From Streptomyces sp. NBC_00102 (GTDB lineage: Bacteria > Actinomycetota > Actinomycetes > Streptomycetales > Streptomycetaceae): a DNA stretch of 64,000 bases. Below the pieces are notes generated by a model. It saw only the letters and a list, made by a program, of their open reading frames with translations. It was not told the origin of the DNA and searched no databases. A program made the position numbers and the translations under genes. Positions 1 to 64,000 of this stretch are shown here, piece by piece (position 1 is the stretch's first letter; every line of letters starts with the position of its first letter). Where the stretch lies: the NCBI RefSeq assembly GCF_026343115.1, contig NZ_JAPEMC010000003.1, positions 310,001 through 374,000 on the forward strand. Reading direction: 5' to 3'.

Positions 1-1007
1 TGTCCCGTAGAGCCCGTCCGGTCCTCGCCCTCGGCGTCGCCGGCCTCACCCTGTCCCTGGCCGCCTGCGGATCCGGTTCGGGCGCCGCCGACGACTCCTC
101 GTCCGGCGGCAAGGTGAAGGTCGGCCTGATCACGAAGACGGACACCAACCCGTACTTCGTGAAGATGAAGCAGGGTGCCGAGCAGGCCGCCAAGAGCGCG
201 GACGTCGAACTGACCACCGCTGCGGGAAAGTTCGACGGGGACAACGCCGGTCAGATCACCGCGCTGGAGAACATGGTCGCTGCCGGGGTCAAGGGAGTGC
301 TGATCACCCCCAACGACTCCAAGGCCATCGTCCCGGCGATCGCCAAGGCCCGGGCCAAGGGCGTGCTCGTCATCGCCCTGGACACGCCTCCGGAGCCGCA
401 GAGCGCCGTCGACGCGCTGTTCGCCACCGACAACGTGAAGGCCGGTGAGCTGATCGGCGCCTACGCCAAGGCCGCGATGGGCGGCAAGCCGGTGAAGATC
501 GCCACGCTGGACCTGGCCCCCGGTGTGTCGGTCGGCGTCCAGCGGCACGACGGGTTCGTCAAAGGCTTCGGCATCGACGCCTCCGACCCGTCGATCGTCT
601 GCTCCCAGGACACCGGCGGCGACCAGGCCAAGGGGCAGACGGCCATGGAGACGTGCCTGCAGAAGGCACCCGACGTCAATCTGGTGTACGCGATCAACGA
701 ACCCGCCGCGCTCGGCGCGTACACCGCCATCAAGGCCAAGGGCCGCGAGAACGACGTCATGATCGTGGCGATCGACGGCGGCTGCGCCGGGGTGGCGGCG
801 GTCAAGGAGGGCAAGATCGCGGCCACTTCGCAGCAGTACCCCCTCAAGATGGCGGCCGACGGCGTGAAGGCGGTCGTCGAGTACGCCAAGTCCGGCAAGA
901 AGGACACCGGTTACACCGACACCGGGGTCAAGCTCATCACCGACGAGCCGCAGACCGGCGCCGAGTCCGAGGACACCGGCTTCGGTACGCAGAACTGCTG
1001 GGGCTGA
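1..1007 (+). CDS. Sugar ABC transporter substrate-binding lipoprotein (FrcB-like), start just outside window
   Basis: This is the extracytoplasmic sugar-binding component of an ABC importer, of the periplasmic-binding-protein type 1 (ribose/fructose) family. The frame is open from base 3, and bases 1-2 (TG) are probably the end of the start codon, so only one base is missing. The N-terminus is a lipoprotein signal: Arg-rich start, hydrophobic core and lipobox LAAC with the Cys at bases 66-68, followed by a Gly/Ser/Asp linker. The mature protein opens with VKVGLITKTDTNPYF, typical of FrcB/RbsB, and includes IAIDGG-like hinge segments. A permease and an ATPase follow directly (gap of 5 bases to the permease). 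The exact sugar cannot be read from sequence; fructose or ribose is a guess from family resemblance. Confidence 0.93.
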   Translation, partial: SRRARPVLALGVAGLTLSLAACGSGSGAADDSSSGGKVKVGLITKTDTNPYFVKMKQGAEQAAKSADVELTTAAGKFDGDNAGQITALENMVAAGVKGVLITPNDSKAIVPAIAKARAKGVLVIALDTPPEPQSAVDALFATDNVKAGELIGAYAKAAMGGKPVKIATLDLAPGVSVGVQRHDGFVKGFGIDASDPSIVCSQDTGGDQAKGQTAMETCLQKAPDVNLVYAINEPAALGAYTAIKAKGRENDVMIVAIDGGCAGVAAVKEGKIAATSQQYPLKMAADGVKAVVEYAKSGKKDTGYTDTGVKLITDEPQTGAESEDTGFGTQNCWG

Positions 1008-1012
1008 GCCGC

Positions 1013-2008
1013 ATGACCACCTCCGCTCCGCTCGCCGTACGCGCCGACGGGCCGGCCGCTCTGCGCCGGCTCCTCTCCTCACCGTCCGCCGGGCCGCTGG
1101 CGGCCCTGATCCTCGCGTCGGTGTTCTTCTCCACGGCCACCGACCAGTTCCTCTCCGGCGGCAACTTCTCGCTGATCCTCCAGCAGGTCATGGTGGTCGG
1201 CACCCTCGCCATCGGGCAGACGCTGATCATCCTCACCGCGGGGATCGACCTCTCCTGCGGCGCGGTCATGGCCTTCGGCGGCATCCTCATCGCCAAACTG
1301 GCCGTAGAGGGTCCGCTGCCGCCGCTGCTCGCCATCGCCCTGGGAATCCTGGCCTGCGCGGGATTCGGCCTGGTCAACGGGGTGCTGGTGCGCGTCGTGC
1401 CGCTGCCGCCGTTCATCGTGACGCTGGGAATGCTCAATGTCGCCTTCGCGCTGACCCACATCTACTCCGAGGAACAGACGGTCACCGGCCTTCCCGGACC
1501 GCTCACCGTGCTGGGCCGGACGTTTCCGCTCGGCAGGACCGACGTCACCTACGGTTCGCTGGTCACCGTCGCGCTCTTCCTCGGCTTCGCCTACGCGCTG
1601 AGCAGTACCGCCTGGGGCAAGCACGTGTACGCCCTCGGCAACAGCGCGGAGAGCGCCCGGCTCAGCGGCATCCGGGTGTCCCGGCTGACCGTGGGGGTCT
1701 ACACGATCGCCGGGCTGGTCTACGGGATCGCGGCGCTGCTGCTGGTCTCCCGTACCGGTGTCGGCGACCCGCAGGCCGGCCAGACCGACAACCTCGACAG
1801 CATCACCGCGGTCGTGCTCGGCGGTACGAGCCTGTTCGGGGGGCGCGGCACGGTGCTCGGCACCCTCGTCGGCGTACTCGTCGTCGGCGTGTTCCGCAAC
1901 GGCCTCCAGCTGATGGGCGTCTCGTCCGTCTACCAGACGCTGGTCACCGGCGTTCTGGTCATCCTGGCGGTCACCGTCGACCAGCTCTCACGAAAGGGGA
2001 CCCGATGA
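1013..2008 (+). CDS. Sugar ABC transporter permease (RbsC/FrcC family)
   Basis: Integral membrane permease of a sugar importer, 331 residues, the usual length for the BPD_transp_2 family. The frame is open far upstream through the binding-protein gene, but ATG 1013 (MTTSAPLAVRADG) gives the family's normal short cytoplasmic N-terminus. Diagnostic stretches are GQTLIILTAGIDLSCG near residue 65 and the conserved VLGGTSLFGGRGTVLGT motif near residue 270, which contacts the ATPase. About eight to ten hydrophobic segments are visible. Its stop overlaps the ATPase start (ATGA at 2005-2008), indicating translational coupling and one operon. Confidence 0.95.
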   Translation: MTTSAPLAVRADGPAALRRLLSSPSAGPLAALILASVFFSTATDQFLSGGNFSLILQQVMVVGTLAIGQTLIILTAGIDLSCGAVMAFGGILIAKLAVEGPLPPLLAIALGILACAGFGLVNGVLVRVVPLPPFIVTLGMLNVAFALTHIYSEEQTVTGLPGPLTVLGRTFPLGRTDVTYGSLVTVALFLGFAYALSSTAWGKHVYALGNSAESARLSGIRVSRLTVGVYTIAGLVYGIAALLLVSRTGVGDPQAGQTDNLDSITAVVLGGTSLFGGRGTVLGTLVGVLVVGVFRNGLQLMGVSSVYQTLVTGVLVILAVTVDQLSRKGTR

Positions 2009-2871
2009 CCGGCCCCGGCCCGGCCGCCTCCCGGCCCGCACCCCGGAGCGGCCCCACCCCCGTGCTCAGCGCGCGCGGGCTGAGCAAGCGCTACGGGCAC
2101 GTGACCGCCATCGACGGGGCCGACTTCGAGCTCATGCCCGGTGAGGTCCTGGCCGTCATCGGTGACAACGGCGCGGGCAAGACGAGCCTGATCAAGGCAC
2201 TCACCGGCGCCCTGGTGCCGGATGCCGGGGAGATCCGGCTGCACGGCGAGCCGGTCCGGTTCACCGGACCGCAGGACGCCCGCGCACGCGGTATCGAGAC
2301 GGTGTATCAGGACCTGGCCGTCGCCGCGTCCATGGACATCGCCTCCAACATGTTCCTCGGCCGGGAGGTCCGCCGCCCGGGTGTGCTCGGTTCGGTGTTC
2401 CGCATGCTCGACAAGAGGGCGATGCGCGAGGAGGCGGCCGCGTACCTGGCCGAACTCAAGGTCGGTGTCGGTTCGTTGTCCCAGCCGGTGGAGACGCTCT
2501 CCGGCGGTCAGCGGCAGGCCGTGGCCGTCGCACGGGCGGCCGCCTGGGCCCGCAGCGTCGTGGTGATGGACGAGCCGACGGCCGCCCTGGGGGTGAAGGA
2601 GTCGGGCCAGGTCCTCGACCTCATCCGCCGGGTCCGCGACAAGGGGGTGCCCGTGATCCTCATCAGCCACAACATGCCGCACGTCTTCGAGATCGCCGAC
2701 CGTGTGCACGTCCACCGGCTCGGGCGGCGCGAGGCCGTGATCAGACCTTCGGACTACTCCATGGCGGAAGTCGTGGCCATCATGACGGGCGCGCTGAGCG
2801 TGCGTCCGGACGGGGGTACGGTCGTGGCGGACAGCGACGCCGCCTCGGCTGCCGGGGTGCGGGGCAGCTGA
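2005..2871 (+). CDS. Sugar ABC transporter ATP-binding protein (single ABC domain, FrcA-like)
   Basis: Cytoplasmic ATPase that powers the importer. Walker A is GDNGAGKT (residues 53-60), the signature is LSGGQRQAVAVARA, and Walker B is VVVMDEPTAALG followed by a switch His in LISHNM. It has 288 residues and one ABC domain. Ribose-type ATPases (RbsA) have two fused domains of about 500 residues, whereas FrcA-type proteins have one, so this points to an FrcBCA-type system. The start overlaps the permease stop by 4 bases. A LacI regulator follows after 49 bases. Confidence 0.95.
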   Translation: MTGPGPAASRPAPRSGPTPVLSARGLSKRYGHVTAIDGADFELMPGEVLAVIGDNGAGKTSLIKALTGALVPDAGEIRLHGEPVRFTGPQDARARGIETVYQDLAVAASMDIASNMFLGREVRRPGVLGSVFRMLDKRAMREEAAAYLAELKVGVGSLSQPVETLSGGQRQAVAVARAAAWARSVVVMDEPTAALGVKESGQVLDLIRRVRDKGVPVILISHNMPHVFEIADRVHVHRLGRREAVIRPSDYSMAEVVAIMTGALSVRPDGGTVVADSDAASAAGVRGS

Positions 2872-2920
2872 CCCGCCGTCTTGGACATCCGAGGGGGCGC
2901 CCTCCAGGAAAAGGTGGTCC

Positions 2921-3949
2921 ATGGCATCGTCGTCCCGCAGACCGACCCTCGCGGACGTCGCCCGTGAGGTCGGCGTCAGTGCCAAGACGGTCTCCCGGGT
3001 CCTCAACGAGGACGGCCCCAGCTCTCCGGAGACCAGGAAGCGCGTCCTGGCCGCCGTGGCGATGCTGGGCTTCCAGCCCAATCTGATGGCCAGGAGCATC
3101 CGGGTGGGCGGCCCCGACACCACGGTCGGCCTGGTGGTTCCGGACCTCGGCAACCCGTTCTTCGGCGCTGTCGCGGGAGGCATCGAGGAGGCCGTGCGCG
3201 GCCGCGGGCTGACACTCCTGATGGGCTCGTCCGACGACGACCCGGAGCGGGAACACACGCTGATCGCCACGTTCCTGGCCCGTAGGGTCAGCGTCCTCAT
3301 GGTCGCGCCCGCGGTGGGCGCGGACCACTCCCACCTCAAGACGCACCGGGCGGCAGGGATGCCCGTCGTCTTCCTGGACCGGCCCGGCAGCGGGCTCACC
3401 GCGGACACCGTGGTCAGCTCCAACCGTTCCGGTACGCGGGAGGGCGTCGCCCATCTGACAGCCCGCGGGCACCGCCGGATCGGCTTCATCGGCGACCTGC
3501 CGGCACGCCTGTACACCCGCCGTGAACGAATAGCCGGGTACCGCGCGGCCCTCGCCGAGGCGGGACTGCCCCACGACCGGGCGCTGGTCGCGGACGCACA
3601 CGACCCCGAAGGGGCCGCCCGGGCGACGGCGCGGCTGCTGGCTCTCCCGGACCCGCCGACCGCGCTTCTTTCGGGCAACAACGTCATGACGATCGGTGTG
3701 CTGACCGAGCTCTCCCGCAGCCGCCGCAAGGATCTCGCGGTCGTCGCCTTCGACGACGTCCCGATGGCCGGCATCCTCGATCCCGGACTCACCGTGGTCG
3801 CCCAGAACCCGGTAGCCATGGGCGAGCTGGCGGGCGCCCTCGCGATCGAACGCCTCGACGGGGACCGCTCGCGGGGGCGCACCGTCACGGTGGAGACCCG
3901 TCTGGTGCCCCGTGGTTCGGGGGAACTCCCCGCTCCCGGTCACGGGTGA
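2921..3949 (+). CDS. LacI family transcriptional regulator
   Basis: Sugar-responsive DNA-binding repressor, 342 residues. The N-terminal helix-turn-helix TLADVAREVGVSAKTVSRVLN is at residues 9-29, with the hinge helix at about 55-62. The rest is a periplasmic-binding-like ligand domain (VGLVVPDLGNPFFGAVAGGI; VAFDDVPMAGILDPGLTVVAQ). ATG 2921 is preceded by an AGG-rich segment. It lies downstream of and co-directional with the transporter, so it is probably the local regulator of that operon; the operator would lie left of the window. It ends inside the 13-bp tandem repeat that separates it from the convergent TetR gene. Confidence 0.93.
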   Translation: MASSSRRPTLADVAREVGVSAKTVSRVLNEDGPSSPETRKRVLAAVAMLGFQPNLMARSIRVGGPDTTVGLVVPDLGNPFFGAVAGGIEEAVRGRGLTLLMGSSDDDPEREHTLIATFLARRVSVLMVAPAVGADHSHLKTHRAAGMPVVFLDRPGSGLTADTVVSSNRSGTREGVAHLTARGHRRIGFIGDLPARLYTRRERIAGYRAALAEAGLPHDRALVADAHDPEGAARATARLLALPDPPTALLSGNNVMTIGVLTELSRSRRKDLAVVAFDDVPMAGILDPGLTVVAQNPVAMGELAGALAIERLDGDRSRGRTVTVETRLVPRGSGELPAPGHG

Positions 3950-4006
3950 TCCGGACAGGTGATCCGGACAGGTGATCCGGACAGGTGATCCGGACAGGTG
4001 ATCCGG
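3945..4006. repeat. 13-bp tandem repeat, about 4.8 copies
   Basis: The unit GGTGATCCGGACA is repeated exactly at 3945, 3958, 3971 and 3984, with a partial fifth copy from 3997 to 4006. The first unit contains the LacI stop codon, and the array ends nine bases before the TetR stop codon. The core TCCGGA is palindromic but the unit as a whole is not, so it does not look like a classic terminator. A copy-number-variable spacer between convergent genes is the simplest reading. Confidence 0.9.
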
Positions 4007-4014
4007 CCGGGAGC

Positions 4015-4746
4015 TCACCCTTGGGAAGGCTCGTCGTACCGCTCGGCGGGCACCGTGAGGCCGACCGAGTGCGCGAGCCCGTCGGCCGCCTGGCAGAAGA
4101 GCGCCTCCCGGTCCTCCACCACCCCGTTGAACTGGCCGAAGACCTCGAAGGAGACGAGCCCGAAGAGCTGCGCCCAGGCGATGACGAGTGCGGCGGCATT
4201 GGCCGGGGGCAGGTCCGGGGCGAGCTCGGCCGCCATCCGGACCGCCTCGGGGCGCACCGCGGCGGAGAGCGGCGGAGTGGTGACACCCTCGCCCCGGTGG
4301 GCCTCGCGGACCAGGCCGATGAGGACGAGTCCGACGCGGGAGGCCGGGGCGACGGTGTCCTGGGGTGCCACGTACCCGGGTACGGGCGAACCGTGGATCA
4401 GGGCGTACTCGTGGGGGTGGGCGAGGGCCCATTCCCGTACGGCGCGGGCGGCGGCCGTCCAGGCGACTGCCGGGGAGCCGTCCGGGCGGGCGGTCGCGTC
4501 GCGGGCCGCCTTTTCGGCGGCTTCGCCGACGGCGTCGTAGGCGTCGACGATCAGCGCCGTCAGGAGTTCGTCGCGGCTCGGGAAGTAGCGGTAGAGCGCC
4601 GAGGAGACCATGCCCAGCTCGCGGGCGACGGCCCGCAGCGAGAGCCTGGAGGCACCCTCCGCCGCGAGCTGGACCCTCGCCTCGTCCTTGATGGCGGCCG
4701 TGATCTCGATACGGGCGCGTTCCCTGGCTCCCTTGATGGCACTCAT
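4015..4746 (-). CDS. TetR/AcrR family transcriptional regulator (WHG-type C-terminal domain)
   Basis: TetR-type repressor of 243 residues from ATG 4746 (MSAIKGARERARIEI). An in-frame start exists ten codons upstream, but this one fits the family. The helix-turn-helix is LSLRAVARELGMVSSALYRYF at about residues 36-56. The C-terminal part, with an FGQFNGVVEDREALF segment, resembles the WHG-type ligand domain common in Streptomyces. It is divergent from the F420-dependent oxidoreductase gene at 4934. Two near-identical palindromes in the shared 187-bp intergenic region (4789-4801 and 4840-4854) are its likely operators, implying autoregulation and control of the oxidoreductase. Confidence 0.93.
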   Translation of the reverse strand: MSAIKGARERARIEITAAIKDEARVQLAAEGASRLSLRAVARELGMVSSALYRYFPSRDELLTALIVDAYDAVGEAAEKAARDATARPDGSPAVAWTAAARAVREWALAHPHEYALIHGSPVPGYVAPQDTVAPASRVGLVLIGLVREAHRGEGVTTPPLSAAVRPEAVRMAAELAPDLPPANAAALVIAWAQLFGLVSFEVFGQFNGVVEDREALFCQAADGLAHSVGLTVPAERYDEPSQG

Positions 4747-4788
4747 GACGCCCATTCTGCCACGCGGGGGGATCACCGGACAGAAACG

Positions 4789-4801
4789 AGAGCACTGCTC
4801 T
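4789..4801. promoter_or_regulatory. Probable TetR operator 1
   Basis: AGAGCACTGCTCT is a perfect palindrome around one central base. It lies 43 bp upstream of the TetR start. Its sequence matches the second palindrome at 4840-4854 apart from the centre. Palindromes of this size between a tetR gene and its divergent target are the normal TetR operator arrangement. Binding is inferred, not shown. Confidence 0.72.
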
Positions 4802-4839
4802 TGCGAAGTCGTGCACGCGGGAGCACACTGATCTCAACA

Positions 4840-4854
4840 GAGAGCACCGCTCTC
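4840..4854. promoter_or_regulatory. Probable TetR operator 2
   Basis: GAGAGCACCGCTCTC is a palindrome with 6-bp arms and a 3-base centre. It shares the AGAGCACYGCTCT core with operator 1; the two centres are 52 bp apart, about five helical turns. It lies 80 bp upstream of the oxidoreductase start, a position suited to repressing that promoter. Confidence 0.72.
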
Positions 4855-4933
4855 GAAAGCTCGGCACAGCTCGGCACAGATCGACGGCGCTCGTAGAAGC
4901 CGCACCACTTCGCGTTCAGGGACTGGGGACACC

Positions 4934-5401
4934 ATGTCGCAGGCACAGCCGTACTACTTCAGAGCCGGTGCGATCGGCACCCGTTTCAACAGTGTGGTCG
5001 GGTGGCTCGCCCGCCACGGCTTCAGCCTCCTCGGCACGGCGGAGATGTCCGTACGGGGGCGCAAGAGCGGCAAAATGCAGCGGGTCCCGGTGAATCCGCA
5101 CGTCCACGACGGCGAGCAGTACCTGGTCTCGGCCCGCGGCCACTCCCAGTGGGTGCGCAACATGCGGGCGGCGGGCGGCGGCGAGCTGCGGGTGGGGCGC
5201 AGAACGCGTACCTTCACCGCGGTCGAGATCGCGGACGACGAGCAGAAGGTACGCGTCGTCCGCGCCTATCTGAAGCGCTGGGGCTGGGAGGTGAACCAGT
5301 ACTTCCGGGGCATCACCGCCACGTCGACGGACGCGGAACTGCTGGCGGCCTGCCCCGACCACCCGGTCTTCCGGATCACGGTGGAGGAGCGCGGCGCCTG
5401 A
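4934..5401 (+). CDS. F420-dependent nitroreductase-family oxidoreductase (DDN/DUF385 type)
   Basis: Small soluble or peripheral-membrane oxidoreductase of 155 residues that, by family, uses the deazaflavin cofactor F420 to reduce quinones or nitro compounds. Family hallmarks are the LLGTAEMSVRGRKSGKMQRVPV strand-loop, beginning near residue 33, and ARGHSQWVRNMRA near residue 73, with cofactor-phosphate-binding basic residues. ATG 4934 follows a GGGGAC segment. It is divergent from a TetR regulator and preceded by two palindromic operators, so it is probably induced by the TetR ligand. The substrate is unknown. Confidence 0.9.
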   Translation: MSQAQPYYFRAGAIGTRFNSVVGWLARHGFSLLGTAEMSVRGRKSGKMQRVPVNPHVHDGEQYLVSARGHSQWVRNMRAAGGGELRVGRRTRTFTAVEIADDEQKVRVVRAYLKRWGWEVNQYFRGITATSTDAELLAACPDHPVFRITVEERGA

Positions 5402-5530
5402 CGGTCGTGCGCGCCGTGGACGCGGAAAGAGCGCCATGGACGCGGAAGCCAGCACAACCATCCGTGGGCCGGAGTGGTCACACCGGGCGACCGGTGTACC
5501 AACTCCGGCCGACGGAAAGGGAAACACGAG

Positions 5531-7138
5531 ATGTCATCAGTACGCCTGCGCGGCTGGCCCGCGGTACTCACCGCTGCGGCCGTCGCGTTGCTCCCGGCCC
5601 TTGTGGCGGCGCCCGCGGCCCACGCCGAGGGCGGCCCCGCTCTGACACTCGTGGCCAACCACAGCGAGGTGGGGCTTCCCCAGCCGGCCGTTCGGGGGGA
5701 CTCCTCGCAGATCGGCTGGGGCATGGAGGGCGAGGCCGGCGGAAGCACCGCCACGGACGTGGTCGTCAAGGTCGACGTCTCCGGCATCTCCGGGTTCGCC
5801 GATGTCACCGGCCTCTCCTGCGTGGACGACATCTGCTCCTGGCCGAGCCGGGACATCGCCCCCGGCACGTCCACCGGCGGCATCGTGGACGTCAACGCCA
5901 AGCCGGGCGCCGCGCTCGGCACGACGGGCACCGCACGGCTCTTCGCCACCTCGTCCAACGCCACCGTCGCGGAGACGAGCGTCAAGCTCACCGTCGGCGC
6001 GGTGGACCTCGGCATCGCCCGTATCCCGGACACGACGGACGCGGCCCCCGGCTCGACCCTCGCCGCTCCGATCACGGTGTCCAACTCCGGTTCCCTGACC
6101 GCCGACGCCGTGACCCTGTCGCTCGCCGCCACCCCCGGTCTCGGATTCGCCGAGAAGTTCGCCAACTGCACGTACGGGAAGTCCACGACGATCCCCTCGG
6201 CACACGGACATTCCCTGGACACCGCCGTGTGCCGCATCGCCACGCCGGTCGAGCCGGGCAAGGCGTACCGGCTCTCCTCGCAGGTCGGCATCGAGGTGGA
6301 GCCGACGGCGCTCTACGAGTTCGTCGACTACGGGATCGAAGCCGTTTCCTCCTCCGTGCCCAAGGCCGCCGCCGCGGACGGACCGGTGCTCCGACTCGTC
6401 GAGAGCGGCACGCCGCCGGTCGTGCGGACCGATCACGCCCAGTGGCGGATCGATGCCGACAACACCGCCGACATCGAGCTCACCGGCTCCACCGCGAACG
6501 CTGTCCCGGGCGACGAGGCCGTGCTGACGGCGAAGGTCCGCAACAACGGTCCCGCGACCTTCAACCTACTGAACTCCGACGCTCAGATCGGCGTACTGGT
6601 GGAGATACCCAAGGGCACCACCGCCGTCAAGATCCCGTCGGAGTGCGGCGTGTGGACGGGTGCCGCCATGGGCGAACCCACGCCGGGAGCCGACGAATAC
6701 ATGTGTGAGGTCGAATCGCCCTTCACCGTCGGCGAGACCCTGGAGCTGCCGTTCACCGTCATGGTCGAGCAGGGCGCTCCCGCCACCACCTCGGGCGACG
6801 CCACCGTGAAGACGGTGTGGGGAGGCGCGCTGGACGCGGACGCCGACAAGGCGAACAACACCGCGAAGATCACGCTGAAGACCACGGCCTCCACCGCCAC
6901 TCCGGGTTCCACCGGCCCGTCGTCGGACGCGAATGCCGCCGGTACCGGAGCGCCGGCCGCGTCGGACACGCCCGCAGCGGCCGCTTCGGGCACCCCGAAC
7001 GCCTCGGGGACCATGGCGTCGACGGGCAGCGGTTCCACCCCGGCGATCGCGGCGGCCGGCGCCCTGGCGCTGATCGCGGGTGGCGCGATCGCCCTCGTGG
7101 CCCGCAGGCGCAAGGCCCGCACCGGAGAGGCGGCCTGA
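5531..7138 (+). CDS. Secreted cell-wall-anchored surface protein with DUF11/CARDB-like repeats
   Basis: Predicted surface protein of 535 residues. ATG 5531, after GGAAAGGGAAA, gives a clean Sec signal peptide (LRGWPAVLTAAAVALLPAL...AHA-E). The body has Ig-like beta-rich modules with ITVSNSGSLTADAVTLSL and VLTAKVRNNGPATF, typical of DUF11/CARDB-like extracellular domains. Near residue 460 a Thr/Ala/Gly/Ser-rich wall-spanning stretch begins. The C-terminus has MASTG, a hydrophobic helix and RRRKAR, which matches a sortase signal; the motif is a variant of the LAxTG used by class E sortases. No sortase gene is in the window. Function is unknown. Confidence 0.85.
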   Translation: MSSVRLRGWPAVLTAAAVALLPALVAAPAAHAEGGPALTLVANHSEVGLPQPAVRGDSSQIGWGMEGEAGGSTATDVVVKVDVSGISGFADVTGLSCVDDICSWPSRDIAPGTSTGGIVDVNAKPGAALGTTGTARLFATSSNATVAETSVKLTVGAVDLGIARIPDTTDAAPGSTLAAPITVSNSGSLTADAVTLSLAATPGLGFAEKFANCTYGKSTTIPSAHGHSLDTAVCRIATPVEPGKAYRLSSQVGIEVEPTALYEFVDYGIEAVSSSVPKAAAADGPVLRLVESGTPPVVRTDHAQWRIDADNTADIELTGSTANAVPGDEAVLTAKVRNNGPATFNLLNSDAQIGVLVEIPKGTTAVKIPSECGVWTGAAMGEPTPGADEYMCEVESPFTVGETLELPFTVMVEQGAPATTSGDATVKTVWGGALDADADKANNTAKITLKTTASTATPGSTGPSSDANAAGTGAPAASDTPAAAASGTPNASGTMASTGSGSTPAIAAAGALALIAGGAIALVARRRKARTGEAA

Positions 7139-7425
7139 CCCGGCCCGCCCAGCCCGCGTACGCCGTGCCTGGCTCGTGGCGGGAGCACGGATGACCGTGG
7201 TCCCGCCCCGGCCGGCCGCCGTGCCTGACGGCCGGTTCGGTCCGCCCCGGCCGGCGGCGGCCTGTCGGCGCCGCCCCGGCCGGGGACCGGGGAGGTTTGT
7301 GGCACTCCCCTTTCGATTCCGGCTCGGACCACGAGGTATAAGAGGTCCGACGGCTTTCCGCCGTTCGAACCAACCCCTCACGGCCCGGACACGCGCGTCC
7401 CGGTCCGCCCCGGAAGGCCGGCCCC

Positions 7426-8385
7426 GTGCTGCATCTGCGTCTGATCGTTCCGGTCGAACACACGGACGAGGTGGTGAAGCTGCTCGACAGCAGCGTGGGC
7501 ACCGCCCATCTCGTCGTGCTGCCGGACGCCGCCCGGTCACCCGCCGGTGACCTGGTGCTCTGCGACGTGGCCCGGGAGTCGGGTGACGAGCTGATCGGCG
7601 GGCTGCGCCGGCTCGGCATCGACCGCACGGGCTCCATCACGGTCGAGAAGCTGGACCTGACCCTCTCCGAGCACGCCGACCGGGCCGAGGAACAAGCACC
7701 GGGCGAAGGTGCTGACGCGGTGCTGTGGGAGGAGCTGACGGAGGTCACGCACGAGGAGTCGACCTTCAGCGTCACCTACGTCGCGTTCCTGACGATCGCC
7801 ACCATGCTCGCAGCGGTCGGCGTGATGCTGGACAACGCGATCCTGATCGTCGGCGCGATGGTGGTGGGACCCGAGTTCGGACCGCTGGCCGGTGTCTCCA
7901 CCGCCTTGGTGCAGCGGGCGCCCCGGCTGGTGGCGCGCTCGCTGGCGGCGCTCGTCGGCGGGTTCGCTGCGGCGATGGTGATGACCGCCGGATTCGCGTG
8001 GCTCATGGACGCCTTCGGCCTGTTCACGAGGACGATGGTCGAGGCGGACCGGCCGAACACCTCGTTCATCTGGCAGCCGGACCGGATGTCGTTCGTCGTG
8101 GCGTTCCTCGCGGGGATCGCCGGGACCCTGTCCCTCACCTCGTCGAAGTCCGCCGCGCTGATCGGGGTGACCATCTCGGTGACCACGGTACCGGCGGCGG
8201 CCAACGCGGCGGTGGCCTTCAGCTACTCCGACTACGCGCAGACCACCGGCTCCTCGGAGCAACTTCTGGCCAACCTCGGCGGCATCGTGGTCGCCGGTAC
8301 CCTCACCCTCCTCACGCAGAAGGCACTCTGGGCGCTTCAACTGCGCCGGGCCCGGGCCGCCGGCGCGGGCCGGGGCCGCGACTGA
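7426..8385 (+). CDS. DUF389 domain-containing membrane protein
   Basis: Predicted inner-membrane protein of 319 residues starting at GTG 7426. Residues 1-90 form a soluble ferredoxin-like domain (LHLRLIVPVEHTDEVVKLL). It is followed by five or six hydrophobic segments that include the DUF389 hallmark AAVGVMLDNAILIVGAMVVGPEFGPLAG. Proteins of this family are widespread in actinobacteria and have no established function. It stands alone: 287 bp upstream contain only GC-rich repeats of CGCCCCGGCCGG, and a strong bidirectional terminator follows. Confidence 0.88.
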   Translation: MLHLRLIVPVEHTDEVVKLLDSSVGTAHLVVLPDAARSPAGDLVLCDVARESGDELIGGLRRLGIDRTGSITVEKLDLTLSEHADRAEEQAPGEGADAVLWEELTEVTHEESTFSVTYVAFLTIATMLAAVGVMLDNAILIVGAMVVGPEFGPLAGVSTALVQRAPRLVARSLAALVGGFAAAMVMTAGFAWLMDAFGLFTRTMVEADRPNTSFIWQPDRMSFVVAFLAGIAGTLSLTSSKSAALIGVTISVTTVPAAANAAVAFSYSDYAQTTGSSEQLLANLGGIVVAGTLTLLTQKALWALQLRRARAAGAGRGRD

Positions 8386-8443
8386 CCGGCCGTCGGCCCC
8401 CACGGGGCGGAACGTGGTGCGGCCCCGCCCCCTCGGCACCTGT

Positions 8444-8486
8444 GGCGGATCCCTGCCGGGGGCGCGTGCCCCGGCAGGGATCCGCC
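8444..8486. terminator. Bidirectional terminator hairpin, 18-bp stem
   Basis: The arms at 8444-8461 and 8469-8486 are perfectly complementary over 18 bp (GGCGGATCCCTGCCGGGG), with a 7-base loop. It sits between the convergent DUF389 and geranylgeranyl-reductase-like genes and probably ends both transcripts. Confidence 0.85.
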
Positions 8487-8540
8487 GGACACCGCCCGGC
8501 CGCCGGGGCGCGGCAGGGCCGGCCCCGGTGCGGGGGCGGG

Positions 8541-9773
8541 TCAGCCGTTCTCGGCCGCGCGGCGGTCCATCACCGAGAGCGCGCGGTGTGCCAGCGGGTG
8601 CGTACGCACCAGTTCGGCCAGTGACGTGGTCCCCCGGGTGATCCCGGCGAACGCCTTCCAGGCGGGCCTGAAGGTCGTGAGCACAGCGTGCAGGACTCCG
8701 GGACGGCGCTCGAAGAGCTTGAGCATCCGGCGTCCGACGTTCATCTCGACGCCGAGTCCCGCCTTGATGGCGAAGGCGTAGTTGAGCGCCTGGCGCCGGG
8801 CGTCCACCGCGTCGCGGGCCTCGGCGATGCGTACGGCCCACTCCCCCGCGAGCCGTCCCGAGCGGAGTGCGAAGGAGATGCCCTCGCGGGTCCAGGGCTC
8901 CAGGAGGCCCGCCGCGTCTCCGCAGACCACGACCCGGCCCCGGGACAGCGGCGAGTCCTCGCTGCGGCAGCGGGTGAGGTGGCCGGAGGAGATCTTCGGC
9001 TCGAAGCCGGCCAGCCCGAGGCGGGCGACGAAGTCCTCCAGGTACCGCTTCGTCCCGGCGCCGTCGCCCCGGGCGGAGATCACGCCGACGGTCAGCGTGT
9101 CGCCTTTGGGGAAGACCCAGCCGTAACTACCGGGCATCGGGCCCCAGTCGATGAGTACGCGGCCCGCCCAGTCCTCGGCAACCGTCTCGGGGACGGGGAT
9201 CTCCGCCTCCAGGCCGAGGTCGACCTGATCGAGCTTCACCCCGACGTGGGCGCCTATGCGTCCGGCACTGCCGTCGGCGCCGACGACGGCCCGCGCGAGT
9301 ACCGTCTCGCCGCCGGCCAGCACCACCGCGACGGTGCGCCGGTCGGGTACGGACGAGCCGTGCTGCTCGACCCGCGCGACGGAGGCACCCGTTCGGAGCT
9401 CGGCGCCGGCTTTCTGCGCCTCCTCGACCAGCTGGGCGTCGAACTCGGGCCGGTTGATGAGGCCGAAGAGCATCCGCTTCGACTTGCGGGTGCGCACCAG
9501 CTTCCCGTTGAGGGAGAAGGTGACGGCGTGCACCCGGTCGCGCAGGGGAAGTTCGAATCCCGGCGGGAGCGAATCTCGCGAATATCCGATGATTCCGCCG
9601 CCGCATGTCTTGTAGCGGGGCAGCTCCGCCTTCTCCAGCAGCAGGACCCGACGGCCCGCGACGGCTGCCGCGTATGCCGCGGAGGCACCGGCGGGCCCTG
9701 CACCGACTACCACGACGTCCCACACCGACGACTCTTCGTGCTCACGCCCGGCGTCTGCGTTCTCGCTGCTCAC
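8541..9773 (-). CDS. Geranylgeranyl reductase family FAD-dependent oxidoreductase
   Basis: FAD flavoprotein of 410 residues. The N-terminal dinucleotide fold DVVVVGAGPAGASAAYAAA is at about residues 20-38. The KTCGGGIIGYSRDSLP segment is typical of geranylgeranyl reductases, and the second FAD motif VVCGDAAGLLEPWTREGI lies near residue 285. By family it would reduce isoprenoid double bonds, for example in menaquinone or lipid chains; it could also be a related hydroxylase. It is divergent from the M20 dipeptidase gene (195-bp gap) and has no operon partner. Confidence 0.88.
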   Translation of the reverse strand: MSSENADAGREHEESSVWDVVVVGAGPAGASAAYAAAVAGRRVLLLEKAELPRYKTCGGGIIGYSRDSLPPGFELPLRDRVHAVTFSLNGKLVRTRKSKRMLFGLINRPEFDAQLVEEAQKAGAELRTGASVARVEQHGSSVPDRRTVAVVLAGGETVLARAVVGADGSAGRIGAHVGVKLDQVDLGLEAEIPVPETVAEDWAGRVLIDWGPMPGSYGWVFPKGDTLTVGVISARGDGAGTKRYLEDFVARLGLAGFEPKISSGHLTRCRSEDSPLSRGRVVVCGDAAGLLEPWTREGISFALRSGRLAGEWAVRIAEARDAVDARRQALNYAFAIKAGLGVEMNVGRRMLKLFERRPGVLHAVLTTFRPAWKAFAGITRGTTSLAELVRTHPLAHRALSVMDRRAAENG

Positions 9774-9968
9774 GATGTGCTTCTGCTCCCGATCCGACCA
9801 GTTGCCCCAGCTACTGACGGCATCCTACGGCGCGTTCCGGCCAGGGTCCGCTGTGGGAGGATCGGCAGTGATTTCGTCGTACGGACAACGCCGGACAAAC
9901 GGCGTCGTCCACGGCCGCGCACGACCTGCGCCGCCGCACCCGGCACCGCACTACGAAGGAGCCTGCTC

Positions 9969-11333
9969 ATGACCGCCCGTCCGATCCCCGAAACCGTTGC
10001 CTCGCTGATGCCCCGCGCCAAGGCGGAGCTGAGCGAGCTGGTGGCGTTCCAGTCGGTGGCGGATCCCGCGCAGTTCCCGAAGAGCGAGTGCGAGGCCGCG
10101 GCCGGCTGGGTCGCCGACGCGCTCACCGCGGAGGGCTTCCAGGACGTCGCGCTGCTGGACACGCCCGACGGCACCCAGTCCGTGTACGGATACCTCCCCG
10201 GCCCGGCCGGTGCCCCGACCGTACTCCTCTACGCCCACTACGACGTGCAGCCGCCGCTCGACGAGTCGGCCTGGCTCTCCCCGCCGTTCGAGCTGACCGA
10301 GCGGGACGGACGCTGGTTCGGCCGGGGTACGGCGGACTGCAAGGGCGGCCTGATCATGCATCTGCTCGCGCTGCGCGCCCTCAAGGCGAACGACGGCGTG
10401 CCGGTCGGCGTGAAGGTGATCGCGGAGGGGTCCGAGGAGCAGGGCACCGGGGGGCTGGAGCGGTACGCGGAGGAGCACCCGGAGCTTCTCGTCGCGGACG
10501 CGATCGTCATCGGCGACGCGGGCAACTTCCGGGTCGGTCTGCCGACCGTCACCGCGACCCTGCGCGGGATGACGATGCTGCGTGTGACGCTCAACACCCT
10601 TGAGGGAAACCTGCATTCCGGCCAGTTCGGCGGCGCGGCCCCGGACGCGCTCGCCGCGATGATCCAGCTGCTCGCCTCGCTGCGCGCCGAGGACGGTACG
10701 ACGACGGTGGACGGGCTCACCGGGGACGCCTCCTGGGACGGGCTGCAGTACCCGGAGGAGGACTTCCGCAAGGACGCGAAGGTGCTGGACGGGGTGGAGC
10801 TGATCGGCGCGGGCACGGTCGCCGACCGTATCTGGGCGCGGCCGGCGGTGACCGTGATCGGGATCGACTGCCCGCCGGTCGTCGGTGCCACGCCGTCCGT
10901 CCAGGCGAGCGCGCGGGCGCAGGTCAGTCTGCGGGTGCCGCCGGGCCAGGACGCCGCCGAGGCGACGAAGCTGCTGACCGCGCACCTGGAGTCGCACGCC
11001 CCGTGGGGCGCGCGCGTCACCGTCGAACAGGTGGGCCAGGGCCAGCCGTTCCGTGCGGACGTGACGAGCCCGGCGTACACCTCGATGGCGGCGGCCATGC
11101 GGATCGCGTACCCCGGCGAGGAGATGCAGACGGCGGGCATGGGCGGGTCGATCCCGCTCTGCAACACGCTGGCGCAGCTGTATCCGGAGTCGGAGATCCT
11201 GCTCATCGGGCTGAGTGAGCCCGAGGCGCAGATCCACGCGGTGAACGAGAGCGTCTCACCCGAGGAGCTGGAGCGCCTCGCGGTCGCGGAGGCGCTGTTC
11301 CTGCAGAACTACGCGGCGTCCCGGCAGGGCTGA
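9969..11333 (+). CDS. M20 family dipeptidase
   Basis: Zinc-dependent peptidase of 454 residues. The start is ATG 9969 (MTARPIPETVASLMPR), preceded by AAGGAG; the frame is open much further upstream but overlaps the antisense flavoprotein gene there. Metal-ligand motifs are YAHYDVQPP (His and Asp), GRGTADCKGG (bridging Asp) and the catalytic GSEEQGTGG. The lid dimerisation domain spans about residues 190-330. By family it cleaves dipeptides or N-acyl amino acids in the cytoplasm. A large hairpin follows and separates it from the convergent Nudix fusion gene. Confidence 0.92.
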   Translation: MTARPIPETVASLMPRAKAELSELVAFQSVADPAQFPKSECEAAAGWVADALTAEGFQDVALLDTPDGTQSVYGYLPGPAGAPTVLLYAHYDVQPPLDESAWLSPPFELTERDGRWFGRGTADCKGGLIMHLLALRALKANDGVPVGVKVIAEGSEEQGTGGLERYAEEHPELLVADAIVIGDAGNFRVGLPTVTATLRGMTMLRVTLNTLEGNLHSGQFGGAAPDALAAMIQLLASLRAEDGTTTVDGLTGDASWDGLQYPEEDFRKDAKVLDGVELIGAGTVADRIWARPAVTVIGIDCPPVVGATPSVQASARAQVSLRVPPGQDAAEATKLLTAHLESHAPWGARVTVEQVGQGQPFRADVTSPAYTSMAAAMRIAYPGEEMQTAGMGGSIPLCNTLAQLYPESEILLIGLSEPEAQIHAVNESVSPEELERLAVAEALFLQNYAASRQG

Positions 11334-11355
11334 CGGGCACACCGCCCACCGGCAC

Positions 11356-11398
11356 ACGGCGCGGGGCAGGCCCCGTCTTCGGGGCCGGCCCGCGCCGT
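11356..11398. terminator. Bidirectional terminator hairpin
   Basis: The outer stem ACGGCGCGGG/CCCGCGCCGT pairs 11356-11365 with 11389-11398. It encloses an inner hairpin GGCCCCG-TCTT-CGGGGCC at 11369-11386. It lies between convergent genes, four bases from the stop of the minus-strand gene. Confidence 0.8.
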
Positions 11399-11402
11399 TC
11401 GC

Positions 11403-12458
11403 TCAGCCGACCGGCGCGCCGGCCTCCAGGTTGAGCACGGTTGAGCGTTCGCGGGCCCTGAGCGCCCAGCGCAGGCGGGTGTAGCGGGTCGGCGGGAGGA
11501 GGGCTGCGGCCTCCTCCTCGGTGACGAAGCGCCAGTCCCGCAGTTCGGAGTTCTGGAGACGCAGCCCAGCGGCGTCCTCGTCCCGCAGCACCCCGCCGTC
11601 GAAGAGGAACCGCAGGCCGCCGTAGCCGGGCGGTCTCGGTGCCTCCCAGTCGACCACGAGCAGCGCGGGCTCGGTGGCCAGGACGAGGCCGATCTCCTCG
11701 GCCACCTCCCGGACTCCCGCCCTGGCCGGTGCCTCGCCCTTCTCGACTATCCCGCCGGGAAACTCCCAGCCCGCCTTGTAGGTGGGGTCGACGAGGAGGA
11801 CCCGGCCGCGTTCGTCGAAGAGGAGGACCCCGGCGGCGACGGTTTCGGCGGTGGGGGCCGGGTTCTGGACGATCCCGCACTCCCCCGCGACGCCGGTGCG
11901 TACGGCTTCCTCGATCCGCAGCGCGGTCTCGCGCGGCGAAAGGCCGCCGGTGTCGATGACGTGGGCGTCGGCGGTGAGCCACGGGAGGGCCGCGCGGTAG
12001 GGCTCGATGTGGTCGAGACACCAACTGCGGGTGCGCAGGCTCCGCTCGGGGTCCGCGGAGAGCTCGGGGTCGGGGTGCTCCTGCCGCGCCGAGATCCGTC
12101 GGCGCAGGATCGTTTCCTCGGGGCGGAGCAGCACATGGTGGACGGGGATGCGGCGGGCGGCGAGCCCGCCGAATATCTCGTCCCTGTACTCCTGCCGCAA
12201 CAGCGTCATCGGCACCACGAGGGTGCCGGGCACCTCGGCGAGCAGAGCCGCCGCGGTGTCCACGACCAGGCGCCGCCAGATGGGGAGGTCCTGGAAGTCG
12301 GTCACCTCCGCCAGTCGTTTCTGGGGCAGCAGCCCGCGCAGCGCCGCGCCGGTCAGCCCGGGGTCGTACAGCGTGCTGTTCGGGATCAGATCGAGCAGTT
12401 CGCAGGCCGCGCCTGTCTTGCCCGCACCGAACGCACCATTGACCCAGACGACAATCAC
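11403..12458 (-). CDS. TmrB-like P-loop kinase fused to a Nudix hydrolase
   Basis: Two-domain protein of about 351 residues. The N-terminal half starts VNGAFGAGKTGAACELL (P-loop) and continues with segments like those of TmrB, the Bacillus tunicamycin-resistance ATP-binding protein (DFQDLPIWRRL, VPMTLLRQEY, HHVLLRP). The C-terminal half is a Nudix domain with the box GGIVEKGEAPARAGVREVAEEIG. GTG 12458 has GGAG nine bases upstream and places the P-loop at the extreme N-terminus, as in TmrB; an ATG at 12515 would add 19 residues. By family the kinase half may phosphorylate or bind a small molecule and the Nudix half may cleave a nucleoside diphosphate-X bond. The substrate is unknown. Confidence 0.85.
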   Translation of the reverse strand: MIVVWVNGAFGAGKTGAACELLDLIPNSTLYDPGLTGAALRGLLPQKRLAEVTDFQDLPIWRRLVVDTAAALLAEVPGTLVVPMTLLRQEYRDEIFGGLAARRIPVHHVLLRPEETILRRRISARQEHPDPELSADPERSLRTRSWCLDHIEPYRAALPWLTADAHVIDTGGLSPRETALRIEEAVRTGVAGECGIVQNPAPTAETVAAGVLLFDERGRVLLVDPTYKAGWEFPGGIVEKGEAPARAGVREVAEEIGLVLATEPALLVVDWEAPRPPGYGGLRFLFDGGVLRDEDAAGLRLQNSELRDWRFVTEEEAAALLPPTRYTRLRWALRARERSTVLNLEAGAPVG

Positions 12459-13306
12459 GAGTACTCCAAGACCGGAAGGCCGCTGACCAGCGGCGGAGCG
12501 GGTTTGCCGGTTCATCTGGGAGAGGTGTGGGAAATGGGGGTGTCCACAGCCCGGCTCCTACAACCGACTTCTCCCAGACCCTCTGGAGATACCCAGCGAT
12601 CCGTTCTTCCATCGCGCTCGTCACCTCGCTGTACGTTCCCTCCAGTCTGGGCAGCTCATGCCGGCTGGTGACCGCACGGGCGGTGGCGATGGTGACCTTG
12701 CGCCGGAGCCGCCGCAACCGCACCAGGGCTCGCCCTCCTCATCGGGAACGGTTCCGCGCAAGCGGCCGAGCGCGGCAGCCGGCTCTCCTCCCAGCTGGTG
12801 GGCGGGGTCGAGAACTCCGTGCGCGAGCTGGACGACACCGACGGAAGCACCGCAGGCCCGTTCTGGGCGGGCGGGCTGTGGCAGAGCGTCGCCAGAGTCG
12901 TCGCCAACGCCCGTGATGGCAGCGCCGCCGGCCGCCGCCTGCCCCGCGCTGGACGCCGACGGACAGGTGGGTGACGGCAAGCTGTGAGCCCGCGCGGACG
13001 AGGGCGATGACCCGGCCGATACCCAAGGTGGCTCCGGCGACCAACGCAGTCCAGCAGACAGTGCTCAGGCGTGTTCTCTCTCCTCCCGGGGGGGGGCCGT
13101 CGGGGAAGGCCCCCCGGGAGGGCCGCTCCGTGAGGGCACCCGTGCGGTGATGCCGTCGGGTACGCGGGCGGGGTGACAACTGGGTCACGACCCGGTTCAG
13201 GGACACCAGAGGCGTTCAATTGGCACGACAGGTCGGCGACCTGCTTCGCACCGCGAAGCCTTCAGGTCTAGGGAGAGGGGAAGCAGCCCGGTGAAATCGC
13301 GGCTGG
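12459..13306. other. Gene-poor stretch with possible gene fragments and hairpins
   Basis: No intact gene is convincing here. Three short stretches read like protein. On the minus strand, about 12575-12690 gives VTSRHELPRLEGTYSEV. On the plus strand, about 12732-12960 gives SRLSSQLVGGVENSVRELDD. On the minus strand, about 12960-13060 gives WTALVAGATLGIGRVIALV, a membrane-like segment. Each lacks a proper start or end, so they are probably decayed remains next to the mobile island. The structures are a 12-bp stem CCTCCCGGGGGG (13082-13093/13110-13121), a palindrome CAGGTCGGCGACCTG (13229-13243) and a 7-bp hairpin GCTTCGC-ACC-GCGAAGC (13243-13259). Confidence 0.45.
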
Positions 13307-14637
13307 CTGAACCGCCCCGGGTTCGGTAGAGACTTCATATTGCGGTTGTGACCTGGGGTTTCGTGGTCGCGCGGTAGTAGTTGGTCTCGTATTCGACGGG
13401 TGGGATGTGCCCTATTTCACCGTGGAGCCGGCGGTGGCAGTACCAGTCCACCCACTCCGCGGTAGCGAGCTCGACCTGGGAAAGAGTCCTCCAGGGGCGC
13501 CCCGGTTTGATCAGCTCGGTCTTGAACAGGCCGATCGCGGACTCCATGAGGGCGTTGTCGTAGGCGTCGCCGACCGAGCCGATCGAGGCGGCGATGCCGG
13601 CGGCTGCCAGGTGCTCGGCGAGCCGGAAGCTCGTGTACTGCGACCCGGCATCGGAATGATGTATCAACTCGCCGCGCCGGTGGGGGTGTTCATCGCGGTC
13701 GCGTTGCCACAGGGCCATGTCCAGAGTGTCCAGGACGAGCTTGGTCTCCTTCGATGTGGCAGCGGACCAGCCGACGATCCGGCGGGAGAAGGTGTCGACG
13801 ACGAAGGCGACGTAGACGACCCCCGACCAGGTCTTGACGTGGGTGAAGTCGGCGACCCAGTAGCGGTTGGGGGCCGACGCGACGAACTTGCGGTCCAGCA
13901 GGTCCGGTGCCCGCTCGACGCTGCTGTCCTGGATCGTGGTGATGACCTTCCTTCCGCGGACGGCGCCGGTGATGCCGAGCTCGCGCATGAGACGTTCGAC
14001 GGTGCACCGGGCCACGGTGTGGCCCTGTCGGTGCAGCTCGCGCCAGACTTTCCTGGCGCCGTAGACACGGTAGTTGGCCTCGTGGACCTCGGTGATCGCG
14101 TCCTTGAGGACGGCGTCCCGCACCTGTCTGGCCGAAGGTTCGGCGGCGCGTTTCTTCGCCGCGTAGTAGGTGGAGGGGGCGATCTTGCAGTCGTGCTCGG
14201 CGAGTACGCGGCAGATCGGCTCGACACCGCCGAAGCGGGCCCGGTGCTCGTCGATGAACGCTACGAGCGTGTGTGTGCCGGTCGAGCTCGGCCGCGAAGA
14301 AAGACGCCGCAGCCTTCAGGATGTCGTTCGCGCGGCGCAATTCGGCGTTCTCCTTCTTCAACGCCTTCATCGCCGCGGACTCCTCCGACGTCGTGCCCGG
14401 ACGCTGCCCGGAGTCGATCTCGTCCCGCCTGACCCAGTTCCGCAGGGTCTCGGCCGAACCGATACCGAGCTTCTGGGCGACCGCCCGCACGGCAGCCGAC
14501 TCGTTCGGGTAGTCACCGCGGACCTCGCCGACCATACGAACCGCTCGTTTGCGCAGCTCAACGGGATAAGAGGAAGGGCGTGCCATGACTCAATCCTTTC
14601 ACGGAATTGAGTCTCCACTCGACCCGGGGCGGTTCAG
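13307..14637 (-). mobile_element. IS3 family insertion sequence, complete (1331 bp)
   Basis: Terminal inverted repeats of 27 bp are at 13307-13333 and 14611-14637. They match at 23 of 27 positions, and the outer 15 bases CTGAACCGCCCCGGG are identical. Between them lies an IS3-type transposase split over two frames. No 3-bp target duplication is visible (TGG on the left, GGT on the right). This agrees with a rearrangement or deletion at one side: the right flank is the middle of an IS5-type transposase whose other half is missing. Confidence 0.93.
13335..14586 (-). CDS. IS3 family transposase (OrfA/OrfB, programmed frameshift)
   Basis: Transposase produced from two overlapping frames. OrfA starts at 14586 (MARPSSYPVELRKRAVRMV) with a helix-turn-helix and a Leu-rich coil (MKALKKENAELRRANDILK). 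OrfB continues in another frame from about 14280 (TLVAFIDEHRARFGG) to 13335. It carries the DDE integrase core: YWVADFTHVKTW, HHSDAGSQYTS and SIGSVGDAYDNALMES with the final Glu. A ribosomal frameshift near 14270-14285 is expected, as in other IS3 elements; the OrfA frame stays open to 13690 by chance. The catalytic residues are all present, so the enzyme looks intact. Confidence 0.92.
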
Positions 14638-15152
14638 GGTGACGTCGTTGACGTTCGCCGCAGTCGTGATCACCTTGAGTGGGGTGCCGCGTCCGTCGCA
14701 GATCAAGTGGTGTTTGCTGCCCGTCTTCCGCCGGTCGACCGGCGACGGGCCGGTGTCGGCGCCCCCTTTTTCGCGCGGATGTGGGAACCATCCACGCACG
14801 CCCGCGACCAGTCGAGCTCACCGGCCGCGTTCAACTCCGCGAGCAGAACCCGGTGCAGCCGGTCGAAGACCCCGGCCTTCTGCCACCGGTCCAGACGACG
14901 CCAGCAGGTCTGCCCTGAACCGAACCCCAGCTCCAGCGGCAGGAGTTGCCAGGCTATGTCGTTGTAAAGGACGAACAGGATGCCCTGGAGACAGAGCCGA
15001 TCCGACACCGGCCTCGGCCCCGGAGACCGCTCCGGCCACGGCGGCAGCAACGGCTCGACCAGAGCCCACAACTCATCGTCCACGATCCACGGTCGAGTAC
15101 CCACACCCTCACGAACGGCCGAATTATCCGGTAACGCCCTACCAGCCATCAT
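14638..15152 (-). pseudogene. Truncated IS5-type transposase (OrfA plus start of OrfB)
   Basis: OrfA (15152 to 14703, 149 residues) holds the N-terminal DDE domain: RPWIVDDELWALVEPLLPP, NDIAWQLLPLELGFGSGQT and DGSHIRAKKG. OrfB is read after an expected shift at the A-rich GCGCGAAAAAGGG (KKG) site. It runs through TDTGPSPVDRRKTGSKHHL-like sequence to ANVNDVTL, then enters IS3 sequence and stops. The C-terminal catalytic residues are lost, so it cannot act alone. Confidence 0.88.
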
Positions 15153-15175
15153 TCACAAGATTGTGTTACGAGCTC
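14638..15175 (-). mobile_element. IS5-type element (IS427-like group), truncated by the IS3 insertion
   Basis: Only the transposase 5' half and one end survive. The surviving end, GATTGTGTTACGAGCTC at 15159-15175, differs by one base from the terminal repeat of the full copy at 24466-25364, to which the rest is also closely related. The sequence stops at the IS3 boundary (14637/14638). The missing half is not found on the other side of the IS3 element, so it was deleted rather than simply displaced. Confidence 0.88.
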
Positions 15176-15203
15176 TAACGGATCTTGTTGTTCTCAGAGG
15201 GCG

Positions 15204-15608
15204 TTAAGTCCGTTTCTGGTAGCGGCCTCGTCCGGGTTGGGTGAGGAAGCCTTGGCGGGTGAGGCGTCCGAGGCGGCTGCGGGTGACGTTCATGGCCGGG
15301 TCGTCGGTGGGCATGCCGAGGAGTTCGTGCAGTTCCCGGACTCGGAATGCCTGGTCGGGGTGCTGGTTGAAGGCGTTCACGATGGCTTGGTAGGTGGTGG
15401 CCTGTTCGGGCGGATCGAGCTCGCCTCCGGTGCCGGTCGGCACCATTTCGGCGATGACCTTTCGGGTGGTGGCCAGGTCCGCGAGACGCGCTTCGGTCTC
15501 GGCGAGTGCGCCGGTCAAGTCCTCGACCTGACTGCGGAGTTCATCGGCACGGGCAACGGCTTCGTCGTGGCGGGCCTGGAGATCCGTCAGGAACTCGGTG
15601 ATGTTCAC
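15204..15608 (-). CDS. IS passenger protein: coiled coil plus winged-helix-like domain
   Basis: Unrecognised protein of 134 residues starting at GTG 15608, whose last bases overlap the transposase stop (GTGA), so it should be translated by re-initiation after the transposase. Residues 1-50 form a coiled coil (LQARHDEAVARADELRSQV, then a similar heptad stretch). Residues 75-134 look like a small winged helix with a marR/replication-type pattern: TTYQAIVNAFNQHPDQAF, LHELLG, VTRSRLGRLTRQGFLTQPG. It ends seven bases inside the IS end. It could be a regulator or DNA-binding helper of transposition; this is inference. Confidence 0.82.
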   Translation of the reverse strand: MNITEFLTDLQARHDEAVARADELRSQVEDLTGALAETEARLADLATTRKVIAEMVPTGTGGELDPPEQATTYQAIVNAFNQHPDQAFRVRELHELLGMPTDDPAMNVTRSRLGRLTRQGFLTQPGRGRYQKRT

Positions 15609-16459
15609 GCGGCCGTCCTGAGGGTGTCGCGCCAGGTGGGGGTGGGTGTGGTGAGGCGACGGGACATGTTCGCGGTGGAGGCCCAGTAGACGCGTGAGGC
15701 GGAGGTGTCGGGCCGGTGGTCGTACTCGCGGGCCAGTCGCCGGTGCAGCATCAGGGTGCCGTTGACCTGCTCGACCACCCACCGTTTCGGCTGCGGGACA
15801 AAGCCCTTGCCCTTGTCGGCCGGGTTGCGGCGCACCACCTCGACGGTGATGTCCAGCAGTGCCCCGTGGATGATGACTTCGTCCTTGAAGCCCTGGTCCA
15901 CCAGGGCCTTCTCCAGACGGTTCCCGCACCGTTCAGCGGCCTGGTCGAGCAGGGCGGTGCCTGCGGCGTTGTCGTGGGCGGAGGCGGCCAGGACGACGAC
16001 GCCGATGATCAGCCCCAGCACGTCGACGGCCAGTCCCCGCTTGCGCCCCGGCGTCCTCTTGTTCACATCCAGTCCCGTCGTGGTCTTCGGGACACCCGCG
16101 GCCGCACGCACGGACTGGGTGTCGATGACCACGAGGGACGGGTCCTCTAATCGGCGGGCTTTCTCCCGTACCTGACAGCGCAGGAGTTCCTGGATCCGCT
16201 GGTCGAGGCCGTCCTGGCGCCAGAGCGTGAAGTAGTAGAACACCGCCGACCAGGCCGGCAGATCGTGGGGCAGATAGCGCCACTGACAGCCTGTCCGGTT
16301 CTGGTAGAAGGTCGCGTTCACGACCTCCCAGAGATCACAGGTCCCGGGGTCTCCGGTCGCCGACCGCCTCACCCGGTCCCGCTTCCAGGCCGTGATCATC
16401 GGCTCGATCAACGCCCAATGCTCGTCCGACAAGTCACTCGGATACGGTCTTCGGTCCAT
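15605..16459 (-). CDS. IS5 family transposase (IS1031/ISL2-like), intact
   Basis: DDE transposase of 284 residues from ATG 16459 (MDRRPYPSDLSDEHWALIEP); an in-frame start at 16516 is less likely. Markers are the N-terminal domain with FYQNRTGCQWRYLPHDLPAW, first Asp in VVIDTQSVRAA, second Asp in DVLGLIIGVVVLAASAHD, and the final Glu in the WVVEQVNGTLMLHRRLAREYD region. It is a single uninterrupted frame, unlike the two-frame IS5-type copies nearby. The stop overlaps the passenger gene start by 4 bases. Confidence 0.92.
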   Translation of the reverse strand: MDRRPYPSDLSDEHWALIEPMITAWKRDRVRRSATGDPGTCDLWEVVNATFYQNRTGCQWRYLPHDLPAWSAVFYYFTLWRQDGLDQRIQELLRCQVREKARRLEDPSLVVIDTQSVRAAAGVPKTTTGLDVNKRTPGRKRGLAVDVLGLIIGVVVLAASAHDNAAGTALLDQAAERCGNRLEKALVDQGFKDEVIIHGALLDITVEVVRRNPADKGKGFVPQPKRWVVEQVNGTLMLHRRLAREYDHRPDTSASRVYWASTANMSRRLTTPTPTWRDTLRTAA

Positions 16460-16580
16460 GCCCGCATCCCAGCATGCACATGGCGAACGGCTGGCTCGTA
16501 CGGCGATCAGTCCCACGATCGAGCGATCACGAACCGAGGAAGATCGGACTTAACGCCCTCTCAAGGGATATCCGGAATGG

Positions 16581-16630
16581 CCCCGATGAGGTGAAGCAGC
16601 CATAGATGTGACTGCTTCACCTCATCGGGG
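16581..16630. terminator. Terminator hairpin, 19-bp perfect stem
   Basis: CCCCGATGAGGTGAAGCAG (16581-16599) pairs perfectly with 16612-16630 around a 12-base loop. It lies 17 bases past the stop of the small membrane gene at 16647, in the right place to end the RHS/immunity transcript. It also insulates that unit from the IS. Confidence 0.85.
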
Positions 16631-16646
16631 TAGAGAGTGGGCCCAG

Positions 16647-17159
16647 TCAGAGGACGAGGATCGTCGCCCAGAGTGCCCACAGTGCCAACGCAAGAACGAG
16701 TACGGCTCCTCCGCTGAGCCAACGGCCGACCCAGGCGAGAGTTCTCGGTCCCGCCATCCCGGTTCGCAGCGCCCGCTGGGCCAGCAGGTGGCTGAGCTGG
16801 CGGGACACGAACAGCGCACTCGGCACTGCAGGGATCAGAGAGAGCGCGACCGGCAGATACGGATCACCGGCTGGGATGCTCAGGAGCAGCAGGAGCATCC
16901 CGACTCCGAGGAGAGCCGCAACCACGAACCAGAACCATGAGCGGAGCGCCAGTGCGGCCGCTCCTGGGTTCCACACGCTGTTCGCATCTCGGCGATGGAT
17001 CTTTCCGGGCCGGGCCTGGAGCAGGTCTGATACCGCCTTGTCGGATTCAGCGGCAGATAGTGCTGCCTCCCTGCGATCTCCTCGCGTGAAAACAAGGAAA
17101 ATGAGGGTGACCAAGAGGGTCTCGCAAGGATGAATGATTTTCTCGCCCAACCGGGTCAT
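16647..17159 (-). CDS. Small multi-pass membrane protein, candidate immunity partner of the RHS toxin
   Basis: Unrecognised protein of about 170 residues. ATG 17159 has AAGGA nine bases upstream and follows the RHS stop by 11 bases; in-frame starts at 17177 or further would overlap the RHS gene. Hydrophobic segments lie at about residues 13-27 (LLVTLIFLVF), 70-95 (WFWFVVAALLGVGMLLLLL), 97-116 and 149-169 (VLVLALALWALWA), with a charged loop between the first two. A small gene directly behind a polymorphic toxin is typically its immunity gene; a membrane immunity protein would fit a toxin acting at or through the membrane. The link rests on position only. Confidence 0.6.
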   Translation of the reverse strand: MTRLGEKIIHPCETLLVTLIFLVFTRGDRREAALSAAESDKAVSDLLQARPGKIHRRDANSVWNPGAAALALRSWFWFVVAALLGVGMLLLLLSIPAGDPYLPVALSLIPAVPSALFVSRQLSHLLAQRALRTGMAGPRTLAWVGRWLSGGAVLVLALALWALWATILVL

Positions 17160-17170
17160 CACGCATTTCC

Positions 17171-20100
17171 TTACCATCGGTGAGATCGATACTCGCCGTA
17201 CAGACCGTAGGCCGTGGTGGCACCGCCGTACCAACGGTCGATCCCGTCAGCGCGTCGCGTGTAACGGTGATGGTAGCGGCGGTTTGCTTTCGCCGCTCTG
17301 CTGCGCATCCGCTTGTTGTACCTTCCGCGACCCCTGGCTCCCTTGGCGTATCGGGCCATCTTGCGGCCCTTCCAGAACTTTCCTGCGTATCGGAATCCCT
17401 TACCCGCGCCGAACGTGGCACTCCCGGCTATATCCATCCAGCCGGACCGATCGTGATGCCGGACCTTGTAGATTCCGCGCCCAAGAGAGATCCCGGCGGA
17501 AATCGCAGAACAGGCGGCGCAGCCGAACATTCCGGCTATCGCGAGTCCGGTTCCTGCGCGGTCAAGCCATTTACCCCAGCCGAACCGCCCATCGAGGTCG
17601 AGGCAGTTGATCGGATCGCCGGTGCAGTATTCGTAGGCGTTGGCATTCCCGCCGGGGATGGGGTCGACGGAGAGGAAGCGTCCCGTGGTGGGGTCGTAGA
17701 GGCGGACTCCCATGAGGGTGGCGCCGGTGACTGTTTCACTGGAGCGCTGCTTGCTGCCGAGCCAGCCGTAGCGGGCGGCGGTGCTGTCGTTCTCGGGGTT
17801 GCCGTACTCGTCGTATGAGAGAGCGGTGGCGGACTTGGTGATGTCCAGCGGGAGTTGGACGGTGGTGTCGCCGTGCAGGTCCGTCAGCTGGAGGACGGTG
17901 TCACCGGTGGCGCTGGTGACTGCGTCGAGGTCGCCGTCGATGCCCTGGACGTTGCGGGTGACCGCTGAGGCGGTTTCCTGGGTCCAGTCGGGGCTGTCGC
18001 TGTCGGCTCCGTAGTGGTTGGCCTTGGAGCCGGTCTGGCTCCAAGTGCTGTCTGCGGCTTGGGTTTCGGTGGTCCAGGCGGCGAGGCGGCCGGCCGCGTC
18101 CAGGGTCCAGGTCTGGCGGTTGGTGCCTGAGGTCTGGGTGCGGACGAGGTCGTTGGCGTAGTAGCCGATGGTGGCGCCCGTTGCCTGGGTAGTGGTGCGG
18201 CCCAGGGCGTCGTAAACGGTGCCGCTGGTGGTGAGGCGGTCGGCGCTGTCGTAGGTGTACGCCGTGGTCGCGGCCCCGGTGGTGGTGCAGTCGGTGCCGC
18301 CTGCGCTGGTCGCGGTGGCCAGGGCGGTGCGGTTGGTGTTCTTGTCGAAGGTGTAGTCGCGGCGCGTGCAGGACCCGTCGGGCGCGGTGTCGTCGGCCCG
18401 GGTGAGGCGGCCTGCCGCGTCATAGCTGTAGCTGCGGGCGCGGGTCTGGCCGTTGGATCCGGTCTCGTCGACCGTCTGATCCTGGGCGCTGTGGTCGGCG
18501 GTGTCGGAGGAGACGACGACGTTGTCGCTGTCCCGGGTGTAAACCCGGGAGGTTTCCGTACCGGTCTCGTCCTGGGTGACGTTCAGCGTGTAACCGCCGG
18601 GCAGCGCCTCGGTGGCCAGTTCACCGTCACTGTCGTAGGCGGCGGTGAAGGTTCCCGCTACCGAGTCGGTGCGGGAGGTTTCCAGGCCGCGCGGGTCCTT
18701 GGCGGTGTCGTAGGTGTAGGTGGTGGTGGAGGGTGCGGAGTCGGTCACCTTCGCGGGGCGCCCGAGGGCGTCGTAGGCGGTCGTGGCGGTGTTGCCCGCT
18801 CCGTCCTTGTAGCTGATCTCCCTGCCGAGAGCGTCGTACGTATGGGTGATGGTGCCCGCGCTGGTCGTCACGGTGGCCACGTCGCCGCTGTCGGCGGTGT
18901 ACGTGGTGGAGCTGTCCGGCACAGCGGTGCCGGTGCCGCCGCTGATGGCGACCTTGGTCGTGCGGCCCGCGCTGTCGTAGGTGGTGTCCGTGGTGCGGGT
19001 GACGGAGTTCGCCGTCTCGGTGACCTTGGACGTGTTGCCCCAGCGGTCGTATTCCACCGTCTTGGTGGGCAGCTGGGTGGGGTTGGAGCCGCCGCCGGTG
19101 ATCGCTCCGGCAGGGCCGGTGGAGCAGACCTGGTCGGCCCATTCCGGGCGGCCGTTGCAGGCGCCCGTGCCGGTGGCCGCGTAGTACGTGGTGACGGTGG
19201 CGCCCGCGTCGCTGCCGCTGGACTTGGGCTGGAGAGTCTTGATGACCCGGCCCTGAGAGTCGTACGACGTGGTCTTGGTGATGGCTAGGCCGCTCGGGTC
19301 GGTGACCTCGGTGGTCGGCAGGCCCTTGACCCAGTCGTAGGCGGTCGTGGTGGTGCGCACGTCGGCGTCGGCGGGATAGCCCGACACCGTCGCACCGGAC
19401 TTGGTGGTGGTGACCTGGTTGGCGACGGTGGCGGTGCCGTCGGTGGGACGGCCCTCGTCGTAGCTGTTGGCGGTGTGGGAGCGGGCCGGAATGGTCGTTC
19501 CCGCGGGAATGTCGCTGCCGCCTGCCCCGGCCTTGAGCACGGAGGCCAAAGTGACCTGGTGCAGCGGCCCGTACTCGTCGGTTTCACGCAGGCCGTCGGC
19601 GGAGTACACCGAGGTGGTGGACAGTTGCTGGGCGCGGTCGGCGGTGGACAGGCCGTCGATGTCCAGCGCGGTCAGCTCGGCGAGCTGCTCGCCGCTGCCC
19701 GACAGGGCCAACTCGCGGTTCGAGGGGTTAAGTTCACGGATCGTGTTGCCGTGGGTGTCGTACTCCGTGGTGGTGAGGTGCTTGCCGGGGGTGGCGGTAT
19801 TGACCTCGCGTCCCGATGCGTCCGCGTACGAGACGGTGGCCCGGGTGTAGTCCGAGGCCGCCAGGTCGGAGCCGGTGTGCGAGGTGGGAACCGAGTCGGC
19901 CGGGAAGACGGCGGTCGCGTCGGTGGGGACATCGCTCTGGCCCCAGGCGGCCACGTCCGAGGTGCCCATGGCGTTGGGCGCCTTGGCCCCGGTGAGCGGG
20001 ACGTCGTAGACCACGCTGGTGATGGCCGTGGTGCCATCCGGGGTGCTGGCGCTGCCCTGGGTCAGGTTCGGGCGGGAGGCTGCGAGCAGCATGCCTGTCC

Positions 20101-23100
20101 CTGCGGTGGCTGCGTTTCCGGCAGTGCCGTAGGTGAGGGTCCAGGGGAGTTCGCCCGGCGGGGTCAGGGTGGTCACGCGGCCGGCGCTGTCGTAGCCGTA
20201 AGCGGTCTTCAGCGCGGGGCTGATGCGCGGGTCCCAGGTCTGGCGCAGCTGCCCGGTGGTGTCGTAGGCGTACTGCGCGATGACGGTGGAGGTCGATGCG
20301 GAGGCGCCGGGAGTGGTGGCCCATTCCTTGATCTGGGCGACGCGGCCGGTGAAGTCGCCGGGTGCGGTGCTGGTGGCGGTGGTGGAGGTCGCGTAGACGT
20401 ACTCCAGCATCCGGCAGCCCTTAGCCGCCGGGGTGCTCTCGCAGGTGGAGGCGGTGACCGCGGTGGTCGGGGCGATGAGGTACTTGGGGCGGGCCAGGGT
20501 GCTGGTGCCCGAGGTGACCGCTTCGGAGACCACCTTGGTGGTGGAGTTGTCGGTCGGCAGGTAGGAGGTGGACACCTGCCAGGTCGTCGCCGCCGAGGCG
20601 ACCTTCGCGAAGGTGGTGGTGGTGCCCTCGGTGTCCTTCAGGGTGAAGGAGCCGGTGAGCGACCCGGTCAGGGTCAGGTCCTCTGCGCCGGGCTCGCTCT
20701 TCCAGCCGCCGGTGGTGGTGGCGGTGAAGCCGGTCTCGTTGCCGTCCACGTCGACCAGCGCCACCGAGGTGGCCGAGGTCTTGCGGACGTAGGCCCAGTC
20801 GGAGTCGGTGATTTCGGCGGTGGTGCCCGAGGTCCACTGCGGGCCGAAGATCGCCGCCTGGCCCTCGGCGTCGGAGCCTGCGGTCGGGCGGCGGGAGGAG
20901 GCGGTGCGCGTCACGCTGAGTCCGAACCCGGAGGCGTCCGTGTCGGACAGGGTGTAGTCACCGGTCAGGTCGTTGACCGAGCCGGGACCGACGTCGTCGG
21001 ACGGCGCGGTGCCCGCGTTGCGGTCCACCGTGATGGTGTTCGCCTGGGAGTAACCGGTCGCGGTGCCGTTCGTGAACGCGGCACGGATGTCGATCGCCCC
21101 GTCCTCGGTCAGCGACTTCGTGATGTTCCAGGTCAGGCCTGCGGGAACACCGTTGGCCACTGCCGCCGGCCAGGCCGCCACAGCGCTGCCGTCGGAGGTC
21201 TTGGTCACGTCCGCGAGCGGGACGGTGTGCCAGGTGTCGGTCTCACCGCGCCGGTACTGGTAGGTGACCCCGGTGTAGGAGGTCTTGCCCGTGGCGGTCA
21301 GCGATACGCGCCGGGCGCTGGTGTCACCGTCGCCCGGGGACAGCAGGGCGGCCCCGTCGGCTCCCACGCCGAAGGAGTACTTCGTGGTGGTGGCGGAGAT
21401 GTTGCCGCCGGAGTCGATGGTCTTGGCGTACAGGGTGTGCCAGCCGTCGCCCGGGGTGATGGACACGGTCAGCGGGTCGCCGCCGCTTCCGTCCACCGTG
21501 TCGTCGATGCGCTTGGGGGCAGCCGGGTCGTCCAGGCCCCAGGAGTAGCCCTGCCCGTCGGTGGAGGCGGTGTCCAGGGTGCAGGTCACCGTGCCGTCGG
21601 CTTTGGTGGTCCAGGTGTCCTGGCTGTAGGGGGTGCAGGCGATGGCGGGTGCGGTGGGCAGCCCGGTGTTCATCACGAAGGCGGTGTAGCCCGACCAGGT
21701 GCCGTAGTCGGTGCCGTCGAAGGCGCGTACCCGGTAGCGAAGGTGCACGCCTGCGGGGAAGGCGTTGGCGGCCGGGACGGCAAGGGTGGAGGTGGCGCCG
21801 GAGGCCACCGTCTTGCCGTACGCCGTGTAGGCGTAGGTGGTGTCCGCGACGGCGGGGTCGGCGGTGATCTCGTACTGGCCCTGGGCGTTGTCGCCGTCGG
21901 CGTCGGTGACCTTCGCCGACAAGGACGGGGTCAGCGAGGTGACGTAACGCTTGCCGTTGTAGGCGTTGACCGCCGACGGGGAGATCGCCTGCGAGCTGGT
22001 CGTGGCATGAGAGTTGTACGTGATCGTGAACGTCGGGTTCGACGCGAACCGCACCAGGTCGGTGGAGTTGCTCTCGGTGCTGTTGAAGAGCCCCAGGGTC
22101 CAGTTGCCGTTGGAGATGTTCGCCAGGTACTGCATCCCGGCGGTCACATCGAACGACACCGCTTTGTTGGGCGAGGAGCTCGTGGTGGTGAACGTCGTTG
22201 ACGCGTTCGGGCTCGGGTAGTTCGGGTTCGCCGCGCTGGTGGACTTGGCGGGCTGCTTGCTCCAGGTGGTCGTCGAGCTGATCGAACCGGTCGAGAAGGC
22301 GTTGATCGTTGTGGAGTTCGACCCGGAGGCGGCCGCGTAGGTGACCGTGGTGTTGAGCTTGCCCGACAGGATGGTGGTGCCGTTGATGCGGGCGGGCAGG
22401 CTCAGGTTGTAGTAGGTCCGCTCGATCCCGTAGGGGGAGGAGAAGCCCTGGTAGCCCACGGCCAGGCCGGAGCCGGGTGCGGCGTCGTAGTTCGACGTGG
22501 ACGGGTAGGCCTCCTGCACCTGGTCGTAGTGCAGCGTTGAGCCGGTTTCGGAGTGGGGCACGTAGGCGGGGTCCACGTACACCGGGTAGACCGTGCTCTT
22601 GGCCCTCAGCAGGTTCTGGTCCACGAGCAGGTGAAGTTTGTGGTCCTTCAGGCTGCTTTTCACGCGGGCCCGGTGGGCGCGCGAGCCCGGGGCCTGGGCG
22701 CTGGAGCGTGTGCCGGGTGGGGGCTTGAGGCGCGCCAGGGCCACGGTGGCCCTGCCGGCCGCGTTGTCGCCACCCGAGACCGTGCTGGTGCTCTCGGGGT
22801 CTGTCACGGTTGCAGGGTCGGCGGCGTTGGTCGCGGAGTCCCACATGACGGGCGCGGGCGAGGTGACGATGGCATCACCCTTGCTGTCCTCGACGGTCAG
22901 ATTCCCACCCGCGTCCGTAGTCGCGGTGATGCCGTTGCTCGTGGACACGGTCTGGACGAGGTCGGTCAGCGCTGGATCGGCCGCGGCGGTGGCGTTCTTC
23001 ACCACCAGGGTCTCCTCGGCCCCGCCGGCGGCGGTGGCGGTGACCTGGAGGTCGACTCCCGAAGCAAGCACGTCGGCGTAGGTGGCCGTGGCTCCCTTGA

Positions 23101-23659
23101 CGGTCGGCTTGGGCAGAGACGTGGACCAGACCAGCTTGGTCTGCTTGCCGTCCACGGTCATGTCGACCAGCGGCCCCTCGCCGCCCCCGGACAGCACCAG
23201 CGGCGACTCGCTCGCCGCAGGGGTGAGATCACCGTTCCCTGTCGTCACCAGAGTGGTGTCAACGTCCGTCCACTCGCCGTGCTTCTTGACCCAGCGCGGT
23301 TGCGCGGAGGTCTCGTACGACAGAGTCCCGTCGGGGTTGGCGAAGGTCTGCGCGGAGCTTGTCCTCGCGTTCATCACCTCGATCCTGCGCTTCTGCAACC
23401 GGGCAGTCAGGAGCGCGGACGACTCATTGGCCGCCTCCGCCGGACCGCTCAGCGACGGTGTCAAGGCGGGAGCGGCGGCAGCCACCGACGGTTCGCTTGC
23501 GAACGCGACTGTCTGGCCGGTCGCCTCGACGACGATGGCCGCTTCAACAGCGAGCAACAAGCCCAGTGAGCCCGCTATGCGCCTCAGCCGCTTGCGTCTC
23601 GCCTCAGCAGAAGCCAACCTCGAGGGAGGCTGAGCCCCACCCAGGAATCGAATCCCCAT
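17171..23659 (-). CDS. RHS repeat protein, polymorphic toxin with variable C-terminal tip
   Basis: Very large secreted protein of 2162 residues. ATG 23659 has AAGGAG five bases upstream (a GTG just before it is too close). A hydrophobic segment GSLGLLLAVEAAIVVEA near residue 31 serves for export. A DNRLRE-like beta domain follows (about 370-560, VYPVYVDPAYVPHSETGS), then Ig-like modules, then a long array of YD repeats (about 1100-1950, such as TYDSAGRTTKVA). The RHS core signature YDPTTGRFLSVDPIPGG ends the shell. The last 137 residues (FGWGKWLDRAG to SHRW) are the variable tip: a Gly/Ala-rich hydrophobic stretch, then a strongly basic Arg/Tyr-rich segment. I do not recognise the tip's activity. 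Confidence 0.93.
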   Translation of the reverse strand: MGIRFLGGAQPPSRLASAEARRKRLRRIAGSLGLLLAVEAAIVVEATGQTVAFASEPSVAAAAPALTPSLSGPAEAANESSALLTARLQKRRIEVMNARTSSAQTFANPDGTLSYETSAQPRWVKKHGEWTDVDTTLVTTGNGDLTPAASESPLVLSGGGEGPLVDMTVDGKQTKLVWSTSLPKPTVKGATATYADVLASGVDLQVTATAAGGAEETLVVKNATAAADPALTDLVQTVSTSNGITATTDAGGNLTVEDSKGDAIVTSPAPVMWDSATNAADPATVTDPESTSTVSGGDNAAGRATVALARLKPPPGTRSSAQAPGSRAHRARVKSSLKDHKLHLLVDQNLLRAKSTVYPVYVDPAYVPHSETGSTLHYDQVQEAYPSTSNYDAAPGSGLAVGYQGFSSPYGIERTYYNLSLPARINGTTILSGKLNTTVTYAAASGSNSTTINAFSTGSISSTTTWSKQPAKSTSAANPNYPSPNASTTFTTTSSSPNKAVSFDVTAGMQYLANISNGNWTLGLFNSTESNSTDLVRFASNPTFTITYNSHATTSSQAISPSAVNAYNGKRYVTSLTPSLSAKVTDADGDNAQGQYEITADPAVADTTYAYTAYGKTVASGATSTLAVPAANAFPAGVHLRYRVRAFDGTDYGTWSGYTAFVMNTGLPTAPAIACTPYSQDTWTTKADGTVTCTLDTASTDGQGYSWGLDDPAAPKRIDDTVDGSGGDPLTVSITPGDGWHTLYAKTIDSGGNISATTTKYSFGVGADGAALLSPGDGDTSARRVSLTATGKTSYTGVTYQYRRGETDTWHTVPLADVTKTSDGSAVAAWPAAVANGVPAGLTWNITKSLTEDGAIDIRAAFTNGTATGYSQANTITVDRNAGTAPSDDVGPGSVNDLTGDYTLSDTDASGFGLSVTRTASSRRPTAGSDAEGQAAIFGPQWTSGTTAEITDSDWAYVRKTSATSVALVDVDGNETGFTATTTGGWKSEPGAEDLTLTGSLTGSFTLKDTEGTTTTFAKVASAATTWQVSTSYLPTDNSTTKVVSEAVTSGTSTLARPKYLIAPTTAVTASTCESTPAAKGCRMLEYVYATSTTATSTAPGDFTGRVAQIKEWATTPGASASTSTVIAQYAYDTTGQLRQTWDPRISPALKTAYGYDSAGRVTTLTPPGELPWTLTYGTAGNAATAGTGMLLAASRPNLTQGSASTPDGTTAITSVVYDVPLTGAKAPNAMGTSDVAAWGQSDVPTDATAVFPADSVPTSHTGSDLAASDYTRATVSYADASGREVNTATPGKHLTTTEYDTHGNTIRELNPSNRELALSGSGEQLAELTALDIDGLSTADRAQQLSTTSVYSADGLRETDEYGPLHQVTLASVLKAGAGGSDIPAGTTIPARSHTANSYDEGRPTDGTATVANQVTTTKSGATVSGYPADADVRTTTTAYDWVKGLPTTEVTDPSGLAITKTTSYDSQGRVIKTLQPKSSGSDAGATVTTYYAATGTGACNGRPEWADQVCSTGPAGAITGGGSNPTQLPTKTVEYDRWGNTSKVTETANSVTRTTDTTYDSAGRTTKVAISGGTGTAVPDSSTTYTADSGDVATVTTSAGTITHTYDALGREISYKDGAGNTATTAYDALGRPAKVTDSAPSTTTYTYDTAKDPRGLETSRTDSVAGTFTAAYDSDGELATEALPGGYTLNVTQDETGTETSRVYTRDSDNVVVSSDTADHSAQDQTVDETGSNGQTRARSYSYDAAGRLTRADDTAPDGSCTRRDYTFDKNTNRTALATATSAGGTDCTTTGAATTAYTYDSADRLTTSGTVYDALGRTTTQATGATIGYYANDLVRTQTSGTNRQTWTLDAAGRLAAWTTETQAADSTWSQTGSKANHYGADSDSPDWTQETASAVTRNVQGIDGDLDAVTSATGDTVLQLTDLHGDTTVQLPLDITKSATALSYDEYGNPENDSTAARYGWLGSKQRSSETVTGATLMGVRLYDPTTGRFLSVDPIPGGNANAYEYCTGDPINCLDLDGRFGWGKWLDRAGTGLAIAGMFGCAACSAISAGISLGRGIYKVRHHDRSGWMDIAGSATFGAGKGFRYAGKFWKGRKMARYAKGARGRGRYNKRMRSRAAKANRRYHHRYTRRADGIDRWYGGATTAYGLYGEYRSHRW

Positions 23660-23949
23660 CACGTCTCCTTCACGCCCACTTCACATAAGTGCGCAGTAAG
23701 GCTGAAGGATCGCAGTCACGCAATCACAAGCGGATCACAGGGTTCCGATCGAGGGTCGCGGTCGTGCGCGTCAACGCTTTCGGCGCGATCAATGTAGCTA
23801 TTTGTCCACTACGTCTTACTGCTCAATCGGTGGTCGGATCGTCAGTTGGTCAATGAAGGTTCAAGGAAAAGATCTCCCAATCCTTTACATTCGTGAAGTC
23901 TTCTGCCCCTCCGCGTCGCGAAACAGTGGAGTGCCCCCTTATGCGGGAG

Positions 23950-24453
23950 TCACTGCTCGCTTCGCTCGCCATCGCCGCCCAGCTCGTGCAGGACGGCTGG
24001 GAGGTCCACGAGGGCGCCCCAAGACCGCCAGCGGCATTCGGACGATCGCCCTCGGGGAGGAGACGAAACAGGACCTCCTGTCTCGCAAGGCCCGCCAGCA
24101 ACGGGAGCTGGAGGCGTGGGGCGAGGGCTGGTAGGCCACCGGCCGGATCTTCACCCAGGAGGATGGCTTCCTTCTGCACCTCGGCAAGGGCAGCGACCTT
24201 TTCAAGCGTCTGGTGGAATCCGCTGGTCTCCCTCCGATCCGCCTCCACGATCTTCGCCACGTCGCAGATGCTCGCTGCCGGGGTCGACATCAAGGTGGTC
24301 TTCGAAACTCTCGGCCACTCGGACACGCGGATCACCCGGGACATCTACCAGTCGGTCCTGGACGATCTCGCTCGTGACGCCGCCGAGAAGGTCGTGCAGC
24401 TCGTGCCGCACGCCCGGAGGACCTTGGCGGCGGTGAAGAAGACCCTTGATGTT
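23950..24453 (+). pseudogene. Decayed tyrosine recombinase (phage-type integrase) remnant
   Basis: Pieces of an integrase catalytic domain can be read across frames: VQDGWEVHEG, then after a frameshift KTASGIRTIALGEETKQDLL, an in-frame TAG at 24132, TGRIFTQEDGFLLHLGKG, the box HDLRHVA with catalytic H and R, another shift near 24265, and MLAAGVDIKVVFETLGHSDT-RITRDIYQSV with the Leu-Gly-His and catalytic Tyr context. At least two frameshifts and one stop make it inactive. The N-terminal half is gone. The IS5-type element begins 13 bases after it. It marks the former presence of an integrative element. Confidence 0.82.
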
Positions 24454-24465
24454 CCGGGCTCCTTT

Positions 24466-25364
24466 GAGCTCGTAACACGATCATGGTCGGGTCTTCTTGA
24501 GGCGTCGGTAGCAGATGAGGCTGCAGGCGAGGGATACGAAGGCGTCGTGGAGTTCGGTGCGGCGTTCCCAGCGGACGGCGAGTCGTTTGAAGTGGTGGAG
24601 CAGGGCGAAGGTCTGCTCGACGACGTATCGCAGCTTGCCGATGCCCTTGATGTTCGGTGCTCCCTTGCGGGAGATGACGGGCAGGATTCGCCGGCGACGG
24701 AGCTCGTCGCGGTTCGGGTTGGAGTCGTAGCCTTTGTCGCCGAGCAGGGCCTCTGGTCGTCGGCGGGGTCGTCCGGGTCGGCCTGCGACGGGTGGGATGC
24801 CGTCGACCAGGGCGAGGGTCTGGGTGACGTCGTTGACGTTGGCCGCGGTCGTGATGACCTTGAGCGGGGTGCCGCGTCCGTCGCAGATCAGGTGGTGTTT
24901 GCTGCCCGTTTTCCGCCGGTCGACCGGCGACGGACCGGTGTCGGTGCCCCCTTTTTCGCGCGGATGTGGGAACCGTCCACACACGCACGTGACCAGTCGA
25001 GTTCGCCGGCCGCGTTCAGCTCGGCGAGCAGGACCCGATGCAACTGGTCGAAGACTCCTGCCTTCTGCCACCGGTCCAGTCGGCGCCAGCAGGTCTGTCC
25101 CGAGCCGAACCCGAGCTCCAGGGGCAGGAGTTGCCAGGCTATGTCGTTGTAGAGGACGAACAGGATGCCCTGGAGGCAGAGCCGATCCGACACCGGCCTG
25201 GGCCCCGGCGACCGCTCCGGCCACGGCGGCAGCAACGGCTCGACCAGAGCCCACAACTCATCGTCGACGATCCACGGTCGGGTACCCACACCCTCACGAA
25301 CGGCCGAATCATCACACCGGTAACGGCCTACCAGGACGATTCAGCAAGATCGTGTTACGAGCTC
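24466..25364 (-). mobile_element. IS5-type insertion sequence (IS427-like group), complete (899 bp)
   Basis: Perfect 17-bp terminal inverted repeats GAGCTCGTAACACGATC are at 24466-24482 and 25348-25364. The transposase is split over two frames, as in IS427-group elements. It is the full-length relative of the truncated copy at 14638-15175 and lies in the same orientation, about 9.3 kb away. No clear target duplication is seen next to the repeats. Confidence 0.9.
24481..25289 (-). CDS. IS5-type transposase (OrfA/OrfB, frameshift at AAAAAGG)
   Basis: OrfA runs from GTG 25289 (MGTRPWIVDDELWALVEP) to 24888 and OrfB continues in another frame to 24481. The switch is expected at the A-run of GCGCGAAAAAGGG (KKG) near 24955, the usual frameshift site of this group. 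Catalytic context is present: ACVDGSHIRA (first Asp), EALLGDKGYDSNPNRDELRR (second Asp), and VEQTFALLHHFKRLAVRW with the final Glu. With the shift the product is about 265 residues, normal for the group. Confidence 0.88.
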
Positions 25365-25395
25365 GAAGAGACGTCGCCGCCTACGAGGTCGAGTC

Positions 25396-25560
25396 GTGAA
25401 CGCTGTTTGCGAAACACCCGTCGCCCGGCTGGCCACCACCGCCCTGGCTGAACTCCACGACGAGTGAATCGCCTACCCCCGCCGCTACCTGTCCATCGAG
25501 AGCATGGACAGCTCCTATCCGGACAGCACAACTCCCCTGCCCGGTACAGCAAGTGATCGC
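25396..25560 (+). pseudogene. Possible transposase C-terminal fragment (IS256-like)
   Basis: One frame reads VARLATTALAELHDE, a TGA stop, then IAYPRRYLSIESMDSSYPD. The pattern Leu-x-Asp-Glu-[Trp]-x-RRYLS-x-ESM resembles the end of IS256-type transposases, where the TGA would replace a TGG (Trp). No start, no upstream domain and no inverted repeat are left. Identification is tentative. Confidence 0.4.
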
Positions 25561-25739
25561 CTACACCACATCACGGGACATGACCATGCCATAGACGGGG
25601 GGCATCGAGGGAGGGCGACGCCTGAGCCCCGACCACCCCGACACCATCCGCGCCCGCCAGAATCTCGCCATCGCCTCCGCAGGGAGGGGCCCGGGAAAGC
25701 CCCGGGCAGGTCTGGACGCCGGCGACGGTCGGCTTCGTG

Positions 25740-26050
25740 AGAGGGAGAGTTCGGCGGTGCGTAGCACTGAGATGAGGCGGAGGGCGAGCAGTTCCTCACG
25801 TGCGTACGGGAGAGCCATTCCCGCCGGTGATGGTGTCGAGGGCGAGGATCTCCCGTCGTACGAGGCGTAGCGCGGGTCCCGGCGGGCCAGGAGCCATTCG
25901 GACGACAGCGTGGGCAGGTTCGGGCTGGGCTGCTGGCTGGCGAGTTCCGCTTCGAGGCCGCCGATCCGTCGCTTCGCGCGGTCCATCGCCCGGTCCCACC
26001 CTCGCTGGAACGCCTCTTTCTCCTCTTCCTTCAGCAGACGGCACTACCAG
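25740..26050 (-). pseudogene. Hypothetical fragment with charged helix, probably decayed
   Basis: The minus strand reads RLLKEEEKEAFQRGWDRAM, KRRIGGLEAELASQQ and LSSEWLLARRDPRYASYD. It then becomes proline/serine-rich without domain character until about 25740. A stop codon lies just upstream of RLLKEEE (near 26047), and the only ATG (25986) sits inside the helix. It looks like the middle of a gene that lost both ends. Nothing recognisable lies between it and 25560, or up to the STAS gene stop at 26105. Confidence 0.35.
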
Positions 26051-26104
26051 CCGCACAGTTCATGGGCGGCCTCCCCGTGTTCTTGGGCCCTGTCAAGCAG
26101 GGAT

Positions 26105-26455
26105 TTATTCGGCTTGTTGGGCGGTACAGGGCTGGGTGAAGAGGTGCTGGGTTCCGGTGATGTCGAGAAGGCGCCGGAGGAAGGAGGGCTGGTTGTCCAG
26201 GTGGAGGCGTGCGGAGTGCGCGGTGGTGTGGCGGTGGATCATCAGGAAGGAGGAGACGCCGATCGAGTCGCAGAAGGTGAGTTCCGCGCAGTCGATGTGC
26301 AGGTCCTGCAGGCCGGGCTGCTCGGTGAGGCATTGCTCGGCCCGCTCTGCCACCGCGTCGCCCGTGCTGAAGTCCAGGTCGCCGGTGAGGCGGAGGTACG
26401 CGCTGTCCCGCCCGGTCTCAACGGTCAGAGTGAGGGAGGAGGGCAGAGGCATCAT
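26105..26455 (-). CDS. STAS-domain anti-sigma factor antagonist
   Basis: Single STAS domain of 116 residues, the RsbV/SpoIIAA type of partner-switching antagonist. The phosphorylation loop is ELTFCDSIGVSSFL, with Ser after Asp as expected for the residue phosphorylated by an RsbW-type kinase. ATG 26455 overlaps the stop of the cobalamin-binding gene (ATGA), so the two are translationally coupled; earlier in-frame starts lie within that gene. When dephosphorylated by a SpoIIE-type phosphatase (two are encoded just upstream) it would sequester the anti-sigma kinase and release a sigma factor. Confidence 0.92.
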   Translation of the reverse strand: MMPLPSSLTLTVETGRDSAYLRLTGDLDFSTGDAVAERAEQCLTEQPGLQDLHIDCAELTFCDSIGVSSFLMIHRHTTAHSARLHLDNQPSFLRRLLDITGTQHLFTQPCTAQQAE

Positions 26456-27537
26456 GCGGTCACTCCGGGGCGGGACCCTGCGGTGGGGGTGGCACGGTCC
26501 AGAGCGAAGCGCGCCTGGTCGAGCAGCCTTGTGGTCCGGGGGAAGTCGTTGAGTTCGGTGGCCAGGATGTCCAGGGCGGGATGCAGGGAGCGGGTGGGGA
26601 CGTGGCGTGCGGTAAGAATGCGCGCGGTCCACGTGATGAAGGTGGTGAACAGGTCGTCGTCGTCGAGGTAGAGGGCGACGGTGAGGAATTCGACGATGTG
26701 GGCGAGGTCTTCGGCGGTGCGCTCACGCTGGTGGGCGGTGTAAGCGGACATTGCGGGGAAGTGCTCTTCAAGCCGGGTGAGAACCGTCTTGACCAGCTGC
26801 GGCTGGGAGCGACCGACGAGCGTGTACTCCTGGTCGGTGAGGTGGGGCAGGTCGTCGATCTGCTGGTGCCCTCGATCGAGTGTGGGGGCGGGAACGCCGT
26901 CGGCGAGCAGGCGTGCTGCAGCGCGTGCGTCGGGGGCCCAGGCGTCGGCGCCGAGGAGGCGGGCGTATCGGCCGTCGTGTCCGAAGGCTGCGCCGCCGAC
27001 GAGGACGGGAACGCCGATGGCCTGGCACGCGGTGATCGCCGCGTGGGCGGCGGGCAGCCGGGTGGGGAGGGAGGAGGAAAGGGCCACCGCGTCGGTGCCA
27101 CTGGTGTGGAGGTGGGCGATCAGGTGCGGGGTGGGGACCTGAGCACCGAGGAAGTCGACTTGCCAGCCGCGCAGGGTGAGGACTTCGGCCAGCAGGCGGG
27201 CGGGCAGGGAGTGCCATTCCTGTTCCACGCAGGCCACGGTGATGTGCCCGAGGCTGGGTGGGGTGCGGTGGGCGGGGTGGTGAGCGAGGGCGGCGATGAC
27301 GCGTTCGGTGATGGCGCTGGCCGCGTGCTCCTGTGCGACGCTGAGCCGGTTGGCGGCCCATTCGGCGCCCACCTTCGCCTGTACCGGGGCGATGAGATCC
27401 AGCAGGGCGGTCTCCGCGTCCAGCCCGTCGTCGAGAGCGGTGAAGACGATGTCGGCGGCGCGGTACTCGTCGCGGGTCGTGACGGCCGCCCACAACTGGT
27501 CCCGCAGGCCCTGGGCGACAGCGGTCGTGGGGGTCAT
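26452..27537 (-). CDS. Cobalamin-binding sensor protein with CarH-type W-x9-EH motif and helical C-terminal domain
   Basis: Cytoplasmic sensor of 361 residues; ATG 27537 overlaps the phosphatase stop (ATGA). Residues 10-90 form a B12-binding cap helix bundle. It includes W60-AANRLSVAQ-E70-H71, the W-x9-EH signature that contacts adenosylcobalamin in the photoreceptor CarH. Residues 95-215 are the Rossmann-like B12 domain: VACVEQEWHSLPARLL supplies a candidate lower-ligand His (E-x-H, though the usual following Gly is replaced), then VDFLGAQVPTPHLI and VLVGGAAFG. Residues 225-361 are all-helical (VEFLTVALYLDDDDLF) and recall globin-like sensor domains such as RsbR-N or those of photocobilins. 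There is no DNA-binding domain, so output is probably by protein contact with the flanking phosphatase or STAS protein. Confidence 0.88.
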   Translation of the reverse strand: MTPTTAVAQGLRDQLWAAVTTRDEYRAADIVFTALDDGLDAETALLDLIAPVQAKVGAEWAANRLSVAQEHAASAITERVIAALAHHPAHRTPPSLGHITVACVEQEWHSLPARLLAEVLTLRGWQVDFLGAQVPTPHLIAHLHTSGTDAVALSSSLPTRLPAAHAAITACQAIGVPVLVGGAAFGHDGRYARLLGADAWAPDARAAARLLADGVPAPTLDRGHQQIDDLPHLTDQEYTLVGRSQPQLVKTVLTRLEEHFPAMSAYTAHQRERTAEDLAHIVEFLTVALYLDDDDLFTTFITWTARILTARHVPTRSLHPALDILATELNDFPRTTRLLDQARFALDRATPTAGSRPGVTA

Positions 27538-29201
27538 GCGGTGTACCTGCCTCGGGTGTGGCCGTTCACGGCGCTGAGATGCTGCGTGCGGGGTGCGCTG
27601 ATGGCGATGAGCGCCATGTCGTCGTGGCGGCCGTTGCGCAGCCATTGGGAAGCGAGCATCTGGATCTGCTCGATGACGGCTTCGGCCGGCATGTCGGCAC
27701 ACTCGGACAGGGCCCGTCGCAGGCGTTCGTCTCCGAACAGTTCGTCACCCAGGGGACCGCCACGGGCTTCGGTGAATCCGTCGGTGTAGAGCAGGCAGGT
27801 GTCGCCCGGCTCCAGCACGGCCTCCACGGTGAGGGCCTCGATCGTGGGGAGGACCCCGATCAGTGAACCGCGGGTGGGGACCTCTTCGATGTTTCCGTCG
27901 GCGCGGACCACGAGGGGGTGGGGGTGGCCGGCCGAGGTGAGGCGCAGTCGCACCTGGTTCTCCGCGCGGTGCACCGAGGCCAGTACGAGTGTGGCGAAGC
28001 GGGTGTGATGGGAGTTCAGCAGAGCGCCGTTGAGGAGTCGCAGCATTCGTCCGTGGTCGTCGGCCATGGGCAGCAGCGCTTGCAGGGTGTTGCGGATCTT
28101 GCCGGTCAGGACGGCGGCTTCCAGTCCCTTGCCGCACACGTCCCCGAGGACCACCAGCGACGCGTCCGCCGCGGTGCTGCCGGGGTGGACGTCGTAGAAG
28201 TCGCCCCCGACCTGTTCGGCGGCGCCTGCGGGGCGGTAGCCGCCGGCGATCTCCACCCCGTCCAGGCGTTGCAGGGTCGGCGGCAGCAGGTCACGCATCA
28301 AGGTCTGGGTGATGGCGCTCTGTTCGCTGTAGAGGCGTGCGGCGGACAGCGCGGCACCGGCCCGGGCCGCGAACAGGCGGGCGAAGACCTCTTCGTCCTG
28401 GTTGAACTGCGCACGACCGCTGCGGCGGAGCAGGATCAGGGCTCCCGCCGGCACCCCGTGTCCGGGCAGGGGGGTCACGACGACCGAATCGATCTTCCCG
28501 GTGAAGCCGTCCGGGAGGGCCCATCCGGGCAGGGCGGCGGGATCGATCCAGCGCGACGGCACGGGCGGGAACCCCTGGAGCGCTTCCGCGAGTCCGGGGA
28601 GATCGGACGGGTCGGCGACGAGCAGAGCGCGGTCGGCTTCCCGCCCGGTGAGGGCCCGGGAGACGGGTAGTTTGCCGCCCTTGGCGGGGGCGACGACGAT
28701 GGCGACGTCCGCGAGGTACTCGGCGGCGAGCTGCGCGGTCGCGGACATGCACTTGTCGGTGTTCAACGAGGCCAGCAGGACATTGGACGCCTCCGAAAGG
28801 AAACGAGTGCGTTCACGCTCCGCGACAAGTGCGTCCTCCGCGAGCCGACGGTCAGTGTCGTCGACCAGCCACCACACCACGCTTCCCTCCGGCGTGGGCG
28901 TGGCATGCGCCTCGAAGCTCTGGGCTCCGATCCGCCCCGACAGGACAGTCGGCGCAGCACAATCCTGATCGGCCCGTCGGGCGGAGCCGGTGTGTGTCGC
29001 TGTCATGCGCCGGTGGGCGTCGGTCAGCCAGCTGGGAGCCACGTCCTGCATACTCGCCCCGGGCGTCGCACCGTCCAGGAGGAGAGCGGCCGCGCTGTTC
29101 AGCTCGAGAACGGTCCCAGCCGCGTCCGCCACGATGGCGGGGTAGGGGGCGAGGCCCCACCAACTCGTGTGGGTAGCGGTATTTTCCCTGGTTGAGGCCA
29201 T
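27534..29201 (-). CDS. PAS-GAF-SpoIIE (PP2C) serine phosphatase
   Basis: RsbU/SpoIIE-type phosphatase of about 555 residues. The start is uncertain: ATG 29201 (MASTRENTATHTSWW) sits at the edge of the PAS domain; in-frame starts at 29276 and 29354 exist. Order: PAS (about 15-110, YPAIVADAAGTVLELN), GAF (about 150-310), PP2C (about 325-540). All metal ligands are present: VGGDFYDV, LGDVCGKG, YTDGFTEAR and GRHDDMALI. It should dephosphorylate a STAS antagonist, most likely the one at 26105. Its stop overlaps the start of the cobalamin sensor by 4 bases, and that sensor overlaps the STAS gene, making a tightly coupled three-gene unit. Confidence 0.92.
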   Translation of the reverse strand: MASTRENTATHTSWWGLAPYPAIVADAAGTVLELNSAAALLLDGATPGASMQDVAPSWLTDAHRRMTATHTGSARRADQDCAAPTVLSGRIGAQSFEAHATPTPEGSVVWWLVDDTDRRLAEDALVAERERTRFLSEASNVLLASLNTDKCMSATAQLAAEYLADVAIVVAPAKGGKLPVSRALTGREADRALLVADPSDLPGLAEALQGFPPVPSRWIDPAALPGWALPDGFTGKIDSVVVTPLPGHGVPAGALILLRRSGRAQFNQDEEVFARLFAARAGAALSAARLYSEQSAITQTLMRDLLPPTLQRLDGVEIAGGYRPAGAAEQVGGDFYDVHPGSTAADASLVVLGDVCGKGLEAAVLTGKIRNTLQALLPMADDHGRMLRLLNGALLNSHHTRFATLVLASVHRAENQVRLRLTSAGHPHPLVVRADGNIEEVPTRGSLIGVLPTIEALTVEAVLEPGDTCLLYTDGFTEARGGPLGDELFGDERLRRALSECADMPAEAVIEQIQMLASQWLRNGRHDDMALIAISAPRTQHLSAVNGHTRGRYTA

Positions 29202-29411
29202 GTAAGAGGGCCCGCCCTGGGCGAACCGCACCACCTTCCCCTGCTCGATGAAAAGTATTTGCCGTGCGGCAAGCATCCTCCAGGGGTGTCCTCGATAGCA
29301 ACCTGCCCCCGCGTGCCGCGTTCCGGTCGCGGTGTGCTTGCACGCGAAGAACACGCCGCAGGACCGGAACCTTCACACCGTGGCCACATCAGGGCTCCCG
29401 GAGGCAGGTGC

Positions 29412-30596
29412 TCAGCTATCGGCGGCGGGTCGGCCGTGCCAGTCCAGGCACATCACCAACGAGTCGTCGGCAGCCGGGCCGGAGCCGCGGTGTCCGAGCA
29501 GTTCCTGCAGCATCGCGCGGGGCACCTGGGAGGCGGGGAGCAGCCGTGTGCTGGTGATCGACCTGGCCAGGGCGCGCAGGCTGTACTTTTCCCCGGCGGG
29601 TGACAGCGCGTCGTAGACGCCGTCGCTGATGAAGAACAGGCGGTCACCGGGCTCGACGGCAAGGTGCTGGGGGACGTAGGCCGTGTCCTCGAACATCCCC
29701 AGCGGATCCTGCGCCTCCAGCTCGACCGTCTCGACCGCACCCGCGCGAAGCCGCCACACCCGCGGCGAGCCCGCGTCGATGATCTCCACCTCACCGGTGG
29801 GCAGGTGAAACCGGAGCAGCAGCGTCGCCAGGTACTTGGCGCCTCCGTACTGCCCGTGGACCGCCTGGTCCGCGAGATACGCCTGATCGCTCAGGTCCAG
29901 TCCGGCGCGGCGGGCGTTGCGCAAGGCGTTGACGGCGAGGTTGGTCAGCAGCGCGGCGTCGATCCCCTCGCCCATGCCGTTGCTCACGGTCAGATACAGA
30001 TCGTCTGCGGAGGCCGACCAGTCGAAACTGTCACCGAAGATGGCGTACGCGGGCTCCAACTGCGCTCCAAGGCTGTACTCGGGGCGGGCACATGAGCGGC
30101 CGGGCAGCAGCTGCCACTGCATCTCGGCGGCCAGCGTCAGGCGCTCGGCCCGACGGGCCTGCAGGAACACGTCGGTGTCGCGCTCCGCCACGACCACCTC
30201 ATGCGCCAGCGCATCCGCGTACAACTGGAGTTCCCTAGCCACGTCCGCCCCCACCGTGTCCCCAACGCCTGGCAGGGTGACGCTCAGCACGCCGAGGCGG
30301 TCCCCCCGGACGCTGACCGGCAGGTGCACCATTACCGCGGAAGCCGAGTCGTCAGGCACGCAGTACGGCTCCTGGGCCCCGAACGCGCGGCCCGGCGCGC
30401 TCTCGTGCACCGACAGCGGCCGCAGCGTGTGCGGCAGCACACCGACCGGTTGCAGCCGGGTCATGGCGTAGTCGGCCATCAACAGTTCCACCGCGCGGGC
30501 GCCGAAACGATCCTCGATCAGGGAACGGAGCACGTCGAAGATCTCGTGGGGCGCGGCCTCGCGCAGAGCACGCTCAACCGCACTGGGTCTGTCCAC
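29412..30596 (-). CDS. GAF-SpoIIE family protein with altered PP2C active site
   Basis: Protein of 394 residues. Residues 1-135 form a GAF-like sensor, then a short coil (RRAERLTLAAEMQWQLLPG) leads to a PP2C/SpoIIE domain (about 165-390). The first metal motif is degenerate but keeps Asp (FGDSFDW). The second motif, normally DGMGHG, reads SNGMGEG with Asn for the metal-binding Asp. The third (FISDGVYDA) and last (AADDSLVM) Asps are kept. It may be a weak phosphatase or a non-catalytic partner. It lies 210 bp upstream of the PAS-GAF-SpoIIE gene on the same strand and is divergent from a MarR gene. Confidence 0.88.
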   Translation of the reverse strand: MDRPSAVERALREAAPHEIFDVLRSLIEDRFGARAVELLMADYAMTRLQPVGVLPHTLRPLSVHESAPGRAFGAQEPYCVPDDSASAVMVHLPVSVRGDRLGVLSVTLPGVGDTVGADVARELQLYADALAHEVVVAERDTDVFLQARRAERLTLAAEMQWQLLPGRSCARPEYSLGAQLEPAYAIFGDSFDWSASADDLYLTVSNGMGEGIDAALLTNLAVNALRNARRAGLDLSDQAYLADQAVHGQYGGAKYLATLLLRFHLPTGEVEIIDAGSPRVWRLRAGAVETVELEAQDPLGMFEDTAYVPQHLAVEPGDRLFFISDGVYDALSPAGEKYSLRALARSITSTRLLPASQVPRAMLQELLGHRGSGPAADDSLVMCLDWHGRPAADS

Positions 30597-30693
30597 CGGT
30601 ACCGGTCTTCCTTTCCTTCACATATCTTCATCTATGCGACTGCTCACATCGACCAGTCAGAACGGGCACGAAGCGCCCACTCGGGAGTGTCAC

Positions 30694-31182
30694 ATGCGCG
30701 AGGCCCACGCCTCCCACGACCAGCACCCTTCCCGAACCGCGCCCGGAATCGGGAACATGCTGGAGCTGCTGGAAGCAGCGTGGGAGCGCCACCGCGACAC
30801 GCTCAGCACCGCGCCGCTCTCCGCCGCCCAAACCCGTGTGATGTACCTCATTGAACGCGAACCAGGCATCAACCTGACCGCGCTCGGCCGTCGCCTATCC
30901 TCTGCCGCACCGTCCGTCACCCGCCTGTGCGACCGCCTTCAAGCCGCCGGATTCCTCCGCCGCACCCCCCACACCGAGGATCGGCGCGCCACACAACTGG
31001 AACTCACGGAAGCGGGCACCGCCTACCTCCACGGCATCCGGCACCGCCGGGAACAGGTCCTGCGTCAGGCCATGGATCGTATGAGCCCCGAAGCCCAGCA
31101 AGCTCTCGCCATCGGTCTCGCCGCCCTGTGCGACGCCGCCGGCGAACCCACGAGGCAACCCGAACGCCGCGAAACTGCCTGA
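30694..31182 (+). CDS. MarR family transcriptional regulator
   Basis: Winged-helix regulator of about 162 residues. ATG 30694 (MREAHASHDQ) has GGGAG seven bases upstream; an in-frame ATG at 30634 would add 20 residues and sit closer to the divergent gene. The wHTH runs LSAAQTRVMYLIEREPGINLT through RLSSAAPSVTRLCDRLQAAGF to the wing RRTPHTEDRRATQLELTEAG. It is divergent from the GAF-SpoIIE gene with 97 bp between the start codons, so it may control the signalling operon and itself. A terminator hairpin follows. Confidence 0.9.
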   Translation: MREAHASHDQHPSRTAPGIGNMLELLEAAWERHRDTLSTAPLSAAQTRVMYLIEREPGINLTALGRRLSSAAPSVTRLCDRLQAAGFLRRTPHTEDRRATQLELTEAGTAYLHGIRHRREQVLRQAMDRMSPEAQQALAIGLAALCDAAGEPTRQPERRETA

Positions 31183-31186
31183 GCGA

Positions 31187-31230
31187 CGCACTCCTCACCA
31201 CTGGGTGAGCCGTCGGAAAAGAGGAGTGCG
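31187..31230. terminator. Terminator hairpin after the MarR gene
   Basis: CGCACTCCTC (31187-31196) pairs perfectly with GAGGAGTGCG (31221-31230) around a 24-base loop. It starts four bases after the MarR stop codon. Confidence 0.65.
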
Positions 31231-31547
31231 TGACCGGTGCCGGCAAGGCTCCGCCGCTTCGCCGCCGCCGCTCGATCTCTGGGCATCCGGTACCGCCTTC
31301 ACGAGGGTGACGGCCTGCCCCACGCGCACAGCGGCCGCTGGGGCGGTGCCGCCGGGCCCTACCGCGCGCCGCCGCGTCGAAGGGCGGGCAGTGGGCGACC
31401 GTCCCGACGACCAGGACCGGGACGGGGGTGGTGGCCGAACAGGATGGGTTCGGCCACCACCATGGCGGACCATTCGTCCCCGTCCTCCGCCGGGCGCGCG
31501 AGACCTATCCGCTTCCCCGGCTCCGCTGCGGGAAGCCGCAGGGCGTG
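31231..31547. other. Gene-free stretch between MarR terminator and sigma-fragment terminator
   Basis: No frame here has protein character. I see only GC-rich sequence with short local repeats such as CTTCCCC-GGCTCCGCTGC-GGGAAG near 31512. It may be the eroded boundary between two insertions in the stress island. Confidence 0.4.
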
Positions 31548-31595
31548 CTCAACGGCCCCCGAGTAGCTTCTTGCGGATACCCGGGGGCCGTTGAG
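31548..31595. terminator. Terminator hairpin, 14-bp stem
   Basis: CTCAACGGCCCCCG (31548-31561) pairs perfectly with 31582-31595 around a 20-base loop. It lies 17 bases past the stop of the minus-strand sigma-factor fragment. Confidence 0.8.
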
Positions 31596-31611
31596 GGAGC
31601 TGAGCGCGGGG

Positions 31612-32040
31612 TCAGGCCACGACGTTCATGCCTTCGCGGAGCTTGCGCAGGATGCGGTTCAGCAGCCGGGAGACGTGCATCTGGGAGATGCCGAGTTCCG
31701 CGCCGATCTGGGCCTGGGTCATTTCGGCGCCGAAGCGCATCTGAATGATGAGGCGCTCGCGTTCGTCGAGCTGCTCCAGGTGTGGGGCCAGGTCGTGGAG
31801 GTTCTCGAAGGTCTCCATCGCCGTGTCCCAGTCGCCGAGCACCTCGGCGTAGCCGCGCTGCTGGCGTCCGTCGTCGCTGTCGGAGGAGGGTACGTCGAGC
31901 GAGCCGGCCGAGTACCCGTTGGAGGCCACGAGTCCTTCGATGACCTCTTCCTCGCTCAGGTCGAGGTGGGCGGCGAGCTCTTTGACCGTCGGGTCCCGGT
32001 CGAGCCGGACGGAGAGCGTCTCCTTGGCCTTGGTTGGGTA
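31612..32040 (-). pseudogene. SigB/SigF-family sigma factor, 5'-truncated (regions 3 and 4 only)
   Basis: The frame encodes the end of a stress or sporulation-type sigma factor. Region 3 is DRDPTVKELAAHLDLSEEEV. Region 4 is ERERLIIQMRFGAEMTQAQ, then IGAELGISQMHVSRLLNRIL, a complete helix-turn-helix for the -35 element. Upstream of about 32040 the reading frame runs into unrelated sequence next to the MerR gene with no start codon; region 2, needed for -10 recognition and core binding, is missing. A GTG at 31929 could start a region-4-only product of 105 residues. It is most likely a remnant whose 5' end was replaced when the MerR segment arrived. Confidence 0.82.
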
Positions 32041-32069
32041 CCCGCCGGCGCACGGCTGCCCACGGGGGA

Positions 32070-32408
32070 TCAGCCGACGTTGGCCTGGCTGGCAGTGGGG
32101 TGGGTGCGCTGGTGCTCGGCGTTGATCCGTTGTGCTTCTTCGAGCTGGTCTTCGAGGATGATGATGCGGCAGGCGGCGTCGACGGGGGTGCCCTGGTCGA
32201 CGAGTTCGCGGGCGCGGGCGGCGATGCGCAGCTGGTAGCGGGAGTAGCGGCGGTGTCCGCCGGCGGAGCGCAGCGGGGTGATGAGGCGCGCGTCGCCGAG
32301 GGCGCGGAGGAAGCTCGGGGTGGTGCCGAGCATCTCGGCAGCTCTGCCCATGGTGTAGGCGGGGTAATCGTCGTCGTCGAGACGGTGGTACGAGTCGTCT
32401 GCGGTCAT
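32070..32408 (-). CDS. MerR-like helix-turn-helix regulator
   Basis: Small regulator of 112 residues from ATG 32408 (MTADDSYHRL). The winged helix is YTMGRAAEMLGTTPSFLRAL followed by the MerR wing RSAGGHRRYSRYQL at about residues 27-62. A short dimerisation helix follows (ACRIIILEDQLEEAQRINAE). There are no cysteines for metal or redox sensing. The compact form resembles small MerR-type or excisionase-like proteins of Streptomyces. A perfect 31-bp palindrome lies 26 bases upstream and may be its operator. The gene ends 29 bases before the truncated sigma frame. Confidence 0.85.
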   Translation of the reverse strand: MTADDSYHRLDDDDYPAYTMGRAAEMLGTTPSFLRALGDARLITPLRSAGGHRRYSRYQLRIAARARELVDQGTPVDAACRIIILEDQLEEAQRINAEHQRTHPTASQANVG

Positions 32409-32434
32409 TTGCACCTGTTTCTGGAACGCGTGGA

Positions 32435-32465
32435 GGGGCCCTGGTGCCAGTGGCACCAGGGCCCC
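32435..32465. promoter_or_regulatory. Perfect 31-bp palindrome upstream of the MerR-like gene
   Basis: GGGGCCCTGGTGCC (32435-32448) and its exact complement (32452-32465) flank a 3-base centre AGT. It lies 26 bp before the MerR start codon. It could be an operator, or a terminator hairpin for a transcript arriving from the right. The distance from the start codon and the tight 3-base loop leave both possible. Confidence 0.6.
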
Positions 32466-33309
32466 GAAGGAACTACACCATCCGCCGGCCCTGGTTCTGC
32501 GCGGGCCTTCTGTGTCCGCCGTCCCGACCTGAACGGTGTCGGGGGTGCGGGGATCGCGGTTGCTTGACCGGAGACCACCTCACTGTCGATGTCCTGCGGT
32601 ACCCGGACTCAGGTGTTCGGTCCGGGCGATCCTGATGGCGCTCGACTCCTCCGTTCTTCCCTCGGTGATCAACTGCTGCCAGTGGGGACTGGGAACTGCT
32701 GCTACTGCTTTCTCGTGTACTGCTGGTGATGCGAACTGCTCGGCGGCCTCGACCGGCGCCGCTCCTTCGGCAGCCAGCCCCGTCGCCCGTCCTGCGTCCG
32801 CTCTGGCTTGGAACCCCACTGCCGAACCACCCGGTGCGTGCGTCCGCAGCCGACGCCTTCACCGAGGTACTGCTTCACTCCACTTCGCTGCTGGGTACTG
32901 CCCTTGCGTGAACCGCAGTCCTGCTGGTGGCGGCCCCTGATCACTGCGGGCCACCCGGTCCGGTCGTCAGCCACGTCGCCGTCCTGCACCTGCTCTGGCT
33001 TCGCGACTCCACCACCGCACCGTCCTGCGCGCGGCAACTACATGTACCGCTCCCGGCAGTTCGTGTCTGCCGGGCCTTGCTGTCTCTCGGGGCTACGACA
33101 GAAACCATAACCACGCCACCACCCAATGTCTACTCCCGCCATGACAGATTTTGGCCCGTTCGATGATGAGGTATTAGGTCTCGAACAGTGAGGGATGTGG
33201 CCGGGCGCGGACCTGTCACCGCCGGTTGAAGAGCCATGGTCCGGGCATGAGCCAGGCACGGGGCAGAGAGAGCCGGGCCCCTGCCGACGCAGAAGCCAGG
33301 GGCGGCCAG
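32466..33309. other. Gene-free stretch of about 840 bp with skewed, pyrimidine-rich sequence
   Basis: Frames are open here in several directions, but none looks like protein and none has a good ribosome binding site. The plus strand from 32660 to 33080 is rich in CTGCTG, ACTGC and CCTGC words and is less G-rich than neighbouring genes, unlike ordinary coding sequence. From about 33105 to 33190 it turns AT-richer (CCATGACAGATTTTGG, GATGATGAGGTATTAGG), which could hold the promoter of the RsbW-like gene. A non-coding RNA is possible but not shown. Confidence 0.4.
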
Positions 33310-33699
33310 ATGGACACGATGAGCGTGAACCTCACCCCCGCCCTCTCCGCGTCCTCCATCGCCGGCGCACGCGACAGCGCCCGCACCTTCCTCGGCGCAC
33401 TCGTACCGGCATGCGCGACCGAGGCTGCCGGCACCGTGGTTCTGGTCGTCTCCGAACTCGTCACCAACGCCCTGCGCCACGGCGGCGGCGCCTGCACCCT
33501 GGACCTGACCGCACACCCGGACGGCATCGAGGTCGCCGTGCACGACCACAGCCCGCTTCTGCCACGCATGCGCACCCCCGACCTGCACGGCGGCACCGGA
33601 GGCTTCGGCTGGCCCATGGTCAACCGCCTCGCCCGCACCACCAAGGTCACCCCCCGCCAGCGCGGCGGCAAGACCGTCAGCGCCCTCCTGCCCAGGTAA
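33310..33699 (+). CDS. RsbW-like ATP-binding protein (anti-sigma factor kinase family)
   Basis: HATPase domain protein of 129 residues from ATG 33310 (MDTMSVNLTPALS); upstream in-frame starts at 33247 or 33226 are possible. The N box VLVVSELVTNALRHGG is near residue 50. The G1 box is VAVHDHSPLLPRM and the G2 region is GGTGGFGWPMVNRLA. The protein is the length of a stand-alone anti-sigma serine kinase of the RsbW/SpoIIAB type. With the SpoIIE phosphatases and STAS protein nearby it could complete a partner switch, although it lies about 2.6 kb beyond the MarR gene on the opposite strand from that operon. Confidence 0.88.
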   Translation: MDTMSVNLTPALSASSIAGARDSARTFLGALVPACATEAAGTVVLVVSELVTNALRHGGGACTLDLTAHPDGIEVAVHDHSPLLPRMRTPDLHGGTGGFGWPMVNRLARTTKVTPRQRGGKTVSALLPR

Positions 33700-34385
33700 C
33701 GCTCCCGAGGTGCACACGATCAAGACCACCTGCCGTCACGTTGGGGTGAGCCGCCCGCGAACCTCAGATCGCTGTTACCCGGGCCGCAGCCAGGCAGGCC
33801 CACTCGCCAGCGCCGCAAGACGCAAGCGTTGACGGGGACGACTTCCACATCGACTTCGAGCGCCGACAGGCCGCCTGCCTCCCCGATCACCAGATCGCCT
33901 TGTCATGTCGCAGCACTATTGGCGGGAGCCACGAGGCTGACCTGCACTGTTGCCATGCCGTTTGAGAATCTCGGGCTCTCCGTTCTCAACCGACATGGCA
34001 GTCGTGGAAGAGGTTCGGTCCTTACTGGCCCTGGTCGAGGGGAACGTCACCAAGCCGAACACTGAGCTGGGCACCCAGTTCCTGGAATCCCAGAGCTACA
34101 GCCACACGCTGTGATGGGTAGGGCCGTGCTCTCCACTGTGGCAGCAGCCCGGCATCGAGGGCATGGGCCACTGCTGCGGACGCCACGGTTCGGGCCAGGC
34201 ACCGGCCCCGAGCCGGGTCGGCTCAGGACGGGCCCGGGTGTGCAACTGCTCGAGGCCGCGGTGACCCTCCAGACGGCCAGCGGGAGGACCGTGAGCGCCC
34301 TCGCGGGCCGATAGAGCAGCACCGGTCGCACCAGTCACCAGGGTGTGCCATGTCAGGAACCGGCCGGGTCTGTCGGACGGTCCGG
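33700..34385. other. Gene-poor stretch with a transposase scar
   Basis: No intact gene is seen. At 33828-33894 the plus strand reads VDGDDFHIDFERRQAAC, which resembles the zinc-ribbon entry segment of IS1182-type transposases; nothing else of that gene remains. At 33991-34113 a 40-codon frame reads MAVVEEVRSLLALVEGNVTK and ends at TGA; I cannot assign it. The rest has no coding character. The segment probably records past insertions between the RsbW-like and DUF2267 genes. Confidence 0.4.
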
Positions 34386-34832
34386 TCAGGCGGCGGTCGG
34401 CTGGGGCCGGCGCAGTTCTGCCCGGCCGAAGAGGAGGGCGTAGCCGTCGGGGAGCCGGTGCAGGATCCGGGTGATGAGGTCGGGGCCGGCGAGGTGGGTG
34501 ATGACGGCGAGTACGGCGCCGGTGTCCCAGCGGGTGGTGGCCGGGGTGGCACCGGTGCGGGTGGCCAGGTCCTTGACGAAGCCCCAGCCGGTGAGGGGTT
34601 CGGTGTCGGGGATCTGGGCGGTCAGGGTGAGCGCGGCCTCGACGGGCAGACAACGGGCGAGGTCGACGCGTTCGTCTCCGGTGAGCTGCCGGCCGAGGGC
34701 GGCCAGGACGTTGTCGACGGATTCCGCGGCGCGTTCGCGGGTGGGGTAAGCGCCTTCGTAGCGCACGCGTTCCAGCATCTGGTCGAACGTCATGACCGTC
34801 TGGGGCCGGTTCGTTCGGGGCTGGTCGTACAT
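34386..34832 (-). CDS. DUF2267 domain-containing protein
   Basis: Cytoplasmic protein of 148 residues with DUF2267 features: FDQMLERVRYEGAYPTRERA at the start, VLAALGRQLTGDERVDLARCLP, then a second helical repeat ending LPDGYALLFGRAELRRPQ. ATG 34832 (MYDQPRTNRPQ) follows an AAAGG at some distance; ATG 34793 (MTFDQMLERV) is the alternative. Function of the family is unknown, but it recurs in stress-related actinobacterial clusters. It is the second of two tandem DUF2267 genes downstream of hsp20 on the same strand, so the three may be one heat-shock transcription unit. Confidence 0.87.
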   Translation of the reverse strand: MYDQPRTNRPQTVMTFDQMLERVRYEGAYPTRERAAESVDNVLAALGRQLTGDERVDLARCLPVEAALTLTAQIPDTEPLTGWGFVKDLATRTGATPATTRWDTGAVLAVITHLAGPDLITRILHRLPDGYALLFGRAELRRPQPTAA

Positions 34833-34891
34833 GGCTGCGGTTGCCTTTCTGCGAAGGAAGCCGCCGCGCGCGGGCGGCGGGCCGGTGGTGG

Positions 34892-35287
34892 TCAGGTGGG
34901 CTGGGGGTGTCCGAACAGGAGGTCATAGCCGGGCGGGAGCTGGAGAAGGACCTCGCGGGTGAGGACGTTGCCCGCGGCGGCGGCCGCGGTGGACAGGACC
35001 GCGCCTATGTCCCACAGGGCGGTCTTCTCCGTGGCACCCTCGATCCAGGCTGCGGTCGCGCGGACGAACCGCTCGGACGAGAGCGGCTCCGCCGCCTGCA
35101 GCGGGTTGAGGAGGATCAGGGCGTAGGTCTCGGGGAGCCGGGCGGCAAGCTCGGCGCGCACGGTGCCGACCAGGTGCGCACCCAGCAGGGCCAGGACGAC
35201 GCGTGCGACGCGATCGGCCTCTTCGGGGGTCTCGTACTCGCCTTGTTGCTGGACGTGGGCCAGAAAGGATTCCCTGCGCATCGACAT
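34892..35287 (-). CDS. DUF2267 domain-containing protein
   Basis: Protein of 131 residues, paralogue of the next gene: MRRESFLAHVQQQGEYETPEEA, VVLALLGAHLVGTVRAELAARLP and a matching C-terminus LPPGYDLLFGHPQPT. The start region reads GGAGGTGAC-GTG-ATG-TCG-ATG; ATG 35287 is chosen as best spaced from GGAGG, and ATG 35281 is also possible. It lies 59 bases upstream of the second DUF2267 gene and 108 bases downstream of hsp20. The shared C-terminal LP-GY-LLFG motif shows recent duplication or close co-evolution. Confidence 0.87.
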   Translation of the reverse strand: MSMRRESFLAHVQQQGEYETPEEADRVARVVLALLGAHLVGTVRAELAARLPETYALILLNPLQAAEPLSSERFVRATAAWIEGATEKTALWDIGAVLSTAAAAAGNVLTREVLLQLPPGYDLLFGHPQPT

Positions 35288-35395
35288 CACGTCACCTCCG
35301 GGAACGGAGTGAAGGGGTCAACGGGGGTGCGGAGGGCGGGGCACCGGGGGGAATGGGATCTTCCCGCCCTCCGCTGCCGGGTGCTGCTGGAGGAC

Positions 35396-35830
35396 TCAGC
35401 CGGAGATCTGCTTGCGGCCGGACTCCCCGCCGATGGTGACCTTGCGGGGCTTGGCTCGCTCGGCAATCGGGATCCGCAGGGTCAGGACACCCGCGTCGTA
35501 GTCGGCCTCGATCCGCTCGGTGTCCAGGGTGTCGGCCAGGACGATCTGGCGCGAGAACACGCCCAGCGGCCGCTCGGACAGCTCCACCTTCACCGAGTCG
35601 GCCTGCGCGACCGGGCGGCGCTCCGCCTTCACGGTCAGCATGTTCCGCTCGACGTCGATGTCGATCGCGTCGGTCGTGACCCCGGGAAGGTCGAAGGCGA
35701 TGACGTACACGTCGCCCTCGCGGTAGGCGTCCATCGGCATGACCGATGGCTTCGACCACGTGCCCGACGTACCCGACAACTGCTGGACGATCCGGTCCAT
35801 CTCGCGGAACGGGTCGGTGCGCATCAACAT
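35396..35830 (-). CDS. hsp18: Hsp20/alpha-crystallin small heat-shock protein (Hsp18-like)
   Basis: ATP-independent holdase chaperone of 144 residues. N-terminus MLMRTDPFREMDRIVQQLSG, then the alpha-crystallin domain from about residue 42 (MDAYREGDVYVIAFDLPGV) through FSRQIVLADTLDTERIEADY to the conserved GVLTLRIPIAERAKPRKV. A short I-S-G tail ends the chain, an I-x-I/V-like oligomerisation tail. It is divergent from a RheA-like gene, as in the Streptomyces albus hsp18-rheA locus, and two RheA-type operators lie between them. Heat induction through that repressor is expected. Confidence 0.93.
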   Translation of the reverse strand: MLMRTDPFREMDRIVQQLSGTSGTWSKPSVMPMDAYREGDVYVIAFDLPGVTTDAIDIDVERNMLTVKAERRPVAQADSVKVELSERPLGVFSRQIVLADTLDTERIEADYDAGVLTLRIPIAERAKPRKVTIGGESGRKQISG

Positions 35831-35897
35831 CGCGAAACACCTCCAGTTGGTTCAGGCAGAAACTGCCAATGCGCTTCAACGTGCCACTGTTGTAACA

Positions 35898-35916
35898 TGT
35901 CATCGAAACGATGACA
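35898..35916. promoter_or_regulatory. RheA-type operator (heat-shock control of hsp18)
   Basis: TGTCATC-GAAAC-GATGACA is a perfect inverted repeat. It has exactly the TGTCATC-N5-GATGACA form described for the RheA repressor of hsp18 in Streptomyces albus. It lies 67 bp upstream of the hsp20 start, in the promoter zone. Confidence 0.85.
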
Positions 35917-35923
35917 AGCAGGA

Positions 35924-35942
35924 AGTCATCAGGAGGATGACA
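35924..35942. promoter_or_regulatory. Second RheA-type operator, near the regulator's start
   Basis: AGTCATC-AGGAG-GATGACA repeats the GTCATC-N5-GATGAC core; only the outermost left base differs from the first site. The two centres are 26 bp apart. It lies 17 bp before the regulator's GTG, so it may mediate strong autorepression. Its AGGAGGA spacer is purine-rich. Confidence 0.75.
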
Positions 35943-35959
35943 GGACGGAAGAGAGTCCC

Positions 35960-36625
35960 GTGAACCAAGCCACCCCACCCACCACGCCCGTTTCCCTCAG
36001 CGCCGCCGCGGCGGCGCTGGAAGCCATCAACCAGTCCATGAAGGTCGCTCAACAGCCCCCCGCCCTCACGCCGACGAACGCGGCCCCGCCGTCCGACGCC
36101 GGCCCGCACCCTGCCCTGGCCGCACTGCTGATGCTGCGCGAGGTCCGCGAACAGCTCGCCGGCTGGGAAAGCGGGCTGATCGAGACCGCCCGCGGGCACG
36201 GCGCGAGCTGGGCCGACCTCGCCGGGCCCCTCGGCGTCGCCAGCCGCCAGGCCGCCGAACGCCGCTACCTGCGCCTGCGCCCCGGAACCCCTGGAAGCAC
36301 CGGCGAGGAGCGGGTCCAAGCCACCCGCGACACCCGCGCCGCCGACCGCTCCGTCACCGCTTGGGCCCGTGACAACGCCGCCGGCCTCCGGCGCCTCGCC
36401 GCACAGATCACCGCCCTCACCGACCTGCCCGACGGCGCCCGAGACGCGGTCGGTGAGCTGAACCTGGCCCTCGCCGACAACGACCCCGCCCGGCTCCTGG
36501 GCCCCCTGACCGCCACCCGGCCCCATCTGCGGCCGCGGGCCGCAGACCTCGCCGACCGCGTCGAGGACCTCACCCGGCACACCGAACAGCTCCGCCGCGA
36601 CATCCACGACCAGCGCGGCACCTGA
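35960..36625 (+). CDS. RheA-like HSP18 transcriptional regulator
   Basis: Protein of 221 residues from GTG 35960 (MNQATPPTTPVSL). A helical central part, REVREQLAGWESGLIETARGHGAS-WADLAGPLGVASRQAAERRYL (about residues 55-100), is a helix-turn-helix with the recognition helix in SRQAAERRY. The remainder is helical (LRRLAAQITALTDLPD). Position opposite hsp20 and the two RheA-type operators between them identify it as the local equivalent of RheA, a heat-labile repressor in Streptomyces albus. Thermosensing by this protein is inferred from that precedent. Confidence 0.85.
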   Translation: MNQATPPTTPVSLSAAAAALEAINQSMKVAQQPPALTPTNAAPPSDAGPHPALAALLMLREVREQLAGWESGLIETARGHGASWADLAGPLGVASRQAAERRYLRLRPGTPGSTGEERVQATRDTRAADRSVTAWARDNAAGLRRLAAQITALTDLPDGARDAVGELNLALADNDPARLLGPLTATRPHLRPRAADLADRVEDLTRHTEQLRRDIHDQRGT

Positions 36626-36763
36626 ACCGCATCCGGTCGCCCCGCCACCCCGTCGGCGAAGACTTCGGAGCGGCGCATTTCAGGGCCGAGCTGCCCCCAC
36701 CACCACGGACTGCCGGTGCCACCCTCTTGAACCCACTCAAAGGAGATCAGAAACCGGCACCCA

Positions 36764-36997
36764 TCAGCCGAGGGCTCTGCGGAGCCGGATGATGGCACGC
36801 TCCAGATCATCGAAAGCACCCTGTTCCTCATGTGGAGACACACGGGACGCCTGGAAGATGCTGTTGCGGGCTCCGCGAATTCGGGCGTAGGCCTCGAAGC
36901 GGGCAATGGCTTCGCGCGCCTCGTGCATTGTCTGCTGTGGCGAAGGAGTCGCGGAAGGCGGTTCGTTCTGCGGGGAGGTCCGCGTTTCCTCCATCAT
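36764..36997 (-). CDS. Small hypothetical helical protein
   Basis: Unrecognised protein of about 77 residues starting at one of two adjacent ATG codons (36997 or 36994, MMEETRTSPQN). After a Pro/Ser-rich start it is one or two amphipathic helices (MHEAREAIARFEAYARIRGA; FDDLERAIIRLRRALG). In-frame starts upstream to 37051 exist but lack helical character. It is convergent with the RheA-like gene and has no obvious operon. Moderate confidence that it is a real gene. Confidence 0.5.
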   Translation of the reverse strand: MMEETRTSPQNEPPSATPSPQQTMHEAREAIARFEAYARIRGARNSIFQASRVSPHEEQGAFDDLERAIIRLRRALG

Positions 36998-37104
36998 CAG
37001 GCGACTGTCCCAGCATGCGAGGCCGATGGTTGCGATGCGGTGCCGCCTCATCCTGACCGTCCACGACCAGGCCGACCTCAGGATCGCCGCTACCCTCGTC
37101 CGCC

Positions 37105-37218
37105 GTGCACCGGATCCTGCGCATCGTCGGCGCCGATACCTTCCTCCGGCTGCACCCCACCGTCGAAGACGCCCTCACCGCCGCCGAGTCGGCCCGAGTC
37201 ACACCGCCGCGCGACTGA
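37105..37218 (+). pseudogene. C-terminal scrap of a STAS-domain antagonist
   Basis: The frame reads VHRILRIVGADTFLRLHPTV then EDALTAAESARV and ends at TGA 37218. The motif 'LRIVG-x-x-x-FLR-L-H-P-TVEDAL' is the usual last helix of Streptomyces anti-sigma antagonists. The phosphorylatable Ser loop and the first two thirds are absent. It is a remnant, possibly of another partner-switching set. Confidence 0.45.
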
Positions 37219-37851
37219 ACCGGTATGAAGAACGTGCCTGAGGAGGGTAGGAGCGACGTGACGACTGCGACGATCTCTCGCAGGGACGAGACCTGGCACA
37301 GACGCCGCGTCCGTCTCCCAGGGAGACGGACGGGAGAAAGATCTTCCCAAGCAAGGCCAGCCGAGGCCAGCCGAGGCCAACTAAAGCCAAGTCCGGCCAA
37401 GTCGTGGAGCGAAGAGAAGCAGGTCAGGACTCCGACCTGGTCTTATGTCGACGCAAGAATGACCCAGACGATCACGGCTCCCCCTTCACCAGGCATCTCT
37501 TCCGGTCCGTGCCGCGCTCGCGCCCCGCCGTCGTACCGCACGGGCGCCGAGCCCGGCCCGCCCCGTACGGCCGTCCGCCCGGGACCCGCGACGCGGGTCC
37601 CGTCCCTCCGCGGGGCCGGGCCGTCCGGTGGGGCACTGGCTCTCTCTGGCTTGCCCTGAACACCCTGTGGCGAAAACCCGGCGCGACGAACCTGTTGTAC
37701 GGAGCCGTGGACGGGGTACCCGTCGGCAGACGCCCCGCCGGCCACCGGACCGCGCCGGGAGACGGGCCCGGTGGCCCGGGTCCACGGCGGAGGCCGTCAC
37801 CTGGAACCGTGGTCGGGCGAGACCGCGCGGAGTGCGGCAGAGGAGTTCACC
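37219..37851. other. Gene-free stretch with palindromes and short tandem repeats
   Basis: No convincing gene. Visible structures are a 23-bp palindrome GTCCGTCTCCC-A-GGGAGACGGAC (37309-37331); a decaying tandem repeat of GGCCAGCCGA (37355, 37365, then GGCCAACTAA and similar) up to about 37400; and a hairpin CGGGACCCGC-GAC-GCGGGTCCCG (37580-37602). This is the right-hand edge of the variable stress island; conserved chromosome resumes after it. Confidence 0.45.
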
Positions 37852-38028
37852 ATGCGTCAGAAAGTGCTCGGACAGTTTCCCGCCGGCGGCCCGCGCGGCA
37901 GCTGGCCGGCGGAGGAGTTCGCGGCCGCGCGCCGCGGTGAGGGGCTCGCGGTGGAGGTCGTGATGGATCTGGACCGGGACGCCTTCCTCGTGGTGCTCGC
38001 CCGGCCCTCCGCCGGGCGCGCCCGCTGA
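37852..38028 (+). CDS. Small hypothetical protein (58 aa)
   Basis: ATG 37852 has GAGGAG seven bases upstream. The product begins MRQKVLGQFPAGGPRGSW and ends with a beta-hairpin-like VEVVMDLDRDAFLVVLARP. No domain is recognised. The good ribosome binding site, compact hydrophobic/charged pattern and isolation between non-coding flanks make it a likely real small gene. It is convergent with the ROK kinase gene. Confidence 0.6.
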   Translation: MRQKVLGQFPAGGPRGSWPAEEFAAARRGEGLAVEVVMDLDRDAFLVVLARPSAGRAR

Positions 38029-38133
38029 GCCGTCGGCGACGCCCGCCGAGTGGCAGGCCGTCGGGATCGTCCCGGACGCGCCCAGGAGGCCGGCGGGTCC
38101 GGGACGCGCCGCTGGGGCGTGTCGTCGAACGTC

Positions 38134-39060
38134 CTAGCGCACGGTTGCCGCGGCGGCCGCTCCCACGAGTCCGGCGTCGTTGCCCATCACCGCGGGCGTC
38201 ACCGTGAGGTTCCGTACGAAGGAGAGCGTCGCGTAGTCGGCCAGGGCCCGGCGCAGCGGGGCGAAGAGCACGTCGCCGGCGCCGGCCACTCCGCCGCCGA
38301 TCACCGCGATGTCGATCTCGACCAGAGTGGCCGTGGCGGCGATCCCGGCGGCGAGCGCCTGGGCCGCGCGGTCGAAGGACGCCTGGGCCACGGGGTCTCC
38401 GGCCCGTGCGGCGGCGGCCACGGCGCGGGCCGTGACGTCCCCGTCCGCGCCGGGCAGCCAGCCGTTGTCCAGGGCCCGGCGGGCGATGTTGGGGCCGCTC
38501 GCGATCCGCTCCACGCAGCCGCGCGCCCCGCAGGGGCAGGCGTCGCCGTCGAGGTCGACGCTGATGTGGCCGATGTGGCCCGAGTTGCCGGTGGGTCCGG
38601 CGTGGAGCCTGCCGCCGAGGACGAGTCCGCCGCCGACCCCGGTCGACACGACCATGCAGAGGGCGTTGTCGTGTCCGCGGGCCGCTCCCTGCCAGTGCTC
38701 GGCCGCCGTCATCGCCACTCCGTCACCGACGAGAGTGACCGGCAGTCCGCCGATCGTCCGGCCGACCCGGTCGACCAACGGGAAGTCACGCCAGCCGGGG
38801 ACGTTGATCGGACTGACCGTGCCCGCCGAGGCGTCCACCGGACCGGCGCTGCCGATGCCCAGCGCCGAAGCGCGCGCCCAGTGCGGCGATGCCATCAGTT
38901 CGGAGAGGACACCGTCCACCGCCCCCATCACCGACTCGCCTGACTCCTTGGCGGGCGTCGGCCGCTGCGCTCGTACGAGCAGCGTGCCGTCGTCGCCCAC
39001 CAGCGCGCCGGCGATCTTGGTGCCGCCGATATCGAGGGCGGCGACGAGGTCGGTATGCAT
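38134..39060 (-). CDS. ROK family sugar kinase (glucokinase-like)
   Basis: Cytoplasmic sugar kinase of 308 residues. N-terminal phosphate loop ALDIGGTKIAGALVG at residues 8-22. The ROK zinc-site signature is GHISVDLDGDACPCGARGCVE near residue 170, with Cys ligands CPCGARGC, and the catalytic base lies in the conserved E/GHIGHI segment before it. No N-terminal helix-turn-helix, so it is a kinase rather than a ROK repressor. It is divergent from a LacI regulator with a palindromic operator between, which suggests sugar-induced expression. The sugar is not determined. Confidence 0.92.
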   Translation of the reverse strand: MHTDLVAALDIGGTKIAGALVGDDGTLLVRAQRPTPAKESGESVMGAVDGVLSELMASPHWARASALGIGSAGPVDASAGTVSPINVPGWRDFPLVDRVGRTIGGLPVTLVGDGVAMTAAEHWQGAARGHDNALCMVVSTGVGGGLVLGGRLHAGPTGNSGHIGHISVDLDGDACPCGARGCVERIASGPNIARRALDNGWLPGADGDVTARAVAAAARAGDPVAQASFDRAAQALAAGIAATATLVEIDIAVIGGGVAGAGDVLFAPLRRALADYATLSFVRNLTVTPAVMGNDAGLVGAAAAATVR

Positions 39061-39137
39061 GGCCTGGGCTCTCCGGATGAGTAGAAGGGCGGACCTGCTG
39101 GTTCCGTCCCTGCGGTCTGCTTAGTCTGTATTGCCAT

Positions 39138-39149
39138 GACAACGTTGTC
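39138..39149. promoter_or_regulatory. Probable LacI-family operator between ROK kinase and LacI genes
   Basis: GACAACGTTGTC is a perfect 12-bp palindrome with the central CG typical of LacI/GalR operators. It is flanked by AT on the left and CA on the right. It lies 78 bp upstream of the ROK start and 85 bp upstream of the LacI start, able to control both. Confidence 0.72.
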
Positions 39150-39233
39150 CAGGGCCTATGCTCGACGCCACAGCCCCGAAACCCCGCGGCGTTGACACCG
39201 GTGTCGACGCACCCTACGACAGGACAGCGCACT

Positions 39234-40262
39234 GTGGCCGAGACCGCCCGTCATTCCGAGCCCCGCTACGGCAACAGGCCCACCATGAAAGACGTGGCCG
39301 CGCGCGCCGGGGTCGGGCTCAAGACGGTCTCCCGGGTGGTGAACGGCGAGGCCGGTGTCACCCCCGACACCGAGCGCCGGGTACAGGAGGCGATCGACGC
39401 GCTCGGCTTCCGCCGCAACGACAGCGCCCGCGTTCTGCGTAAGGGACGTACGGCGTCCATCGGTCTGGTCCTGGAGGATCTGGCCGACCCGTTCTACGGT
39501 CCGCTGAGCCGCGCCGTGGAAGAGGTCGCCCGTTCCCACGGGGCACTGCTGATCAACGGATCCAGCGCCGAGGACCCGGTACGCGAACAGGAGTTGGTGC
39601 TCGCGCTCTGCGCGCGCCGGGTGGACGGGCTGATCGTGATCCCGGCGGGCGACGACCACCGCTATCTGGAGCCGGAGATCAGAGCCGGGGTGGCCACCGT
39701 CTTCGTGGACCGGCCGGCCGGTCTGGTGGACGCCGACACGATCCTCTCCGACAGCTTCGGCGGCGCCCGGCAGGGCGTGGAGCACCTGATCGCGCACGGC
39801 CACCGCCGGATCGGCTTCATCGGCGACCAGCCGCGCATCCATACGACGACGGAGCGACTGCGCGGCTACCACGCGGCGATGACGGATGCGGGCATCACCG
39901 TCGACGACCGGTGGGTCTCCCTGGGGACCACCGCTCCGGAAAGGGTGCGCGCCGCGGCCGAGGAGATGCTGTCGGGACCCGAACCGGTGACCGCGATCTT
40001 CGCGGGCAACAACCGTGTCACCGTGACCGCCGTGCGGGTGCTCGCCGGCCGAGAACGGCCGGTCGCTCTGGTCGGGTTCGACGACATCGAGCTGGCCGAC
40101 CTGCTCGGCATCACGGTGATCGCGCAGGACGCGGCGGCCGTGGGGCGCACCGCCGCGGAGCACCTCTTCCGCCGTCTGGAGGGCGCGGGCCACGCCACCG
40201 CCCGGGTGGAGCTGCCGACGACCCTGGTGGCGCGGGGCTCGGGCGAGCTGCCCCCGGCGTGA
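39234..40262 (+). CDS. LacI family transcriptional regulator
   Basis: Repressor of 342 residues from GTG 39234 (VAETARHSEPRYG), which has AGGA nine bases upstream; a TTG at 39192 is in frame but less likely. Helix-turn-helix TMKDVAARAGVGLKTVSRVV at residues 17-36, followed by a periplasmic-binding-like sensor domain (IGLVLEDLADPFYGPLSRAV; VGFDDIELADLLGITVIAQD). It is divergent from the ROK kinase gene and very probably binds the palindrome at 39138. Its 3' end lies in a short tandem duplication. Confidence 0.93.
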   Translation: MAETARHSEPRYGNRPTMKDVAARAGVGLKTVSRVVNGEAGVTPDTERRVQEAIDALGFRRNDSARVLRKGRTASIGLVLEDLADPFYGPLSRAVEEVARSHGALLINGSSAEDPVREQELVLALCARRVDGLIVIPAGDDHRYLEPEIRAGVATVFVDRPAGLVDADTILSDSFGGARQGVEHLIAHGHRRIGFIGDQPRIHTTTERLRGYHAAMTDAGITVDDRWVSLGTTAPERVRAAAEEMLSGPEPVTAIFAGNNRVTVTAVRVLAGRERPVALVGFDDIELADLLGITVIAQDAAAVGRTAAEHLFRRLEGAGHATARVELPTTLVARGSGELPPA

Positions 40263-40320
40263 ACGGGCGCGGGGCTCCGGGGCCCTGCCCCCGGCATGAA
40301 CGGGCGCGGGGCTCCGGGGC
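40251..40320. repeat. 37-bp tandem duplication covering the LacI stop codon
   Basis: The segment 40251-40287 (CCCCCGGCGTGAACGGGCGC and on) is repeated from 40288 with one difference in the first 33 bases (GT to AT). The first unit contains the last codons and the TGA of the LacI gene. Duplication through replication slippage is likely. Confidence 0.85.
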
Positions 40321-40339
40321 GGCTCGGTGACGGCCGTGC

Positions 40340-41629
40340 TCAGGCGGCTGTCGCGCCGTGGCCGGTGCGCGCGTAACCGTCCAGCTCGGCGCGGCCGAGT
40401 CCCGTCAGCCGGGTGACCTCCGCGGTGTCCAGGGCCCCGCAGTCGATCCCGCGCAGCAAGTGGCCGCTGAGCGCCTTCGCGGTGGCGGGCTCGTCCATGA
40501 CGTCCCCGGCGGACTTGGCGACGTATCCGGCGAGGCGGGCGGCCGTCTGCTCCAGGCCCTCGCGGTAGAAGGCGTACACGGCCGCGTAACGGGTCGGCAG
40601 ATGTCCGGGGTGCATGTCCCAGCCCTGGTAGTAGGCGCGGGCCAGGGCGCGGCGGGTGAGGCCGTAGTGGAGGCGCCACGCCCGGTGGACGCGGTCGGCG
40701 GGGCCGACCGGCAGCACGTTGGTGGAGCCGTCCGAGACGCGTACGCCGGTGCCCGCCGCGGCAACTTGCATGACCGCCTTGGCGTGGTCCGCGGCGGGAT
40801 GGTCGCTCGCCTGGTGGGCGGGGCCGACGCCCACACTCGCGCTGTAGTCGAAGGTGCCGTAGTGCAGTCCGGTGGCCCGGCCCCGCGCGGCGTCGATCAT
40901 CCGCGCGACGGTGGCGGTCCCGTCGGCCGCGAGGATCGACTGGCTGGTCTCGATCTGGATCTCGAAGCGCAGCCGCCCCTCGTCCAGGCCGTGCGTCCGC
41001 TCGAACGCGTCGAGCAACCGGACGAAGGCGGTGACCTGCTGCGGGTAGGTCACCTTGGGCAGCGTGAGGACCAGCCCGTCGGGCAGCCCGCCGGAGCGTA
41101 CGAGCCCGGTGAGGAACACGTCGGTGGTACGGATGGACCGGGCACGCACCGACGCTTCCATGCACTTCGTCCGGATGCCCGCGTACGGGGGCGCGGAGCC
41201 GTCCGCGTACGCCCGCTGGACCAGCAGCGCGGCGCGGGCGGCGTCCTGGTCCTCCTCGGCGTCGGGGCGTCTTCCGTAGCCGTCCTCGAAGTCCACCCGC
41301 AGGTCCTCGACGGGCTCGCGCTCCAGCTTGGCGCGTACGCGGTCGTGGACGGGCAGGGCGAGCTCCTCCGGGAGACCGAGTACGGCCGCGAAGGAGGCCG
41401 CGTCCGGGGCGTGTTCGTCGAGCGCGGCCAGGGCCCGGTCGCCCCAGGTGCGTACGGTCGCCGCGTCGAAGGCGTCGGCCGGTACGTAGACCGTGTGCAC
41501 CGGCTGGCGGGTTCCCGGATCGCCCGGATAGCGGCGTGCGAGCTCCGCGTCCACCCCGGCGAGGGACCGGCCGATCTCCTCGCCCACCGCGTCGTCGAGG
41601 CTCGTCGCCACTTCGGCCCGTCGGCCCAT
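40340..41629 (-). CDS. DUF6986 family protein (HpcH/HpaI aldolase/citrate lyase-like)
   Basis: Protein of 429 residues from ATG 41629 (MGRRAEVATSLDD), which has GGAGG about seven bases upstream; the longer frame to 41710 lacks a ribosome binding site. It resembles the phosphoenolpyruvate/pyruvate-binding TIM barrel of citrate-lyase-type aldolases: VEDLRVDFEDGYG (acidic metal-ligand region), TLPKVTYPQQV, RFEIQIETSQSIL (conserved Glu) and ATGLHYGTFDYSASVG. It probably cleaves or joins a carbon-carbon bond using a metal enolate. The reaction is unknown. No operon partner: it is flanked by the LacI gene and by etfA, which ends at 41818. Confidence 0.86.
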   Translation of the reverse strand: MGRRAEVATSLDDAVGEEIGRSLAGVDAELARRYPGDPGTRQPVHTVYVPADAFDAATVRTWGDRALAALDEHAPDAASFAAVLGLPEELALPVHDRVRAKLEREPVEDLRVDFEDGYGRRPDAEEDQDAARAALLVQRAYADGSAPPYAGIRTKCMEASVRARSIRTTDVFLTGLVRSGGLPDGLVLTLPKVTYPQQVTAFVRLLDAFERTHGLDEGRLRFEIQIETSQSILAADGTATVARMIDAARGRATGLHYGTFDYSASVGVGPAHQASDHPAADHAKAVMQVAAAGTGVRVSDGSTNVLPVGPADRVHRAWRLHYGLTRRALARAYYQGWDMHPGHLPTRYAAVYAFYREGLEQTAARLAGYVAKSAGDVMDEPATAKALSGHLLRGIDCGALDTAEVTRLTGLGRAELDGYARTGHGATAA

Positions 41630-41783
41630 GACCGTACCTCCACGCTCTCGATGCTTCCGCTTGCCGGAATCGATGATCCGCATGGCGAAGCTATAAGCGG
41701 GGCCGGACACGCGTCAACGGTGGGGCCGCGGGCCGGGGTCGTGCGGGGTGTCCCGCGTGGTCCCGGCCCGCGGCCGCTCACCT

Positions 41784-41810
41784 CTTCCCCGCGAGCGCGT
41801 CGCGGGGAAG
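41784..41810. terminator. Terminator hairpin after etfA
   Basis: CTTCCCCGCGA (41784-41794) pairs perfectly with TCGCGGGGAAG (41800-41810) around a 5-base loop. It lies 8 bases beyond the etfA stop on the minus strand. Confidence 0.8.
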
Positions 41811-41817
41811 GGGGTGT

Positions 41818-42780
41818 TCAGCCCTTGCGGGCGTTGATCTCTTCGGTGAGCTGGGGCACGACGTCGAAGAGGTCGCCGACGACGCCGTAGTCGGCGAGCT
41901 CGAAGATCGGGGCCTCGGCGTCCTTGTTGACCGCGACGATCGTCTTCGAGGTCTGCATCCCGGCCCGGTGCTGGATCGCACCCGAGATCCCCGACGCGAT
42001 GTACAACTGCGGGGAGACGGACTTGCCGGTCTGACCGACCTGGTTGGTGTGCGGGTACCAGCCCGCGTCGACCGCGGCCCGCGACGCGCCGACCGCCGCA
42101 CCCAGCGAGTCCGCGAGCGCCTCGATCACCGCGAAGTTCTCCGCACCGTTGACACCCCGGCCACCCGAGACCACGATCGCGGCCTCGGTCAGCTCCGGAC
42201 GCCCCGACGACGCACGCGGCGTCCGCGACAGCACCTTCGTCCCCGACGCGGCCGCCGAGAACTCCACGACCAGTTCCTCCACCGCACCCGCCGCGGCCAC
42301 CGGCTCCACCGGAGCCGAGTTCGGCTTCACCGTGATCACCGCAACCCCGCGCGAGACCCGCGACTTCACCGAGAACGACGCCGCGAACGCCGACTGCGTC
42401 GCCACCGGACCCGACTCACCCGCCTCCAGATCCACCGCGTCCGTGATGATCCCCGAACCGATCCGCACCGCCAGACGCGCCGCGACCTCCTTGCCCTCCG
42501 CCGACGACGGCACCAGCACCGCCACCGGCGACACCGCCGCCACCGCCGCCTGCAGCGCGTCGACCTTCGGCACCACCAGGAACTCCGCGAACTCCGAAGC
42601 CTCCGACGTCAGCACCCGCACCGCACCGTGCTCACCCAGCACACCCGCCGTGCCCGACGCACCCGCACCCAACGCCACCGCCACCGGATCACCGATCCGC
42701 CGCGCCAGCGTCAGCAGCTCCAGCGTGGGCTTGCGCACCGCACCGTCCACGTGATCGACAACAACCAGAACCTCAGCCAT
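41818..42780 (-). CDS. etfA: Electron transfer flavoprotein subunit alpha
   Basis: FAD-binding subunit of the soluble ETF heterodimer that takes electrons from acyl-CoA and other dehydrogenases. It has 320 residues from ATG 42780 ([13 protein letters not shown]). The C-terminal FAD domain carries [14 protein letters not shown] and the ETF-alpha signature in [18 protein letters not shown], followed by [22 protein letters not shown]. It is 100 bases downstream of etfB on the same strand. A terminator follows. The DNA shows unusually uniform codon choice, suggesting strong expression. Confidence 0.96.
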
Positions 42781-42880
42781 GGAACATCCACTTCCTGCGA
42801 AACCAGAGATCAAAGGGGAGAAGGCAGGGGGCCGACCGGCCCGTGCCCGGGACAACACCGCGACGCGACGCCGCAGGGGA

Positions 42881-43666
42881 TCAGATGAACTTCTGCCCCA
42901 CGAGGAACTCGGCGAGCTTCTTCCCGCCCTCACCCTCGTCCTTCACGATCGTGCCCGCGGTACGCGCCGGACGCTCCACCGCCGCGTCGACCACCGTCCA
43001 CGCACCCGCCAGACCGACCTCGTCCGCATCGACCCCCAGATCGTCCAGGTCCAGCGCCTCGACCGGCTTCTTCTTCGCCGCCATGATCCCCTTGAACGAC
43101 GGGTACCGCGCCTCGCCCGACTGGTCGGTCACCGACACCACCGCCGGCAACGACGCCGAAAGCTCCTCCGACGCCGAGTCACCGTCACGCCGCCCGGTCA
43201 CCGTGCCACCCGACACCGACACCTCCGACAACAGCGTCACCTGCGGCACACCCAGACGCTCCGCCAGCACCGCCGGCAGCACCCCCATCGTCCCGTCCGT
43301 CGACGCCATCCCGCAGACCACCAGATCGAAGCCCGTCTTCTCGACCGCCTTCGCCAGCACCAGCGACGTCCCCATCACATCACTGCCGTGCAGAGAATCG
43401 TCCTCGACGTGCACCGCCTTGTCCGCACCCATCGACAACGCCTTGCGCAACGCGTCCTTCGCGTCCTCCGGACCCACCGTCACCACGGTGACCTCCGCCT
43501 CGTCCGCCGACTCCGCGATACGCAACGCCTGCTCGACCGCGTACTCGTCCAGCTCCGACAACAGACCGTCCACGTCCTCACGGTCCACCGTCAGATCATC
43601 GGCGAACCCCCGGTCACCGGTCGCGTCGGGCACGTACTTCACAGGGACAACGATCCTCAAGCTCAC
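42881..43666 (-). CDS. etfB: Electron transfer flavoprotein subunit beta
   Basis: AMP-binding partner subunit of ETF, 261 residues from GTG 43666 ([18 protein letters not shown]) with GGAGAG upstream. Hallmarks are [40 protein letters not shown] and the ETF-beta signature region [29 protein letters not shown]. It is the first gene of an etfB-etfA operon. The frame stays open upstream to 43909 but without a plausible start. Confidence 0.96.
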
Positions 43667-43872
43667 GCCGGCTCTCCTACTGCATCGTGAATTCTGGGCT
43701 GCCTCGGTTGCTCGCAGCATAGGCGCCCCGGGAGGCGGTTTCCCGGTCAGGGCGACCGGCACACCGAGCGAAATATTACTCGCCAGTACACCCTTCACGT
43801 ACCCGGTAAGCAAGCGCTTGGAACTGTGATGTGGCCAACGCGGCGGCCCCGGAGAAAGGACCACTGCGCGAC

Positions 43873-43922
43873 GGGGCCGCTCCCGGTGCCGGATCGCGTG
43901 ATCCGGCACCGGGAGCGGCCCC
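43873..43922. terminator. Terminator hairpin, 23-bp perfect stem
   Basis: The arm 43873-43895, beginning GGGGCCGCTCCCGGTGCCGG, is exactly complementary to 43900-43922 around a GCGT loop. It lies 15 bases past the stop of the flavin reductase gene on the minus strand. It is one of the strongest hairpins in the window. Confidence 0.87.
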
Positions 43923-43937
43923 GCGGCAGCCTCCGGG

Positions 43938-44444
43938 TCAGTCCCGGAGGGAGGTGAAGCGGCCCTCGTGGTAGACGAGCGGACGGCCGCCCCCTTCGGG
44001 GTCGCCGGCCTCGACCTGTGCGATGACGATGCAGTGGTCGCCCGCGGGAACCCGGGCCACCACCCGGCAGACCAGCCAGGCCAGCACCCCGTCGAGCACC
44101 GGCACGCCCTCGGGTCCGTGGCGCCAGTCGGTGCCCGGGCCGAACCGGTCGGCCCCGGAGCGGGCGAAGGTGGCGGCCAGTTCGGCCTGGTCCTCGGCGA
44201 GTATGTGCACGCCTATGTGCGCGGCCTCGGCGACCACCGGCCAGCTGGAGGACGAGGTGGCCACGCCGAAGGAGACCAGCGGCGGTTCGGCCGCGACGGA
44301 GTTGAGCGAGGTGGCGGTGAATCCGACGGGCTGCCCACCGGAGGCGGTGATCACCGCGACCCCTGCGGCGTGCTGCCGGAAGACCGAGCGGAGCAGCTGG
44401 GGAGAGGCGGGGACGGCGGTGCGGAGTTCGGGTGAAACCGTCAT
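43938..44444 (-). CDS. Flavin reductase family protein
   Basis: FMN-binding split-barrel reductase of 168 residues from ATG 44444 (MTVSPELRTAVPASP) with AAGGA eight bases upstream. Family features are FRQHAAGVAVITASGGQPVGFTATSLNSVAAEPPLVSFGVA near residues 23-62, AHIGVHILAEDQAELAATFA, and the late GDHCIVIAQVEAG. It reduces flavin with NAD(P)H, usually to feed a monooxygenase or nitroreductase. No monooxygenase lies beside it, so its partner is elsewhere. Confidence 0.91.
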   Translation of the reverse strand: MTVSPELRTAVPASPQLLRSVFRQHAAGVAVITASGGQPVGFTATSLNSVAAEPPLVSFGVATSSSSWPVVAEAAHIGVHILAEDQAELAATFARSGADRFGPGTDWRHGPEGVPVLDGVLAWLVCRVVARVPAGDHCIVIAQVEAGDPEGGGRPLVYHEGRFTSLRD

Positions 44445-44640
44445 GGAGTTGTCCTTCTGCGAGTCGGGCATACGGGGCCGTAGGTGCTCAGGCACCCGGA
44501 CAGCGCGCACTCGCGTTGCGTGCCAGGTCGACGTGGACCCGGCCGTAGAGAAGGATTTCCGGTGGCATAACGTCAGACTGACGATGCGTGGGCGCCACCG
44601 TCAAGTGCGTATCGCCATGTGGGAGAAGCGTCACGGCCCG

Positions 44641-44967
44641 TCACATCGCCCGACCGAGCGCGGCCACGACGTCGACGGTGCGTGGCTGCCCCGTCGCTCG
44701 GCGGACGACCGCGCCCCGGGCGTCGAGGACGAGGACGGTCGGGGTGCTGCGGATGTCGAGCCGGCGGACGAGAGTGAGATGGCCCTCGGCGTCGATCTCG
44801 ATGTGGGCCACCCCTTCGACCATGCCCGCGACTTCGGCGAGCGTCCGGCGAGTGGCCCGGCAGGGCTGGCAGAACGCGGAGGAGAACTGCACCAGCGTCG
44901 CCCGTTCACCGAGTTCCGCGCCGAGTTGGGTCGCGTCCAGCCTCTGCGTATCCGTCGCCCTGTCCAC
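44641..44967 (-). CDS. Thioredoxin family protein
   Basis: Small thioredoxin-fold protein of 108 residues. The redox motif is FSSAFCQPCRATRR (CQPC instead of the classic CGPC), near residue 32. The cis-proline region is IRSTPTVLVLDARGAVVRR. N-terminus MDRATDTQRLDATQLG is short and there is no signal peptide, so it acts in the cytoplasm. The QP dipeptide should shift its redox potential relative to standard thioredoxin. It is monocistronic between the flavin reductase and the acyltransferase. Confidence 0.9.
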   Translation of the reverse strand: MDRATDTQRLDATQLGAELGERATLVQFSSAFCQPCRATRRTLAEVAGMVEGVAHIEIDAEGHLTLVRRLDIRSTPTVLVLDARGAVVRRATGQPRTVDVVAALGRAM

Positions 44968-45185
44968 CGTCGTCCTTCCGTCGGAGCTCTTCGCAGGACG
45001 TCAGCACCGGGGGACGACCGCGCATTCCCGGCAGGGGCACGTGATGAGAATCTCGCCTCAGGGCCCCATCGGGACTGGCCACCGCGTCGCACATGGGGCA
45101 CCATCGCCACAATGCCGAAAACCTACGGCCGCGTAACTTCCGCCGGGAGAACCTCCCCAGGCGCAGAAGAAGGAGTCTTCTCCAG

Positions 45186-45908
45186 ATGGCAGAACTCGTC
45201 TATCGACCGGTCATCGGCGCCGCTCGCACCATGTTCAAGGCGCTCGACCTGAAGATCGACACTCAGGGTTCGGAGAACATCCCGAGAACCGGTGGCGCGG
45301 TGCTGGTCAGCAACCACATCAGTTATCTCGACTTCATCTTCTCCGGCCTCGCCGCCCTTCCGCAGAAGCGGCTCGTCCGGTTCATGGCGAAGGAGTCGGT
45401 GTTCCGGCACAAGGTCTCCGGTCCGCTGATGCGTGGAATGAAGCACATCCCGGTCGACCGGAAGCAGGGCGAGGACGCCTACGCGCACGCGCTGGAGTCG
45501 CTGCGGTCCGGCGAGATCGTCGGGGTGTTCCCCGAGGCGACCATCTCGTCGTCCTTCACCCTGAAGAGCTTCAAGTCGGGTGCGGCCCGGCTCGCCCAGG
45601 AGGCGGGCGTACCGCTGATCCCGATGGCACTGTGGGGCACCCAGCGGATCTGGACCAAGGGCCACCCGCGCAACTTCCGCCGGAACCACATCCCGGTGAC
45701 CATAAGGGTCGGCGCTCCGGTCGAGGCCCCGACGGACCAGTACGCGGGTGCCATCACCCGCCGGCTGCGCGAGGCGGTCCAGGAGCTCCTGGAAGCCGCG
45801 CAGCGCGCCTACCCGGTACGGCCGAAGGACGCGGGCGACACCTGGTGGGTGCCCGCGCACCTGGGCGGTACGGCTCCGACCGCGGCGGAGGTCCGCGAGC
45901 GCGGCTGA
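45186..45908 (+). CDS. Lysophospholipid acyltransferase family protein (PlsC-like)
   Basis: Membrane-associated acyltransferase of 240 residues from ATG 45186 (MAELVYRPVIGAARTMF), which has AAGGAG upstream. The catalytic HX4D box is SNHISYLDFIFSG near residue 46. The glycerol-phosphate-binding motif FPEATISSSFTLKSFKSGAARLA is near residue 115 (EAT where many have EGT/EGG). PLIPMALWGTQRIW follows. By family it acylates lysophosphatidate to phosphatidate in phospholipid synthesis. It stands alone on the plus strand. Confidence 0.91.
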   Translation: MAELVYRPVIGAARTMFKALDLKIDTQGSENIPRTGGAVLVSNHISYLDFIFSGLAALPQKRLVRFMAKESVFRHKVSGPLMRGMKHIPVDRKQGEDAYAHALESLRSGEIVGVFPEATISSSFTLKSFKSGAARLAQEAGVPLIPMALWGTQRIWTKGHPRNFRRNHIPVTIRVGAPVEAPTDQYAGAITRRLREAVQELLEAAQRAYPVRPKDAGDTWWVPAHLGGTAPTAAEVRERG

Positions 45909-45971
45909 TCCACGGGCAGGACCCGACTGCCGGGCCGGCGCACGGACCGCCCCCGACCGGAGCGCGCCGGG

Positions 45972-46571
45972 TCAGAGCGCGCCGGGCAGCGTCTCCCAGA
46001 GGTGGTTCCGGTCGCGCGCCCGTCGGAGCACCGACAGCACCTCGGGGTGCGGGCTCGCGTACAGGACCGGGTAGTCCACTCCCCCGAAGGCGGGGTGCAC
46101 CGGCCAGGCCAGCCGCTCCTCGTCCAGGGAGAACCGCGCGTCGACGCCGGGCTTGTTGCCTCGCGGGTCGATCCGGGACCAGCGGTCCCGGCCCGGCAGC
46201 CGCAGGGCGACGAGCCCGTGCACCACGGGGGCACCTCCCTCCTCGTCCACGAGCCGCTGGTAGCAGAGCGCGGCGGGGATGCCCGCGGCGCGCAGCAGGG
46301 CGGCCAGGGCGTGGGATTTGGCGTAGCAGATGCCGTTCCGGGTCGCGAGGACGTCGGAGGCGCGCCAGGCGACCCGAAGGTCCCCCGAGTCCGCCGAGTG
46401 CGGGACGGTGTCGCGCACGAAGGTGAAAGCGGCCTCGGCGTACGTGTACGCGTCGCCGGTGTCCGCGCCGATGCGGTGCGCGGTCTCGCGTACGTACGGG
46501 TGCCGGTGATCGATCGCGTCGTCCGCCGCCAGATATGCGGCGAGGTCCGGGTTCTCCTGGATCAGTTCCAT
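45972..46571 (-). CDS. Transglutaminase-like domain protein (cysteine protease fold)
   Basis: Protein of 199 residues from ATG 46571 (MELIQENPDLAAYLAADD). The catalytic triad of the transglutaminase-like fold is visible: Cys in TRNGICYAKSHALAALLRAA, His in PVVHGLVALRLPG and Asp in SRIDPRGNKPGVD. There is no signal peptide, so it is cytoplasmic. The family includes proteases and amidases, and the substrate is unknown. It is convergent with the acyltransferase and separated from the threonine aldolase gene by a perfect 16-bp inverted repeat. Confidence 0.9.
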   Translation of the reverse strand: MELIQENPDLAAYLAADDAIDHRHPYVRETAHRIGADTGDAYTYAEAAFTFVRDTVPHSADSGDLRVAWRASDVLATRNGICYAKSHALAALLRAAGIPAALCYQRLVDEEGGAPVVHGLVALRLPGRDRWSRIDPRGNKPGVDARFSLDEERLAWPVHPAFGGVDYPVLYASPHPEVLSVLRRARDRNHLWETLPGAL

Positions 46572-46589
46572 GGGCGCCGAGCGTAGAAG

Positions 46590-46629
46590 TGCGGTCGACC
46601 GGAAACAAATACTTTTCCGGTCGACCGCA
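46590..46629. terminator. Perfect 16-bp inverted repeat, probable terminator
   Basis: TGCGGTCGACCGGAAA (46590-46605) pairs with its exact complement at 46614-46629 around an 8-base AT-rich loop. It lies 72 bases past the threonine aldolase stop and 19 bases before the transglutaminase start, both on the minus strand. It is best read as a terminator for the former; an operator for the latter is the alternative. Confidence 0.7.
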
Positions 46630-46700
46630 TTTCCATGCACCCATGTACCGCGCCGACCGCCGTTGCATCACGGCGTCAGCTCTTCGGCTTTTTCAGACCT

Positions 46701-47762
46701 TCAGACCTTCAGCTCTTCGGCGAGTGCCGCGAGGAAGGCATCCACGTCGCTCTCGCGCGTGTCGAAGGCGCACATCCAGCGGACGTCGCCCGCGGCCTCG
46801 TCCCAGAAGTAGAAGCGGAAGCGCTTCTGGAGTCGCTCGGCCACGTCGTGCGGCAGCCGGGCGAAGACGCCGTTGGCCTGCACCGGGTAGAGGAGCTCCA
46901 CCCCGTCCAGGGCGCGGACGCCCTCGGCGAGGCGCTGGGCCATCGCGTTGGCGTGCCGGGCGTTGCGGAGCCAGAGATCGCCCGCGAACAGCGCTTCCAG
47001 CTGCACGGAGACGAAACGCATCTTGGAGGCGAGCTGCATCGACGACTTGCGCAGGCGCTTCATCGCGCGGACCGCGCCGGGGTCGAGCACGACGACGGCC
47101 TCGCCGAAGATCGCGCCGTTCTTGGTGCCGCCGAGGGAGACCACGTCGACGCCGGCGTCGGTGGTGAAGGCGCGCATCGGGAGGTCCAGGGAGGCCGCCG
47201 CGTTGGCGATCCTGGAGCCGTCGAGATGGACCTTCATCCCGAGCCCGTGGGCGTGGTCGCAGATCGCGCGGATCTCGTCGGGGGTGTACAGGGTGCCGAA
47301 CTCGGTGCTCTGGGTGATCGAGACCACCTGGGGCATCGCGCGGTGCTCGTCGTCGAAGCCGAACGCCTGGCGGTCGATGAGCGCGGGCGTCAGCTTGCCG
47401 TCCGGGGACGGGACCGTGAGGAGCTTCAGTCCGCCGACACGCTCCGGGGCCCCTCCCTCGTCGGTGTTGATGTGCGCGGAATCCGCGCAAATCACCGCGC
47501 CCCAGCGGTCCGCCAGGGCTTGGAGGGCCACCACGTTGGCGCCGGTTCCGTTGAAGACCGGGTAGGCCTCGGCGGTCCCACCGAAGTGGCCGCGTACGAC
47601 TTCCTGGAGGTGGTCCGTGTACGCGTCCCCGCCATAGGCGACCTGGTGGCCGTCGTTGGCGAGGGCGAGGGCTGCCAGGATCTCCGGGTGGGTGCCGGCG
47701 TAGTTGTCGCTGGCGAAGCCGCGTATCTCCGGGTCGTGATGACGACGCGCGTCGGTCCTCAC
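46701..47762 (-). CDS. Low-specificity threonine aldolase / beta-eliminating lyase family
   Basis: PLP-dependent enzyme of 353 residues. GTG 47762 (VRTDARRHHDPEIRGFASD) overlaps the SDR stop (GTGA). Fold-type I markers: GFASDNYAGTHPEILAAL, YGGDAYTDHLQE, NGTGANVVALQALA, HLDGSRIANAAASL with the PLP-pairing Asp, and the lysine in VVSLGGTKNGAIFGEAVVV. By family it splits L-threonine or L-allo-threonine into glycine and acetaldehyde, with broad substrate range. It is the last gene of a three-gene operon with an SDR and a DUF6421 protein. Confidence 0.92.
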   Translation of the reverse strand: MRTDARRHHDPEIRGFASDNYAGTHPEILAALALANDGHQVAYGGDAYTDHLQEVVRGHFGGTAEAYPVFNGTGANVVALQALADRWGAVICADSAHINTDEGGAPERVGGLKLLTVPSPDGKLTPALIDRQAFGFDDEHRAMPQVVSITQSTEFGTLYTPDEIRAICDHAHGLGMKVHLDGSRIANAAASLDLPMRAFTTDAGVDVVSLGGTKNGAIFGEAVVVLDPGAVRAMKRLRKSSMQLASKMRFVSVQLEALFAGDLWLRNARHANAMAQRLAEGVRALDGVELLYPVQANGVFARLPHDVAERLQKRFRFYFWDEAAGDVRWMCAFDTRESDVDAFLAALAEELKV

Positions 47763-48520
47763 GGTTGCGGGGTCAGCCACAGGCGCTTTCCGTTCACATC
47801 GGGGGCGGGGCGTTCCCAGACGCCGGCGATGGCCTCGGCCAACTCCTTCACGTCCGTGAATCCCGCGAATTTCGCAGTCGGGCGCTCGGCGCGCATCGCG
47901 TCGTGCACCAGTGCCTTCACGACCAGGATCGCAGCAGCCGTCCTGGGCCCTTCCTCGCCCCCCGCCTTGCGGAAGGCGTCGGCGAGGGCGAGCGTCCACG
48001 CCTCGGCAGCCGCCTTGGCCGCCGCGTACGCCGCGTTTCCCGCAGTGGGCCGGGTCGCGCCGGAAGCGCTGATCAGGACGTAACGGCCCCGGTCGCTGCG
48101 TTCCAGGCCGGCCTGGAAGGCGAGCGAGGTGGACTGCACGGTACGGATGAGCAGCCTCTCCAGCGCGTCCCAGTCGGAAAGGTTGGTCTCGGCGAAGTTC
48201 GCGCTGCCGCGCCAGCCGCCGACGAGATGGACCAGACCGTCGATCCGGCCGAACTCCGTCTCCGTCTTGTCCGCCCACTCGCGGGCGGCCGCGGGGTCCA
48301 GCAGGTCCACGGTCTCCCCGGTGACGCTGGCCCCGCCGTGCGCGTACCGCGCGGCGTCCACCGCTTCGGCGAGCCGCTCGGGATGGGCGTCGGCCCCGAC
48401 GACCGTCGCCCCGGCCTCGGCGAGACGGAGCAGCGTGGCACGGCCCGCCGGGCCGGCCGCGCCGGCCACCGCGATCACCGCGCCTTCGAGTGGGCCGGTT
48501 CCGCTACGGACACCGTTCAT
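47759..48520 (-). CDS. SDR family NAD(P)-dependent oxidoreductase
   Basis: Short-chain dehydrogenase of 253 residues. ATG 48520 (MNGVRSGTGPLEGAVIAV) has AAGGAGG eight bases upstream; a GTG at 48550 that overlaps the DUF6421 stop is also possible. The cofactor motif is VAGAAGPAGRATLLRLAEAG, and a DxD-like VVGADAHPERL suggests NAD. The catalytic Ser-Tyr-Lys is shifted to VLISASGATRPTAGNAAYAAAKAA. The substrate is unknown. Its stop overlaps the threonine aldolase start, so the enzymes probably act together on a hydroxy- or amino-acid intermediate. Confidence 0.91.
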   Translation of the reverse strand: MNGVRSGTGPLEGAVIAVAGAAGPAGRATLLRLAEAGATVVGADAHPERLAEAVDAARYAHGGASVTGETVDLLDPAAAREWADKTETEFGRIDGLVHLVGGWRGSANFAETNLSDWDALERLLIRTVQSTSLAFQAGLERSDRGRYVLISASGATRPTAGNAAYAAAKAAAEAWTLALADAFRKAGGEEGPRTAAAILVVKALVHDAMRAERPTAKFAGFTDVKELAEAIAGVWERPAPDVNGKRLWLTPQP

Positions 48521-48546
48521 GGCCACCGCCTCCTTGCGACCCTCGC

Positions 48547-49944
48547 TCACGCGGCCACCTGCTCGGCGCTCACCGCGGTGATCCCCACCGTGGACGCGAT
48601 CACGTGCTTCAGCTTCTTGGAGAGCGCCTCATAGAACATGCTCAGGGGAAACTCGTCCGGAAGCACGTCGTCGACGAGCTTGCGCGGCGGTTGTGTCAGG
48701 TCCAGCGCGTCGGGACCCTTCGCCCAGCGAGAGCCCGGGTGCGGGGCGAGGTACTCCGCGACCAGGTCGTAGGCGGCGAACCAGTGGACCAGCTTGGGCC
48801 GGTCGATGCCGTCGCGGTAGAGCTTCTCGATCTCGCCGCAGAGCTGGTTGGTGATCTGCGGGGCGCGGTCCCAGTCGATCTTCAGGGTGTTGTCCGTCCA
48901 GCGGACCACGTCGTGCTTGTGGAGGTAGGCGAAGAGCAGCTGGCCGCCGAGGCCGTCGTAGTTGCGCACCCGCTCACCGGTGACGGGGAAGCGGAACATC
49001 CGGTCGAAGAGGACGGCGTACTGGACGTCGCGGCCCTGCGGGAAGCCGTCCGCCTCCAGTTTCACCGCCTCCTTGAAGGCGGTGAGATCGCACCGCAGCT
49101 CCTCCAGTCCGTACATCCAGAACGGCTGGCGCTGCTTGATCATGAAGGGGTCGAACGGCAGGTCGCCGTGGCTGTGGGTGCGGTCGTGGACCATGTCCCA
49201 GAGGACGAATGCCTGCTCGCAGCGCTGCTGGTCGCCGACCATCCGCTCGATGTCGGCCGGCAGCTCCAGGCCGAGCAGGTCCACGGCGGCCTCGGTGACC
49301 CGGCGGAAGCGCGCGGCCTCGCGGTCGCAGAAGATGCCGCCCCAGCTGAAGCGGTCGGGGGCCTCGCGCACGGCGATCGTCTCCGGGAAGAGGACCGCGG
49401 AGTTCGTGTCGTACCCGGAGGTGAAGCCCTCGAAGGTGATGCCGCAGAACAGCGGGTTGTCGTACCGGGTCGCCTCCAGGTCGGCGAGCCACTCGGGCCA
49501 GACCATGCGCAGGACGACGGCTTCGAGGTTGCGGTCGGGGTTGCCGTTCTGCGTGTACATCGCGAAGACCACGAGGTGCTGGAGGCCGTCGGCCCGGTTC
49601 TTGGCGGGCTGGAAGGCCAGCAGGGAGTCGAGGAAATCCGGCACCCCGAAACCGCCCTCGGCCCAGCGGTGCAGGTCGCCGACGAGGGCGCGGTGGTAGG
49701 CGGCATCGTGGGGCAGCAGCGGGGAGAGTTCCTCGACCGCGCCGACGATCCGGTCGAGGGTGGCAGCCGCGACGGCGGCGGAGGGGGCTCCCTCGGCGGC
49801 GAAGTCGATCGAGCCGTCCTTGGACTGCCAGGGCCTGACTTCCTCCACGGCGTTCTTGAGTACGGGCCACGCAGGGTGGTCGACCACCCGCGCGGCCGCG
49901 GACACACCGCCGCCGGGGACGTCGTGTACCAGAATTTCCGTCAT
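48547..49944 (-). CDS. DUF6421 family protein
   Basis: Conserved actinobacterial protein of 465 residues with no assigned function. ATG 49944 (MTEILVHDVPGGGVSAA) follows GGAGG. Conserved-looking His/Asp-rich stretches are MVHDRTHSHGDLPFDPF near residue 263 and YDGLGGQLLFAYLHKHDVV near 345; the HDRTHSHGD cluster could bind a metal. There is no signal peptide or membrane segment. It heads the operon DUF6421-SDR-threonine aldolase, which suggests a role in the same small-molecule pathway. Confidence 0.88.
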   Translation of the reverse strand: MTEILVHDVPGGGVSAAARVVDHPAWPVLKNAVEEVRPWQSKDGSIDFAAEGAPSAAVAAATLDRIVGAVEELSPLLPHDAAYHRALVGDLHRWAEGGFGVPDFLDSLLAFQPAKNRADGLQHLVVFAMYTQNGNPDRNLEAVVLRMVWPEWLADLEATRYDNPLFCGITFEGFTSGYDTNSAVLFPETIAVREAPDRFSWGGIFCDREAARFRRVTEAAVDLLGLELPADIERMVGDQQRCEQAFVLWDMVHDRTHSHGDLPFDPFMIKQRQPFWMYGLEELRCDLTAFKEAVKLEADGFPQGRDVQYAVLFDRMFRFPVTGERVRNYDGLGGQLLFAYLHKHDVVRWTDNTLKIDWDRAPQITNQLCGEIEKLYRDGIDRPKLVHWFAAYDLVAEYLAPHPGSRWAKGPDALDLTQPPRKLVDDVLPDEFPLSMFYEALSKKLKHVIASTVGITAVSAEQVAA

Positions 49945-50189
49945 AGCCGTTTCCTCCACAGGGCCTCGCGTTCGGCGAGCGTATCCGGGCACGGTTCCCC
50001 AGGACAAGTGCGATCCAGCAAATTATCCCGTGGACCCCCATGGTCACCGCCGATTTTCCTGCCACCTCTGAGAACCACGTTACTTCCGTCACCCGTGTCG
50101 TGCCGTATCGAGAGCTGGGTAGGTTCGCCCCGGCAGCCGGGGCAGCACGGGGAACATGGCCGGGCCACACGAGAAATCAGGAGAGTGTC

Positions 50190-50858
50190 TTGTCCTTCGT
50201 CACCATCGGTCACCGCGGGCTCATGGGCGTGGAACCGGAGAACACCCTGCGGTCCTTCGTCCGCGCCGAGCGCGCGGGAATGGACGCCATCGAGCTGGAT
50301 CTGCACCTGAGCAAGGACGGCGCGCTCGTGGTGATGCACGACGCGGAGGTGGACCGTACGACCGACGGGACGGGCCGGATCGCGGACAAGACGCTGGCGG
50401 AACTGCGCGAGCTGGACGCCGGGCAGGGCGAGCGGGTGCCCCTCTTCGAGGAGGTGCTCGACGCGGTGGCCTCGCCGATCCAGGCGGAGATCAAGGACGC
50501 CGCGGCGGCCCGGGCACTGGCCGAGGTGATCACCCGGCGGGGTCTGACCGGGCGGGTGGAGGTGTCGTCCTTCCACGACGAGGCGGTAGCCGAGACCGGC
50601 CGCCTCCTGCCGGACGTACCGACCGTGCTGATCGCGAGCCGCTGGGGCCCGGACGTGGTGGAGCGGGCCCGCGCGGCGGGCGCGGCCACGCTCGCGCTCA
50701 ACATCCGGCGGCTGACGCTGGAGACCGTGGAGCAGGCGCGCGAGGCCGGGTTGCGGGTCATCGCCTGGGTGGTGAACACCCCCGAACAGCTGGCGCTGGT
50801 ACGCGCGTTCGGGCTCGACGGGGCGACGACCGACCGGCCGGAGATCCGCGGGGCCTGA
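50190..50858 (+). CDS. Glycerophosphodiester phosphodiesterase
   Basis: Enzyme of 222 residues that hydrolyses glycerophosphodiesters to glycerol-3-phosphate and an alcohol. TTG 50190 with AGGAG six bases upstream is the likely start (LSFVTIGHRG); the longer frame has no matching site. Catalytic motifs: GHRGLMGVEPENTLRSF (His, Arg and Glu-Asn), IELDLHLSKDGALVVMHDAEVDRTT (Glu-Leu-Asp metal ligands and second His) and late VIAWVVNTPEQL with DGATTDRP. No signal peptide is seen, so it is cytoplasmic. Confidence 0.93.
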   Translation: MSFVTIGHRGLMGVEPENTLRSFVRAERAGMDAIELDLHLSKDGALVVMHDAEVDRTTDGTGRIADKTLAELRELDAGQGERVPLFEEVLDAVASPIQAEIKDAAAARALAEVITRRGLTGRVEVSSFHDEAVAETGRLLPDVPTVLIASRWGPDVVERARAAGAATLALNIRRLTLETVEQAREAGLRVIAWVVNTPEQLALVRAFGLDGATTDRPEIRGA

Positions 50859-50881
50859 GCGCCGCGGGCCGGGGAAACGCC

Positions 50882-50911
50882 GGTGGCCCCGCCGGGTGCG
50901 GCGGGGCCACC
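50882..50911. terminator. Bidirectional terminator hairpin
   Basis: GGTGGCCCCGCC (50882-50893) pairs perfectly with GGCGGGGCCACC (50900-50911) around a 6-base loop. It lies between the convergent phosphodiesterase and GNAT genes. Confidence 0.82.
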
Positions 50912-50930
50912 GCGAGCGGAGGAGGAAGAA

Positions 50931-51494
50931 CTACCCTTCGTCGCTGCGGAGCGTCTTGACCAGCAGTTCGAACTCCAGGTCGTCGCGGAGCGGGACCCCG
51001 AAGCGCTCGTCGCCGTACGGGAAGGGGCTCATCCGGCCCGTACGCGCGTATCCCCGGCGCTCGTAGAAGGCGATCAGCTCGGCGCGTACGGAGATCACCG
51101 TCATCTGCATCTCGCCGGCGCCCCACTCCTCGCGGGCCACCCGCTCCGCCTCGGCGATGACCGTCTTGCCGAGCCCCGCGCCCTGATGGCCCGGACGGAC
51201 CGAGAACATGCCGAAGTAGGCCGCGTCACCGCGGCGTTCGAGCTGGCAGCAGGCGACGATCGCGCCGTCCGCCTCGGCCACGAGCAGTCGCCCGCCGGGG
51301 GTCGCGATGATCCCGCGCACCTCGTCGTCGTTGGTCCGGCGGCCTTCGAGGATGTGCGACTCGGTGGTCCAGCCGGTACGGCTGGACTCACCCCGGTACG
51401 CGGACTCGACCAGCTCCACGAGCGCCGGCACGTCGTCCTCGGCCGCGTCACGGAAGGTGAGCCGGTGCGTGACGCGCGGCGGGGCGATCTCCAT
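50931..51494 (-). CDS. GNAT family N-acetyltransferase
   Basis: Acetyltransferase of 187 residues from ATG 51494 (MEIAPPRVTHRLTFRDA), with GGAGA upstream. The acetyl-CoA loop is FSVRPGHQGAGLGKTVIAEAERV, preceded by LLVAEADGAIVACCQL and followed by AELIAFYERRGYARTGR, the classic GNAT order A-B. The acceptor is unknown. Monocistronic, convergent with the phosphodiesterase gene. Confidence 0.92.
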   Translation of the reverse strand: MEIAPPRVTHRLTFRDAAEDDVPALVELVESAYRGESSRTGWTTESHILEGRRTNDDEVRGIIATPGGRLLVAEADGAIVACCQLERRGDAAYFGMFSVRPGHQGAGLGKTVIAEAERVAREEWGAGEMQMTVISVRAELIAFYERRGYARTGRMSPFPYGDERFGVPLRDDLEFELLVKTLRSDEG

Positions 51495-51735
51495 GGAACG
51501 GTCTCCGTTTCTCCGCCGGCCTCGGGTGCCCTCGGGCCCGCCCGCCGCGCGGTGCTCTGCTTCGACGCCGGACCTCTGCTCCGGCGTCGCGCACGAGGGT
51601 AACCCGATCGCCCGAGCCCACCACGAACGCGGTCGCTCCCCCTTGTGCCCCCCGCGCACCACCGTGCGCCGGGTTGTCGCACCGGCACTCCGGGAATCGA
51701 GTACGGGACAGCTTCGGCTGAGGGGGAGGTGCGCT

Positions 51736-52365
51736 GTGCACGGACCGGCGCTGTCCGGCTGGCTGCTCATGGTGCTGTGCGCCGCGACGGGCGCCTACTG
51801 CCTGCTGCGGGCGCACGCCGAGACCGGCGAGGAGCGCAGAGCCGCCCACGCCGAGGCGCTCATGGGGTTCGGCATGGCCGCGATGGCCGTTCCGGCCGCC
51901 CTGCTCACGCTTCCGGAGGGGGCCTGGGCGGCATACGCCACGCTCTTCGGCGGGGCCGCCCTGCGGTCCGCCTGGGCGGCGCGCAGGGGCGGGCACCATC
52001 TCCACCATCTCGTCGGCTCGCTGGCCATGGTCTACATGGCGCTGGCCATGGCCCCCGGTGCGGGCGGCGGCCCGCACGCCGGGCACGGCGGTGGCGCTTC
52101 GGGCCCGAGCGCGGGTCTGCCCCTGCTGACCGGGGTGCTCCTCGTCTACTACGCGTTCTACGTCCTGAGCGCCGCAGGGCGCCTGATACCCGTCGCCGGA
52201 GGCGCCGGAACGGGTGCCGGTGCGGGGACGGGAGTGGGGACGGGAGTGGGTGGCGGTTCGGGAGCCGCCGCGGTGGCCGGGGGCCGGCGCTCCCGGCCCG
52301 AACTGGCCCTCGCCTGCCGGGTGACGATGGGCCTGGCCATGCTCGCGATGCTGGCGGGCCTCTGA
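51736..52365 (+). CDS. DUF5134 domain-containing membrane protein
   Basis: Predicted membrane protein of 209 residues from GTG 51736, preceded by GGGGGAGG. Five or six short hydrophobic segments: ALSGWLLMVLCAATGAYCLL, AHAEALMGFGMAAMAVPAALL and LLTGVLLVYYAFYVLSAAGR. Between them lies a His-rich cluster (GGHHLHHLVGSLAMVYMALA and PHAGHGGG), and a late Gly/Thr-rich loop (GTGAGAGTGVGTGVGG). The His/Met content hints at metal contact, but the family has no known function. It precedes an M56 peptidase gene by 138 bases, a pairing that recurs in streptomycetes. Confidence 0.87.
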   Translation: MHGPALSGWLLMVLCAATGAYCLLRAHAETGEERRAAHAEALMGFGMAAMAVPAALLTLPEGAWAAYATLFGGAALRSAWAARRGGHHLHHLVGSLAMVYMALAMAPGAGGGPHAGHGGGASGPSAGLPLLTGVLLVYYAFYVLSAAGRLIPVAGGAGTGAGAGTGVGTGVGGGSGAAAVAGGRRSRPELALACRVTMGLAMLAMLAGL

Positions 52366-52503
52366 CCCACGCATCCGTCGGGGCTCTCCGGTCCCGTGCC
52401 CTTTCTCACCGTTGTGCGCTTCCATGCCTCTGCGCGCCGTGGCGTACGTCACTTGCCGGTCGGAGCCATATCGGCGCGTACCGCGCGCTCATAGGCTGAC
52501 CGC

Positions 52504-53442
52504 ATGTTGGTCTCCCTCGCCCTGCTGTCGCTCGGCGCACTGACCGCCGTGGTGGCTCCCCGCCTGATGGCGCGGGCCCGGTGGCCGGAGCGTGAGCCCG
52601 TGGTGGCCCTGTGGGTCTGGCAGTGCGTGGTCGCCGGAGTGCTGGTCTCCTTCGCCCTGTCGATGACGTTCAGCGCGGCGGCGGCCTGGCAGGCGGTCCG
52701 GGGCCACGTCTTCGCGCCGGCCCCGCGCGCGGTGGTCGAGGCCTACGCGCTCGCCGGTTACGGCCCCTGGTCGGCCGTGGTGGCCGTGGCGCTGGCCTCC
52801 GCGGGCGTGTGGAGCGGGGCGATGCTGCTGCGCGAGGTGGGCCGTGCGCGCAGACGACGGAGCCTGAGCCGCGCCGAACTCCTGGTCCGATCGCCGCTGT
52901 TGGACGGCGAGGAGCCCGGCGACGAGCGGCTGGTGATCCTGGAGGGACCGCGCCCCGACGCCTGGTGGCTGCCCGGTCCGACTCCCCGGCTCGTCATCAC
53001 CACCGCCGCACTGGCCCGCCTGAAGGGCCGCCAGCTCGACGCGGTCCTCGCCCACGAGCAGGGGCACGCCCGGGCCAGGCACGACTGGCTCCTGCACTGC
53101 TCGGCCGCCCTGGCCAACGGTTTCCCTCAGGTGCCGGTCTTCGCCGCGTTCCGTGACGAGATGCACCGGCTGGTCGAACTGGCCGCCGACGACGTGGCGT
53201 CCCGGCGTTTCGGCCGGCTGACGACCGCCCTCGCGCTGGTCGGACTCAACGAGGACCGGGGCGTCTTCGACCCGTGCCGCTCCCAGGACGGACAGGTGCC
53301 GCGGCGCGTGAACAGGCTGCTGGAACCGGTGGAACGGCTCACCGCCGGACACCGCCTCCGGCTCACCGCCGCGGCTTCGCTGGTCCCGGTCGTTCCTCTG
53401 CTGGTGGCATTCGTACCGGCGATCGGCGCGCTGCGCCCGTAG
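52504..53442 (+). CDS. M56 family membrane metallopeptidase (BlaR1/MecR1-like)
   Basis: Membrane zinc peptidase of 312 residues from ATG 52504. Three N-terminal transmembrane segments (about 2-20, 36-60, 88-110) precede a cytoplasmic gluzincin domain with LDAVLAHEQGHARARHDWLL (HEQGH at residues 184-188) and the downstream zinc-ligand Glu in LVELAADDVASRRFG. A C-terminal helix VPVVPLLVAFVPAIGAL re-enters the membrane. Related BlaR1 proteins sense beta-lactams and cleave a BlaI repressor, but no penicillin-binding domain or blaI gene is present here, so the signal is unknown. Confidence 0.91.
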   Translation: MLVSLALLSLGALTAVVAPRLMARARWPEREPVVALWVWQCVVAGVLVSFALSMTFSAAAAWQAVRGHVFAPAPRAVVEAYALAGYGPWSAVVAVALASAGVWSGAMLLREVGRARRRRSLSRAELLVRSPLLDGEEPGDERLVILEGPRPDAWWLPGPTPRLVITTAALARLKGRQLDAVLAHEQGHARARHDWLLHCSAALANGFPQVPVFAAFRDEMHRLVELAADDVASRRFGRLTTALALVGLNEDRGVFDPCRSQDGQVPRRVNRLLEPVERLTAGHRLRLTAAASLVPVVPLLVAFVPAIGALRP

Positions 53443-53447
53443 GGGGC

Positions 53448-53466
53448 CGGGCGGCTGCCGCCCGGG
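53448..53466. terminator. Short GC-rich hairpin after the M56 gene
   Basis: CCGGGCGGC-T-GCCGCCCGG is a 19-bp palindrome starting five bases after the peptidase stop codon. The one-base centre means that the actual RNA stem would be slightly shorter. Confidence 0.55.
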
Positions 53467-53651
53467 GTGGTGCGGCCGGACGCGGCGGTCCCGCCGAGAC
53501 ACCCCGGTGCGGGGGGGCCGCCGAGGCAGGAACGCTTCGATCGAAATCCGTAAATCCCTTGCTGGTAAAGCGAGTTCGAGTTGTCATGGACCACTGGGCC
53601 GGAGGCGGGGTCCAGGTCGCGCAAGACCGGACTCGAAAACGGGGGAAGCGC

Positions 53652-54914
53652 ATGGAGGCGCATGGCACAGGGCTGAGGGTTTTCGTCCCCATGAAGTACG
53701 ACCTCGGCGGGACCATCACCGATACCAGGCGCCTGATGGAGGTGGTGGAGGCCCGGCACGGCGCACTGACGGTGGACATGACCCTGCTGCGCAGCTGGAA
53801 TCTGTCGTATCTGGCCGGACACGCGCCGGTCGTCTCCTGCGCGCTGCCCGGCGGGGAAGCGCGGCTCGCCGGGGGAACGTGGTCCTTCGCCTGCCGGATG
53901 CGGGTGTATCCGTGGCTCGGCGTCGTCTCGGTCGACTACGCGTTCACCCTGATCGAGGGCACGGCCGACATCGAGACCTTCTACGACGACCTGGTCGAGT
54001 GGAAGAACCGGGACTACCTGCCCTACCTCGAACGGTGCGACGCACTCAGCGACAACCTTGGCCTGCGGATCCCGGCCGGTTTACGGTCCGGTGACCTCGA
54101 GACGCACGGATCGGCGGTGCGGGCGCTGCGGGTCGCGGCGGCCGACATCATCGAGCCCCGGCCGTTCTGCTACGCGTTCCACGACTTCCGCCTGTGCTTC
54201 GTCGGCGACCTGGGTGATCTTCCCGGCGAACGGGTGCGGCAGTTGCTCTGGCTCTCCGACGACACTGCCGCTCTCCCCGAAGACGGAATAGCCGACTCGC
54301 TCGGATTCAGGGGCCTGGAAATCACGAGTTCCGGTTGGTCGACCGTGATCCGGGGGGAGGCCGGAGCGGTGGCGGCCGAGGCCGAGACGGTCGTCTCGCT
54401 GCTGAACCTGGTCCACGCCCAGTGGTACGTCTGCCAGTTGTGGATCAACGCCCACGACCTGCGTGGACGGCCGGCAGGCGCGAGCAGGGGGCTCGCGGGC
54501 GCCCACGTCCTGTCCGAGAACCAGACCGCTCTCGTGCAAGACCTGTCGGAGATCGACAATCTCGACGTCATGCTCAAGGACCCGGTTCTATTGCGGGTCG
54601 CGGAGTACCTCGAGACGAACCTGAAGGTCCGCAGGCACAAGGAGACAGCCATGTCACGCCTGCACGCGCTCGAAAACCACTCCCGCCAGCTGGCCGACTA
54701 CAACAACGAGACCGAACTCCGCCGCGTCCAGGTACTGTTCGCGATCTCGGCGGCCGCCGGAATAGCCAGCCTGGTCCCGTCCCTCACCGACGTCGGATTC
54801 ACCCTGCTCCATGTGGTCGCCACCATCATCCCCCTCCTTGGTTTCTGGGCTCTGTTCGCAGTAGATTTCACGCGCGTGCGCCGACGGCCGAGGACGCGAC
54901 GCCGACGGCCCTGA
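53652..54914 (+). CDS. Unrecognised protein with large soluble domain, coiled coil and two C-terminal TM helices
   Basis: Protein of 420 residues from ATG 53652, eight bases after GGGGGAA. I do not recognise a named family. Residues 1-300 are a soluble alpha/beta region with many aromatic residues (FVPMKYDLGGTITDTRRL, FHDFRLCFVGDLGDLPGE). Residues 320-358 are a charged coiled coil (LETNLKVRRHKETAMSRLHA, LENHSRQLADYNNE). Then come two close TM helices (about 362-380 and 386-405) and an Arg-rich tail. Large soluble domain, coil and TM hairpin recalls CorA-like channels and DUF155/RMND1-like proteins in layout only. A GNAT gene follows after 43 bases and may be co-transcribed. Confidence 0.82.
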   Translation: MEAHGTGLRVFVPMKYDLGGTITDTRRLMEVVEARHGALTVDMTLLRSWNLSYLAGHAPVVSCALPGGEARLAGGTWSFACRMRVYPWLGVVSVDYAFTLIEGTADIETFYDDLVEWKNRDYLPYLERCDALSDNLGLRIPAGLRSGDLETHGSAVRALRVAAADIIEPRPFCYAFHDFRLCFVGDLGDLPGERVRQLLWLSDDTAALPEDGIADSLGFRGLEITSSGWSTVIRGEAGAVAAEAETVVSLLNLVHAQWYVCQLWINAHDLRGRPAGASRGLAGAHVLSENQTALVQDLSEIDNLDVMLKDPVLLRVAEYLETNLKVRRHKETAMSRLHALENHSRQLADYNNETELRRVQVLFAISAAAGIASLVPSLTDVGFTLLHVVATIIPLLGFWALFAVDFTRVRRRPRTRRRRP

Positions 54915-54957
54915 GCGGCCTGCCGGGCCGGCACCGTCGGCTCGACGAAGGAGTGGT

Positions 54958-55569
54958 GTGAGCGACATCAGCACACGGTGGTACCGCCCCGGGGCAATTC
55001 CCCGGGCGGAAGTGCACGAGTTGACGGAGATGTTCACGGAGGTCGCCGACGAGTTCGTCCCCCCGCTGACCCTTCGCGGGGGGACTGCCGTGACCGATCT
55101 GCGTGAGCGCGCCCCCGACGCCCCGGATGCTCCCGACCCCGGCAACGACTACCTCGAGGAGATGCTCCGCCAGGACCTGGTCATGGCTCGGCACGAAGGC
55201 CGGGCCGCCGGTTTCGTGTCCTTCCGGAGCAACCACCAGGATCCGCGCTTCGCCGACCTGTGTCCCTGCCTGTACGTGAGCACCATCGCGGTACGCGACC
55301 GCTACCGGCGGCACGGCATCGCACGCGTCCTCTACCAGGAGCTCTTCGCCCTCCCGGAGTCCCTGCCCCCGTGGATCGTGCTGCGGACCTGGTCCACCAA
55401 CACGGGCCATCTCGGTCTCCTCGACAGCCTTGGATTCGCCACCGTTCTCCGCATCGCGGACGACCGTGCCGCCGGGGTGGACACCCTCTATCTGACGATT
55501 GACCGCACCGCGCGGGCGGCGGACGCGCAGGCCCCGCGAGGCACCCCGGTGCGGGGGTCCGCCCAGTAG
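54958..55569 (+). CDS. GNAT family N-acetyltransferase
   Basis: Acetyltransferase of 203 residues from GTG 54958 with GAAGGAG eight bases upstream. After a 60-residue N-terminal extension (WYRPGAIPRAEVHELTEMFT, then a flexible PDAPDAPD stretch) the GNAT core runs VMARHEGRAAGFVSFR, CLYVSTIAVRDRYRRHGIARVLYQELFA, with the acetyl-CoA loop RDRYRRHGIA, and TWSTNTGHLGLLDSLGFATV. It directly follows the unrecognised two-TM protein (43-base gap). The substrate is unknown. Confidence 0.9.
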   Translation: MSDISTRWYRPGAIPRAEVHELTEMFTEVADEFVPPLTLRGGTAVTDLRERAPDAPDAPDPGNDYLEEMLRQDLVMARHEGRAAGFVSFRSNHQDPRFADLCPCLYVSTIAVRDRYRRHGIARVLYQELFALPESLPPWIVLRTWSTNTGHLGLLDSLGFATVLRIADDRAAGVDTLYLTIDRTARAADAQAPRGTPVRGSAQ

Positions 55570-55655
55570 GCAGCGGCGCACGCCCCGCACCGAACCTCCG
55601 TTCCGCACGGGGCGGCGTCCGCCGCGGAGCGGGCGGTGTCGGCGAAGATCGCCGT

Positions 55656-56378
55656 ATGTCCTCTCCCGCCCGCACCCCCGCACAACGTCCCGGGTCGGCG
55701 ACGATCGCGTGTGCGGTGCGGACCGGGTCGGTCTGCGGTGCGCTCGCTCTCGCCCTGCTGGTGATGGTGGCCACGGGCTGGGCCCCGCTGACGGATCTGG
55801 ACCGTGCCGTCGCCGAAGGTCTGCACCGCCGGGCCGTCGTCCGGCCCGGAGAGGTCCGGGTCGCGCGGGTGCTGACGGACTGGGTGTGGGACCCCTGGAC
55901 CGCACGCGCCCTGATCACGGTCGCCGTCGTGGCCCTGTGGTGGCGCGGGGCGCGGCTGCTCGCCGGCTGGATCGCGGCGACCATGCTCTTCTCCACGCTC
56001 CTCCAGCAGGGGATCAAGGCGGCCGTGGGCCGGGACCGCCCACGGTGGCAGGATCCGGTGGACTCCGCGCAGTACGCGGCCTTCCCCTCGGGTCACGCGA
56101 TGTCGGCGACGGTGGGGTGCGGCCTGCTGCTGTGGCTGCTGTGGCGGGCGCGCACGGGAACGGCGCTCCGGAGCGCGGCGGTCGTGGTGGCCTGCGTGTC
56201 GGTGGCAGGCGTCTGCTTCACCCGGGTCTACCTGGGGGTGCACTGGCTCTCGGACGTGGTGGCCGGGGTGCTGTTCGGCACGAGCGTGGTGGCGTTCTCG
56301 GTCGCGGGTCATACGGCGTACTGCTCGCGGGCGGGCCGGGGCGGGAGGGCCGCGGGGAATTTGTCACACCGATCCTGA
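55656..56378 (+). CDS. PAP2 family membrane phosphatase
   Basis: Integral membrane phosphatase of 240 residues with about six TM helices. The three PAP2 signature motifs are complete: KAAVGRDRPRW, FPSGHAMSA and TRVYLGVHWLSDVVAGVLFG. By family it dephosphorylates lipid phosphates such as phosphatidate or undecaprenyl pyrophosphate on the outer face of the membrane. The HAD hydrolase gene starts 20 bases after it, so both phosphatases may share a transcript. Confidence 0.93.
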   Translation: MSSPARTPAQRPGSATIACAVRTGSVCGALALALLVMVATGWAPLTDLDRAVAEGLHRRAVVRPGEVRVARVLTDWVWDPWTARALITVAVVALWWRGARLLAGWIAATMLFSTLLQQGIKAAVGRDRPRWQDPVDSAQYAAFPSGHAMSATVGCGLLLWLLWRARTGTALRSAAVVVACVSVAGVCFTRVYLGVHWLSDVVAGVLFGTSVVAFSVAGHTAYCSRAGRGGRAAGNLSHRS

Positions 56379-56397
56379 GCGCGGCAGGATCGGCCCC

Positions 56398-57102
56398 ATG
56401 ACGATCAAGGGCGTGCTCTTCGACTTCTCCGGGACCCTCTTCCGCATCGAGCCGGTCGACTCCTGGCTCCGCGCGGTCTTCGACGAGCAGGGCACGGTGA
56501 CCGACGAGGAGAGCTTCGACCGGTACGTACGCGAACTGACGGACGCCGGAGCGCTGCCGGGCGGGCCGAGCCCGCTACGTGTACCGGCGGCCCTGGCCCG
56601 GGCGTACGCGGCGCGCGACGAGACGGCGGAGCTGCACCGTGCCGCGTACACCGGTCTCGCGCGCGAGGTCGGGTTGCCCGGCGAGGGTACGTACGACGCG
56701 CTCTACGCACGCCACATGTCGCCGGACGCCTGGCTCCCCTACCCGGACGCCGCGGAGGTACTGGGCGGCCTGCGGGCGAACGGCACGGCCGTCGGGGTGG
56801 TCAGCAACATCGGCTGGGACCTGCGCCCCGTCTTCCGGGCGCACGGGCTGGACGAGTTCGTGGACGCGTACGTCCTCTCCTACGAGCACGGCGTCCAGAA
56901 GCCGGACGCACGGCTCTTCCGTACAGCCTGCGAGCGGCTCTCCCTGCGCCCCGAGGACGTGGTGATGGTCGGTGACGACCGTCACGCGGACGGCGGCGCC
57001 GCCGCGCTGGGGTGCGGGGTGCGCTTCGTGGACCACCTGCCGGTGACCGAGCGGCCGGACGGGCTGCGGCGCCTGGGGCTGGTGACCGATGCGCGGGCAT
57101 GA
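56398..57102 (+). CDS. HAD family hydrolase (HAD-IA)
   Basis: Haloacid-dehalogenase-like hydrolase of 234 residues. Motif I is VLFDFSGTLFRIE: the nucleophile Asp is present, but the second Asp of the usual DxDGT, the acid/base, is Ser. Motif II is VGVVSNIGWD, motif III the Lys in EHGVQKPDARLF, motif IV VVMVGDDRHADGGAAAL. Because the acid/base is altered, phosphatase activity may be weak or the chemistry different. It starts 20 bases after the PAP2 gene. Confidence 0.9.
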   Translation: MTIKGVLFDFSGTLFRIEPVDSWLRAVFDEQGTVTDEESFDRYVRELTDAGALPGGPSPLRVPAALARAYAARDETAELHRAAYTGLAREVGLPGEGTYDALYARHMSPDAWLPYPDAAEVLGGLRANGTAVGVVSNIGWDLRPVFRAHGLDEFVDAYVLSYEHGVQKPDARLFRTACERLSLRPEDVVMVGDDRHADGGAAALGCGVRFVDHLPVTERPDGLRRLGLVTDARA

Positions 57103-57191
57103 GGGTTGCCTCGTGTGAGGTACGAGGGGTGTGAGATGTCCCGCCCGCCGGGCGGCCGGATCGCCCGATCCGGCCCCGTAGCCTGGTGGGC

Positions 57192-57377
57192 ATGTCCTGT
57201 CTTCCGACCCCGTCACGTTCCGTCCGTCCCGCAGCGGTGATCAACCAGGAGATCCGCGATCTGCTGCAGCGCTCGGACGGTCTCGTGCTGTCCGCCGCGG
57301 ACGAGGCGACGTACCAGGGGCTGCTGGTCGAATGGGCCGCCGCCACGGGGACGAGCACCCGCCGGACCGCGGCCTGA
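57192..57377 (+). CDS. Small conserved-type hypothetical protein (61 aa)
   Basis: Unrecognised small protein from ATG 57192 (MSCLPTPSRSVRPAAVINQE). The core VINQEIRDLLQRSDGLVLSA-ADEATYQGLLVEWAAA is strongly helical and acidic. The start has GGTGGG just upstream. It lies between the HAD and GNAT genes on the same strand, 55 bases before the GNAT start. Likely a real gene of unknown function. Confidence 0.65.
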   Translation: MSCLPTPSRSVRPAAVINQEIRDLLQRSDGLVLSAADEATYQGLLVEWAAATGTSTRRTAA

Positions 57378-57432
57378 GCCTCCGGCCGAACCCGGGGCAC
57401 GCCGCCGCGGAAACCCGTGCGAGCCTTGCGGA

Positions 57433-57942
57433 ATGAACGATCGCCCGGCCTTCCGTACGGTGCGCCTTCCGGGCGCCCAGGTCTCCCCCACACAGGGCCT
57501 CACCGGCCTCCTCACCGCGTACCACCTGCGTACGGAGGAGGAGAAGGGCCTGGCCGTCGCGCGCCCGGAGGACCTTCCCGAGCGGTATCTGTCCGAGATC
57601 CGGGACCCGGCCTCCGCGTTCGCCGGCTCCCTCGTCCTGTCGGCCCTCCATGACGACACCGCCGTGGGGTGCGCCGTCCTGACCGCTGCCGGCGGGGACG
57701 GACGCTCGGAGATCAAGCGGCTGTGGGTCGAACCGGCCTACCGCGGCGGCGGTGTGGCGTCCGGTCTGATCCGGGAGGCACTCTCGGCGGCCGAGGAGAC
57801 CGGCGTCCGCGCGGTGCGTCTCTCCGTCTGGCACTGGCGGGCCGGCGCGATCGCGCTGTACGTCCGCCACGGCTTCACCGCCGTCGAGTCCTGGGAGGAC
57901 CGGCAGGATCTCGTCTGCATGGAGCGCCGCATCGGCCTCTGA
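57433..57942 (+). CDS. GNAT family N-acetyltransferase
   Basis: Acetyltransferase of 169 residues from ATG 57433. Core GNAT segments: VGCAVLTAAGGDGRSEIKRLWVEPAYRGGGVASGLIREAL, with the acetyl-CoA loop YRGGGVA near residue 103, and WHWRAGAIALYVRHGFTAVESW. An N-terminal segment RPEDLPERYLSEIRDPASAF precedes the core. The substrate is unknown. A 12-bp-stem terminator follows eight bases after the stop. Confidence 0.92.
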   Translation: MNDRPAFRTVRLPGAQVSPTQGLTGLLTAYHLRTEEEKGLAVARPEDLPERYLSEIRDPASAFAGSLVLSALHDDTAVGCAVLTAAGGDGRSEIKRLWVEPAYRGGGVASGLIREALSAAEETGVRAVRLSVWHWRAGAIALYVRHGFTAVESWEDRQDLVCMERRIGL

Positions 57943-57949
57943 AGCTGAT

Positions 57950-57984
57950 CCGATTCCGGCGATCCCCTGCGCCGCCGGAATCGG
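57950..57984. terminator. Terminator hairpin after the GNAT gene
   Basis: CCGATTCCGGCG (57950-57961) pairs perfectly with CGCCGGAATCGG (57973-57984) around an 11-base loop, eight bases after the stop. Confidence 0.8.
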
Positions 57985-58060
57985 CGACTCCAGCATCTCC
58001 CCGCGTCCGGCGCCGGTCAACGGAATACCCGGCCGTCCGTCGCGGGCCCGGCGACGCGCT

Positions 58061-58092
58061 GCGGTCCGCCGGGCCGGAGCCCGGCGGACCGC
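58061..58092. terminator. Terminator hairpin for the LVIVD-repeat gene
   Basis: GCGGTCCGCCGGGC (58061-58074) pairs perfectly with 58079-58092 around a CGGA loop. It lies 47 bases past the stop of the minus-strand LVIVD-repeat gene. Confidence 0.8.
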
Positions 58093-58106
58093 GTGGCGGA
58101 CGCCGC

Positions 58107-58138
58107 GTTTCCTCTGCCGCGGGTTTCCTCTGCCGCGG
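58107..58138. repeat. 16-bp exact tandem duplication
   Basis: GTTTCCTCTGCCGCGG occurs twice head to tail at 58107-58122 and 58123-58138, directly adjoining the stop codon of the LVIVD-repeat gene. A slippage duplication is the simplest cause. Confidence 0.88.
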
Positions 58139-58139
58139 G

Positions 58140-59630
58140 TCAGCGGTCGAAGTAGTCCGGCTGCGTCTGGACGTTCAGCTCGTCGAGCCGGACCCGCTTC
58201 GCCGGGTCGGTCCGCCGGTCGTGCAGGGCGAGGACGTCCAGACCCTTCGCTATGTCGTTGGAGTAGATGTAGCCGTTGTAGTAGTACGCCGACCAGGAAC
58301 CGGCCGTGGTGACGGCGTCGAGGGTGACGGGTCCGCGCTCGAAGTAGGCGATCTCCTCGGGCTTGCTGGAGTCGGTGAAGTCCCAGACGGAGATACCGCC
58401 CTGGTACCACGCCTGGACCATCAGGTCCCGGCCCTTGACCGGGATGATCGAGCCGTTGTGGGCGACGCAGACCTCGACGTCGGCCTGGTAGCGGTCGATC
58501 TTGTAGTAGCTGCGGAAGACCAGCTTGCGGTGGTCGCCCTTGCCGACGATGTCGTAGATGCCGTCGGCGCCGCGGTTCGGTCCGATCTCCGCGTTGCAGG
58601 TGGCCGCGCCGCCGCCGCCGAGCTCGTCGGTGAAGACGACCTTGTCGGCGTCCTGGTTGAAGGTGGCCGAGTGCCAGAACGCGAAGTTCACGTTGTCCTG
58701 CACCCGGTCGATGATCTTCGGGTTGGCCGGGTCCTTGATGGAGAACAGCAGGCCGTCACCCATGCAGGCGCCCGCCGCGAGGTCTTCGGAGGGCAGCACG
58801 GTGATGTCGTGGCAGCCGGTGGTCTTGGAGACACCGGGGTTGTCCGGTGCTCCCGGGTTGCCGCCGTCCGGGAAGAGCACCGGGAAGTTCACGATCCGGG
58901 CCTGCTCGGGCGCCTTGCGGGGCACCTTGATGACGGAGATTCCGTCGTGCGGCGGCTGGCAGTCGGGGAACGTGGCGTTGGGCGAGTACGAGGACACGTA
59001 CACGTACACCTCGTTGCGCTTCGGCACGATGGTGTGGGTGTGCGAACCGCAGGCGGTCTCGACGGAGGCGACGTACTCGGGGTGGCGCTTGTCGCTGATG
59101 TCGAAGACCTTGATGCCCTCCCAGGAGGACTTCTCGGTGGCGGGCTGGGTGGTGCTGGCACAGGAGTTGTCGCTGCGCGAGGAGTCGGTGGAGAGGAAGA
59201 GCAGGTTCCCCGAGACCGAGATGTCGTTCTGCGATCCGGGGCAGAGCACCTGGGCGACGGTCTTCGGCTTCTTCGGGTTGCTGACGTCGAAGATGCGGAA
59301 GCCGTCGAAGTTGCCGGCGAAGGCGTACTTGCCCTGGAAGGCCAGGTCCGTGTTGAGGCCGAGCAGCGCGTCCTTCGGCACGTTGGCGAGGTGCTCGATG
59401 TTGTCGCTGTGGACGATCTCGTCGACGCCGGGGATGCCGCCGTCGGCGATGGCCGCCTCCGCCTCGGCCCGGGTGTCCGCCGACACCGCGGTGCTGGTGG
59501 TGGCCCGGTCACCGGGTTCGGGTGACGCCACGGCGTTGGTCGCTGTCAGCAGCGTGGCGAGGAGACCGGCCGCGGCCGCTGCCGCGCCCAGTCGTCTCCG
59601 TCGCACGCTTGTGGTGTGCAACAAGGTCAC
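58140..59630 (-). CDS. Secreted LVIVD repeat-containing beta-propeller protein
   Basis: Exported protein of 496 residues. GTG 59630 (VTLLHTTSVRRRRLG) has GGGAGG six bases upstream and gives a classic signal peptide (RRRR, then a long Ala/Leu core, cut near AVA-SPEPGD). The body is beta-propeller-like, built of LVIVD-type blades such as GFRIFDVSNPKKPKTVAQ, GIKVFDISDKRHPEYVASV, LFSIKDPANPKIIDRV and GISVWDFTDSSKPEEIAYF. His-rich turns (CGSHTHTIVP, TGCHDITVL, NFAFWHSATF) could bind a metal. It is divergent from a DUF305 lipoprotein gene. Function is unknown. Confidence 0.9.
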   Translation of the reverse strand: MTLLHTTSVRRRRLGAAAAAAGLLATLLTATNAVASPEPGDRATTSTAVSADTRAEAEAAIADGGIPGVDEIVHSDNIEHLANVPKDALLGLNTDLAFQGKYAFAGNFDGFRIFDVSNPKKPKTVAQVLCPGSQNDISVSGNLLFLSTDSSRSDNSCASTTQPATEKSSWEGIKVFDISDKRHPEYVASVETACGSHTHTIVPKRNEVYVYVSSYSPNATFPDCQPPHDGISVIKVPRKAPEQARIVNFPVLFPDGGNPGAPDNPGVSKTTGCHDITVLPSEDLAAGACMGDGLLFSIKDPANPKIIDRVQDNVNFAFWHSATFNQDADKVVFTDELGGGGAATCNAEIGPNRGADGIYDIVGKGDHRKLVFRSYYKIDRYQADVEVCVAHNGSIIPVKGRDLMVQAWYQGGISVWDFTDSSKPEEIAYFERGPVTLDAVTTAGSWSAYYYNGYIYSNDIAKGLDVLALHDRRTDPAKRVRLDELNVQTQPDYFDR

Positions 59631-59806
59631 TGCATCCTCCCTTGATTCCGTTCGGGATCGAACGGTTCTCGGTCGGTGAAAGTATGGACTCTTCCATGTA
59701 CACATCAACAGACGGCAACAGAGACGTAATGAAAGTTTTTGATCAACGTGGCGTGGAGGCATGCTAGTTGTTGGTCACCACACCCGCTTCGGCAACGGAG
59801 GCCGCC

Positions 59807-60463
59807 GTGTTGTTCGACCGACAGACGATCCACCCGAAGGCGGCAGCCATTGCCGTGGCCGCCGTCGTAGCCGTGCTCGCCCTGTCCTCCTGCGACGCGG
59901 ACGACGACGCGTCGCCCCGGAAGACCACCGGCCAGAGTGTCGTCGCCCCCGGAAAACCGGGCGAGGAGGCCAGAACCCTCACCGCCGAGGAGGCGCGGAA
60001 GGAGACGGTCACCGACACCCCGAACTCGGCCGACTACCAGTACGTCCAGCGCATGATCCACCATCACGAACAAGCTCTCGTGATGACCGGACTGGCCGAG
60101 CGGCACGCCGCCTCACCCTCGGTGCGACGGCTCGCGGAGCGCATCTCGGCTGGGCAGAAGCCCGAGATCGCGGCCATGCAAGGTTGGCTGAAAGACAACG
60201 ACGGCGAACAGCGCGCGGCACACGATCACACCGCGATGCCCGGCATGGCCACCGAGGCGCAGCTGGCACAGCTGAAGGCCGCGCGGGGCAAGGCGTTCGA
60301 TCGGCTCTTCCTCACCCTGATGATCGCCCATCACCAAGGGGCCATCACGATGGCGACGGAGGCGCTCACCGACGGCAACAACGTCCGGGTGGAGGAGATG
60401 GCCACCGACGTCGCCGCCCAGCAGGCCGCCGAGATCGACCGGATGCGCGCGCTGCAGGTCTGA
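59807..60463 (+). CDS. DUF305 domain lipoprotein (putative metal-binding four-helix protein)
   Basis: Exported protein of 218 residues. GTG 59807 (VLFDRQTIHPKAAA) follows GGAGG; the lipobox is LALSSC, Cys near residue 29. DUF305 is a ferritin-like helical fold with repeated His pairs: MIHHHEQALVM and LMIAHHQGAITMATEAL, plus AHDHTAMPGMA, a Met/His copper-like segment. Family members are linked to copper or silver handling in other bacteria. It is divergent from the LVIVD-repeat gene (176 bp between starts) and convergent with an ArsR gene. Confidence 0.92.
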   Translation: MLFDRQTIHPKAAAIAVAAVVAVLALSSCDADDDASPRKTTGQSVVAPGKPGEEARTLTAEEARKETVTDTPNSADYQYVQRMIHHHEQALVMTGLAERHAASPSVRRLAERISAGQKPEIAAMQGWLKDNDGEQRAAHDHTAMPGMATEAQLAQLKAARGKAFDRLFLTLMIAHHQGAITMATEALTDGNNVRVEEMATDVAAQQAAEIDRMRALQV

Positions 60464-60502
60464 CGCGAAGCACCCCGGGGGCGGTACGGAGGGCCGGGCG
60501 GC

Positions 60503-60916
60503 TCAGACTCCGGTGAGCCGCTCCGCCTCCTGGTCGGCGGCCCGCAGGACGCTGTCGAGCAGCCCGGGGAAGAGTTTCTCCAGGTCCTCTCCGCGCAGTT
60601 CGTTCAGTTTCGCGGTGCCCCGGTAGATCTGGTGGATGACGCCGCTCTCCCGCAGCACACGGAAGTGGTGCGTCAGCGTGGACTTGGCAACCGGAAGCTC
60701 GAAGTACGAGCAGGCCAGCCCGGTCCTGGCGACGGCCATCTGCCGGACGATCCGCAGCCGGATGGGATCGGCCAGGGCGTGGAGCACGTGCTCCACCCTG
60801 ATCTCCGCGAGGGAGGGGTGTGCGAGCACACGCCCGCCCGCCGTCGTGAGGCGCTCCCGGGTGGGGGACGCGGCCGGAACGACGGTGTCGCTGGCGGGGG
60901 TCACTGTGGGCTCCAC
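60503..60916 (-). CDS. ArsR family transcriptional regulator
   Basis: Winged-helix regulator of 137 residues. wHTH: ALADPIRLRIVRQMAVARTGLACSYFELPVAKSTLTHHFRVLRESG, with recognition helix AKSTLTHHFRVL, then the wing IHQIYRGTAKLNELRGEDL. A single Cys (LACS) lies just before the recognition helix; a lone Cys allows thiol oxidation or metal contact. It lies in the same direction as the methyltransferase and old-yellow-enzyme genes upstream. Such ArsR proteins often control old-yellow-enzyme genes, so the palindrome at 63041 is a candidate target. Confidence 0.91.
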   Translation of the reverse strand: MEPTVTPASDTVVPAASPTRERLTTAGGRVLAHPSLAEIRVEHVLHALADPIRLRIVRQMAVARTGLACSYFELPVAKSTLTHHFRVLRESGVIHQIYRGTAKLNELRGEDLEKLFPGLLDSVLRAADQEAERLTGV

Positions 60917-60971
60917 TTCGTCCGAGGGCCTCCATGGTACGGAACTCGCGGAGGGCGATGCCGGGTGCGGG

Positions 60972-61772
60972 TCATCGTGCGGTGGCCACCACGAGCCTGG
61001 CCCGCGGGCTGCCGTCCGCTCGGGTGCCCAGGTCCGCGAGAGGGATCAGGCGCACCGAGAAGCCGGTGTCCGCGAGGTCGGCGAGCACGTCGGGCAGCCG
61101 GAACGTGCGGTAGTACATGACGAACCGCGGGCGCCACAGGGCGTTGCGCACGCGCATCGCCGCGTCGAACCCGAGGAGCGTCCAGTAGGCGCGCGAGCCG
61201 AGGGCGGGCGGGGCCCCCACCGGGAAGACGAACCGTCCCCCGGGCCGGAGAGAGGCGTGCACCTGGGCGAAGAGACCGGGGCGCTCCCTGGGCAGGAAGT
61301 GGCCGAACGCCCCGAGGCTCAGGGCGAGATCGAAGGCCGGCGCGAAGGGCAGGGCCCGGGCGTCGGCCCGAACCCAGTCGACCACCGGTCCCGGCTGCCC
61401 TGCGCGTCCCGCCCGCCCCCTCTCGCCGGCCCGTGCCGCCCGGCCCATCGCTCCCGCCCGTGCCGTCCCAGCGTCCGGCAGCGAGGCCCTGCCGACGGTG
61501 AGCATGCCCGCGCTGAAGTCGACGCCGGTGACCCGTTCGTGGCAGACCTGGCGCAGCACACCGAGGCCGGCGCCGGTACCGCAGCAGACGTCCAGTCCGC
61601 GGGCGAACGGTCCGAGCGGCCGGAGCGCCCCGGTCACGGCGTCGAGGACGCGGTCGGGGGTGCGGTAGGGCGTGTGGTCGAACTTCGGGGCGAGCAGGTC
61701 GTAGCCGCGCTCGGTCGAAGAGAGCGCCTGCACGGCGAGTTCACGGAAGGTGGGGCCTTGTGTGGTAGGCAT
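60972..61772 (-). CDS. Class I SAM-dependent methyltransferase
   Basis: Methyltransferase of 266 residues from ATG 61772 (MPTTQGPTFRELAVQAL); a GTG at 61781 is in frame. SAM-binding motif I is ARGLDVCCGTGAGLGVLRQV near residue 60, with the acidic GVDFSAGML loop after it, then a variable Ala/Gly/Arg-rich insert (about 105-125). Motif IV is LALSLGAFGHFLPRERPGLF and post-I VRADARALPFAPAF. The substrate is unknown. A terminator hairpin separates it from the old-yellow-enzyme gene, so they are probably separate transcripts. Confidence 0.91.
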   Translation of the reverse strand: MPTTQGPTFRELAVQALSSTERGYDLLAPKFDHTPYRTPDRVLDAVTGALRPLGPFARGLDVCCGTGAGLGVLRQVCHERVTGVDFSAGMLTVGRASLPDAGTARAGAMGRAARAGERGRAGRAGQPGPVVDWVRADARALPFAPAFDLALSLGAFGHFLPRERPGLFAQVHASLRPGGRFVFPVGAPPALGSRAYWTLLGFDAAMRVRNALWRPRFVMYYRTFRLPDVLADLADTGFSVRLIPLADLGTRADGSPRARLVVATAR

Positions 61773-61835
61773 CACGGCCACCCTACCGAGGCGTCCGCCG
61801 CTCCCCCGGCCTCCGCCCCGCCGACGGGAGCCGTC

Positions 61836-61876
61836 GGCTTCCCCGGTCCCGCGGTAGGGGCGGGACCGGGGAAGCC
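61836..61876. terminator. Terminator hairpin, 17-bp perfect stem
   Basis: GGCTTCCCCGGTCCCGC (61836-61852) pairs perfectly with 61860-61876 around a 7-base loop. It lies 9 bases past the stop of the old-yellow-enzyme gene on the minus strand. Confidence 0.85.
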
Positions 61877-61885
61877 GCGTACGGG

Positions 61886-62983
61886 TCAGGCCGAGCGGCC
61901 GTACTGGGACGGGACGTGCACCTCGCCGCCGAGTTCCCGCGCGGCGCTGCGGGCGAAGTAGGGGTCGCGCAGCAGTTCACGGCCGATGAGGACGGCGTCG
62001 GCCTGTCCGTCGACGACGATCTTCTCGGCCTGTACCGGGTCGGTGATGAGTCCGACGGCGGCGACCGGCAGCCCGGTCTCGGTCCGTACGCGTTCGGCGA
62101 AGGGCACCTGGTAGTTGGGGCCCACGGGGATCTGCGCGCGGGGCGCGTTACCGCCGGTGGAGACGTCGAGCAGGTCGACGCCGTGCGCCTTGAGGTCGCG
62201 GGCGAAGCGGACGGTGTCGTCGCCGGTCCAGCCCTCACGGGGATCGTCGGCGTTCTCGGTGAGCCAGTCCGTGGCGGAGATGCGGAAGAAGAGCGGCAGT
62301 TCCTCGGGCCACACCTCCCGTACGGCGTCCACGACTTCGAGCGCGAAGCGGGTGCGGTTCTCGAAGGAGCCGCCGTACGCGTCGGTGCGGTGGTTGCTGT
62401 CCGGGGAGAGGAACTCGCCGATCAGGTAACCGTGGGCGCCGTGAATCTCGACGACCTTGAAGCCCGCATCGAGCGCACGCCGGGTGGCGTCGGCGAACTG
62501 CCGTACCACCTGCTGGATTTGATCGGTCGTCAATTCGGCCGGAACCAGGCTGCCCTCGTCGAACGCCAGCGGGCTGGGTCCGAGCGGCCGCCAGCCGCCG
62601 TCCGCCTCGACGAGCGCGCCGCCACCGAGCCAGGGCGCCGTGGTCGAGGCCTTGCGACCGGCGTGTCCGAGCTGGATCCCCGGCACCGTCCCCTGCCCGT
62701 CCAGGAAGGAGGTGATCTTGCGGAACGCCTCGACCTGGCGGTCGTTCCAGATGCCGAGGTCGGCGTCGCTGATGCGGCCCTCGGGGCTGATCCCGGTCGC
62801 CTCCACCAGGATGAGGCCGGTGCCGCCGACAGCCCGGGAGGCGTAGTGCGCGAAGTGCCAGTCGTTGGGGACACCGGCGTCCGGGCCGGTCGGCGCCGCG
62901 CTGTACTGACACATCGGCGGCATCCAGACACGGTTGGGCACGGTCACCGACCGCAGGACGTAGGGCTCGAAAAGGGCGCTCAC
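61886..62983 (-). CDS. NADH:flavin oxidoreductase/NADH oxidase (old yellow enzyme, YqjM-like)
   Basis: FMN-dependent ene-reductase of 365 residues. GTG 62983 (VSALFEPYVLRSVTVPNRV) has GGAG upstream. It has features of the thermophilic-like/YqjM class: VWMPPMCQYSAAPTG (Cys that tunes the flavin), QLGHAGRKAST (His and Arg near the substrate), VEIHGAHGYLIGEFLSPDSNHRTDAYGGSFENR and the late VAAVGLITDPVQAE. It reduces activated C=C bonds in the cytoplasm. It is first in a minus-strand run with the methyltransferase and ArsR genes, and a palindrome lies upstream. Confidence 0.94.
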   Translation of the reverse strand: MSALFEPYVLRSVTVPNRVWMPPMCQYSAAPTGPDAGVPNDWHFAHYASRAVGGTGLILVEATGISPEGRISDADLGIWNDRQVEAFRKITSFLDGQGTVPGIQLGHAGRKASTTAPWLGGGALVEADGGWRPLGPSPLAFDEGSLVPAELTTDQIQQVVRQFADATRRALDAGFKVVEIHGAHGYLIGEFLSPDSNHRTDAYGGSFENRTRFALEVVDAVREVWPEELPLFFRISATDWLTENADDPREGWTGDDTVRFARDLKAHGVDLLDVSTGGNAPRAQIPVGPNYQVPFAERVRTETGLPVAAVGLITDPVQAEKIVVDGQADAVLIGRELLRDPYFARSAARELGGEVHVPSQYGRSA

Positions 62984-63040
62984 GCCGGACTCCGTTTCGC
63001 GAGGGACGGCCGCGCCGCCGGGCGGAGGCACCGGCGACGC

Positions 63041-63062
63041 TAGTACGAGAACCACCGTACTA
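63041..63062. promoter_or_regulatory. Inverted repeat upstream of the old-yellow-enzyme gene
   Basis: TAGTACG-AGAACCAC-CGTACTA has perfect 7-bp arms and an 8-base spacer. It lies 57 bp before the start codon of the old-yellow-enzyme gene, in its promoter zone. Likely operator; the ArsR protein at 60503 is the obvious candidate, unproven. Confidence 0.68.
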
Positions 63063-63150
63063 CGACGATCGACGAACTAAGGATCGGGCCTTACCGCGCC
63101 CCCGCGCTCACCACGAGCAGCACGGCAGGAGAAGCCGCGTCGCCCCCGCC

Positions 63151-63555
63151 TCACTCGTCCGTCCGCAGCCGCCGGCGCAGGGTGATGGGCGTCGCGGCGT
63201 CGTAGACCTGGGTCCAGCTGCGTCCGGCCCCGGACGTCCAGGAGACCTGGACGGTCGCCCCCTCGGCCCTGGCGCTCTCCACGGTCATCACCCGAGGACC
63301 GTCCCGCACATCGCCCCGCACCAGCTCGTCGGCCCGTACGGTGACGGGGCCGGCCGGACTGGCCCGCTCCGCGAGGTCGGCCGCGGCGAGGAGCGCCGCC
63401 GCCAGTTCCCGGGCCGCCACCGGCGCGCCCCCGAGGTCCAGGCGTCCGCCGGGGGTCACGATCCTCAGCCCGACCCGGAGCGGATCTCCCGGAGTGCCGG
63501 GCTCCACCTCCCAGGCCGCCGTACGCCCGTCGGCGTCCTCGAAGCCGCTGCCCAT
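63151..63555 (-). CDS. Hypothetical protein, beta-rich
   Basis: Unrecognised protein of 134 residues from ATG 63555 (MGSGFEDADGRTAAWEVEPG). It is a run of short beta strands (LRVGLRIVTPGGRLDLGG; TVRADELVRGDVRDGPRVMT; ATVQVSWTSGAGRSWTQVYD) with one Ala-rich helix. There is no signal peptide or membrane segment. The frame extends upstream to 63990 but overlaps the divergent sialidase-like gene there, so the short form is preferred. It is divergent from that gene. Confidence 0.6.
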   Translation of the reverse strand: MGSGFEDADGRTAAWEVEPGTPGDPLRVGLRIVTPGGRLDLGGAPVAARELAAALLAAADLAERASPAGPVTVRADELVRGDVRDGPRVMTVESARAEGATVQVSWTSGAGRSWTQVYDAATPITLRRRLRTDE

Positions 63556-63795
63556 CCTCGCGCCCCGCTCCCGTTCCGGGGCTCGTGATCCGCGTACCGG
63601 GCCCGTTCCCGGCATTCCAGCACATCCGGGCCGCCGATCCGGCACGGAGGTCACCGTCGCCCCCGCCCACCGCCCAGGACGCCGCCCGCCCCGGGGACAC
63701 GCTCCGATCGCATGCCCCTGCGCTGCGGGACACGTCCGGCGTACAGGTGCAGACTGACGCATATCCGTCACCACGGCGTCTCGGGAGGTCTGACC

Positions 63796-64000
63796 ATGAC
63801 TGACGTTCTGCTCACGGTGGGCACGCGCAAAGGGCTTTTCATCGGGCGCAGGCGCGGTGGGACCTGGGAGTTCGACACCCCTCGCTTCCACGCGCAGGCC
63901 ATCTATTCGATCGCCATCGACACCCGGGGCCCGGCACCGCGGCTGCTGGTGGGCGGGGACAGCTCGCACTGGGGGCCGTCCGTCTTCCACTCGGACGACC
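63796..64000 (+). CDS. Sialidase/BNR-repeat-like beta-propeller protein, 3' end outside window
   Basis: The first 68 residues of a protein starting at ATG 63796 with GGGAGG nine bases upstream. The sequence TDVLLTVGTRKGLFIGRRRG and LLVGGDSSHWGPSVFHSDD matches the first blade of BNR/sialidase-like propellers (exo-alpha-sialidase-type proteins of actinobacteria), including a Ser/Asp-rich turn like an Asp-box. No signal peptide, so the protein is cytoplasmic or non-classical. The rest lies beyond the window. Confidence 0.85.
   Translation, partial: MTDVLLTVGTRKGLFIGRRRGGTWEFDTPRFHAQAIYSIAIDTRGPAPRLLVGGDSSHWGPSVFHSDD

Follow-up and report, generated by a model that had tools for sequence, protein, structure and literature searches.

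A conserved photocobilin, SpoIIE phosphatase and STAS gene block in Streptomyces sp. NBC_00102 as a candidate light-gated partner switch

Does a compact run of genes in Streptomyces sp. NBC_00102 encode a partner switch whose input is light or the state of cobalamin? An initial annotation of the window (the whole stretch of DNA analysed, 64,000 nucleotides, positions 310,001 to 374,000 of contig NZ_JAPEMC010000003.1) read the run as SpoIIE phosphatases, a CarH-like cobalamin sensor, and a STAS antagonist that together control a sigma factor, and knew of no described partner switch with such an input. Zhang et al. 2024 had already proposed that SasPcob, a standalone photocobilin from Saccharothrix syringae (dark-state structure PDB 8J2W, light-state 8J2X), works with STAS, SpoIIE, and PP2C proteins (PMC10979010). 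The features concerned are as follows.

26105 to 26455, minus strand: STAS protein of the anti-sigma-factor-antagonist type, 116 aa (Pfam STAS_2, 54.7 bits)
26452 to 27537, minus strand: photocobilin, 361 aa (8J2W/8J2X match, AlphaFold2, Foldseek)
27534 to 29201, minus strand: SpoIIE/PPM phosphatase, 555 aa (Pfam SpoIIE, 145.5 bits)
27537 to 27581, minus strand: conserved C-terminal tail of this first SpoIIE, HLSAVNGHTRGRYTA (tail pattern, low pLDDT)
29412 to 30596, minus strand: second SpoIIE-like protein, 394 aa (Pfam SpoIIE, 124.6 bits)
30634 to 31182, plus strand: MarR-family regulator (Pfam MarR, 55.1 bits)
31612 to 31929: sigma region-4 fragment, outside the conserved block
33226 to 33699, plus strand: HATPase_c_2 gene (RsbW/SpoIIAB-type) near the block (Pfam, 47.6 bits)

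The annotated layout holds: four genes lie on the minus strand, the phosphatase, sensor, and STAS genes are joined by ATGA overlaps at 27534-27537 and 26452-26455, and the gene upstream on the same strand is indeed SpoIIE-like by its Pfam match. When the region was compared with eight relatives (blastn), ~26100-31187 aligned in 8/8, and in six of these no further long match was found. The MarR gene is divergent from the second SpoIIE gene and marks the edge of this conserved block.

By homology and predicted fold, the 361-residue protein is a photocobilin, as had been guessed from its layout. Its best solved-structure match is SasPcob (8J2W/8J2X; 46% identity over residues 11-346, E=1e-85), and an AlphaFold2 model (pLDDT 88.7) was matched by Foldseek to 8J2W (TM 0.86, 46% identity), with a four-helix bundle, a B12 Rossmann domain, and a C-terminal five-helix globin of the bilin-binding type. 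Pfam recognises B12-binding (60.5 bits) and B12-binding_2 (53.5 bits) and agrees that a DNA-binding domain is absent. The W-x9-EH motif and candidate lower-ligand histidine are present as described, and all mapped AdoCbl residues are kept (W60, E70, H71, and H109, corresponding to SasPcob W61, E71-H72, and H108), as are all mapped biliverdin residues (H138, D277, and W303; SasPcob H137, D270, and W296), the latter mapped by hand from the alignment to SasPcob and the numbering in PMC10979010. Across 82 photocobilin loci from several actinobacterial families, W60, E70, H71, E107, H109, and W303 are found in 82/82, D277 in 81/82, and H138 in 77/82. Gating of this protein by light rests on homology. 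Some database records name such proteins 'methanogenic corrinoid protein MtbC1', and the B12-binding_2 plus B12-binding architecture would also suit a corrinoid protein serving a methyltransferase; yet the match to photocobilins is full-length and includes the globin, and no methyltransferase was recognised by eye (no Pfam scan) among 25 clusters of neighbouring genes, which leaves this reading highly improbable.

For the phosphatase gene, homologue starts favour the ATG at 29201 and hence 555 aa. It had been annotated as PAS-GAF-SpoIIE, of which the SpoIIE part is firm, the GAF part weaker (17.0 bits against a cut-off of 22.4), and the PAS part without a Pfam match. The AlphaFold2 model runs in the order PAS-like domain, long helix, GAF-like domain, second long helix, phosphatase, and C-terminal tail, the PAS-like and GAF-like labels being read from the order of secondary structure; Foldseek listed phytochrome sensory modules for it at a low TM-score (0.22-0.25). 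The metal-binding aspartates of the PPM motifs are present in its homologues at 82/82 loci, and as judged from sequence it is an intact PPM phosphatase. The second SpoIIE has SNGMGEG at the second metal motif instead of GDVxGKG, so that the aspartate is replaced by asparagine, as in 14/15 proteins of its type, the window's own included; it thus appears catalytically altered. The 116-residue protein combines the STAS fold with a candidate phospho-serine, S64 in C-D-S-I-G, directly after D63, as expected of the RsbV/SpoIIAA type, and among 67 aligned STAS proteins coupled to photocobilins, Asp63 is found in 67/67 and Ser64 in 65/67.

Conservation of the trio in other genomes had been named as a check, and the trio proved to be widely conserved. 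SpoIIE stands directly upstream of the photocobilin gene in 82/82 actinobacterial loci, with a 4-base overlap in 76, and STAS directly downstream in 67/82, 57 of those 67 with a 4-base overlap. No STAS gene was found downstream of the photocobilin gene in the other 15. Among seven Nocardia loci that lack a downstream STAS gene, one lies 2.5-3 kb upstream in six, accompanied in five of these by a HATPase gene. Within the genus, 29 photocobilin loci (strains partly overlapping the 82-locus set) have SpoIIE in 29/29 and STAS in 28/29, while five more distant photocobilins have SpoIIE and no STAS within the fetched stretch. This genome itself contains a second trio, whose photocobilin is 66% identical to the 361-residue protein. 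With 29 SpoIIE-domain places in the 8.6 Mb of this genome and SpoIIE next to the photocobilin at 82/82 loci, the adjacency is beyond chance. Seen from the phosphatase, a set of 150 genomes of the genus gave 58 close orthologues of the first SpoIIE, 53 of which have a photocobilin gene next to them.

Co-transcription might nevertheless only time the expression of a photocobilin that acts on some other target. At five photocobilin loci (L145-L149) from four genomes that belong to other classes, the fetched stretch contains no SpoIIE gene and, across all five, a single STAS-like match of 12 bits; PMC10979010 describes an effect of SasPcob on an unrelated cyclase. We regard this reading as quite unlikely, since adjacency at every one of the 82 loci, with overlap at nearly all of them and a photocobilin next to most SpoIIE orthologues, is more than shared timing usually gives.

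The exceptions bear on which genes form the core. Of the five SpoIIE orthologues that lack a photocobilin, four were opened (L136, L137, L138, and L139), and in three of these the genome holds another intact unit. L136 and L137 have decayed photocobilin pieces between SpoIIE and STAS, one clear (at most 60 bits) and one faint (15 bits), with STAS kept and the SpoIIE tail pattern absent. At L138 and L139, SpoIIE is followed directly by STAS, and both tail and STAS are kept. In two of the four, photocobilin was presumably lost rather than never present. Because two copies still precede STAS in this way, the SpoIIE-STAS pair looks like the core, a presumptive phosphatase and its substrate, with photocobilin as its input.

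The tail may offer a clue to how this pair holds together. Residues 541-555 of the first SpoIIE have pLDDT below 50 (AlphaFold2) and are predicted to be disordered, while the tail pattern recurs in 56/82 loci. Its codons vary synonymously in most of HLSAVDG; the last Arg is AGG in 50/56, and the region of this codon reads like a Shine-Dalgarno sequence for the photocobilin start, as we infer from its letters. The tail is found in 55/67 loci with STAS and in 1/15 without (Fisher p 5.5e-8; L041 was scored as tail-less owing to a frame shift). On the tree, only three independent pairs lie on well-supported branches, which puts significance out of reach for a tree test, and the association is a hint that the conserved tail may help to hold the STAS substrate. 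At L041, an apparent single frame suggested a SpoIIE-photocobilin fusion, which was rejected: the reading frame shifts close to where SpoIIE ends, and the photocobilin is in another frame.

Control of a sigma factor was not borne out, in that the conserved block contains neither a sigma gene nor an anti-sigma kinase. The sigma region-4 fragment was dismissed as the target: it lies outside the block, and the stretch around it gave no blastn match in L153, the closest of the relatives compared. HATPase genes (at least 100 bits) stand within 6 kb of at least 25/82 loci, a lower bound because the stretches used for the two loci of this genome are short. The HATPase gene of the window has a blastn match in 2/8 relatives compared and was set aside as the cognate kinase, being only 38% identical to the HATPase flanking the trio in L014, whose best match in this genome (57%) is beside the second trio; it is a possible kinase partner.

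The supply of bilin bears on which signal is read. The haem oxygenase (PF01126) of this genome is a truncated piece, so bilin supply is doubtful here, and with haem-oxygenase matches in 139/150 genomes of the genus, the enzyme is so nearly universal that its co-occurrence with photocobilin is uninformative on bilin use. The truncation also weakens the red-light arm and counts in favour of an alternative in which the photocobilin reports the status of AdoCbl (or of bilin or haem) and not light, ligand occupancy alone altering the contact with the phosphatase; PMC10979010 describes AdoCbl alone as lowering the activity of a fused homologue relative to the apo protein. Against this, W60 and E70-H71 do not vary at any of the 82 loci, and their equivalents in CarH and SasPcob are the residues that keep the photolabile adenosyl group in place; the bilin residues vary little. 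We consider the alternative unlikely, though it keeps some weight.

We therefore favour, as probable though well short of certain, the reading that these genes form a partner switch of the stress type gated by light, with a mechanism inferred in part from the solved relative. In the dark, the photocobilin would be an AdoCbl-loaded dimer, as in SasPcob, and light (green via B12; red via bilin if present) would strip the adenosyl group to give a monomer. One of the two forms would bind SpoIIE, most likely at the PAS/GAF domains or helical linkers, and alter the pairing of the phosphatase domains, as RsbT does with RsbU, on whose linker it acts (PMC12143880). Photocobilins supplied in trans change the activity of an unrelated enzyme, apparently through protein contact (PMC10979010). 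The phosphatase would then set the phosphorylation of Ser64, and the partner of unphosphorylated STAS would be a kinase/anti-sigma factor of the RsbW type whose gene lies elsewhere. A fuller version, which we offer tentatively and think rather doubtful as a whole, is a SpoIIE switch with three inputs (PAS/GAF ligand and the light states of AdoCbl and bilin), with photocobilin as a removable gating subunit and SpoIIE carrying a substrate-docking tail. Where a genome no longer has a working haem oxygenase, as appears to be so in this one, such a switch would use B12 alone, and since AdoCbl-only SasPcob acted with a sign opposite to that of the bilin-loaded form (PMC10979010), its response to light could even be inverted.

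Among described systems, SasPcob is closest in its near full-length homology, conserved ligand residues, and proposed partner types, and what differs here is that gene order, overlaps, and cross-family conservation are laid out, in a genome with a second trio and a truncated haem oxygenase. AbDPcob (PDB 8J2Y), a photocobilin-diguanylate cyclase fusion, shares the two sensory domains but has a fused cyclase and His for the bilin-binding Asp, whereas the 361-residue protein has no fused output and keeps D277. CarH/LitR and AerR (PDB 5C8D, 3WHP, and 7TE2) share the B12 domain, and CarH the W...EH motif; our protein has instead an extra C-terminal globin and, by Pfam, no MerR DNA-binding domain. 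The Bacillus sigma-B switch (RsbU/RsbT, RsbP, RsbV, and RsbW; PMC12143880) likewise has a PPM phosphatase with a sensory N-terminus, helical linker, and STAS substrate, while here the candidate input is a separate photocobilin and the conserved block lacks a kinase or sigma gene. The photocobilin family is already in print, as is the proposal of its link to phosphatase and STAS proteins, and the system is not new in kind. Schneider et al. 2022, writing on photoglobins, reportedly describe in their abstract associations with B12 domains and signalling from gene neighbourhoods. This analysis adds the scale of conservation, the gene coupling, and the conserved disordered SpoIIE tail, together with the apparently catalytically altered second SpoIIE and the MarR gene in the block and the truncated haem oxygenase in the genome.

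The function of standalone photocobilins is called less clear in PMC10979010. Conservation of the trio points to a specific partner pair for the photocobilins of a large actinobacterial group, and since the pair is specific and its genes overlap, the question is directly testable with three purified proteins. If the proposal is true, photocobilin would be an input for partner-switch signalling, and the trio would offer a compact optogenetic phosphatase.

The three genes at the downstream end of a minus-strand run from 30596 to 26105 in the window form a unit that is real and widely conserved, and the middle protein, of 361 aa, is a photocobilin. In order of reading, the run holds:

29412..30596, minus strand, SpoIIE-like gene, 394 aa (second SpoIIE)
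27534..29201, minus strand, SpoIIE phosphatase gene, 555 aa
26452..27537, minus strand, B12-domain (photocobilin) gene, 361 aa
26105..26455, minus strand, STAS gene, 116 aa

The initial annotation had treated all four as a single coupled run. ATGA overlaps at 27534-27537 and 26452-26455 do join the last three (the trio), but the ATG at 29201 that starts the 555-aa SpoIIE, supported by homologues, lies 210 bases beyond the end of the 394-aa gene, which is therefore not tightly coupled to it. Elsewhere in the window are overlapping-frame pieces of a DUF4096 IS4/5-type transposase (24481-25289, near the STAS end), a 2163-aa protein resembling by eye an RHS-repeat surface protein (17171-23662) and two tandem DUF2267 genes (34386-35290).

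Searched against all PDB sequences, the 361-aa protein matched best the dark and light structures of SasPcob, the standalone photocobilin of Saccharothrix syringae (E ~1e-85, residues 11-346), with AbPcob at 1e-42 and CarH far behind at 1e-7. Its AlphaFold2 model (pLDDT 88.7) agreed with the dark structure 8J2W (TM 0.86, 46% identity), and the photocobilin likeness guessed earlier is thus borne out. By the PDB-search alignment and published numbering (PMC10979010), W60, E70-H71, H109, H138, D277 and W303 correspond to SasPcob W61, E71-H72, H108, H137, D270 and W296. D277 matters because AbPcob, which has His rather than Asp at this bilin-binding position, is reported to bind biliverdin poorly (PMC10979010); photoglobins are described as part of a bilin-binding globin lineage (PMC10151467).

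To the source genome's two copies we added 80 loci, out of 94 relatives (Streptomyces, Kitasatospora, Actinacidiphila, Mycobacterium/Mycolicibacterium, Nocardia, Actinoallomurus, Actinospica, Sphaerisporangium, and Nonomuraea), giving 82 loci. Across these, neither the AdoCbl residues nor W303 vary, and Asp stands at position D277 in 81 and His at H138 in 77. The three-gene coupling recurs: SpoIIE lies directly upstream of the photocobilin in 82/82 (counting locus L041, which has a frame shift at the SpoIIE end) and overlaps it by 4 bases in 76; STAS lies directly downstream in 67/82, with 4-base overlaps in 57 of these 67. The other 15 comprise 7 Nocardia, 2 Actinoallomurus, 5 Streptomyces, and 1 Mycobacterium; in six of the seven Nocardia loci, STAS is instead encoded 2.5-3 kb upstream. 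A second trio in the source genome (L152, G000:C2:767039-770091; photocobilin 66% identical) has a HATPase-STAS pair and a further STAS gene at its flanks. Ten mycobacterial trios (L027, L028, L029, L034, L036, L038, L039, L043, L045, L060) adjoin genes that by eye resemble division genes (ftsZ, murC, wag31).

Within the genus, 53/150 genomes have a photocobilin at E<=1e-60, and 53 of 58 close SpoIIE orthologues adjoin one. The five exceptions are a G010 copy near a partial photocobilin match and loci L136-L139: L137 retains clear decayed photocobilin pieces between SpoIIE and STAS, L136 a faint 15-bit piece, and in L138 and L139 SpoIIE is followed directly by STAS, without photocobilin; for three of these four, which are extra copies, the genome contains an intact unit as well. 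From the photocobilin side, 56 of 61 matches had a listed SpoIIE and two more (G057, G101) had one on inspection, leaving G010 and partial matches in G016:C37 and G064. SpoIIE also accompanies five distant photocobilins (42-45%) of the genus, with STAS absent from the stretch retrieved. Four genomes of other classes contributed five photocobilin loci (L145-L149); no SpoIIE was found in the stretches retrieved, and one had just a 12-bit STAS-like match. Phylum-wide, 13/396 sampled genomes, the source genome included, had a match at E<=1e-60.

When window 15001-45000 was compared with eight relatives by blastn, one common stretch emerged, about 26100-31187, the block of MarR, second SpoIIE, SpoIIE, photocobilin, and STAS genes; six relatives gave no other match >150 bases. 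L155 additionally matches part of the window HATPase gene (33226..33699, plus strand), and L153 additionally matches 32110-33689. The block aligned as two pieces in L009 and L154; in the latter (G094:C1:7950000-7967000) the photocobilin match stops at residue 321 and the alignment omits 26438-26579, and this locus therefore seems to lack the globin end yet keep the STAS gene. Within the block, the activity of the second SpoIIE is in doubt, since Asn replaces a motif Asp in 14/15 proteins of its type, the source-genome protein included. A HATPase gene of at least 100 bits lies within 6 kb of the trio in 25/82 loci, often accompanied by extra STAS genes, as in L014, a trio flanked by HATPase; the source genome's match to the L014 HATPase (57%) adjoins its second trio. 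The window also holds a sigma-70 region 4 fragment, earlier regions absent (31612-31929), inside a segment (31183-32110) that blastn does not match in L153, the closest relative compared, and an adjoining short MerR-type protein (32070-32456) whose stretch is mostly matched in L153.

The trio SpoIIE keeps its motif aspartates in 82/82 loci, and the coupled STAS protein has Asp63 in 67/67 and Ser64 in 65/67. In its model, the 555-aa SpoIIE appears to run from a PAS-like domain through a helix, a GAF-like domain and another helix to the phosphatase and a disordered tail. This C-terminal tail (consensus HLSAVDGHTRGRYTA) is present in 56/82 loci, and within its HLSAVDG synonymous codons differ at most places, which points to selection on the peptide; its last Arg is AGG in 50/56, where the Shine-Dalgarno of the next gene is expected. 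Tail and STAS co-occur in raw counts, with too few independent events for significance.

Regarding bilin supply, a PF01126 haem oxygenase match covers nearly the whole profile in ~135/150 sampled genomes (counted by hand). The source genome has a truncated N-terminal piece (2-56 of 204 positions; L091, G000:C1:1476486-1476650), though it also encodes haem-oxygenase-like PF14518 proteins, and in G082, also a photocobilin carrier, the gene is split in two fragments. As a separate observation, a hemL-like gene (glutamate-1-semialdehyde aminotransferase, by eye) lies ~4-5 kb from the trio in L012, L014, L015, L016, and L020 and in L035, L040, and L047, in Streptomyces-type and Mycolicibacterium loci alike.

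Photocobilin family membership, intact residues, and overlapping genes are firm by sequence. SasPcob is reported to be a dimer in the dark and a monomer in the light, and photocobilins to act on a cyclase in trans, apparently by contact; SasPcob carrying bilin is reported to activate this cyclase in its light state, and SasPcob with AdoCbl alone to do so in the dark instead (PMC10979010); RsbT is reported to activate RsbU via its linker and phosphatase dimer (PMC12143880). By analogy, the photocobilin probably binds the SpoIIE sensory part or linkers light-dependently and would thereby control, up or down, the dephosphorylation of Ser64 in the STAS protein.

The initial annotation knew of no described partner switch with such an input; a link to STAS, SpoIIE, and PP2C was, however, already predicted for SasPcob in PMC10979010, whose method section includes a Streptomyces among the species analysed, so the idea of a photocobilin-phosphatase-STAS link is not new. 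The passages seen of PMC11796333 name SasPcob and not the gene set. For this published, predicted function, of which no experimental test was found in the open-access literature searched, support from the genomes has become considerably stronger.
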